Below are positions 1 to 29,328 of a stretch of DNA of 29,328 nt, piece after piece (within the stretch, counting starts at the first letter, position 1; each line of letters begins with the position of its first letter). Source of the DNA: a virus; the IMG/VR virus record IMGVR_UViG_3300042397_001345, positions 1-29,328 of that record. The stretch is one strand, 5' to 3'. The position numbers and the translations under genes are program-made. The notes under the pieces were generated by a model that did no database searches, was not told the DNA's origin, and saw only the letters and a list, made by a program, of their open reading frames with translations.

Positions 1-844
1 AAACGTTAACATTGACTGCTCCACCAAGCACTCGATTATAATTTTCGGTCAGCATTCCATTTGTGCCAACATTGTACAAAAACCTCAAACTATTCATAAT
101 CAAGCAGTTATTTACTGTAGTTGGAAACGAAAGACTTCCGCTGACCAGAACAAGAAAGTTTCCTTCAGGCGTTGATGATGTACAGTTTGTGACTTTTGCT
201 CCAAGGTTTGTCATAGAGCAAAACCAAGACATTCTGTAAATTAGACAGTTCCGAATAATCGTAGTGTCTGCAACATTTGAGCCAGTCAAGTCTACAGAAG
301 GGTTGCCACCTCCGCCCATAAATATACAGTTAGTGACTGAGAGGTTAAGTGCAGCCGATGTTGGTGGGGTACAAACCAATGTTCGGTTAAAGTTGCTAGT
401 AGATTCAAAAACGCATTTGTCAAAACTATTACTTGCGCCAGTCAATAGGCTTACAAGGTGGTATCCATTGGCTGATAATTGTCCCCCGTACCAGTGAATG
501 TTTGAAAACTTTAGGTTTGATTTACCTGTGCCAGACAACAAAATAGCACTGATAGATACGGCAGTTTGCGCGGCGTTAAGGTTACTGTGCCGAACCGGAG
601 CAGCAGTCATGCCGGGGAAGAATGTAGCGGTTGGGTCACCAATAATAAACGTTGACGCGCTATAGGTTCCACCGATAACTACCGATTCGATGTATGTTCC
701 CGGAGCGATGTACAGCGTGTCCCCAGATGCAATGCCTGAAGCCCCTAGTGCTTTTTGCAATGTAGCCCAAGCGGTAGACGGTGATGTTCCGGCGAGTGAA
801 TCGTTTCCGCCATCTGCCGCAAGTTTCACATAATAAGTGGCCAT
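1..844 (-). CDS. Beta-helix neck/tail appendage protein, N-terminal part (runs off left edge)
   Basis: The frame opens at ATG 844, overlapping the stop of the preceding gene (TAATG), and stays open to base 1, giving 281 codons and one leftover base. The N-terminus reads YYVKLAADGGNDSLAGTSP, then TAWATLQKAL and SGDTLYIAPGTY. This is the usual opening of right-handed parallel beta-helix proteins of the pectate-lyase/tailspike type. It is followed by short repeated strands ending in N-C or N-G turns (VTNCIF, IRNCLIY, VTNCTS, VNNCLIM), as expected for helix rungs. The likely role is a virion surface appendage, perhaps glycan-binding or glycan-cleaving; no catalytic residues could be assigned. The leftover base fits the partial codon at the right edge, so this is probably the first half of the protein at 28466-29328. 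Confidence 0.8.
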   Translation of the reverse strand, partial: MATYYVKLAADGGNDSLAGTSPSTAWATLQKALGASGIASGDTLYIAPGTYIESVVIGGTYSASTFIIGDPTATFFPGMTAAPVRHSNLNAAQTAVSISAILLSGTGKSNLKFSNIHWYGGQLSANGYHLVSLLTGASNSFDKCVFESTSNFNRTLVCTPPTSAALNLSVTNCIFMGGGGNPSVDLTGSNVADTTIIRNCLIYRMSWFCSMTNLGAKVTNCTSSTPEGNFLVLVSGSLSFPTTVNNCLIMNSLRFLYNVGTNGMLTENYNRVLGGAVNVNV

Positions 845-1071
845 TATTCCGACACTCCACTGGCAATCTGTTGAGCCATAATCACTGCGAACTGATTGAC
901 AATATCCGTCTGAAACGCTTCATCCTGCGTAACCCACCAGACATTGACAGACGTACCATCAGGCCCAAACGTGCCGAGCAGGTTGCCGGAGTAGTCGTAG
1001 ATGTCCCCATAAACACGCCAGTCTGTAGACGGTGCTGGTTCCTTTTCAATGCGGAAGTTTTGCAGATTCAT
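844..1071 (-). CDS. Small conserved neck-module protein, function unknown
   Basis: This 75-residue protein starts at ATG 1071, overlapping the upstream stop by ATGA, and its own stop overlaps the start of the beta-helix gene. The sequence is soluble, with a beta-rich first half (TDWRVYGDIYDYSGNLLGTFG, then WWVTQ) and a helical end (DIVNQFAVIMAQQI). No enzyme motif is visible. It looks like the small conserved proteins often found beside phage appendage genes, but I cannot name a family. Tight coupling on both sides suggests it is made with the appendage and may help attach or fold it (inference). Confidence 0.75.
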   Translation of the reverse strand: MNLQNFRIEKEPAPSTDWRVYGDIYDYSGNLLGTFGPDGTSVNVWWVTQDEAFQTDIVNQFAVIMAQQIASGVSE

Positions 1072-1319
1072 TTGCCCACCTTCATCGCATTGGCTTGAAC
1101 ACCCTTGAACGGCATCGTGAGGAACGCCAGCACACTACTTACCGCAGCGGAGACACCCGCCGCTACCGCCTTGCTCCCGTAGAGTGCAAGTACTGCGCCC
1201 AGCTCGCTGAGGTCGTGTGCTTGTGCAGTACGGATGCCATCACCGAATACCGAGGTAAAAGCAGCTACGAAAGCCACGATCACAACGACCACTAACCGCT
1301 TGATGCTTATTGAGTTCAT
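1068..1319 (-). CDS. Small membrane protein, holin candidate
   Basis: This 83-residue protein has two hydrophobic segments: about residues 8-25 (RLVVVVIVAFVAAFTSVFG) and about 50-70 (AVAAGVSAAVSSVLAFLTM). They are separated by a polar loop, and the tail is basic. Size and topology fit a class II holin or a small membrane-anchored structural protein. It starts at ATG 1319 with an ATGA overlap to the upstream gene and ends with an ATGA overlap to the next. The endolysin lies far away at 18893-19438, so a holin role rests on size and hydrophobicity only. An N-terminal signal anchor is an alternative reading of the first segment. Confidence 0.7.
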   Translation of the reverse strand: MNSISIKRLVVVVIVAFVAAFTSVFGDGIRTAQAHDLSELGAVLALYGSKAVAAGVSAAVSSVLAFLTMPFKGVQANAMKVGK

Positions 1320-1543
1320 CTGTTTATGACTGCCTCCAACGCGCTGACCTTGTTTTCAAGTTTACCGAGCCGTTGCTCGATGCGGCGCACTTCCTGCTGT
1401 TGTCCATCGAGAGTCGAGATGATGTGTGCCACCTGAGTCTCCAGGCGCGTCAGCCTGACCTGCAATGCCACCCAAGCAGCACCGATTGACATCGTCGTGA
1501 TAAACGCCTGTATACCGATTTGGACCCACATCTCAGGACTCAT
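1316..1543 (-). CDS. Membrane-anchored coiled-coil protein (XhlA/holin-accessory type)
   Basis: This 75-residue protein has one N-terminal membrane segment (about residues 6-28, VQIGIQAFITTMSIGAAWVAL). A long heptad-rich helix follows (LTRLETQVAHIISTL to RIEQRLGKLENKVSALEAVI). This plan is common among small phage holin-accessory or XhlA-like proteins. ATG 1543 is preceded by a G-rich stretch (GGGGTG). It is the first gene of a tightly overlapped set running into the appendage gene. Whether it acts in lysis or anchors something in the neck region is not decidable from sequence. Confidence 0.75.
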   Translation of the reverse strand: MSPEMWVQIGIQAFITTMSIGAAWVALQVRLTRLETQVAHIISTLDGQQQEVRRIEQRLGKLENKVSALEAVINR

Positions 1544-1618
1544 ACATACACCCCATCAATAACTTCACTCATATCATGGTGCGATGGAGTCGAAGCTTGC
1601 ACCACGCAGTGGATACAG

Positions 1619-1999
1619 TTAGCCGTTTGTCCTGGCGCGAAGCGCGATGGTTTGACTGACTGCGTCCGTGTGACCGTAGTCTGATCCGATGACTTCGTAG
1701 TATGGCGCTAGGTTCTGAGGATTCCCGCTTGTGTATATCCTGTCATCGGCACGAACTTCGATGTCTGGTGAGCATGTGAGCGTCCATGTGCCAGACTGTT
1801 CGATCATGCCACCGACCACGCCTTCAGTGTCGCCGGTGTTGCTTATCGTGCCACGGATCTCAGCGACCTGTATCCAGTGCTGACTGACGCCGCCGATGCC
1901 ATCTGCCGCATTGACTGTTCTCCAGATCGCGACACGGTCAGCGTACGAATACGCCTGAATCGCGTTCTTAAGCGCTGTGCTGTAAGCTGCCGGGATCAT
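1619..1999 (-). CDS. Head closure / head-tail joining protein
   Basis: This 126-residue protein begins at ATG 1999, overlapping the connector stop by ATGA. An upstream in-frame start at 2041 would overlap the connector by 46 bases and is less likely. The beta-rich core (DRVAIWRTVNAADGIGG, then WIQVAEIRGTISN, then DDRIYTSG, YYEVIGSDYGHTDAVSQTIALRA) matches the small beta-barrel head-tail joining family (SPP1 gp16 / Phage_H_T_join type). That family closes the connector after packaging and docks the tail. Its place just after the connector supports this. Confidence 0.7.
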   Translation of the reverse strand: MIPAAYSTALKNAIQAYSYADRVAIWRTVNAADGIGGVSQHWIQVAEIRGTISNTGDTEGVVGGMIEQSGTWTLTCSPDIEVRADDRIYTSGNPQNLAPYYEVIGSDYGHTDAVSQTIALRARTNG

Positions 2000-2484
2000 A
2001 CGAACACCATCGGTGAGAATCGCTTCGCCTGGTCGAGACAATGCTCTCGGAGCACGGCCATTTTCGCATCGACCTGGCCGTCCTTCACATCGATGAGGTG
2101 CGTGATGCTGGACGCTTTGCGAATCCAGCCCTGTCGCGCAGCTGTGCGGATGTCATAGCGTTCATTGTTGGCGGGACCGATGTCCTGCCATAAGAGGTCA
2201 CCACTACCGTCATTGACGGAATAGCCAAGTGTCCTGGTCCACTGCGGAAACTGTGGCTCAGTGGCGCTCGATGTCCCTGCGATAACGCACTGGTAGAGTC
2301 TGCCATTCGCGACAGTCGGGATGATGATGTCCCCGACCACGAAGGCTGTGGATGCAGACCAGACAGCCCAGCGAGCGTGATCGTCCACGAGCTGCTGTAG
2401 TGCAGTCGAATCCAAGAACGGGTATTGATCGGATGCGACCATCCAAGCGAGACGGTCGAGTGCTTCTGTCCGAGTGAGTGGCAT
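1996..2484 (-). CDS. Head-tail connector (adaptor) protein with inserted carbohydrate-binding-like module
   Basis: This 162-residue protein starts at ATG 2484 with an AGGATG site upstream. The N-terminal helices (RTEALDRLAWMVASDQYPFLD and LQQLVDDHARW) and the C-terminal helical part (YDIRTAARQGWIRKASSITHLIDV to EHCLDQAKRF) look like gp6/gp15-type connectors that ring the portal. Between them, about residues 39-105, lies a module reading WSASTAFVVGD, NGRLYQCVIAGTSSATEPQFP and VNDGSGDLLWQ. It resembles the small CBM5/12-like domains that decorate many virion proteins. It is first after the capsid-gene terminator. Confidence 0.75.
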   Translation of the reverse strand: MPLTRTEALDRLAWMVASDQYPFLDSTALQQLVDDHARWAVWSASTAFVVGDIIIPTVANGRLYQCVIAGTSSATEPQFPQWTRTLGYSVNDGSGDLLWQDIGPANNERYDIRTAARQGWIRKASSITHLIDVKDGQVDAKMAVLREHCLDQAKRFSPMVFV

Positions 2485-2496
2485 GGTTTACATCCT

Positions 2497-2529
2497 AAAA
2501 ACAAAAAGGGAACGGGATAACCCGCTCCC
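2497..2529 (-). terminator. Intrinsic terminator after the capsid gene
   Basis: On the minus strand a 9-bp stem (GGGAGCGGG / CCCGTTCCC, one G-U pair, TTAT loop) is followed directly by TTTTTGTTTTT. It lies 24 bases past the capsid stop and 13 bases before the connector start. It would cut or reduce transcription from the capsid gene into the connector and neck genes. A partial terminator that keeps capsid mRNA above connector mRNA is a reasonable inference. Confidence 0.88.
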
Positions 2530-2552
2530 CTTGACTGCGAAGGTGCTACAGA

Positions 2553-3848
2553 CTAGCTGGCGCTGGCCTGAAGAACGATGAGCGAACCAGGAACCTGTGA
2601 TGCGACAGTCGCATTGACGTTTCCGATGTCGAAGGCGTTGAAGGCATAGCGCTCGGTTGCCTTGAACGTAAGCGCATCCTCGATGAACTTGACCTGGTCA
2701 GAGACCTCGACCGATACGCCACGACGATCACCGAAAGCGACACCCTTGGAGAGGTCTCCGAGGACTGCGAGGTCGACGCTTGCTCCGGTAGCAGATGGCA
2801 TGTTCTGAACGAACGAAATCGGAATACCGAAGAGTGTTGGTTCAGGACCGTACGCGTTCTGGATGTCCATAATGGAGTTTCCAGAGAGTGCGATGAGCTT
2901 GTCGGCGCATCCGTTGTAGAACACGGACTTATGCATGAACCAGCGAGGATTCGTGGCATATGGCTGAAGCTTCGAGACCATCGACTGCCAGTTTGCGAGC
3001 GTCAAGCTCGAAAGTGCGGACGATGAACCAGAAGCACCAACGACCATCGATGCGATGTTCGCGTATGTTGCAGACAGTGCCTTGATCTTTGGCATGATTC
3101 CAGTGATGGAACCATAGGTGCTCGTGCCATCGCCCTGGAATGCAGCTGCATCCTCAGCAAGTGCGAGACCGTATGCGAAGTCCTGCGCCAGCATCGCACC
3201 AAAGTCGATGACCGTGTCTTCGTTCAACTCTTTGGAGACGATGGTCAAGATTGCGAGTTTCTTCGCCGCCAGCTGTACTTGGCTGAAGGTGACGTCACTG
3301 GCGGTGATGGCCGTTGCTTCACCAGGATAATAAGTCGTGGTGCTGGTCGATGCATTTGGCACGTTGAGTGTGTCAGATGTCATCGGATAGATGCGGCTGT
3401 ACTTGCGAGCGATTCCGTATTCGTTACGAAGCCAGATCAGACTGGACGAAACGATTTCAGGGACGGTGTATCCACCGGCACTGTCTGTGCCTTCAGTCTG
3501 CGACTTGACGCCATGCTCGTTGCACCACTTGGCTGCGGAAGCATTGCCGAGGACCGTACCACGGACCCACTGTCCGAATGCATAGGCCTTGAAGTTTGCT
3601 TCGTCACGGGTTCCAGGGAATGGATTCCGAGTGCATCCGCCAGACTTCCATGGCTCAGACTTTGGCGCTTCGGATGCGACAGGAGCAGGAACGTTGCCGA
3701 ACTCCTTGAGCATGTCGATGCGCTCAGAGAGAGACTTTGCGGATGCGTGGAGGCGATTCGCTTCGGACATGTCGCCGCCGTTGATGAGGACTTCTTTAGC
3801 AGCTGCGATAGTAGACTGTCGCTGTGCTTCGAGTTGTTCAATGTTCAT
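2553..3848 (-). CDS. Major capsid protein, HK97 fold
   Basis: This 431-residue protein starts at ATG 3848, overlapping the protease stop (TAATG). The first ~65 residues are charged and helical (a delta-domain-like scaffold, NIEQLEAQRQS to SERIDMLKEF). They are followed by a linker and then the shell domain. Typical HK97-fold stretches are visible: GGYTVPEIVSSSLIWL, YYPGEATAITASDVTFSQVQLAAKKLA, the spine-helix region ELNEDTVIDFGAMLAQDFAYGLALAEDAAAFQGDG, and the A-domain end DRRGVSVEVSDQVKFIEDALTFKATERYAFN. The N-terminal delta domain is expected to be removed by the upstream protease, although the cleavage site cannot be fixed here. A strong terminator follows the gene. Confidence 0.95.
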   Translation of the reverse strand: MNIEQLEAQRQSTIAAAKEVLINGGDMSEANRLHASAKSLSERIDMLKEFGNVPAPVASEAPKSEPWKSGGCTRNPFPGTRDEANFKAYAFGQWVRGTVLGNASAAKWCNEHGVKSQTEGTDSAGGYTVPEIVSSSLIWLRNEYGIARKYSRIYPMTSDTLNVPNASTSTTTYYPGEATAITASDVTFSQVQLAAKKLAILTIVSKELNEDTVIDFGAMLAQDFAYGLALAEDAAAFQGDGTSTYGSITGIMPKIKALSATYANIASMVVGASGSSSALSSLTLANWQSMVSKLQPYATNPRWFMHKSVFYNGCADKLIALSGNSIMDIQNAYGPEPTLFGIPISFVQNMPSATGASVDLAVLGDLSKGVAFGDRRGVSVEVSDQVKFIEDALTFKATERYAFNAFDIGNVNATVASQVPGSLIVLQASAS

Positions 3849-4828
3849 TAGGATAACTCCAGGATCATGAGCTGGCGGAGGAGAGCGTTCTTCGCTTCGT
3901 CCACTTCGCTCGATTGGTCGACGATGGTTACATCTTCGCTCGACGCTTCATCCCGAAGCTCGTTCCAGATGGTTTTTGCGAATCTTGTCGACTCGCTACG
4001 TGAGAGACGAACTGCATCCCGCAGACGTCGCTCCACTTCTCGGATGGATGTTGGACGCTCGAGCATAGCTTTAAGGCTTTGTGCTTCCGCTGCCGGATCC
4101 TTTACTTTGCTGTTCAGTTCCTTGGCACGAACTGCGAATGCATCGATGATGGCATCCACATGTCCACTGCCGAGTCCACTGTCATATGCAGCTGTAACAC
4201 CTGCACAGAGACGCTCGTAGAGCGCCTCGAGTCCTTCATGGACCATTTCCTTGTCAAGGTCGCCGTAGACATTCTCGACGAATGTCGCCACGTCTTCACC
4301 AGGTGCGACTGGAATCATCATCTCTTCTTCCATGCCATCCTCCATGTCGCCATACATGTCTTTTAGACTTTTGACCATGTTCATCGGTTCAGCAGGCGTC
4401 GGTGTGAGCGAAGCTTCACCGATCGGCCAGCGTGTGATCTCGTATCGACCATCAGACATCTTCTTGCGCTCGACCATGTGACCTGTGGCGCCGGACGAAT
4501 ATCCGAGCTTGCCAGACTTCGCGAGTTCCTGAATCATCTTCTGATACTGATCAGCCATCTCCACCTGGCTCTCATACCAGAGACCCTTGTCGTCCATGGT
4601 GATGAAGCCGGTTCCGATGCGTGACTTCCCGACCTGTTTGTCCTGGCCGTGATGGTAATACAGGTTCATCGGCACACGCTCGCCAGACTTCATCGGTCGA
4701 CCGAAGTCAGTCGCCGCTGTGAAGTAGTCGCCCTCGAGGTCGGCGCCGCCGAAGCGCACCAGGTAACCACGCACACGACCGTTATCATCTGCTTTGATTG
4801 CATCACCGAAGGATACCAAAGTCTGCAT
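3848..4828 (-). CDS. Prohead maturation protease (HK97 type) with long C-terminal region
   Basis: This 326-residue protein is read from ATG 4828. ATG 4831 is directly adjacent and in frame, but AAGGAG is then only 2 bases away, so 4828 fits the ribosome site better. The protease domain occupies about residues 1-150. It has GYLVRFGGADLEGDYFT, the catalytic His region NLYYHHGQDK (H59/H60) and the Ser region LGYSSGATGHM (S111/S112), in the order seen in HK97 prohead proteases. A Met/Glu-rich stretch follows (MEDGMEEEMM) and then a long helical C-terminal part that may act in scaffolding (inference). It lies between MuF and capsid genes, overlapping both. Confidence 0.9.
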   Translation of the reverse strand: MQTLVSFGDAIKADDNGRVRGYLVRFGGADLEGDYFTAATDFGRPMKSGERVPMNLYYHHGQDKQVGKSRIGTGFITMDDKGLWYESQVEMADQYQKMIQELAKSGKLGYSSGATGHMVERKKMSDGRYEITRWPIGEASLTPTPAEPMNMVKSLKDMYGDMEDGMEEEMMIPVAPGEDVATFVENVYGDLDKEMVHEGLEALYERLCAGVTAAYDSGLGSGHVDAIIDAFAVRAKELNSKVKDPAAEAQSLKAMLERPTSIREVERRLRDAVRLSRSESTRFAKTIWNELRDEASSEDVTIVDQSSEVDEAKNALLRQLMILELS

Positions 4829-5853
4829 CATAACTCCTTGACCGGCACGACCACGGCCTGTGGTCCCCACTCATTATTCGGCACCACTTTGCCAAATGCA
4901 CTGAGAGGTGTGCCTGTCTCCCACAAACGATACCGCGAAGGCCCTAAGACCTGCCGACGCTCCGCTTCACTCAACATCCTGAACTGCTCTTCCTTGTCCG
5001 GCATCTCTTCCGGTTCATCGAAACTGCCTGGCGGCAGTCCTGCGAGTTCAGCGTATGTCGGGCAGATTGGAATGACAGTACATCTACAGTTTGGATGCGA
5101 AGGTACAACATCTGCAACAGGATTCGGATCGCCGTGCAGTGACCAGCACACAGGACAGACATTGACGTCACCCGCTGAGATGCGACGCCAGCCACGCACA
5201 ATGCTCAGGTTCGCCTCGAAGGTCTGTCGCTGTGCTTCTCTGTTGGCACGAATCATCTCTGTTCGTGCGATGGTAGCAGCTCGTGAAGGAGCGAGAGTTT
5301 CGTACGTCCTCGACATCCTTCGTGCGACCTGGAGCGGATTGAGACCCTGCGCGATGCCGATCGTGACGTGATCGAGCGCGAAAGGTCCTATCGCTTCGAA
5401 CAGCAGACCGAGCGGTGAGCCGTCAGCCGCGAAGCCGACGACGTTGGTTATCGCTTCGACAGGGAGCCGATTCCACATCAGATCAGCGGTGAGCGACACC
5501 GACGAAGGAACACCCGCGACTGCTCGCACGAGATCCTCCTGAATGTCCAGCGACAGCTGTATGGCGCGTCGTTGTCCGTTCGTGGCGATGTCGGTCGCCT
5601 GTGGCGCAAAGAGTGCGACCTGTTCGGCCATCTGCACATTGAGCGCCTCGAGGCGGAGCATGTACTCCGAGAGACCACTGATGTCCTCACCTGCTGCCTG
5701 TGCTTCCTCGATGGCGGCTGTCACTGCTTCGAGGCGCTTTAGATTGTCAGCCTGGAGCACACCGTACGTCCTGCTCATCTCAGATAGAGCAGCGTTCTCA
5801 CGGTATCGAAGTTTATTCCGATACGACTCGTTGACTTGATAGATATCAGGCAT
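4828..5853 (-). CDS. MuF-like minor head protein
   Basis: This 341-residue protein starts at ATG 5853, overlapping the portal stop by 8 bases. The helical N-terminal two thirds end in the MuF signature RAATIARTEMIRANREAQRQTFE. It is followed by the Cys/His cluster VCPVCWSLHG and PSHPNCRCTVIPI (about residues 232-266), which is typical of Phage_Mu_F minor head proteins. The last ~70 residues (EAERRQVLGPSRYRLWETGTP and NNEWGP) form a conserved-looking tail; no toxin domain is recognisable. MuF proteins bind the portal inside the prohead and some are ejected with DNA. The position directly after portal and before protease is canonical. Confidence 0.9.
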   Translation of the reverse strand: MPDIYQVNESYRNKLRYRENAALSEMSRTYGVLQADNLKRLEAVTAAIEEAQAAGEDISGLSEYMLRLEALNVQMAEQVALFAPQATDIATNGQRRAIQLSLDIQEDLVRAVAGVPSSVSLTADLMWNRLPVEAITNVVGFAADGSPLGLLFEAIGPFALDHVTIGIAQGLNPLQVARRMSRTYETLAPSRAATIARTEMIRANREAQRQTFEANLSIVRGWRRISAGDVNVCPVCWSLHGDPNPVADVVPSHPNCRCTVIPICPTYAELAGLPPGSFDEPEEMPDKEEQFRMLSEAERRQVLGPSRYRLWETGTPLSAFGKVVPNNEWGPQAVVVPVKEL

Positions 5854-7735
5854 CGGTGTCAGTCAACTCGTATCCGTAGTATGGATGGTACGACTTCCCG
5901 TTTTCCTTCGGCGCCATCTTTTTGAGGATCTCTTTGCGCGCAGCTGTAGCCCAGCGATATCCAGCATCGCCACCCCATGCAGCCCATGCCACGCGACCAG
6001 CGGACGGATAACCATCCTCACCTGGTCGGAAACCTTCGGCCTGCTTGTCTACTTCGTGACGTCGAAAGAAACTGTACATGCGAAGGACAGTCGACTCACT
6101 GAGCTTCTCGCCATTGATGATCTGGTTCGCCCTGGCCCATGCGACAGCGGTTCCGCCATCACGACCAGCATCACGCCATTCGATGGCGCGCTGTGCTTCC
6201 TCCTTCATTTCTTTGGAGGGAAAGAACTTCAGTCCTGACTCAGATGCATCGTCGAATGCCTTCGTCTCTTCCTGGCGCACTGTGACAGGCAACAGGCCGA
6301 GGTGCTGGATAGAGTTCAGACCGACAGCCTGGAGTGCCGCTTCTGGTTCAAAACCAGCACGAATCAAAGCACCAGCAGCGCCGACCAGCTTCGCAGTTTC
6401 ATCGGCAGTTCGAGCTGTCGAGACTGGCGCTGCATCCGGAAGCAGAAGTTCCTGCGCGCCGATCTGGACAGGGACCGCTGTCGGATGGTAATAACCTTCG
6501 TCATCATCCGAAGGCGTCACACCAGCGACACGCTTGGCTGTTGCAAGGTCCACGATGCCACTCTTGTATAGTCGCTCCGCTCTCTCTGCGTCCTCATTGA
6601 GGTCAGCCTGAAGTGACGGAACATTCGCCACATCGAACTCGAGGTAATCGCCTGGTTGCGTTTCTTCGTAGTCTGGGAGCAGCGCGATGGTCAGCGCTTC
6701 GGACATCTGGCGCATCAACGGGATCATGCCATCAGTCCAAGCAGATCGCGTTGCTTGCTCGAGGTTGGAGTATGTTGCGCGCTCGAGGCCGCTACCGAGT
6801 TGAAGGACCAGCGGATTGAGACCGAGAGCTGCACACACGCGCTCCTCCGGTTTGCGTCGGATCTCATCGAAGGCCATCTCACTTGGTTTGTGGCTGACCT
6901 GCTCGACCTTGAATGGTCCAGTCATCACCAACACGCTGCCGGCATTGTCGCCTGTAAAGTCCTGCTGTAGTTTTCGCTTCGTCTGACGTGCATCGTCTTC
7001 GCTGAGGTCTTCGACGCCGCCCTTGTAGTCTGGTCCGACCATGATGCTTGGCATGCCGCCATTCCGGACCATCCCGAATGCAGCTGATGCAGCGACGTTG
7101 TCGGTGGCGATCTCACGAAGCACGGACGTGACAGGAGAGCGCCCGAAGCGACTATCCTGCGGATCTCGACCATAGCGGATGTGAATCAAGTCCTCGAGCG
7201 CGATGTCGTACGAAGTGCCATCGACGGTGTACTGGTACTTAATGAGCGGATTGACCTTGTTACCCACAGGTCTCATCATGTCAGCCGCTAGGTATTGCAA
7301 ACCAACGACACGACCAGACACGCGGACCTTGCGGAAGTACGCGTTTCCGAGCAGCTGGTAGTCTGGAAGAATCCACGACCACACGAGCGAAGGCGGAACG
7401 TTCGGTGTTGGCTGCGCGAGCAACTGCAAGATCGGATGATCTGCGACTGTCTCGACCTGTCCATCTGGCATCGGTCGACGAACGACAGGGACACCCTGGC
7501 TCCAGTTTCGAATGTACCAGTCCATACCGATCGCGACGATCGAGTTCAGCATCAGGTCGCCAGCCTGTGAGCGCCAGTTAAAACTCGAGCCTGGAAGGTT
7601 ACGTGTCAGCAGGGACCAAAAGTCGCCGTTCCCAGTGCCAGTGAAATAGGACGTCTGTCGCTGAATCAGCGGCGGCGGAAGCAGCGCGGACGGTGATGCG
7701 GTTGCTTTTCCGAGAAGTTTGTCAAAGAGTCCCAT
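5846..7735 (-). CDS. Portal protein with C-terminal extra domain
   Basis: This 629-residue protein starts at ATG 7735, 25 bases after TerL. Residues ~40-430 carry the HK97-type portal pattern: DLMLNSIVAIGMDWYIRNW, PILQLLAQPTPNVP, YQLLGNAYFRKVR, LIHIRYGRDPQDSRFGRSPV, GMVRNGGMPS and the stem region ERVCAALGLNPLVLQLGSG. The family usually needs ~400-500 residues, and the surplus is a distinct domain at about residues 505-605. It has FPSKEMKEEAQRAIEWRDAG, GGTAVAWARANQIING, RMYSFFRRHEVDK, FRPGEDGYPSAGRVAWAAWGG and DAGYRWA. This recurring phage domain is found elsewhere as part of head or protease proteins; its function is unknown to me. Confidence 0.92.
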   Translation of the reverse strand: MGLFDKLLGKATASPSALLPPPLIQRQTSYFTGTGNGDFWSLLTRNLPGSSFNWRSQAGDLMLNSIVAIGMDWYIRNWSQGVPVVRRPMPDGQVETVADHPILQLLAQPTPNVPPSLVWSWILPDYQLLGNAYFRKVRVSGRVVGLQYLAADMMRPVGNKVNPLIKYQYTVDGTSYDIALEDLIHIRYGRDPQDSRFGRSPVTSVLREIATDNVAASAAFGMVRNGGMPSIMVGPDYKGGVEDLSEDDARQTKRKLQQDFTGDNAGSVLVMTGPFKVEQVSHKPSEMAFDEIRRKPEERVCAALGLNPLVLQLGSGLERATYSNLEQATRSAWTDGMIPLMRQMSEALTIALLPDYEETQPGDYLEFDVANVPSLQADLNEDAERAERLYKSGIVDLATAKRVAGVTPSDDDEGYYHPTAVPVQIGAQELLLPDAAPVSTARTADETAKLVGAAGALIRAGFEPEAALQAVGLNSIQHLGLLPVTVRQEETKAFDDASESGLKFFPSKEMKEEAQRAIEWRDAGRDGGTAVAWARANQIINGEKLSESTVLRMYSFFRRHEVDKQAEGFRPGEDGYPSAGRVAWAAWGGDAGYRWATAARKEILKKMAPKENGKSYHPYYGYELTDTDA

Positions 7736-7760
7736 ATGACTATTGTGTTCCTATCATGTG

Positions 7761-9158
7761 CTAGACTGCACCCCACCCACCGCCACGGCCCACGAGCTCG
7801 TCGTACGCGTCGGTGAGAGCATCGACGATGTCATCATTCTTCCCCAGGGGAAACACTCGCATCTCATCGAGTAGTGTACGGTTCCAGTCAGCTGCGACCA
7901 TGTAGACATTGCCGCCAGCGACCTGCGACGCGAACGGTTCAGCGCGCACATCCTTCGATCCGGTCACAGGCAGGACTGTCACAGCACTACCATGCAACAG
8001 CCGAAGCATGTGCATCGCTTGACTCTTGCCAGCCTGGCCCGGGTCCTGCGGTAGTCGGATCCTGATGCCACGGCCATCGAGAGCAGCTGTCTGCTTTATA
8101 ACTTTATCGCGCTGGTCGGTGTCATACTGGCCACGCACCAGATCGAGAATCCAGATGCGACCATCAGCATCACGTCCCATTTTGACGCCGACCGTGAAGT
8201 CACCACTTCCAGCTGTCGCTGCAAGGTCCCAGGCGCGGGACATCTTCGTGAGGTTCGGCGTGGCATGCTCGATGGTGATCCGGTCCGACTTGAAGAAACT
8301 TCCCTCGCGTGGTGTTGGATGTTGCTGGTACAAAGCGCTCCACCCGTAGTCGCCGCTGTTGGCAACCATCACCTCTTTGATGCGTCCGAGTTCCTTGACG
8401 TCGTAGCGTTCAGGCCAGAGAGCTTCGCCAGGCATTCGACCGATCTGGTCCTTCTCCTCCGCGATTGCCGGCAGGTTCAGCACGGTCCATCGATGAGGTT
8501 CCGAACTGATTGCGCGAGCGGTGATGTCGTCGTGATGCCACCTGGTCGAGACGATGATGAGAGCGCCCTTCGGTTCGAGCCTCGTGTATAGATCGTCGGT
8601 GTACCAGTCCCAGGCCTTGTCGCGGTATAGGGAGGACTCGGCATCCTCGCGACTCCTGATCGGGTCATCGATGATGATGCGCTTGAAGCCGACGCCGGTC
8701 GGAGGACTGCCTACACCACGGGCCATGAAGGTCCCCCCCTCCGGCAGTGACCACTCATCCTGTGCCGCGTTGTCTTTTGACAGTTTAGTCCTGGACGAAA
8801 CGATCTGGCGCGACTTACGGGAGAAGCGCCTCGCGATGCGCTCATTGTAGCCAGTGACCAACACATTCGCGCTTGGATCTCGCTCGATGCAATAGGCGCC
8901 ATAGCGCACGGTCACTGTCTCAGTCTTACCGTGGCGCGGTGGCATGTGAATCGCGAGTCTGTCGATCTCACCACGCTCCACAGCGTCAAGGTGTGAAGCG
9001 ATGGCGATGAGATGCCGAGCGGTAAAGGACCAACCATTCGGCAAAGTCTCTCGAAGGTAGTCGAGATAACAGACAGCCGTCTGCGCGCTAGTTGTTGTCC
9101 TGGCTTGGTTCGGCTGCGGCGGAGAGAAGTTGTATCGAGAAGTTCGCAATGCGCTCAT
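7761..9158 (-). CDS. terL: Terminase large subunit
   Basis: This is the packaging motor ATPase and nuclease, 465 residues as read from ATG 9158. That start gives ~30 residues before the conserved region but overlaps TerS by 71 bases; a GTG at 9206 and a later TTG are alternatives. The Walker A motif is MPPRHGKTE (about 72-80) and Walker B is IIIDDP (161-166). The coupling motif is STRWHHDD (204-211). The RNase H-like nuclease begins with AWDLAAT (D311) and ends with the acidic motif NDDIVDALTDAYDEL. All key residues are present. It follows TerS and precedes the portal, as usual. Confidence 0.95.
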   Translation of the reverse strand: MSALRTSRYNFSPPQPNQARTTTSAQTAVCYLDYLRETLPNGWSFTARHLIAIASHLDAVERGEIDRLAIHMPPRHGKTETVTVRYGAYCIERDPSANVLVTGYNERIARRFSRKSRQIVSSRTKLSKDNAAQDEWSLPEGGTFMARGVGSPPTGVGFKRIIIDDPIRSREDAESSLYRDKAWDWYTDDLYTRLEPKGALIIVSTRWHHDDITARAISSEPHRWTVLNLPAIAEEKDQIGRMPGEALWPERYDVKELGRIKEVMVANSGDYGWSALYQQHPTPREGSFFKSDRITIEHATPNLTKMSRAWDLAATAGSGDFTVGVKMGRDADGRIWILDLVRGQYDTDQRDKVIKQTAALDGRGIRIRLPQDPGQAGKSQAMHMLRLLHGSAVTVLPVTGSKDVRAEPFASQVAGGNVYMVAADWNRTLLDEMRVFPLGKNDDIVDALTDAYDELVGRGGGWGAV

Positions 9159-9477
9159 GGAGAGCTGCAATTTGGGCAGCTGATTGGCCATTGATGTAAC
9201 GCTCACTCTGCGCTGTACGTGCTATCGCCTGTAGCGCCTTCAGGCTGTCCTCGAGCACTGATGTCAGAAGATCATCGAGAGACTTTGTCGGGAGAATCGT
9301 CGTGGTGATGTCATGTCGACTCTGTTCGACAGGAGTCGTCATTCTGTCCCTGATCGAGATGATGGTCGTGCGTGGTAATCCACACGACCGTGCAATGACC
9401 GAAGGACTTTGACCAGCGATCAAAGCCGATTCGACCTGTGCGAGAATCTCTGGTTCTGTTGTATTACCTCTTGCCAT
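9088..9477 (-). CDS. terS: Terminase small subunit (probable)
   Basis: This 129-residue protein starts at ATG 9477, with AGGATC right before it and the HNH stop 4 bases upstream. An N-terminal helix-turn-helix (EILAQVESALIAGQSPSVIARSCGLPRTTIISIRDRM, about residues 9-44) should bind the packaging site. The rest is helical (SLDDLLTSVLEDSLKALQAIARTAQ, AAQIAALHERIANFSIQLL), as needed for the TerS oligomer. Identification rests on this layout and on its position between an HNH gene and TerL, because TerS proteins diverge strongly. Confidence 0.75.
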   Translation of the reverse strand: MARGNTTEPEILAQVESALIAGQSPSVIARSCGLPRTTIISIRDRMTTPVEQSRHDITTTILPTKSLDDLLTSVLEDSLKALQAIARTAQSERYINGQSAAQIAALHERIANFSIQLLSAAAEPSQDNN

Positions 9478-9481
9478 GATC

Positions 9482-9808
9482 CTATTCTGTCCCATCCTGG
9501 CGCACTCTGCGCCTGTAGTGCAGCTGTCCGTGGCATAAGTAGCACAGGACCTGCACATCCTCCATCAGCTCACCACCGAGTCTGATGTAGGTAATGTGAT
9601 GCACATCGAGCTTGTAGCCGTCGTCCTGTCGACGGCCACACTGCTCGCATGTTCTACCTGACCGATCAAGCGCCTTCGTGCGAATGTCCTGCCAGCGCTG
9701 ACTCCGCATGTACTTGCGACGGTAGTCGCGCCATGCCTCATCGACCTGGTCGCCGGATGCTCCGATGGCCTTGAGCAGACTGTAGGTGTTGGACCATGGC
9801 TTTGCCAT
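9482..9808 (-). CDS. HNH endonuclease, packaging-associated
   Basis: This 108-residue protein starts at ATG 9808, with AAGGAG at good spacing; an upstream in-frame ATG at 9838 would overlap the previous gene. The HNH fold is clear: CEQCG, then LDVHHITYIRLGGELMEDVQVLCYLCHGQLH, giving two Cys pairs for zinc and the double-His metal motif. HNH proteins next to terminase genes are known to work with TerL in cutting packaged DNA (HK97 gp74 type). The same role is likely here because it precedes TerS by a few bases in the same operon. Confidence 0.88.
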   Translation of the reverse strand: MAKPWSNTYSLLKAIGASGDQVDEAWRDYRRKYMRSQRWQDIRTKALDRSGRTCEQCGRRQDDGYKLDVHHITYIRLGGELMEDVQVLCYLCHGQLHYRRRVRQDGTE

Positions 9809-9816
9809 GATGCTCC

Positions 9817-10062
9817 TTACGATGTTGTCCGTGTCCATGTGATCTCATCCTTGACCGGGTGATCTTCGCCCCACATCCAGTCAGTCGCGAAAAGCGACTC
9901 AGGGTCCAGTGTGAGACCTTGTAGAGTCTTCGACTCATCACCCGTATGCATCATGAATGCCTCATAAAGGTCTGAGTATCGGATGTAGACATCATGGTCA
10001 AAGCACACGCGTGTGATTGGTTTGCCATGCATCAAGTGTTGTATTACTTCTGAGAACTTCAT
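9817..10062 (-). CDS. Tad2/DUF2829-like small protein A
   Basis: This 81-residue protein starts at ATG 10062, which overlaps the stop of the previous gene by ATGA. The sequence follows one pattern shared with three other places in this window: F-x2-[AIV]-x3-L-x2-G-K-x-I-x-R near the start (MKFSEVIQHLMHGKPITR) and L-x2-[TA]-D-W near the end (LTLDPESLFATDWMW). That is the outline of the DUF2829/Tad2 family of small phage proteins, some of which bind cyclic nucleotide signals of host Thoeris defence. The Trp-rich pocket of the classical members is not evident here, so ligand binding is open. It is directly downstream of the HTH fusion protein that carries the same domain. Confidence 0.6.
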   Translation of the reverse strand: MKFSEVIQHLMHGKPITRVCFDHDVYIRYSDLYEAFMMHTGDESKTLQGLTLDPESLFATDWMWGEDHPVKDEITWTRTTS

Positions 10063-10631
10063 TCTATAACCGTCCAATCTCGCGCCAGGACATCATTACC
10101 TGATAGTGTCGCGAAGCCTTTGCATCGCCAAACATTCGCGCCATCGAGCTCGTATCGCATGAGTGCAGATTCCACCAGCTGAATCTTGAACCGAGCGCCA
10201 TCACGCCACACAGGACGCCCTGCGCGCACGTCTACAAGGATTTGTTCGAAACTCTTGCGACCACCCCAATTGTTTTGTTTCTTCCCGATACATTCTTGGA
10301 ACTCAATCCGCAGTGAAGGTTCTGACATCAGCCACCTGTTAAGCATCATCGTCGGAAAACCAACCGATGCAGCTGCATTGCTTCGTGTCTCACCGCTTGC
10401 GATGAGCTCCGCCCACTTGATCACGGTCGCGGTCTTTTCATCGAGCGAGATGTAAGGGTCCATTTTCTTGACTGGCCTGTCTGGATTTTCTTCCCTGATC
10501 CATCGATGCAATGTCTTCTCAGACATATCCATAATCTCAGCTGTGCGTCGTATGTTGTGACCAGCAGCTCTCAGATCTTTGATTCGCACCATGAGGAGTT
10601 TCCGCTCCTCAATATTTGTGTTCTTCGACAT
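10059..10631 (-). CDS. Two-HTH protein fused to a C-terminal Tad2/DUF2829-like domain
   Basis: This 190-residue protein starts at ATG 10631 with a strong AGGGGAG site. Residues ~12-48 form a helix-turn-helix (RIKDLRAAGHNIRRTAEIMDM to SEKTLHRWI). Residues ~62-105 form a second helical unit with HTH character (TATVIKWAELIASGETRSNAAASVGFPTMMLNRWL). Residues ~126-190 repeat the small-domain pattern: SFEQILVDVRAGRPVWR, then LARDWTVIE. It is the first gene after the 10651-10686 terminator and leads into the HNH-TerS-TerL genes. It could regulate late transcription or take part in packaging-site recognition (inference). The combination of HTH and Tad2-like parts is unusual. Confidence 0.7.
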   Translation of the reverse strand: MSKNTNIEERKLLMVRIKDLRAAGHNIRRTAEIMDMSEKTLHRWIREENPDRPVKKMDPYISLDEKTATVIKWAELIASGETRSNAAASVGFPTMMLNRWLMSEPSLRIEFQECIGKKQNNWGGRKSFEQILVDVRAGRPVWRDGARFKIQLVESALMRYELDGANVWRCKGFATLSGNDVLARDWTVIE

Positions 10632-10650
10632 TGATTCTCCCCTTCAAAGT

Positions 10651-10686
10651 AAAAGACCAGGCACACCGTTCGGATAGTGCGCCTGG
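10651..10686 (-). terminator. Intrinsic terminator after the SSB-like gene
   Basis: On the minus strand CCAGGC-G-CAC pairs with GTG-T-GCCTGG around a ten-base loop, and TCTTTT follows. It lies 33 bases after the stop at 10719 and just before the ribosome site of the next gene (10631). It separates the SSB-like transcript from the packaging operon. Confidence 0.7.
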
Positions 10687-10718
10687 TTCGTCAGCGAGTC
10701 GTTGGCAACCGGGAGAGG

Positions 10719-11219
10719 TTACTCGCTGGCGTCTTCACCGAAGGGGTCTTCGATGTCATCTGTCTTGATCGCTGGCTGTGCGATCTTGGTCAGTTTCTTC
10801 TTGGCACTGACTGGAGAAACGGACACGATGGCGTTCGTTTGATAACCACGCGTGTTGAGCTTGCTGTCGACAGTGACCATCCACTCCTTAGCCAGGAGCG
10901 AGTCGATGTCAAGGTCGTGAAACTCTTTTTGTGTCAAGCGGCGTCCGAGCATGCCATCGAGCAGGATAGTCAGTGCTGCCTTATCGGAACCATAGCCCTG
11001 TCGCGTAAACTTGACGAAGCGAAACGCGTTGCTGTTGCTATCGCCATACTCAGTGGTTTCGAAGGTGAAGCGGAAGTTTGGAAGCAAAACATTCGGATCA
11101 TCGTACGATGGTCGGTCGATGCTCTCGACGTTTGCGAGACGGCAGACATAAGAGCCTGCGACAGCTGCTTCGAACTGTGAGGCGCCATCGTTGAACGTGG
11201 CGTTTGAAAAGAAACCCAT
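10719..11219 (-). CDS. Probable single-stranded DNA-binding protein
   Basis: This 166-residue protein starts at ATG 11219 with AAAGGAG upstream and a candidate promoter at 11313-11341. It has a beta-rich core (AGSYVCRLANVESIDR, NFRFTFETTEYGDSN, AFRFVKFTRQGYG, EWMVTVDSKLNTRGYQTNAIVSVSPV) consistent with an OB-like fold. It ends in an acidic tail (DDIEDPFGEDASE), the hallmark of SSB and T7 gp2.5-type proteins that recruit partners. There is no close match to E. coli SSB that I can see. Context supports the call: it has its own promoter, is bounded by a terminator, and lies beside helicase, primase and the putative origin. A DUF669-like replication accessory protein is the main alternative. Confidence 0.6.
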   Translation of the reverse strand: MGFFSNATFNDGASQFEAAVAGSYVCRLANVESIDRPSYDDPNVLLPNFRFTFETTEYGDSNSNAFRFVKFTRQGYGSDKAALTILLDGMLGRRLTQKEFHDLDIDSLLAKEWMVTVDSKLNTRGYQTNAIVSVSPVSAKKKLTKIAQPAIKTDDIEDPFGEDASE

Positions 11220-11235
11220 AACTCTATTTCTCCTT

Positions 11236-11249
11236 TGGTCATATGACCA
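11236..11249. promoter_or_regulatory. Perfect 14-bp palindrome, operator candidate
   Basis: TGGTCATATGACCA is a perfect palindrome in the leader of the SSB-like gene, between its promoter (11313-11341) and its AAAGGAG ribosome site. A dimeric repressor or the gene product itself could bind here. The binding protein is unknown. Confidence 0.5.
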
Positions 11250-11257
11250 CTCTGTGA

Positions 11258-11304
11258 CAGTGCTGGCTCAGTTACCAATCCAAAAGGTTATTCCACCAGC
11301 ACTG
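11258..11304. repeat. Inverted repeat in the SSB-like gene leader
   Basis: CAGTGCTGG (11258-11266) and CCAGCACTG (11296-11304) are perfect 9-bp inverted arms with a 29-base spacer. They lie just downstream of the candidate -10 box (11313-11318), so the transcript would carry this stem in its leader. No T-run follows, so it is not a terminator. Confidence 0.6.
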
Positions 11305-11312
11305 CCGAGTTG

Positions 11313-11341
11313 ACATTACCAAACATCAAACCATCTGTCAA
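11313..11341 (-). promoter_or_regulatory. Candidate promoter for the SSB-like gene
   Basis: On the minus strand a perfect -35 box TTGACA (11336-11341) is followed, after 17 bases, by TAATGT (11313-11318), a weak -10 match. It points to the gene starting at 11219. The terminator at 10651-10686 would end this transcript, making a one-gene unit. Confidence 0.5.
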
Positions 11342-11355
11342 ACATTTCGTCGATG

Positions 11356-11536
11356 CTGTTCCGTGGCCCAGCGTTAGCGCCCGGGCCGCAGGAACAGTTT
11401 CGACTTATACCCCTAAGCCAGCAAGCGTCTAAACATGCTGGCAGGGGGGTTTCCAAAGGGGGGATTTTCCTGACCTGTTCCCGTTTCTTTATCCTTAAGG
11501 GCGGAACAGGTCGGGAACAGGTCGCGGGAACAGGTC
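11356..11536. repeat. Iteron-like GGAACAG(GTC) cluster with nested inverted repeats; candidate replication origin
   Basis: The motif GGAACAG occurs six times in both orientations within 180 bases. Reverse copies are at 11356-11362 and 11472-11482; forward copies are at 11391-11397, 11503-11512, 11513-11523 and 11526-11536. The last four copies extend to the ten-base form GGAACAGGTC. Three forward copies lie in tandem, starting 10 and 13 bases apart. The first pair brackets a GC-rich stem (11365-11387), making one long hairpin. A second hairpin is GCCAGCA/TGCTGGC (11417-11442), and a third is GACCTGTTCC/GGAACAGGTC (11472-11512). Two six-G runs lie between. The region sits between helicase and SSB-like genes and holds no plausible gene, which suggests an origin bound by a phage initiator (inference). 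Confidence 0.6.
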
Positions 11537-11542
11537 AAACGC

Positions 11543-12850
11543 CTATAAAAGACCAGTCGGACGGTAGAGTTTCGCGTTCCTGGGACCCTTGTCAAACGCC
11601 ACTATTCGACTCGCTTCGAGGTCCGCGAGTGTAGCTGCAACAACTGATTTTCGACCACCACATAACTCTGCAAGACGTGCCTGTGAGATGCCTGGTGTTT
11701 CACTGATGAGCTCGATGAGTTTTGAGCGGATCTCTTGTGTGATGACTTCGCTCCTGGCGCCAGCGTCAAGCGTCCTGACCTTCGTGAGACCATCCTCATC
11801 GCGGATCTCGAAGGTCACATCGATGGCGTCCTCATCACTGATTAGACGGCCCTTCGTCACATACATGCGGTACAACCCGTTCGCCTGCTTCTCGACCGAA
11901 TAGGCCATGTCAGCAGCTGCGACAATCTCCGCAGCGCCTCGCATACCTTCGTGCTTGACCGTCGAGTCAGTGCCGCCCTTGCGATTGTGGTGAGCGATCA
12001 GGACAGTGATTCCGTTGTCCAGGAGTTTCTTGAATGCGTCATACAACTTCCTCATCTGGCTGTTGTCGTTTTCATCCATGCCATGGATGCGGACCAGTGA
12101 GTCGATGAGCACCAGGCCAATACCCTGCGACTGGCAATGTTTCACGATTCGCTCCACATCAAGCGGTTGGTCGAACCTGATGCCTACACGGTTAAGGTAG
12201 CCCATTCCCTCAGCCGAGCGCATTCCGAGCTTCCTCAGCCGTTCTAAGACCTTCTGGACGCCCATCTCTTCATCGATGTACAACACTTTGGTCTGAGGGA
12301 TGTCGAACTCGTTCAGCCACTTGTCGCCGAATACAGCTGCACGAATGAGATCGCACATCACCCACGTTTTTCCACTGCCTGGCGGTGATGACAGGTAGTG
12401 CAGTCCACCAGTTGAGAGAATGTTAGGGATAAGCCAGGACTGTTTACCGAGTTTCTCCTCCTCGACCTCCATCCGTGTCCAATCCCATACCTCCCAAGGA
12501 GCGAGAGTCTGGCCACCAGGTAAGTCATCAGGCACGGTACCTGCTGCCCATTGTGACCAGAATCGACCGACTGTCTCGAGGATGACTTCGCGGTCCAGTG
12601 GCGGATCACAATATGTGTCACTCCACCAGACGGCTTGAAGCTGCGCGACGTCGATGGTGTAGCGCTTTGCGCGGAGAAAACCCAAGAGTGTCACGAGTGC
12701 GTTATTACGGCCACCGAAGGCGCCACCCGATGCGGGGTGAGGTTGCCACAGTTTGTCCCAGTGGTGCTCACCATGTGCGATGATACGGGCATGCGTCTGC
12801 ATGTCTCCGGCAACCATGAGCCGGAGATCGTCCAGTGAAAGTTCTTCCAT
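11543..12850 (-). CDS. RepA-like replicative helicase/ATPase
   Basis: This 435-residue protein is read from ATG 12850, which has AGGAACAAC before it and follows the primase stop by 7 bases. A further in-frame start at 12919 would overlap the primase. Residues ~38-95 resemble a primase C-terminal (PriCT) domain (GGRNNALVTLLGFLRAKRYT and DPPLDREVILETV). The RecA/AAA_25 core has Walker A SPPGSGKT (155-162), VLYIDEE (189-195), Walker B LVLIDSL (246-252) and VLIAHHNRKGG. A winged-helix tail (ISQARLAELCGGRKSVVAATLADLE) ends the protein and could bind the adjacent repeats. It most likely unwinds the origin and replication fork together with the upstream primase. Confidence 0.85.
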   Translation of the reverse strand: MEELSLDDLRLMVAGDMQTHARIIAHGEHHWDKLWQPHPASGGAFGGRNNALVTLLGFLRAKRYTIDVAQLQAVWWSDTYCDPPLDREVILETVGRFWSQWAAGTVPDDLPGGQTLAPWEVWDWTRMEVEEEKLGKQSWLIPNILSTGGLHYLSSPPGSGKTWVMCDLIRAAVFGDKWLNEFDIPQTKVLYIDEEMGVQKVLERLRKLGMRSAEGMGYLNRVGIRFDQPLDVERIVKHCQSQGIGLVLIDSLVRIHGMDENDNSQMRKLYDAFKKLLDNGITVLIAHHNRKGGTDSTVKHEGMRGAAEIVAAADMAYSVEKQANGLYRMYVTKGRLISDEDAIDVTFEIRDEDGLTKVRTLDAGARSEVITQEIRSKLIELISETPGISQARLAELCGGRKSVVAATLADLEASRIVAFDKGPRNAKLYRPTGLL

Positions 12851-12857
12851 GTTGTTC

Positions 12858-13694
12858 CTAGTCTGTGAATGTCTGCGTGTCCAGCGCAGTGGTAACCAAT
12901 ATACGACACTCCTCGGCATGTGCGATCATGCCCATCAATCTCATCTGCTCGATGCCGACGATGGTGTGATTGAAACAGTACAGCAAATAGTCGCCGTGCT
13001 TGTACTTGCCCAGATTCCAATTGCCACGTTCGCGCTTTGGAAGGTCCCCCGCTTTGGCGGCGATCAAAAGGCGTGACCACTCATCGCCCCATGGATGCGT
13101 GGATGTCGTCTCCTCGACGATTCTGGAGGCTTCTGGCGGGTACTTTGCGAGTTCAACCAATCGAGGTAGTTCGCGATTCTTCCAGTTTAGAGTCCCAGGA
13201 ACTCGTAGGATTCTTGACGGGTTCTTGCACTTGACGTCAGCGGACGCCGAGAGTGTGAGCATCCATCTCTCGAGCAGCTGTATAAACTCTCGCTGTTCTG
13301 TTGGCTTAGTCCCAATGCCAGCCATTTTGAGTCGCCGGTAGCAGTGGAGACCCTTCCCCGAGCGTACCGCGACTGTAACTCTAGCAAGCGTTGCAGTCTC
13401 ATCCAGACCAGCAAGATCATCAATATCGCACCACACCACAGCAGCAGTATGGACATCATTGTCCCGTCCTCCTTTTCGCCAGCGTGGAAGAACGCCGACG
13501 TACACATCATCTCCAGCGTCACTCCACTGGATACACGCTTCGCCGATGCCGGTCCAGTCTGCTTCCGTCCTTGGAAGTTCCCAGAAACGCATCTGCACCT
13601 TGCCCTGATTCATCGTTCGAATCTCGACGAAGCCGTCAGAGTACGGCTCGAAAAGCCATGACAGAAATGTCACGGCCTGTGATACACGATTCAT
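12858..13694 (-). CDS. AEP-superfamily DNA primase
   Basis: This 278-residue protein starts at ATG 13694, preceded by AAGGGGAAATA. Three archaeo-eukaryotic primase motifs are in order: VVWCDIDD (metal-binding D90 and D92), SGKGLHCYRRL (catalytic His 117) and RILRVPGTLNWK (161-172). The C-terminal ~80 residues are probably helical and carry no clear PriCT motif; that domain appears at the start of the next gene. Together the two genes look like a primase-helicase split over two reading frames, similar to RepB'/RepA-type plasmid and phage replicases. No DNA polymerase gene is present, so host polymerase is presumably recruited. Confidence 0.85.
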   Translation of the reverse strand: MNRVSQAVTFLSWLFEPYSDGFVEIRTMNQGKVQMRFWELPRTEADWTGIGEACIQWSDAGDDVYVGVLPRWRKGGRDNDVHTAAVVWCDIDDLAGLDETATLARVTVAVRSGKGLHCYRRLKMAGIGTKPTEQREFIQLLERWMLTLSASADVKCKNPSRILRVPGTLNWKNRELPRLVELAKYPPEASRIVEETTSTHPWGDEWSRLLIAAKAGDLPKRERGNWNLGKYKHGDYLLYCFNHTIVGIEQMRLMGMIAHAEECRILVTTALDTQTFTD

Positions 13695-13715
13695 TATTTC
13701 CCCTTACAATCCTGC

Positions 13716-13967
13716 ATGTCCAAGCAGGTTCCGACACATTACCGCAAACAACCGATGCAGCCCATCGAGATAATCGACGCCTATGGTCTCGACTTCAAAC
13801 GAGGGAATGCCTTGAAGTACCTACTCCGCGCAGGTTCTAAACCCAACGAAGAGAAGAACGACGATCTACTGAAAGCGGTCTGGTACCTCATCTGTGAGAT
13901 GCACAGCATCGAGCTCGCCGATGAGATCAACGCGCAGCTGTTAGTTGATGCCACTCGCGATGCCTAA
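13716..13967 (+). CDS. DUF3310 protein
   Basis: This 83-residue protein on the plus strand is embedded in a minus-strand block. The DUF3310 signature is plain: HYRKQPMQPIEIIDAYGLDFKRGNALKYLLRAGSK, followed by a helical end with a second conserved stretch (DDLLKAVWYLICEM). DUF3310 proteins are common in phages and are often annotated nucleotide-kinase-like, but the biochemical role is not settled. Its start is 22 bases from the divergent primase start, and its last 27 bases overlap the 3' end of the VRR-NUC gene on the other strand. TACAAT (13705-13710) ends 6 bases before the ATG, and no Shine-Dalgarno site is obvious, so a leaderless message is possible. Confidence 0.85.
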   Translation: MSKQVPTHYRKQPMQPIEIIDAYGLDFKRGNALKYLLRAGSKPNEEKNDDLLKAVWYLICEMHSIELADEINAQLLVDATRDA

Positions 13968-14303
13968 GTACTTGCATGTCGCTTCGACTGCTTCGTCCCA
14001 GGAATAGGCGACAAACCAAAGATAAGCATCACCAACAGACTCGCGAAATGCGATCTGTCCTGATGTCAGCTTGTTCTTGCCCGCCTTCATTTCAATCCAC
14101 ATCCCGCAGTGTTGCCCCATCTGGATCGGGATGAAGATGTCCCAGACGCCAGCCTTGAGTCCTTCGGACTTCATGCGGCCACCTGTGGCCTTGCTTCGAT
14201 AGCCGCCATTCGGCACAGCGAAGATTGTTCCCAGGCGCGCATCGTTACCACTCATCACGCGGCACCAGTTGAAAAACGCGATCTGCTGTTCTGACTCTGT
14301 CAT
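13941..14303 (-). CDS. VRR-NUC domain nuclease
   Basis: This 120-residue protein starts at ATG 14303, overlapping the sigma factor stop by ATGA. It is a compact PD-(D/E)XK-type VRR-NUC domain: E5, AVPNGG (29-34), GVWDIFIP with metal-binding D55, WIEMKAG with E71 and K73, and the following SGQIAF. All catalytic positions are present. Phage VRR-NUC proteins are thought to cut branched DNA such as Holliday junctions. With the ERF annealing protein in the other operon this gives a minimal recombination set. The 3' end overlaps the convergent DUF3310 gene. Confidence 0.9.
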   Translation of the reverse strand: MTESEQQIAFFNWCRVMSGNDARLGTIFAVPNGGYRSKATGGRMKSEGLKAGVWDIFIPIQMGQHCGMWIEMKAGKNKLTSGQIAFRESVGDAYLWFVAYSWDEAVEATCKYLGIASGIN

Positions 14304-15208
14304 AGTTCCATCCTCTCAAAAATCTCCGCCAGGACATCAGCCCCAGCGGCCACCCGTAGTTTGTCGATTGCGCGCACCTGAATCTGTCTGATGCGCTCGC
14401 GACTGTAGCCGATCAGGATTCCAACGTCCTCGAGTGACCTGCCGTCCGACAGACCGTCGAATCCAAAGCGAAGGCGAAGACATGCGATCTCTCGATCTGT
14501 GAGGACCTCCATGACCGTGCGCAGCTGCGCGTAGAGAATCTCTTTGTCCAGGTGATCACCGACTGGCGGTTCATTCGATGCCATGAAGTCGTAGCGACTT
14601 TGACCGTATGCGTTCGGTTCATCGATGCTCGAGACCAGCTTCACATCGTGCTGGAGGATTTCCGTGAGCGACTTCACATCGAGTGATTCGATTTGCTTGT
14701 GCAGGTATCGCGGGTAAGTGTGCACGACCTCACGGACGTACGCGAGAAGTTCCGCCGGTGTTGGAGTCTCACCGTGCTTCAGGATGTACTCCTGGCGCGA
14801 GACTCTAATGTGAGACAGTTTAGCGATGGCGTGTGACGGTAATCTGATGTCACGACCACGGCTCTCGATGCCGCGACCGATAGCCTGGCGGACCCAGTTG
14901 GTCGCGTAGGTGCTGAAGCGGTGACCGAGTGACGGGTCATAGCGCTGGACCGCGTGGTGTAGTCCGAGCATGCCATCCGTTAGCATGTCCTCGTGTTCGC
15001 ATCCACGGCCCCTGAACTTTTTGGCGATTGCGCTAACCATCCTGACGTTGTGATTGACGAACTCAGCAGTCGCTTTGTCTTTGTCTTTGTCAGTGCCAGC
15101 CTGGACCATTCGACCCAAGAAGAACTCCTCCTGTGGCGTCAGGAGTCCAGTGGTGCTGGTGCGTCTACTGCCTCTGTACTGCGACCAGGTTGTGATGGCC
15201 TCAGTCAC
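14300..15208 (-). CDS. Sigma-70 family RNA polymerase sigma factor
   Basis: This 302-residue protein is read from GTG 15208, overlapping the previous stop by 8 bases. The frame stays open to 15421, but that part duplicates the upstream gene in another frame. Region 1.2-like LTPQEEFFLGRMVQAG is followed by region 2 (NHNVRMVSAIAKKFRGRG, DGMLGLHHAVQRYDPSLGHRFSTYATNWVRQAI). Region 3 starts at RDIRLPSHAIAKLSHIR, and region 4 (about 235-290) reads LTDREIACLRLRFGF and YSRERIRQIQVRAIDKLR. All parts of a primary-type sigma factor appear intact. It should direct host RNA polymerase to a set of phage promoters, probably later genes (inference). The ribosome site is weak, suggesting translational coupling. 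Confidence 0.9.
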   Translation of the reverse strand: MTEAITTWSQYRGSRRTSTTGLLTPQEEFFLGRMVQAGTDKDKDKATAEFVNHNVRMVSAIAKKFRGRGCEHEDMLTDGMLGLHHAVQRYDPSLGHRFSTYATNWVRQAIGRGIESRGRDIRLPSHAIAKLSHIRVSRQEYILKHGETPTPAELLAYVREVVHTYPRYLHKQIESLDVKSLTEILQHDVKLVSSIDEPNAYGQSRYDFMASNEPPVGDHLDKEILYAQLRTVMEVLTDREIACLRLRFGFDGLSDGRSLEDVGILIGYSRERIRQIQVRAIDKLRVAAGADVLAEIFERMEL

Positions 15209-15461
15209 GAGACTGCATCGCCTGGTGTGCACGGTGATCCGGACTGTTCGGAGTGTTCCAGTCGGATGCGACCAGACACGAGAACCAGACAGCACCAACG
15301 ACCAGGACGAATGTCCCGACCATCTGAATGCGCCGCTGTGTCCGGAGTCGTCGCTCGCGCTTGAGCTCACGCTGTGAGCAGATTCCACAGATGCGATGTC
15401 CACGGCCATAAGGCACGACATTTTGTCTGTTGCATACGATGCACGAAAGTTTGATGTCCAT
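15201..15461 (-). CDS. Zinc-ribbon membrane protein
   Basis: This 86-residue protein starts at ATG 15461, with two AGGAC sequences just upstream. An N-terminal four-cysteine knuckle (CIVCNRQNVVPYGRGHRICGIC, about residues 7-28) is followed by a basic stretch (RELKRERRLRTQRR). A single membrane helix follows (VGTFVLVVGAVWFSCLVASDW, about 48-68), then a short polar tail. The layout would put a zinc-binding, basic segment in the cytoplasm next to the membrane. Function is unknown. It lies between the XRE repressor and the sigma factor, overlapping the latter by 8 bases. The reading frame is open further upstream, but that part overlaps the repressor and has no ribosome site. Confidence 0.65.
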   Translation of the reverse strand: MDIKLSCIVCNRQNVVPYGRGHRICGICSQRELKRERRLRTQRRIQMVGTFVLVVGAVWFSCLVASDWNTPNSPDHRAHQAMQSRD

Positions 15462-15480
15462 TGTCCTAGTCCTATTCTGT

Positions 15481-15675
15481 CTATTGCGGGAGCTGCTGTC
15501 CTGCGCGTTTGCAGTGCAGCCAGTGTGCGACTTCGATCTCTGTGCGACCAACCACGTCAGCGATGCGCTTGATGGTTGAGATGCGTACCGCGTAAGCTCC
15601 TGAGAGCATCCGGCACACTGCACTCTTATTGATGCCGAGTCGCTCAGCGATCTCGACCTGTGTGAATCCATACAT
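15481..15675 (-). CDS. XRE-family repressor (Cro/CI-like)
   Basis: This 64-residue protein is read from ATG 15675; an in-frame GTG at 15690 is the alternative. The whole protein is one helix-turn-helix: TQVEIAERLGINKSAVCRMLSG, then STIKRIADVVGRTEIEVAHWL. The ATG lies 7 bases after the TATAAC box, near the expected transcription start, and has no Shine-Dalgarno site, so a leaderless message is likely, as for the lambda repressor. No dimerisation or cleavage domain is present, so it is Cro-sized rather than full CI. It probably controls the divergent promoters by binding the inverted repeat at 15694-15712. Confidence 0.85.
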   Translation of the reverse strand: MYGFTQVEIAERLGINKSAVCRMLSGAYAVRISTIKRIADVVGRTEIEVAHWLHCKRAGQQLPQ

Positions 15676-15681
15676 GTCATC

Positions 15682-15711
15682 GTTATACACACAGTTGACA
15701 CATTATGTCAA
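15682..15711 (-). promoter_or_regulatory. Leftward promoter of the repressor/sigma operon
   Basis: On the minus strand TTGACA (15706-15711), an 18-base spacer and TATAAC (15682-15687) form a strong sigma-70 promoter. Transcription should begin about 7 bases on, at or near the repressor ATG (15675). The -35 box is one arm of the inverted repeat 15694-15712. Confidence 0.75.
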
Positions 15712-15712
15712 C
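15694..15712. promoter_or_regulatory. Operator: inverted repeat holding both -35 boxes
   Basis: GTTGACACATTATGTCAAC has perfect 7-bp arms around a five-base centre. Its left arm contains the -35 box of the rightward promoter and its right arm that of the leftward promoter. A dimer of the adjacent XRE protein bound here would cover both at once. Confidence 0.75.
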
Positions 15713-15724
15713 CTATGCTAGGAT
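15695..15724 (+). promoter_or_regulatory. Rightward early promoter
   Basis: TTGACA (15695-15700), an 18-base spacer and TAGGAT (15719-15724) form a good sigma-70 promoter. Transcription would start near 15731, about 30 bases before the first early gene. The leader contains a small stem, TGTGG/CCACA (15730-15745), before the AAGGA ribosome site. Confidence 0.75.
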
Positions 15725-15760
15725 GTTGATGTGGCGGACACCACACGAAGGAACAGGACA

Positions 15761-15970
15761 ATGAAGGCAAACACTGAAACCATAACAATGGCAGAAATAT
15801 GCAATGACGTAATTCGCACGTACGAAGAACTGTCACCAGGACTTATTGAAGTTATCTGCATGGAGTGTTTGTGCATGTTGAGCGAACAATCTGACGCATA
15901 TCAACATATGTGGAAATGGATTGACAGCAACATGATCGACTGGGACTACATCTACAAAACAATCAACTAA
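15761..15970 (+). CDS. First early gene, small acidic protein of unknown function
   Basis: This 69-residue protein starts at ATG 15761 with AAGGA 8 bases upstream. A GTG at 15731 is in frame but lies at the expected transcription start, and the ATG has the better ribosome site. The protein is acidic and helical (MAEICNDVIRTYEELSPGLIEVICMECLCML), with a Cys-rich middle and an aromatic end (MWKWIDSNMIDWDYIY). No family is recognised. Small acidic first-early proteins of phages often bind host proteins, which is a possibility only. Confidence 0.65.
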   Translation: MKANTETITMAEICNDVIRTYEELSPGLIEVICMECLCMLSEQSDAYQHMWKWIDSNMIDWDYIYKTIN

Positions 15971-15980
15971 GGGGGACAGG

Positions 15981-16463
15981 ATGGACGAACGAATAGAAAT
16001 GAAGTGGAAGTGTGGACACACTGAGACTCACACGTTTGGATACACGACCAACGACATGAAGGCGAAGATGCGCCTCATGGCGTCGACGCTCGGAGTCTGC
16101 ATGATGTGCAGCACACAAAAAGCAGCTGACGATCACTGGACGCAGATGCAGATTCTGCTTCGGCCACGCACCATCGTGATGACTGGATCACAGCGACAGG
16201 TCGAATGGGCACGTCAGATTCGCGCATCGATGTATGACAGTCTCGCTGTCATCCATGACCAGCTGCGCCTGGCGCATCTTGACCAGCATCACGAATGGGG
16301 AGCTATTGTGATTGCACTGCGACCCGTGCTCGAGGAGCTGCGCCGCTGGCGCCTGTACACGTACGCTGGTGACATCATCGAGCATCGCAACATCACATGG
16401 TCTCAGATGTTTGGAGACGCTTTGAACAGGGCAGGATTAAGAATCAAGGGGTTAACGAAATGA
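15981..16463 (+). CDS. Early protein with N-terminal zinc-binding motif, function unknown
   Basis: This 160-residue protein starts at ATG 15981, preceded by a GGGGGACAGG ribosome site. The first ~45 residues contain KCGH, TETHTF and VCMMC, suggesting one metal site (Cys, His, Cys, Cys). In the middle, TGSQRQVEWARQIRASM matches the 'L-x-G-S-x-x-Q-x-x-W-A-x-x-I-R' motif seen in many phage and plasmid proteins of unknown role. The rest is helical (LDQHHEWGAIVIALRPVLEELRRW). It is coupled to the ERF gene by ATGA, so a role in DNA metabolism is plausible. Confidence 0.7.
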   Translation: MDERIEMKWKCGHTETHTFGYTTNDMKAKMRLMASTLGVCMMCSTQKAADDHWTQMQILLRPRTIVMTGSQRQVEWARQIRASMYDSLAVIHDQLRLAHLDQHHEWGAIVIALRPVLEELRRWRLYTYAGDIIEHRNITWSQMFGDALNRAGLRIKGLTK

Positions 16464-17005
16464 CAATGTCGGAAACAATCGGCGCTATCGCGCCAGCGCT
16501 GGTCAAGGCCCAGGCTGAGATCAGGCCAATCGTGAAGGACAGCACGAATCCAGCGTTTCGCTCGAAGTACACTTCGCTCGATGCCATCATGGAGGTCGTT
16601 CGACCAGTGATGGCGAAACATGGTCTGTTCGTTGTGCAGTCGGTGCTGGACACCATCGACGGTGAGCATTCGACCAGCATCATGGTCGAGAGCCGTGTGA
16701 TACATGCCAGCGGTGAGTGGATCGCTGGTGTCGTGCAGGTCCCTGTGATGCAACAGACATCGCATGGATTCGGATCAGCGCTCTCGTATGGTCGACGCTA
16801 CAGTCTCAGCGCTCTCTTGTCGCTTGCATCAGATGAGGATGACGATGGAAATGGAGCTGCACAACAGCAACAGGCACGGCCACAGATCAAGCCAGGACCG
16901 CCACAGCAGACTACGCTGCGTAAGCTTGCACCAACACCGAAGCCGATACCTGGTTATCACAACGGGTCACATTTCGTTATCGGAGAAGAGGACCCTAACG
17001 CATGA
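16460..17005 (+). CDS. erf: ERF-family single-strand annealing protein
   Basis: This 181-residue protein starts at ATG 16460, overlapping the previous stop by ATGA, with AAGGGG upstream. The ERF signature is complete: an N-terminal helix (IGAIAPALVKAQAEIRPIVKD), FRSKYTSLDAIMEVVRPVMAKHGLFVVQS, and GSALSYGRRYSLSALLSLASDEDDDGN. A Gln/Pro-rich linker and short basic tail follow. ERF proteins form rings on single-stranded DNA and anneal complementary strands in phage recombination and genome circularisation. No partner exonuclease is next to it; the VRR-NUC gene is in the leftward operon. The frame is open from 16397, but that part overlaps the upstream gene. Confidence 0.92.
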   Translation: MTMSETIGAIAPALVKAQAEIRPIVKDSTNPAFRSKYTSLDAIMEVVRPVMAKHGLFVVQSVLDTIDGEHSTSIMVESRVIHASGEWIAGVVQVPVMQQTSHGFGSALSYGRRYSLSALLSLASDEDDDGNGAAQQQQARPQIKPGPPQQTTLRKLAPTPKPIPGYHNGSHFVIGEEDPNA

Positions 17006-17304
17006 CATCAGAGTGTTATTACTGCGGAGTGATGTACTGTCACTCCGCAAAGAAAACAGGCGATCACATGCCAATACCTGAACGAAACGGAGGCACGGAC
17101 ATTGTTCCGTGCTGTGCCGGTTGTCATGACATGAAGGACAGGATTCCACTACACGACTGGCATCCTGTCGCATGGAAAGAAATCAATGCTTCGTGGCCCT
17201 TGTACGGACGTTATACGAGATTATTCCTAGCGAAGGCATTGTCATTGATGACTGACTTTAATGCAAGAGCTCGAGATCAAGAGGAGGTAAACGATGACAT
17301 TTGA
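17002..17304 (+). CDS. HNH-like nuclease
   Basis: This 100-residue protein starts at ATG 17002, coupled by ATGA to erf. It has CYYCG (5-9), then GDHMPIPERNGGTDIVPCCAGCHDMKDR. The Cys pairs, the Asp-His of the catalytic strand, the Asn-like turn and the CxxCH-xxK helix match the compact HNH fold (as in McrA-like and phage HNH proteins). The final His-type residue sits at H57 or H66, which I cannot settle. It could process recombination intermediates with ERF, or be a free-standing homing enzyme, although its ATGA-coupled place in the operon speaks against recent insertion. Confidence 0.8.
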   Translation: MTSECYYCGVMYCHSAKKTGDHMPIPERNGGTDIVPCCAGCHDMKDRIPLHDWHPVAWKEINASWPLYGRYTRLFLAKALSLMTDFNARARDQEEVNDDI

Positions 17305-17587
17305 TAGAGCAGTAAGGGCTTTATTGAATGGTAAAGCCATACGACGAAAAGGCAAGAAATATATCCGCATAGGACAAACTGAGACAGAGCATTGGTTGGA
17401 GGGACCGAGTGGTTTTTGCATAGCCAGCTTGAGCGTGGATATTGATTGGATCACAGCAGATGATTGGGAATGCGGAACATACAATCAGAAAACGCATACT
17501 GTTGATTGGGACAATGTTGTTTATGATGGACACGAACGACCAATAGATAGGCTCCCAGACACAAACGTACGCAGGATGACCGGATGA
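17294..17587 (+). CDS. Tad2/DUF2829-like small protein C
   Basis: This 97-residue protein starts at ATG 17294 with GAGGAGG upstream and overlaps the HNH gene by 11 bases. It begins MTFDRAVRALLNGKAIRRKGKKYIRI and reaches ITADDWEC near residue 60, the same spacing pattern as the proteins at 9817-10062 and 17584-17898. An extra ~35 residues (TVDWDNVVYDGHERPIDRLP) follow. The family outline is that of DUF2829, which includes the anti-Thoeris sponge Tad2. The pocket residues of classical Tad2 are not clearly present. An anti-defence role is an inference, supported by its early position. Confidence 0.6.
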   Translation: MTFDRAVRALLNGKAIRRKGKKYIRIGQTETEHWLEGPSGFCIASLSVDIDWITADDWECGTYNQKTHTVDWDNVVYDGHERPIDRLPDTNVRRMTG

Positions 17588-17898
17588 AATTTGAATTAGC
17601 ATTTGAAGCCATGCGCCACGGGTATTGCATCACCGTGCAAGAAAACAAAGCTCTCTGGTACAGATACGATCAAGGCATGCAGGCTGTGCGTGCATACGTG
17701 AACAGTCTGTTTATGTCATACAGGCTTGATTTCCCTACTGACCGCATCATGACCGATCGATGGCAGGTTGGTGTTTTCATTGAAGGAAACTCACCGCTGT
17801 GGCTTGACACGGAAAACGTTCACGACATCGAGCAGATTATGCAGTATGCAGAGATCGCACTGGAAGAACGCGAGCAACGATTGGCAGGTATCAGATGA
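17584..17898 (+). CDS. Tad2/DUF2829-like small protein D
   Basis: This 104-residue protein starts at ATG 17584, overlapping the previous stop by ATGA. The first residues MKFELAFEAMRHGYCITV and the later LDFPTDRIMTDRWQV reproduce the two conserved ends of the domain in its neighbour, with the Asp before the Trp changed to Arg and the Arg after the Gly lost. About 40 further residues form a helical tail (DIEQIMQYAEIALEEREQRL). The head-to-tail arrangement of two related genes looks like an old tandem duplication. It is the most divergent of the four copies, so function may differ. Confidence 0.55.
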   Translation: MKFELAFEAMRHGYCITVQENKALWYRYDQGMQAVRAYVNSLFMSYRLDFPTDRIMTDRWQVGVFIEGNSPLWLDTENVHDIEQIMQYAEIALEEREQRLAGIR

Positions 17899-18524
17899 CG
17901 AAACTTGTATGGATAACGCCCGATGCTGAGAAGGTCATCGGGTATTGCGCCAGGGTCTCGAACCCGACAAACCAGGACAATCCTGACGTCACTCGACTGC
18001 TTCGATATTGTGTCGGTCACGGACACTGGTCAATCTTCGAGATGGCCAGCATGTGCATCGAGGTCAAGACCACGAGAGCGATCGCCGCGCAGCTGCTTCG
18101 ACATCGAAGCTTCAGTTTTCAGGAGTTTTCGCAACGATACGCAACCGTGGTCGAGGACATCGAGGTCCCAGAAATGCGCCTCGCTGGCGCTCACAATCGC
18201 CAATCAAGCCTGCCACTACCGAAGATAGAAGAACTGACCAAGGAGCAGCAGGACGCGCTGTATTTGGTCGGGTCATCAATCGAGTTTGCGACCGACGTCT
18301 ATCGCGATCTCATCGCACATGGCATGTCTGCGGAGACTGCTCGAATGGTCCTACCGCTGTGCACTCCGACCACGATGTACATGAGCGGAAGCATCCGCTC
18401 GTGGATTCACTATGTGCAGCTGCGTACACGCCAGGACACGCAGCTCGAGCATCGCGACATCGCCCAGGGAGTGCAGAACATAATGCTCGAACATCTGCCG
18501 ATAACGATGGAAGCACTCGGTTAA
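17895..18524 (+). CDS. thyX: Flavin-dependent thymidylate synthase
   Basis: This 209-residue ThyX, starting at ATG 17895 (ATGA overlap), converts dUMP to dTMP using methylene-tetrahydrofolate, FAD and NADPH. The family signature RHRSFSFQEFSQR (residues 69-81) is intact, matching RHRxxSxxExSxR. HGHWSIFEM near residue 42 and the C-terminal nucleotide-binding part (YMSGSIRSWIHYVQLRTR, then LEHRDIA) agree. Length is normal. A phage-borne ThyX supplies dTTP for replication. It may hint at a host that uses ThyX rather than ThyA, but phages move such genes freely. Confidence 0.96.
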   Translation: MTKLVWITPDAEKVIGYCARVSNPTNQDNPDVTRLLRYCVGHGHWSIFEMASMCIEVKTTRAIAAQLLRHRSFSFQEFSQRYATVVEDIEVPEMRLAGAHNRQSSLPLPKIEELTKEQQDALYLVGSSIEFATDVYRDLIAHGMSAETARMVLPLCTPTTMYMSGSIRSWIHYVQLRTRQDTQLEHRDIAQGVQNIMLEHLPITMEALG

Positions 18525-18550
18525 GACCATACTGGTGTGGAGGTTTTTAT

Positions 18551-18769
18551 ATGGCACGTAAACAAACAGCAGACAAAGAGATCACACGCGTAGAAGAAAA
18601 GAAAGAAGGACTACTGTGGCTGCTCAAAGCAAGCGAGCACGAGATCCTTGAGCGCCTGAATCAGGATGGCGCGCTGATCTTCATTCATCCTGCGCTCGAT
18701 GGCGTGGTCTGTTTCCGCATCGAAGAGAATCCAGCACATGATCAAAAAGTGGTGCATGTCTGGCGGTAA
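18551..18769 (+). CDS. Last gene of the early operon, small protein of unknown function
   Basis: This 72-residue protein starts at ATG 18551, with GGAGG 7 bases upstream. The frame continues upstream across thyX, but the ribosome site fixes the start here. A basic N-terminus (MARKQTADKEITRVEEKKEG) leads into a helix (LLWLLKASEHEILERL) and two strands (GALIFIHPALDGVVCFRIEE, KVVHVWR). No family is recognised. It ends 47 bases before the large terminator hairpin. Confidence 0.7.
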   Translation: MARKQTADKEITRVEEKKEGLLWLLKASEHEILERLNQDGALIFIHPALDGVVCFRIEENPAHDQKVVHVWR

Positions 18770-18816
18770 ATGTATAGTCGTTATGCCGGTGCTCCCACAT
18801 CGGTGAACGAACAACT

Positions 18817-18891
18817 AACCAAACAGAAACCATCTGTCGCATGGCCCCGGTTTACCGGACGAAGCCCATGCATACAGATGGTTTTTGGTTT
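18817..18891. terminator. Large nested hairpin between convergent operons, bidirectional terminator
   Basis: Outer arms AACCAAACAGAAACCATCTGT (from 18817) and ACAGATGGTTTTTGGTTT (to 18891) pair through AAACCATCTGT and, after a bulge, ACCAAA/TTTGGT-like bases. Inside, GCATGG pairs with CCATGC, and CCGG-TTTA-CCGG closes the tip. Rightward the stem ends in TTTTTGG. It lies between the early (+) operon ending at 18769 and the late (-) endolysin ending at 18893. Confidence 0.75.
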
Positions 18892-18892
18892 G

Positions 18893-19438
18893 TCAGAAGT
18901 TGACGAAGCCGAAGCCGCCGAACTTCCCGAACTCGTGCCAGTTTCGCTTTTTGGCATACAGACCATCGCCATCACGCTCGACTGAGAGTTCGTCGCTTGG
19001 CTCCGGTGACGTGTTGCCCTCGACTGTATAGACACCCCACTCCTCGACCTTCGTGACGATGCCGATGTGAGCGATGCGAGAGAGAGCCGAGAAGTAGAAC
19101 AGCGCCAGATCACCGCGCCGTGGTCGCTTCGTGGTCGTAGCATCTCGAATGTGCTGGACAGGCAACCACAACGAATTTGCCTTAAACCATCGCGACCAGT
19201 CTGGACAATATGCCGATCTTGGAAACGTCTCATCGTAAGTGATGCCGAGCTGCGTGGCTGCTTGCTTATGCCTGAACCGGACGTGTGCCGCGCACCAGGG
19301 GGAACCAGCAGGAACCGGAGGTTTGCAGGATGCTTGATACGCTTCGACTGCTTTGCCTCTGTTCTCGCCGACTTCCTGGACGCCAATGTTTGCGATGGCG
19401 AGATCTGTCGACAGTAGTGCTATTCGTCGTTCATCCAT
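18893..19438 (-). CDS. CHAP-domain endolysin
   Basis: This 181-residue protein starts at ATG 19438 with AGGAG 8 bases upstream. The CHAP-type cysteine peptidase triad is visible: GSPWCAAHV (Cys49), RIAHIGIV (His125) and YTVEGNT (Glu140 or Asn142). Small cysteine peptidase/amidases of this kind cut peptide cross-links or the amide bond of peptidoglycan. No separate cell-wall-binding domain or signal peptide is seen, so export depends on a holin. It is the last gene of the late operon and is separated from the fibre gene by 79 bases that hold a terminator on the opposite strand. Confidence 0.85.
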   Translation of the reverse strand: MDERRIALLSTDLAIANIGVQEVGENRGKAVEAYQASCKPPVPAGSPWCAAHVRFRHKQAATQLGITYDETFPRSAYCPDWSRWFKANSLWLPVQHIRDATTTKRPRRGDLALFYFSALSRIAHIGIVTKVEEWGVYTVEGNTSPEPSDELSVERDGDGLYAKKRNWHEFGKFGGFGFVNF

Positions 19439-19483
19439 GTTGTATACTCCTATTGTCCAACCGGTTTCTAGTTCCTAGTCCTC

Positions 19484-19520
19484 ACGCCTCCAGCACCCCT
19501 CTGGAGGCGTTTCCTTTTTA
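19484..19520 (+). terminator. Rightward intrinsic terminator
   Basis: ACGCCTCCAG (19484-19493) and CTGGAGGCGT (19501-19510) form a perfect 10-bp stem with a 7-base loop, followed on the plus strand by TTCCTTTTTA. On the minus strand no T-run follows. It therefore stops rightward transcription that passes the 18817-18891 hairpin, protecting the tail genes from antisense RNA. Confidence 0.75.
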
Positions 19521-22457
19521 ACTAAAGGTCTCTGCGTCATCACTGCTACTCACGATTGTGATGCCATTCGTCGTGTGTGTGTATATGATGTAGACCACTC
19601 CGAGGCGCCAGTAGCAGGCGATTTCATCATCCGACACATTGCCTGTCACGACGGTAGAAGCAGCTGTAATAACGTTACCCATCGGGTCACGCTTGACTCG
19701 GTCAATGTTGCTCGACGATGTGCGGAAAAAGATGTATTCCATTCCGTTTGGCGACACGCAGACAGTGCCATGTGTGCCGGTTCCGATTGTAGTTGCCACG
19801 CTGACTGTGTTCCCTTCGTCCTCGGTTGTGTACCGCTTGATGGTCCCGCTTGTGTCGTCCACGATGATGATGAGCGCCATCGAACCGCTGTTCTTCTGAT
19901 ACGCCAGCGACAGACATTCGGCGTTCGTGATCGGGGTCGTGACCTCATCCCAGTTGGTCCCGTTGTGCGCCCTGGCGTGATACAGCTTGACACCGCCACC
20001 AGATGTCACGACGCCATACGTCGCTTGCTGTGCCGGACTGACGTCAGCCGCCGTGCAGTTCCCCGACAGCACCTCTGTGCGAAACACTGCGCGCTGTCGC
20101 TTCGCGCTATACATCGGATTCACACCGACCGAGTTTAGACTCTCGATGATGCTGTGATTGGCTTTGCCGAGTCCAAACGGTGAGCCTGTCTGGTAGTTGC
20201 CCAGCGCATCGAAGGTCGAGTCAGTGCCTCGAGATGATGAGTCACTTGAGAGTTGAAGCGTCACGGTCCCAGATGTCGCCGGATCTCCAGCTGTGTCCAG
20301 GACAATCCCGTGCGCTGGCCCTCGAAGAATGGCCCCGAATGGCAGATACAAAGCACTGTCCGTGCCACCATTGACATCGAACGGGTCATACAGATCGGGA
20401 ATAAAGTCGCCGTTTATTGAGTCGAACAGCGTCTGTGCTGTGATGGTGCCGGTCGCGATCTCGAAGCCATACGCGAAGTCTGTTCCGGTTGTGGCGTTCG
20501 GTGTTGCGAGGATTCCGCCACCATATAACCACGTGGAGATACCAGTGCCACCATTTAGGAAACAGTCCCTCAGTGGAGGCTGTGAGACGCTACAGGTACC
20601 ACTGCCCGGGTACGCCACGGAGTTCGTCGCGGTCCAGCCAGGATGCCGGACAATCGAATCATCGGAGGTATTGATTTGTCCGACAAGGTCCACGATAGTC
20701 AGCGGTGTGACACTGTAGCTCGTGACGCCAGTCGAGCCACCGACGGTCTTTTGCCATCGATAGTCGCTCTCTTCTTCGTGCCTGCCATCGTTGTTCTGTT
20801 GCCAGAAGCGCCTCGAATAGTAATACGTCGTGGTGTCGACTTCGGCGACGATGGCAGGTGTGATGCGCTCGTGTTCGTAACCGAGGCCAGATGGAACATA
20901 ATGCGAGTTCGTGAATCCGTTGACCGTGTCCTGCTTGAGTGTCGTGGTGCCGAGGTCAATCGCGCCTGTAGCGATGCGTAGACGCTGGCATGACGTGATG
21001 CCCCAGTAAGCCGAGTCTACGCTCTCTGAGCCAGCGTACGAACTGCTAGCGGTATTCTTCCTCGGATAGGGATTGTCCTTGCCATCGGTGAGTGGAAGTG
21101 CAGAGACAGACCACGCATCCGGACTGCACAGGTCGATGGTCACCGTCTGATACGACGTAGTCGCAGCTGTGACGTTCCATGTCTTCGTGTTGCCATGGTA
21201 GTCAGTGATGACGAATGTTCCAGCGACTGAGGTCCCGCTTTGCGCCTTGATCTGGATGTCCAGATAGCGATATCCCGACATGCCTTCGTATGGCGCGAAC
21301 AGTCGGTCGTTACCTGTTCCGGCAATGCTTCGTGTCGTGGCATATGCCAGACTCCAGCCGTTGAACCTAAAGCCACGGAACATGCACCGCGTCTCTGTAT
21401 TTGCTTCACCGACAGCTGTAAGTGATGCACCAGTGATGGCACACGAGATGCTCGCCGGAACATCATCGAGCGACGTGGTCAGCGTGTTCGACCCGTAGTC
21501 AGGATCCGTCAAGACCGTCGTGGTCGCATAGTCCACGAAGGTATCTGACCCCGACATCGAGCCTGTTCCAGTTATCGCCCTGGAGGAACCGTCGAAGCCA
21601 GTCACGGTCACGGTGAGTGAGTCTGGGTACGATGTCGACCACGCCCTTGTGCGACCAATGACAGCTACACTGCGATCTAGACACGAGCTCGTGCTGATGG
21701 TGGCACTGGCCGTTGAAACAATGCCGAAGCCGTCAGTCGTTCCCAGGACACTCAGACTCCACTCCGTGGCGCTTTGTGCATGGAAGGTGTGAGCATGCGT
21801 GATGTCATGAACTGCGACAGCGTTTACCTTCACCAGTGACACCGCGAAGTCATGACGTACGTCACCGGAACTGAATCCATTTGCACTCAGGATCGCGGTG
21901 TAGTCTGCTGTTCGCCTCGATGTCGCAGCTGCGGACACGCTGACTGATCCGCCATTCGCGGTGATACTACAGGCCGCCGTTGCACCACTCGTGGTCATCT
22001 CATACCAGCGATACGCAGTCTGTGGAGGGAACACTGTCGGCGCCACACTCGAGCTGTAGGCTGTCTCAGTGACATCCCAGAGCTTATCTGTCGACACCGA
22101 TGCTGTGAATGTGCCAGCACATGTCACACTCACATCTTTGTATGTCGTGGCGCCGGTTTCACTTCCAGACGCGAGCACCACGTATCCGCTGTTCGTCGAT
22201 CCGTGTCCGTTGTTTACCGCTAGGTTCGCACGAAGTTCCCACGTCCATGCCGAACCAGGTGATGGTGCATTGACCGTTGAAACAATAGCAAGTGAACCAA
22301 GAAAACCTAGATGTCCGCCGAACGAAAAGTCTGTGAAGTGCGTGTCGTAGTCAGGCTCGAGAGGTTGCGTCGCGAATGGATTCCAGATGCGTTCTGTGAC
22401 GTTTTGCGTATGCGACATCGTGAGCGTCGATGTTCGTGTCCCGTCGATGTAGGCCAC
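19518..22457 (-). CDS. Large beta-rich tail fibre / tip protein
   Basis: This 979-residue protein starts at GTG 22457, overlapping the hub stop (TAGTG). It is almost entirely Ser/Thr/Gly-rich beta sequence with no enzyme motif I can defend. The N-terminal ~330 residues contain two similar stretches (GFLGSLAIVSTVNAP and DGFGIVSTASAT), encoded with a shared 13-base DNA segment, hinting at duplicated domains. The last ~200 residues show BNR/propeller-like units (MALIIIVDDTSGTIKRYTTEDEGN, NGMEYIFFRTSSSNIDRV, VVYIIYTHTTNGITIVSSSDDAETF), where the S-x-D-x-G/A-x-T/F end is typical of Asp-box repeats. Position after the hub and before lysis suggests receptor binding. Confidence 0.75.
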   Translation of the reverse strand: MAYIDGTRTSTLTMSHTQNVTERIWNPFATQPLEPDYDTHFTDFSFGGHLGFLGSLAIVSTVNAPSPGSAWTWELRANLAVNNGHGSTNSGYVVLASGSETGATTYKDVSVTCAGTFTASVSTDKLWDVTETAYSSSVAPTVFPPQTAYRWYEMTTSGATAACSITANGGSVSVSAAATSRRTADYTAILSANGFSSGDVRHDFAVSLVKVNAVAVHDITHAHTFHAQSATEWSLSVLGTTDGFGIVSTASATISTSSCLDRSVAVIGRTRAWSTSYPDSLTVTVTGFDGSSRAITGTGSMSGSDTFVDYATTTVLTDPDYGSNTLTTSLDDVPASISCAITGASLTAVGEANTETRCMFRGFRFNGWSLAYATTRSIAGTGNDRLFAPYEGMSGYRYLDIQIKAQSGTSVAGTFVITDYHGNTKTWNVTAATTSYQTVTIDLCSPDAWSVSALPLTDGKDNPYPRKNTASSSYAGSESVDSAYWGITSCQRLRIATGAIDLGTTTLKQDTVNGFTNSHYVPSGLGYEHERITPAIVAEVDTTTYYYSRRFWQQNNDGRHEEESDYRWQKTVGGSTGVTSYSVTPLTIVDLVGQINTSDDSIVRHPGWTATNSVAYPGSGTCSVSQPPLRDCFLNGGTGISTWLYGGGILATPNATTGTDFAYGFEIATGTITAQTLFDSINGDFIPDLYDPFDVNGGTDSALYLPFGAILRGPAHGIVLDTAGDPATSGTVTLQLSSDSSSRGTDSTFDALGNYQTGSPFGLGKANHSIIESLNSVGVNPMYSAKRQRAVFRTEVLSGNCTAADVSPAQQATYGVVTSGGGVKLYHARAHNGTNWDEVTTPITNAECLSLAYQKNSGSMALIIIVDDTSGTIKRYTTEDEGNTVSVATTIGTGTHGTVCVSPNGMEYIFFRTSSSNIDRVKRDPMGNVITAASTVVTGNVSDDEIACYWRLGVVYIIYTHTTNGITIVSSSDDAETFS

Positions 22458-24691
22458 TATTCGCTACCGTCATTCAGGTATAGACCCCGGTACACAGCAC
22501 GTCGAAACTGTTTCACGCCAGCCTCGACCACGAACTCGATCGTCGGAATCGCGATGATGCGATAGACACCCTTGATGGTCACTCCGTCAGGCTGCATGAT
22601 GGTCACCACGTCACGGACCCAGAGAGGTCTATTGTCGTTGCTTAAGACAAGAAAGTCACTCTCCCACTCGATCAGGATTCGACCTGTCATGAGTCGGTCT
22701 TTGAGGACGAGCATAGCCTCATAAGCCACAGAACTCGATGTGATGCTCGGATCACTGAGGATGTATGGCACAGGTCGGCCACGCCAGTTGTATGGCCTTG
22801 ACGCAGGAGCAGTGCCAGCAGTCTGACTCGCATCGTCAGCATCATAGGAATAGATCAGGTCGCCATTGCGCGGATCCTGTCCAATGACTGTGATCTGATT
22901 GCACTCTGGAGACTCATAATGACCGGTCATCTTCCGGACCACGCGCTTCTGTTGAAGAGCCGCAGTGACGCCAGCAGCAGCTGCGGCAGGGACACTCTGG
23001 TACAAAGTCATGACGCTGACCGATGAGAGGTCTAAAGGAGCCGACCACTGGTATTTGTAGCCACTCGATGTCGGAGACCATCCCGTGATGAAGGTCGCGG
23101 CGTAGTCGGTTTTAAGTTTGCCAATCATCGAAGCGATCGTGTCACCACGCTGAGGGACAAAGTTTGAATACCCGCGAGCTATGTCTGGACTGCGAGAAAT
23201 ATTGATTCCGACCGAGTCGTTATAAAGCAGGTAAGTTGCCGGAGGATATCCAGCCATCGTCATCATGTCACCGATGGCGTTTTGTGCTGTGTACCCGTCG
23301 TAGAGGATTCCGTCCTGGAAGTAATACAGCTCAAAGTCTCGTGAACGATCCTGTCCTTCAAACTGTAACGTCGAGAACTTTAGACTCGTATCACCCTGCT
23401 CATACTGAATCTGCGGAGGCGCCAGTGTCCCGCGAAAGATATCGGTGTAGACAGCTGGGTCAGCGCTGTTCGAGATAGCGACACGTATCGGACGGTCGCC
23501 TGTGATCTGCGGCTGTGCCACTCCAGCATCGAGGAGTTTCTGGCGCCTGGCGCTCATCTTTAGAGTGGTGCGCGAAGTCTCATCAACACTCAATACCAAA
23601 TTATCGATGTACTGTGTGATGTCGACTGGACCATTGTATGTCGATGTTGCAGCTGGTGTGCTGCTGGCCATTGCCGCAGAGACACCATAGGTCTGCGTGT
23701 ATGGACTCGGAGTCGTGATGGTCACCTTGATCCGCAGATTCTGAATGATGCCATCTGGCGTGTACGCAGAAAAACCATCGGTTACAGCGACGGCTGTAGT
23801 GACAGTCCCTGCGGATGTTCCAACGACATCACCCCACAACTGCGGGACGAATGTCGCACCAACCGGAGGTGGATATCGGAGCGTGATGTTTTTGGAGTAA
23901 AAGATTCCAGTCGTCTCATATGCGACAGGCGCGATCTGCACTGTCGGTCGACCATATGGAACCTTCCAGGCGAAACTTCCAGACGGAAGGATGACGTTCC
24001 CCTCGACGTCATTCAAGTCCTCAAACATATGGCAGAAGTTAGCACCGAAGGTCGAGGTCACCAGCACCTCACGACGCTTGAGCGGGATAATCAAAAGGCT
24101 GACCTGTCGCTGACCGACAGCACTGGCAGTGGTTACAGCTCGACCAGGATTCTTGTTCGTGTCGCTTTGATCATAGACACCTTTTTGTATGCCATTCTTG
24201 TAAACGATGCATGAGCCGTCGCCACGGAAAACCATCTCCACTGTCGATGCGGATCCATAGCCCCACTGCACTCGAAGGAATGGTAATGAACTTTTATCGA
24301 CCCAGTTTGGGACGTACGCGGAAATGTACCATCCTTGGTTGGCAACATACGACGCAGTCGTTTTGACATACTCCGCATTCGCAGTGCCGAGCGTCGTCGC
24401 TGTCAGGTAATAATCACCCGCCGCATTGATCTCCATCTGCTTCCACACAGACCCCGTCACGAGCGTGTAGGCGCTTCGTGGCACTCTCGCATAGAGTCCG
24501 CTGTAATTGCTAGACCATGCTTCGGTGACAGGGAGAGGTGCTGGCATCGCCGTGTTCGTCACACTGTCAAACCAGCCGGTAGAGTTCGCACGGTCCCATG
24601 AAGTTCCGTCGGCACCAACACACACGCGCCCTAAGCCAGGACGTGGCTCCGGACAGTCGACCTCGACTTTTATCGGCCAGTTTGTAGCCAT
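22457..24691 (-). CDS. Tail hub / baseplate-like protein with N-terminal lectin-like region
   Basis: This 744-residue protein starts at ATG 24691, immediately after the tape measure stop. Residues ~60-250 read like a concanavalin/LamG-type jelly roll (YYLTATTLGTANAEYVKT, LPFLRVQWGYGSASTVEMVFRGDG, CIVYKNGIQKG). From ~330 on, stretches such as GPVDITQYIDNLVLSVDETSRTTLKM, YTDIFRGTLAPPQIQYEQGDTSLKFSTLQFEGQDRSR and GYTAQNAIGDMMTMAGYP match hub proteins of the gp27/Tal kind. The C-terminal part (ILIEWESDFLVLSNDNRPLWVRDVVTIMQPDGV) continues this. It presumably closes the tail tip and carries the fibre made by the next gene. Confidence 0.75.
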   Translation of the reverse strand: MATNWPIKVEVDCPEPRPGLGRVCVGADGTSWDRANSTGWFDSVTNTAMPAPLPVTEAWSSNYSGLYARVPRSAYTLVTGSVWKQMEINAAGDYYLTATTLGTANAEYVKTTASYVANQGWYISAYVPNWVDKSSLPFLRVQWGYGSASTVEMVFRGDGSCIVYKNGIQKGVYDQSDTNKNPGRAVTTASAVGQRQVSLLIIPLKRREVLVTSTFGANFCHMFEDLNDVEGNVILPSGSFAWKVPYGRPTVQIAPVAYETTGIFYSKNITLRYPPPVGATFVPQLWGDVVGTSAGTVTTAVAVTDGFSAYTPDGIIQNLRIKVTITTPSPYTQTYGVSAAMASSTPAATSTYNGPVDITQYIDNLVLSVDETSRTTLKMSARRQKLLDAGVAQPQITGDRPIRVAISNSADPAVYTDIFRGTLAPPQIQYEQGDTSLKFSTLQFEGQDRSRDFELYYFQDGILYDGYTAQNAIGDMMTMAGYPPATYLLYNDSVGINISRSPDIARGYSNFVPQRGDTIASMIGKLKTDYAATFITGWSPTSSGYKYQWSAPLDLSSVSVMTLYQSVPAAAAAGVTAALQQKRVVRKMTGHYESPECNQITVIGQDPRNGDLIYSYDADDASQTAGTAPASRPYNWRGRPVPYILSDPSITSSSVAYEAMLVLKDRLMTGRILIEWESDFLVLSNDNRPLWVRDVVTIMQPDGVTIKGVYRIIAIPTIEFVVEAGVKQFRRAVYRGLYLNDGSE

Positions 24692-26248
24692 CTAGATTCT
24701 TCTCATTTCAGTGACCAGGTTCTGACGTCCCTGCTGGATCATCATCTTCCGCATCGCGCGCTCGAGGTCCGTAGAAGCCGGGATGAGTGTCTGCGGGATG
24801 ATACCGACGCCACCAGTGTTCGTCGCGTTGTTCCCTGCATTGAGTTCGGCAGCTGTCACACCGATTGCGCCCAGGCGTCCGCCACCGAATGTCTGTTTTC
24901 GAAGGTCAAGCAGATCTCGAGTGCTTCCGGTGTTCTTCGCGATCTCATAGAGATGACCTTCCATCGACTTCGCCATGTCCACGAATGCGGCCTGCATCCT
25001 CGCCGCATATGCCGCTATGTCGACCATTGTATTGATCAGGCCACCGCCCTTGCCTTCGGTAGACTTTGCTGCAGCAGCAGCTGCTTCGGCTGCTTTGCCT
25101 ATTGTTGGTTTTGTATCTGGAGGCGAAAGTGCTGTGGTGCCTCCAGTCTTCTCGCCGCTTTGCTCCATACTGTCAAAAATGGCATTCATTCCATAGATAG
25201 CGGCACCAGCAGCTACAACACCAGCGAGAACCTTTGCGATACCAGCAGGACCGGCCAGTGCATTGACCAATGCCTCACCCGCCGCTATTAACTTAAGGCC
25301 GTTTGCCAGCTGCTTCATGACTTTGACTAGGGTAATGATGCCATTGACAATCTGGACTGCAGTGATGGCAGCCAGTGTCGCAGCGATACCCATAAGGATT
25401 GTCTGTGCAGCCGAACCATTGACCTTGACAGAGTCAAAGAACTTTGTGATATCTTCAAGACCTTTTGTAATGGCTGGCGTCACAAGGGCCAAACCTGCAC
25501 CGAAGATATCACCGACCTTGACCTTGAGTTGTTCAAACGAATCGACGATGGTTGCCATCTGCGAATTTGTATTCTTCGCCATGCGCTCCGTCATACCGCC
25601 GTACTTCTTGTCAATGACGCGAAACAATGCGTCGAGTGTTTCTGACGCACTCGAGATCAAGGTTCCGTTTTTGTCGAACGTGATTCCTTCGCCAGCAAAA
25701 TCCTTTTTGGATAAGCCGAACATCGAGAGAGTTTCGGAGTCTGGCATGATGCCTTGATTCAATTTGCCCATCATGTTGACGAGCGACTTGAGATGCTCTT
25801 CGTCAGCACCGAATGCCGCGCCAAGATCCGCGAGTTTCGGGAGTGCCTTCTGCGCGTTCAAACCCATCGCCTGCAAACCGACTGCGGCGTTCGCGAGCTG
25901 CTTTGTGGTGAAGGGTGAAGGACCGGCGACTTCGCGAACCTTCGCCATGACCTTCGCTGCTTCGGCTGCGGATCCTGTAACGACTTCAAGTCGTGTGGCT
26001 AGTTCCTGAGCTTCTCCGCTTGCAGTGAGTGCAGACTTCCCAAATGCGATCAGGCCACCCATGGCACCGAGTGTGGCTCCAAGTTTTCCAAGCTTTGACA
26101 GCTGGTCGCCATAACTCACAGCCGAAGATTTACTATGGTCTAAAGCATCAGCTGTCGACTTTGCTTCAGCCTTGACGTTCTTCAGCCCCTGGACTGCATC
26201 GCCAGCGCCTGAAACTTTGAATACAATGTCGAAGATGCCAAGCGCCAT
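24692..26248 (-). CDS. Tape measure protein
   Basis: This 518-residue protein starts at ATG 26248, sharing one base with the stop of the frameshift extension (TAATG). The N-terminal half has the tape-measure pattern: KLGKLGATLGAMGGLIAFGKSAL, EAQELATRLEVVTGSAAEAAKVMAKV, FTTKQLANAAVGLQAMGL and NMMGKLNQG. Hydrophobic segments follow (TILMGIAATLAAITAVQIV, AKVLAGVVAAGAAIYGMNAIF), then Ala-rich and helical parts. At the usual ~0.15 nm per residue the tail would be about 75-80 nm, a short siphovirus tail. No lytic domain is visible. Confidence 0.92.
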   Translation of the reverse strand: MALGIFDIVFKVSGAGDAVQGLKNVKAEAKSTADALDHSKSSAVSYGDQLSKLGKLGATLGAMGGLIAFGKSALTASGEAQELATRLEVVTGSAAEAAKVMAKVREVAGPSPFTTKQLANAAVGLQAMGLNAQKALPKLADLGAAFGADEEHLKSLVNMMGKLNQGIMPDSETLSMFGLSKKDFAGEGITFDKNGTLISSASETLDALFRVIDKKYGGMTERMAKNTNSQMATIVDSFEQLKVKVGDIFGAGLALVTPAITKGLEDITKFFDSVKVNGSAAQTILMGIAATLAAITAVQIVNGIITLVKVMKQLANGLKLIAAGEALVNALAGPAGIAKVLAGVVAAGAAIYGMNAIFDSMEQSGEKTGGTTALSPPDTKPTIGKAAEAAAAAAKSTEGKGGGLINTMVDIAAYAARMQAAFVDMAKSMEGHLYEIAKNTGSTRDLLDLRKQTFGGGRLGAIGVTAAELNAGNNATNTGGVGIIPQTLIPASTDLERAMRKMMIQQGRQNLVTEMRRI

Positions 26249-26801
26249 TAGAGTGTCCTTTTAGCCATGACCGACATGACGGCCTTGACAATTTCCACGA
26301 TCTGATTGTCCCAGACTTCAGCCGCCCATGCGACTTCAGCGAACTCGTCCAGGCTGAAATCGGTCTCACGGGGATGGCGCTTCAAATGCCGCACACTTGT
26401 GTACAGTATCGTCTGCGCCACCCCGCTTAGTCGTTTGGGACTTCGTCTACCGCCGCTGCAAAGTCAATCGGAAACGCTTTGGCGAACTCAGCCACGACAT
26501 AGAGGTATATGTCAGACCGGTCTCGAGCGAGCTGCGCGAAGCGCCTTCCAGGATTGATTTCACCATCGCCAGGCTGAATCACATAACACCGTGCCATGAT
26601 CATGAGGATTTGCAGCATCTGTGCTGGGAACTCAGGGTATGCAATCTTTAACATCTTCTCAACTTCGGGCCGAGGAAACAGATCGGATGCCTTTGGTTCG
26701 CGGAAAACGATTTGACCTGGCGTTCCGATGAACCGCTCGATGTCGACTACGAGATTCGGTCGACCCTCTAGTTTGGGAATGTTGTCAAAGATTGAACTCA
26801 A
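26248..26801 (-). CDS. Tail assembly chaperone, -1 frameshift product (gpGT-like)
   Basis: A -1 slip at the heptamer C CCA AAC (26433-26439), two codons before the end of the short form, leads into an open frame of 61 codons. It begins RLSGVAQTILYTSVRHLKRH and ends VEIVKAVMSVMAKRTL, with its stop overlapping the tape measure start. The fusion would be 184 residues: the first 123 of the short form plus 61. This matches the G/GT arrangement of lambda and most siphoviruses, where the T part binds the tail tube protein while the G part coats the tape measure. The extension is an acidic-then-basic helical sequence with no start codon of its own that would explain it otherwise. Confidence 0.85.
26370..26439 (-). 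promoter_or_regulatory. Programmed -1 frameshift signal
   Basis: The slippery heptamer CCCAAAC (26433-26439) is in the zero frame as C CCA AAC. Eight bases further on begins a stem: GGGGTGGCGC (26415-26424) pairs with GCGCCATCCCC (26370-26380) with one bulged base and a 34-base loop. The zero-frame stop TAA (26427-26429) lies in the spacer. Heptamer, spacing and stem all fit a stimulated -1 frameshift. Confidence 0.85.
26427..26801 (-). CDS. Tail assembly chaperone, short form (gpG-like)
   Basis: This 124-residue protein is read from TTG 26801, one base after the tail tube stop, with AGGATC upstream. An ATG at 26840 would overlap the tail tube gene by 38 bases. The protein is a helical, acidic type: SSIFDNIPKLEGRPNLVVDIERF, then FREPKASDLFPRPEVEKMLKIAYPEF and FAQLARDRSDIYLYVVAEFAKAFP. 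No enzyme motif is present. It ends VDEVPND just after the slippery site. Its place between tail tube and tape measure, together with the frameshift extension, identifies it as the chaperone that keeps the tape measure extended during tail assembly. Confidence 0.85.
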   Translation of the reverse strand: MSSIFDNIPKLEGRPNLVVDIERFIGTPGQIVFREPKASDLFPRPEVEKMLKIAYPEFPAQMLQILMIMARCYVIQPGDGEINPGRRFAQLARDRSDIYLYVVAEFAKAFPIDFAAAVDEVPND

Positions 26802-26802
26802 G

Positions 26803-27255
26803 TTATGATCCTGACAGACCAGTGATTCCGGACACGCCAAGCTTGATGGTCGCGGTTTCGGTCTGTGTTTCTTCCGGAGTCAGGGACAGCCCTGCTTCAG
26901 TAACCATACCAAAATACTTGACCACGTTGCCAGCAACGGAACCTGCACCATCGAGGTCGACATCAATCTCACACCCGAATCCAACTTTCGACGCGAACAG
27001 AGGACCAGTGGTGTTGTCGATGTACAGCTCGAGGTTGACTGTTCCTGCCTGTGTCGTCGGAAGTGATGCCTCATAGACCGCGCACAATGCTGTCGCATTA
27101 ACCATGTTCTGTGTGATAGTTGCGCTGAAGCTCTTAGCCAGACACTGGACCGAAGTCGCAGTCGTGGTCGGAAGCGCGATTGTGTCACCAGTCAATGCGG
27201 CAGCAGTGAAAGTGACGGTAAGTGTTACATCTTTAGCGAGAAGCGGACGGGCCAT
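26803..27255 (-). CDS. Major tail (tube) protein
   Basis: This 150-residue beta-rich protein starts at ATG 27255 with AGAGG upstream. It is small and Thr/Ala-rich, with alternating strands (VTLTVTFTAAALTG, SVQCLAKSFSATITQNMVN, AGTVNLELYIDN, NVVKYFGMVTEAGLSLTPEETQTETATIKLGVSG). This fits the tail-tube beta-sandwich whose hexamers stack around the tape measure. It shows no decoration domain. Identification rests mainly on order: tail terminator before it, frameshifted chaperone and tape measure after it. Confidence 0.82.
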   Translation of the reverse strand: MARPLLAKDVTLTVTFTAAALTGDTIALPTTTATSVQCLAKSFSATITQNMVNATALCAVYEASLPTTQAGTVNLELYIDNTTGPLFASKVGFGCEIDVDLDGAGSVAGNVVKYFGMVTEAGLSLTPEETQTETATIKLGVSGITGLSGS

Positions 27256-27257
27256 AG

Positions 27258-27740
27258 TTATACCTCTGGTGTTATTGTGGCAACGTAAATCTGAGCGATG
27301 CCATTATCGACGCGACCATCCTGCGACACGTCGACAGATGAACTGACGGATGCGCGATTCAGGAAAAAGACAGGAGTCGTCGAGTTTACTGTCTGTCGGT
27401 TTAGTAGTGTATCGATTCGGTCCACGACGGCCTTGATGCGCGCCATCGAGACAGCACCAGACTGCGTGTCCCAGCACCACACCTGGTGCACGGAACTGGT
27501 GAGGATTCGACCGCCACACATGGCTGTGGTATCGTCCTGGCCAGCGTCAGTGTGACGTACCACGATGTATGGAACCTGTGGCTGTCGGAGGCTGATCGGG
27601 TCCTTTTCCGGAGCGAGGTACAAATAGATACCTTGCTGGTACGAAGGCGATCGGTTGTCTACCGCCAGCAGTCCCTGAAGCGTTGCATCAGCTGTGAGTG
27701 TGTCATAGATCCACTCATCCACGACTAAGGATTCAACCAT
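27258..27740 (-). CDS. Tail terminator / tail completion protein
   Basis: This 160-residue protein starts at ATG 27740, overlapping the gp10-like gene by 8 bases. An N-terminal helix (VVDEWIYDTLTADATLQGLLA) is followed by strands (GIYLYLAPEKDP, VPYIVVRHTDAG, VHQVWCWDTQSG) and a helix (MARIKAVVDRIDTLLN), then a final strand (IAQIYVATITPEV). This layout is typical of the DUF3168/gpU-like tail terminators that cap the tube at the head-proximal end. No other function is suggested. Location between neck gp10-like and tube genes is canonical. Confidence 0.75.
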   Translation of the reverse strand: MVESLVVDEWIYDTLTADATLQGLLAVDNRSPSYQQGIYLYLAPEKDPISLRQPQVPYIVVRHTDAGQDDTTAMCGGRILTSSVHQVWCWDTQSGAVSMARIKAVVDRIDTLLNRQTVNSTTPVFFLNRASVSSSVDVSQDGRVDNGIAQIYVATITPEV

Positions 27741-28116
27741 TGAAGTACTTCCTCACTACACCCTGGAACACACTCCATGCCTTCGTGCTGGCAGGTATTG
27801 CGAACGGTCGATTCTTTTGGAACTCGAGAATCTTGCCGTAAGGCGCCGCGATGGAGATCACATATTCGTAATCGTTAACTTTGCCAATCGTGATCGAAGT
27901 CCGCAGGAATCCAGTTCGCACAGCCGGTGCTTGTCCTGGCGCTGATGCTTGATAGACTGTCCCGCCGACCTTATAGCGTCGTCCTGACTTTGCGCCTGTC
28001 ATCAGCGCGATCATGCCAGTGTACGAAGCGCTCACTGCATTCTGGAGAAATACAGCCAGCATGCGAAAACGGACCTCCGCGTCATCGAAGCCGGACAGGT
28101 CGACCTTGACGGTCAC
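27733..28116 (-). CDS. HK97 gp10-like neck / tail completion protein
   Basis: This 127-residue protein starts at GTG 28116, overlapping the previous stop by GTGA. The HK97 gp10 pattern is recognisable: a helical start (FDDAEVRFRMLAVFLQNAVSASYTG), SGRRYKVGGTVYQASAPGQAPAVRTGFLRTSITI, VISIAAPYGKILEF and a closing RPFAIPASTKAWSVFQGVVRKYF. The APGxxPAxxTGxLRxSI and PYGKxLEF elements are the best markers. Members sit between head closure and tail terminator and help build the neck. Confidence 0.88.
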   Translation of the reverse strand: MTVKVDLSGFDDAEVRFRMLAVFLQNAVSASYTGMIALMTGAKSGRRYKVGGTVYQASAPGQAPAVRTGFLRTSITIGKVNDYEYVISIAAPYGKILEFQKNRPFAIPASTKAWSVFQGVVRKYFNG

Positions 28117-28469
28117 GGTGCTAGGACCTCGATGAGCAGTGGACCGAAGCGTCGCACGGTAGTCGAGACGGTGAAGGACAAAGTCAAGCGAATCACAGCT
28201 GCTGTTGGATATGCAGCCGGGTTCAGGATCGTCACAATGCCCTGTGAGGACAGAGACTTCGTGAGTGTGGCTGTTCCTGTCACGAAGGAGTACGCGACGC
28301 CTGTGGCCGCATTCGTGTATGTCGCCGCAAGAGTGCCTGTCGTGATGTCAATCGGAGACCCGTTGTCATCGACCAGGCGCACCACGTACGTGTGCCAGTC
28401 TCCGGTCCAGGCCGCGATTTGCGTGACCTGTTCGGGATCTTCGGTGATCTGTAAAATGTTTACGCTCAT
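28113..28469 (-). CDS. Beta-rich appendage-associated protein
   Basis: This 118-residue protein starts at ATG 28469, overlapping the appendage gene stop by ATGA. It reads as one beta-sandwich: EQVTQIAAWTGDWHTYVVRLVDDNGSPIDITTGTLAATYTN, then SSQGIVTILNP, AAVIRLTLSFTV and FGPLLIEVLAP. The end resembles the C-terminus of the preceding protein (DTQIFGPLRLYVRP), and both contain a '(D/N)-x-N-G-x-x-I-D-I-T' strand-turn, so the two may share a domain by duplication. BppU-like N-terminal domains have a similar look. It is likely a structural partner of the appendage. Confidence 0.65.
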   Translation of the reverse strand: MSVNILQITEDPEQVTQIAAWTGDWHTYVVRLVDDNGSPIDITTGTLAATYTNAATGVAYSFVTGTATLTKSLSSQGIVTILNPAAYPTAAVIRLTLSFTVSTTVRRFGPLLIEVLAP

Positions 28470-29328
28470 ACTGGCCTCACATACAATCTCAATGGTCCAA
28501 AGATCTGCGTGTCAGTCGCGCCTGTTGTCCTGGTCACAGTCACAGTGTACGTGCCAGACGTGTTCGTCACCGTAGTCGTGAGACCGAATGTCAGGCGACC
28601 ATTGTCCGCATACGTCGCAGTGCCAGCGTACGACGCCACGAGTGTTCCCGCTGAACTGTAGACCTTCGCTGTGACGGTCGCGCCAGTGATGTCGATGCCT
28701 GTGCCATTCGCGTCAGTGACCTGGACATCGATGCTCGTGGCGGTGCCGACATTGACATCAAGCGGCTGATCAGCACCTAAGCCATCAGCTAGGAGTTGAT
28801 ACGGTCCGATGTGTACGCTGGTCGCAGCTGACACAGGCGTCAATAGCTCCGCGCTGATGTAGTCCGTGCCATTGTGAAGTAGCGCGCCAGACAACTCGGA
28901 TGCAGCTGCTGCTGAATCGACAATCGCGTGGACATTAGCATGGATGTGGAACGATGTCCCGACATCTGCAGGACGATTGTCGACCGTTGTCTTTAGTGTT
29001 CGTGCTCCAAACGTAGATGCTGTTACGTGCGATGTGTATGGCTCATCCCAGACCGCTGCGGCTGTCTGCGCTGCCGTCAATCCACCACTTGAAAGTGTAA
29101 CGGTCAAGACTGCTCCGTTCGTGCCAGAGGCACCACGCACCACGATCGTGACATCAGATGCGCCAGCCGCGAAAGCCGCGTTAGGGACATCGAGCCGATA
29201 CACGCCCGGCACTAGGGAGGAATCAATCTCAGCAAAGCCACCAGATGTCCACGCGCCTGTTGCTGTCTGCGTTACCAGTGTAATAGCCACCGGAGCGCTT
29301 TGATTGCGGACGTAGTATGCCGCTAGAC
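28466..29328 (-). CDS. Appendage protein, C-terminal part (5' end beyond right edge)
   Basis: The frame is open from the right edge (first full codon at 29326) to the stop at 28466-28468. A GTG at 29290 exists in frame, but the sequence before it (LAAYYVRNQSAP) continues a widespread phage module: AYYVRNQSAPVAITLVTQ, GAWTSGGFAEIDSSLVPGVYRLDVPNAAFAAGAS. The true start is therefore upstream. Further on is QTAAAVWDEP, a small linker, and a beta-sandwich (DVQVTDANGTGIDITGATVTAKVYSS, FGPLRLYV). This module is common in phage fibre or neck-appendage proteins. Joined to the left-edge frame it would give a 568-residue protein with an N-terminal beta-helix. Confidence 0.8.
   Translation of the reverse strand, partial: LAAYYVRNQSAPVAITLVTQTATGAWTSGGFAEIDSSLVPGVYRLDVPNAAFAAGASDVTIVVRGASGTNGAVLTVTLSSGGLTAAQTAAAVWDEPYTSHVTASTFGARTLKTTVDNRPADVGTSFHIHANVHAIVDSAAAASELSGALLHNGTDYISAELLTPVSAATSVHIGPYQLLADGLGADQPLDVNVGTATSIDVQVTDANGTGIDITGATVTAKVYSSAGTLVASYAGTATYADNGRLTFGLTTTVTNTSGTYTVTVTRTTGATDTQIFGPLRLYVRPV

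Follow-up and report, generated by a model that had tools for sequence, protein, structure and literature searches.

Tad2 is a phage protein that mops up bacterial alarm molecules, and it is known as a single-copy sponge. The window analysed here is the whole 29,328-nucleotide stretch of a virus record (IMG/VR IMGVR_UViG_3300042397_001345), and a sequence-only reading had claimed four diverged Tad2/DUF2829-like domains in it. This locus raises the question of whether these proteins are relatives of Tad2, and what four of them would do in one small genome.

Four Tad2-like proteins in two gene blocks

The proteins in question are encoded as follows:

9817..10062, minus strand: P0001 (81 aa), one Tad2-like domain (residues 1-66) followed by the C-terminal extension W-x2-G...W
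10059..10631, minus strand: P0002 (190 aa), two helix-turn-helix (HTH) units fused to a C-terminal Tad2-like domain
17294..17587, plus strand: P0003 (97 aa), a Tad2-like domain at residues 1-61, followed by a conserved C-terminal extension
17584..17898, plus strand: P0004 (104 aa), a Tad2-like domain at residues 1-64, the most diverged of the four, followed by a C-terminal extension and a helix

All four genes are open where the sequence-only reading had placed them. They form two separate blocks, as had been proposed. The blocks have opposite orientation, P0002-P0001 on the minus strand and P0003-P0004 on the plus strand; the strand of 9817-10062 and 10059-10631 had not been given. The suggested difference in timing is not supported: what was observed is opposite strands and the neighbouring genes. 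The proteins had been grouped by a two-part motif, which in its literal form matched none of the window ORFs. In the P0002 domain the first Leu is replaced by V, in P0004 the positions of L, K/R, and R are taken by M, Y, and V, and the second motif as written contained one residue too many. A slightly loosened form (F-x2-[AVILM]-x3-[LMVI]-x2-G-x2-[IVL], a gap of 28-55 residues, and [LIVMF]-x-[AT]-x-[DR]-W) matched exactly P0001-P0004 among 231 window ORFs, nothing in 200 shuffles of these ORFs, and 1 of 7,744 further ORFs in related loci. Since this form was fitted to the four proteins themselves, its strength is descriptive.

Direct library searches with the four proteins gave a convincing Tad2-like match for P0001 only (PF11195, E=2.5e-4, 22 bits, under the curated 25-bit cut-off). 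NCBIfam returned nothing past weak transposase-HTH matches, and PADLOC and PHROGs nothing useful. Against PF11195, P0003 alone scored only 13.8 bits and P0004 had no match; the assignment of these two depends on a profile of relatives. This profile (A1) has 27 rows, including P0001 and P0003 and no relative of P0004. It recovered all four domains in the window (P0001 E=2.7e-25, P0002 E=1.2e-14, P0003 E=8.6e-17, P0004 E=2.0e-4), with no false match in 16 other phage genomes (~1.0 Mb). A seed profile without P0003 found P0003 at E=1.7e-5, and hhalign aligned the P0001 family with the P0002 family at E=1.6e-7 over 62 columns. The relatives' profile matched solved Tad2 chains at E=2.8e-10 to 1.7e-5. 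Moreover, 26 of the 27 family members singly matched PF11195 at E<=0.1, and relatives in 12 of 27 records exceeded its cut-off. Judged by these profiles, all four proteins are diverged relatives of the Tad2/DUF2829 superfamily, with P0004 the weakest case, and the original claim of diverged domains holds.

Fold and pocket of the Tad2-like domains

P0002 has two parts:

10287..10625, minus strand: N-terminal helical part with two tri-helical HTH-like units, at residues 3-48 and 63-115 (DSSP of the model)
10062..10253, minus strand: C-terminal Tad2-like domain, residues 127-190 (profile A1, E=1.2e-14)

The AlphaFold model of P0002 had a mean pLDDT of 81.6, and from residue 131 on, in the C-terminal domain, the values were 85-93. 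In a Foldseek search against the PDB its ten best matches were all from the Tad2 family with probability 1.00, and SPO1 Tad2 (8smf) aligned at a TM score of 0.63 by target length and 3.1 A. As modelled, the C-terminal domain of P0002 has the Tad2 fold. The sequence-only reading had named unrelated predicted folds as the outcome that would speak against kinship; the confident P0002 model agrees with kinship, and the P0004 model (pLDDT 62.7) decides neither way. Pfam HTH_23 matched the first HTH unit of P0002 at E=2e-6. The fusion, which had been overlooked, occurs in 17 aligned members, whose HTH-like units number 1-3. A tblastn search of sequenced phages gave no convincing match for P0002, for a fusion relative with one HTH, or for two single-domain relatives. 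Serratia phage Parlo gp009 (239 aa), like P0002, has a C-terminal Tad2-like domain (residues 166-234, PF11195 44 bits), but its N-terminal part has no HTH match and the Parlo genome has one copy.

Compared with known Tad2/DUF2829 proteins (PF11195; SPO1 gp34.65, ModTad2, and HgmTad2/AcrIIA7), the predicted C-terminal domain of P0002 shares the fold, and the window domains share the alpha1 frame F..A...L.xG..V.R and the terminal D-W-x-V/I, with profile similarity of E=1e-5 to 1e-10. However, known Tad2 proteins carry a W-N-G-K loop between beta1 and beta2 and S-Q-T-D before the last helix, and both pocket signatures are lost in all four window copies, which bears out the earlier remark that the typical Trp-rich pocket is not evident. 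The beta1-beta2 loop of P0001 reads CFDHD, and many of its relatives carry Trp there. Across the 63 clusters of the lineage, Trp is kept in 44 and a WNG-like motif in 7. The window domains, at 61-66 aa (59-90 in the family), are also shorter than most intact reference domains (73-102), and thus the central insertion is reduced. One copy is fused to HTH units, and there is an extra C-terminal W-x2-G...W hairpin. In P0003 the extension reads CGTY...T..V.WD.VVYDGH..PIDR and is kept in 5 relatives.

Tad2 sponges of immune signals are homotetramers with two pockets between subunits, and they block Thoeris or CBASS. The ligand is gcADPR for SPO1 Tad2 and His-ADPR for MoTad2 (PMC13299392). Cyclic dinucleotides have a site of their own in Tad2, which involves a long beta2-beta5 insertion (PMC12043709), and the window domains of 61-66 aa have no such long insertion. 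Because all four copies are without the canonical pocket signatures, the label 'Thoeris sponges' is not justified. Binding of a Thoeris or CBASS signal by any copy is likewise unsupported, as are the separate ligands that had been suggested.

A lineage-specific expansion with an accessory slot

The fetched related loci contain 197 distinct Tad2-like ORFs, which fall into 63 clusters; reversed decoys gave no match at E<=10. The related records have 1-7 detectable copies each. Up to seven lie in a single 12 kb record, an abundance in relatives that the sequence-only reading had overlooked. The same searches on 16 comparison phages found exactly one copy in each of 13 Tad2-bearing reference phages and none in the three others, and a search of 50,697 phage records for Tad2 gave 362 places in 360 records. 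The four copies are part of a lineage-specific expansion of the Tad2 fold in small uncultured tailed phages, with several copies per genome and not one. The suggestion of a new branch is borne out: the branch is distinct, lacks the canonical pocket motifs, and appeared in these searches only in uncultured phages. A host scan of 84,980 genomes found no relative of the fusion family; for the P0001 family it gave one weak 32% match in a Cytophagales bin, where the family profile found no domain. We rejected the possibility of a chimeric or contaminated window, since contigs from many samples share this gene order.

The two blocks have these neighbours:

7761..9206, minus strand: terminase large subunit (TerL), downstream of the P0002-P0001 pair (tblastn to annotated TerL, best 41% over 92%)
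9482..9838, minus strand: HNH endonuclease, directly downstream of P0001 (PF01844, E=3e-7)
16397..17005, plus strand: ERF-family recombinase, left edge of the accessory slot (PF04404, E=2e-28)
17002..17304, plus strand: HNH-type nuclease gene, found in many, not all, slots (phrog_16726, E=1e-4)
17895..18524, plus strand: the flavin-dependent thymidylate synthase ThyX, which bounds the accessory slot on the right (PF02511, E=3e-43)

In 57 distinct ERF-thyX regions, the number of Tad2-like copies was 0 (29 regions), 1 (18), 2 (8), or 3 (2), and the contents differ between phages whose thyX DNA is ~90-94% identical. P0003 and P0004 are thus accessory genes in a slot of 0-3 exchangeable Tad2-like genes, and they show the presence, absence, and exchange at a fixed place among close relatives that mark a hotspot. 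This slot had also been overlooked, and unrelated genes are found in it as well. Hotspot behaviour was not seen for P0001 and P0002, which stay together in most relatives. This pair looks like core copies, adjoining the packaging genes. There are 60 P0001-related contigs.

The pN/pS of the Tad2-like genes was 0.01-0.19 (P0001, 0.12), like that of TerL (0.135), and therefore they are under purifying selection. These pN/pS values gave no sign of the overall diversifying selection that could point to an arms race.

Possible functions of the copies

Superfamily membership is shown by the profiles and the P0002 model, while ligands and function are inferred. The explanation we prefer, which as a whole has about an even chance of being right, is that a diverged Tad2-like superfamily expanded in this lineage, binds nucleotide ligands, and supplies accessory copies as sponges. 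Like other Tad2 proteins, the copies would oligomerise and bind small nucleotide-derived ligands between subunits, with remodelled ligand loops. The accessory copies would most likely be counter-defence sponges of changed specificity, and phages might keep or swap them according to the signals of local hosts. In P0002 the Tad2-like part would most likely serve oligomerisation or ligand binding while the HTH units bind DNA, which could regulate phage genes or assist packaging. Tad1, Acb2, and Acb4 also sequester nucleotide signals, as proposed here, but these families are structurally unrelated according to the Acb4 paper (PMC11722364) and gave no sequence match. Against the sponge explanation, the pocket-forming loops have neither WNGK nor SQTD in any copy and the central insertion is reduced. 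The strong conservation and typical purifying selection of the core pair fit a housekeeping role as well as a sponge. Moreover, variability of the slot alone is no proof of counter-defence, as unrelated genes occupy it too.

It is possible, though not probable, that the Tad2-like fold was recruited as a structural or DNA-metabolism module and not as a ligand sponge. It would then be an oligomerisation platform for HTH units and for small accessory proteins that take part in packaging or nucleotide metabolism, near the terminase, HNH, thyX, and dUTPase genes. The conserved P0002 fusion with its 1-3 HTH-like units, the loss of the known pocket motifs, and the adjoining terminase in both phage groups agree with this, and in Klebsiella phage IME346 a DUF2829 gene lies between TerL and the next packaging gene. 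Furthermore, the second HTH of P0002 is weakly similar to that of small terminase subunits (TerS; BLAST E=3e-4, a single pair, 27% over 67 residues), and its gene is near TerL. However, P0002 unlike TerS carries a Tad2-like domain, and the related phages have a separate TerS gene (PHROG 4102, E=3e-29). Structural or packaging parts do not usually appear and disappear between close relatives, as the copies in the thyX slot do, and sixty-three diverged clusters suggest diversification.

P0004 might be an unrelated small protein that resembles P0001-P0003 by chance at few positions, which we consider unlikely. Its own Pfam and PHROG searches were empty, its structure model, built from 12 close homologues only, was poor and had no Foldseek match at E<=0.001, and its similarity to the profiles is greatest over the first 17-41 residues. 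However, its A1 match, over columns 1-41, came from a profile that is free of its relatives and gave no false match in the other phages. Relatives of P0004 in other records matched A1 at E=1e-4 to 2e-3, several over the whole domain (columns 1-66), and hhalign gave E=1.2e-6 over 34 columns. P0004 also has the W-x2-G...W extension found in P0001 and P0003, lies in the slot that holds other Tad2-like genes, and in one related locus (L090) is fused to another Tad2-like domain. Weak Pfam matches of P0004 to Csx3 and DUF4846 (E 0.06-0.11) were judged to be chance.

A bolder and decidedly unlikely extension of the sponge explanation is that the Tad2 fold forms a multi-gene ligand-reading system, with slot-swapped single-domain sponges for different ligands and an HTH-Tad2 sensor of a nucleotide signal that controls phage genes. 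If so, the phage would read the host alarm as well as mop it up.

It is quite improbable that the copies act by protein-protein contact and inhibit a non-nucleotide target, such as Cas9 or another nuclease. A Tad2 homologue has been described and deposited as anti-CRISPR AcrIIA7, the family profile matches its chains (8kbi, E=2.8e-10; 9kzr, E=5e-8; a relation in sequence only), relatives in E. coli phages are annotated as anti-CRISPR, and the slot behaves as accessory. However, AcrIIA7 belongs to the Tad2 family itself, and its structure was solved with bound cADPR and cyclic di-GMP (title of entry 8kbk), so the label may reflect an indirect effect.

That the copies are non-functional remnants or mis-called ORFs, as small size and strong divergence might suggest, is largely refuted by pN/pS values the same as those of TerL and ThyX. 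The gene order, with overlapping and translationally coupled genes, is also preserved across dozens of contigs, which speaks against this reading too.

Returning to the sponge explanation, a lineage in which diverged types number in the dozens, the pocket signatures are lost, and one form is fused to DNA-binding units is a natural variant set for the evolution of sponge specificity, and it also bears on which signals remain undiscovered. The HTH fusion raises the question of whether phages sense immune signals through such domains. Together, these observations suggest a swappable, much-altered counter-defence toolkit in this lineage.

Membership of the Tad2-like superfamily

By its gene content (terminase large subunit, AAA ATPase, sigma-70 factor, ERF recombinase, ThyX, and HNH nucleases), this IMG/VR virus record of 29,328 bases, which lacks end repeats, is a small tailed phage genome. 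Its four Tad2-like proteins are as follows:

9817-10062, minus strand, P0001
10059-10631, minus strand, P0002
17294-17587, plus strand, P0003
17584-17898, plus strand, P0004

The leftward gene block with P0001 and P0002 has the terminase at its end; P0003 and P0004, in a block read rightward, are flanked by HNH/ERF on one side and thyX on the other. Adjacent genes overlap by a few bases in the style of ATGA-coupled operons. The sigma-70 factor of this 29 kb phage (14300-15421, minus strand) has regions 2 and 4 (Sigma70_r2 E=1e-15, r4 E=2e-12) and may serve late transcription or redirect the host polymerase. There is also a DUF3310 gene at 13716-13967 (plus strand); a similar small gene of related phages separates their replication genes from the HTH-Tad2 gene.

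The sequence-only reading had described a two-part pattern shared by the four proteins. As written it matches no ORF, while a slightly relaxed form picks out exactly these four among 231 window ORFs, has no match in 200 shuffles, and hits a single ORF among the 7,744 others of related loci; since this form was fitted to the four proteins, its value is descriptive only. In Pfam, P0001 matched PF11195 (Tad2-like) with E=2.5e-4 and P0003 matched a fragment of it; for P0002 only the HTH was detected, and P0004 had no match. Viral-contig scans yielded 60 loci for P0001, 12 for P0003, 18 for P0004, and 80 for ThyX. An iterated profile, seeded with eight segments chosen by eye, collected 197 distinct Tad2-like ORFs, which fall into 63 clusters, and drew in no reversed decoys at E<=10; its starting form, without P0002 or P0003 sequence, recovered P0003 at 1.7e-5 and P0002 at 5.6e-4. 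A1, a 27-row profile alignment of Tad2-like relatives, matched the solved Tad2 chains AcrIIA7/HgmTad2 (8kbi 2.8e-10, 9kzr 5e-8, 8v3e 1e-7), ModTad2 (9eib 1e-7), SptTad2 (8wjd 1.4e-6), and SPO1 (8sme 1.3e-5), and 26 of its 27 members singly matched PF11195 (E<=0.1). In the window A1 recovered P0001 (2.7e-25) and P0003 (8.6e-17), both of which are A1 rows, P0002 (1.2e-14), a relative of which is included, and P0004 (2.0e-4), no relative of which is included. The proposal of four diverged Tad2/DUF2829-like domains is thus upheld.

The P0002 model (pLDDT 81.6; 85-93 across the C-terminal domain from residue 131) has two tri-helical units followed by alpha-beta-beta-beta-beta-alpha-beta, and its ten best PDB matches were all Tad2-family chains (probability 1.00, TM <=0.63 by target length). 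P0002 is therefore an HTH-HTH-Tad2 fusion. Seventeen aligned proteins are fusions of this kind and carry one to three HTH-like units each; HTH and PF11195 were both weakly detected within single proteins of L089 and L168, two of the compared loci. Serratia phage Parlo gp009 (L214:4009-4728, 239 aa) has a C-terminal Tad2-like domain behind an unassigned N-terminal part, so Tad2-like fusions also exist outside the window's lineage.

The P0004 model was of low quality and had no structural match, and thus its assignment rests on the profile, a weak hhalign match, the slot position, a C-terminal pattern, and a fusion. The pattern, W-x2-G-x8-11-W, is common to P0001, P0003, and P0004 (69 of 211 Tad2-like ORFs versus 40 of 7,744 others). 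The fusion (L090:4001-4549, 182 aa) joins a P0004 homologue in frame with a second Tad2-like domain as a natural tandem protein. The P0003 C-terminus (17465-17551, and relatives) carries a strongly conserved W-D-[DN]-V-V-Y-D-G-H-x2-P-I-D-R.

Expansion, core pair, and exchangeable slot

A1 copies numbered 2, 2, 2, 3, 3, 3, 4, 4, 5, and 5 in ten 29-35 kb records, seven in L089 (12.2 kb), and one in a 21.7 kb fragment. All 13 Tad2-bearing reference phages (including SPO1, P100, and Bp4) had exactly one PF11195 copy and one or no A1 copy, and three phages without Tad2 had none by either profile. Canonical Tad2 gave 362 tblastn places in 360 of 50,697 phage records. Thus multiplication of Tad2 is unusual among the phages compared, and the window's lineage shows an expansion of the fold. 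Multi-copy Tad2 and HTH-Tad2 fusions were not described in the literature searched, where coverage of key Tad2 papers was partial and absence is unproven. In L089 Tad2-like genes are most of the genes around thyX; seven are detectable around thyX and a small terminase gene within ~3.3 kb (3594-6927), adjoined by dUTPase and terminase genes.

P0001 and P0002 co-occur in most relatives, adjoining HNH and terminase genes. Among 57 distinct ERF-thyX regions (the slot), 29 had no Tad2-like gene, 18 had one, eight had two, and two had three. Where thyX DNA is 90-94% identical to the window's, the slot may lack any Tad2-like gene or hold the P0003 type, the P0004 type alone or alongside another type, or unrelated genes. 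A second phage group carries a 76%-identical relative of P0003 elsewhere, flanked by HTH-Tad2 and P0001-like genes. P0003 and P0004 are therefore accessory and exchangeable. All four copies are under purifying selection (pN/pS 0.12 for P0001, 0.19 for P0002, 0.01 for P0003 from nine close pairs only, and 0.14 for P0004).

A 92-94 aa protein (GITALQRIKEDPEYWIRPVSW...LLNEQWILEP) in the slot or beside P0004 in L052, L082, and L087 looks like a further Tad2-like type missed by the profile. Unrelated accessory proteins in the slots of L112, L141, L149, and L077 (232, 115, 128, and 151 aa; the 128-aa one a PHROG 2470 membrane protein, moron) are further counter-defence candidates.

Ligand pocket and possible roles

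Two signatures are shared by known Tad2 proteins: the beta1-beta2 loop reads R-x-G-W-N-G-K, and D-W is preceded by S-Q-T-D. Both are missing from all four window copies, in agreement with the earlier remark that the typical pocket is not evident; a Trp is retained in 44 of 63 clusters and a WNG-like motif in seven. According to a review, the gcADPR pockets are built from loops beta1-beta2, beta3-beta4, and beta4-alpha3, and cyclic dinucleotides are held via an insertion between beta2 and beta5 (PMC12043709). Since the window domains are shorter than most intact reference domains and their pocket loops are altered, they are unlikely to bind known ligands in the known way. Relatives of P0001 keep R-[YF]-[SCVA]-[DE]-[LIV]-[WYF]-x2-F after beta2, possibly a new pocket element.

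The main rival to a counter-defence role is that the Tad2 fold was recruited as a structural or packaging module, and in Klebsiella phage IME346, too, a DUF2829 gene adjoins TerL. For ligand binding in counter-defence, SPO1 Tad2 and MoTad2 bind different ADP-ribose derivatives (PMC13299392), a precedent for ligand change within the fold. The counter-defence reading, which has about an even chance of being right, is that all four copies would bind ligands, with P0003 and P0004 acting as accessory sponges and P0002 acting while tethered to DNA.
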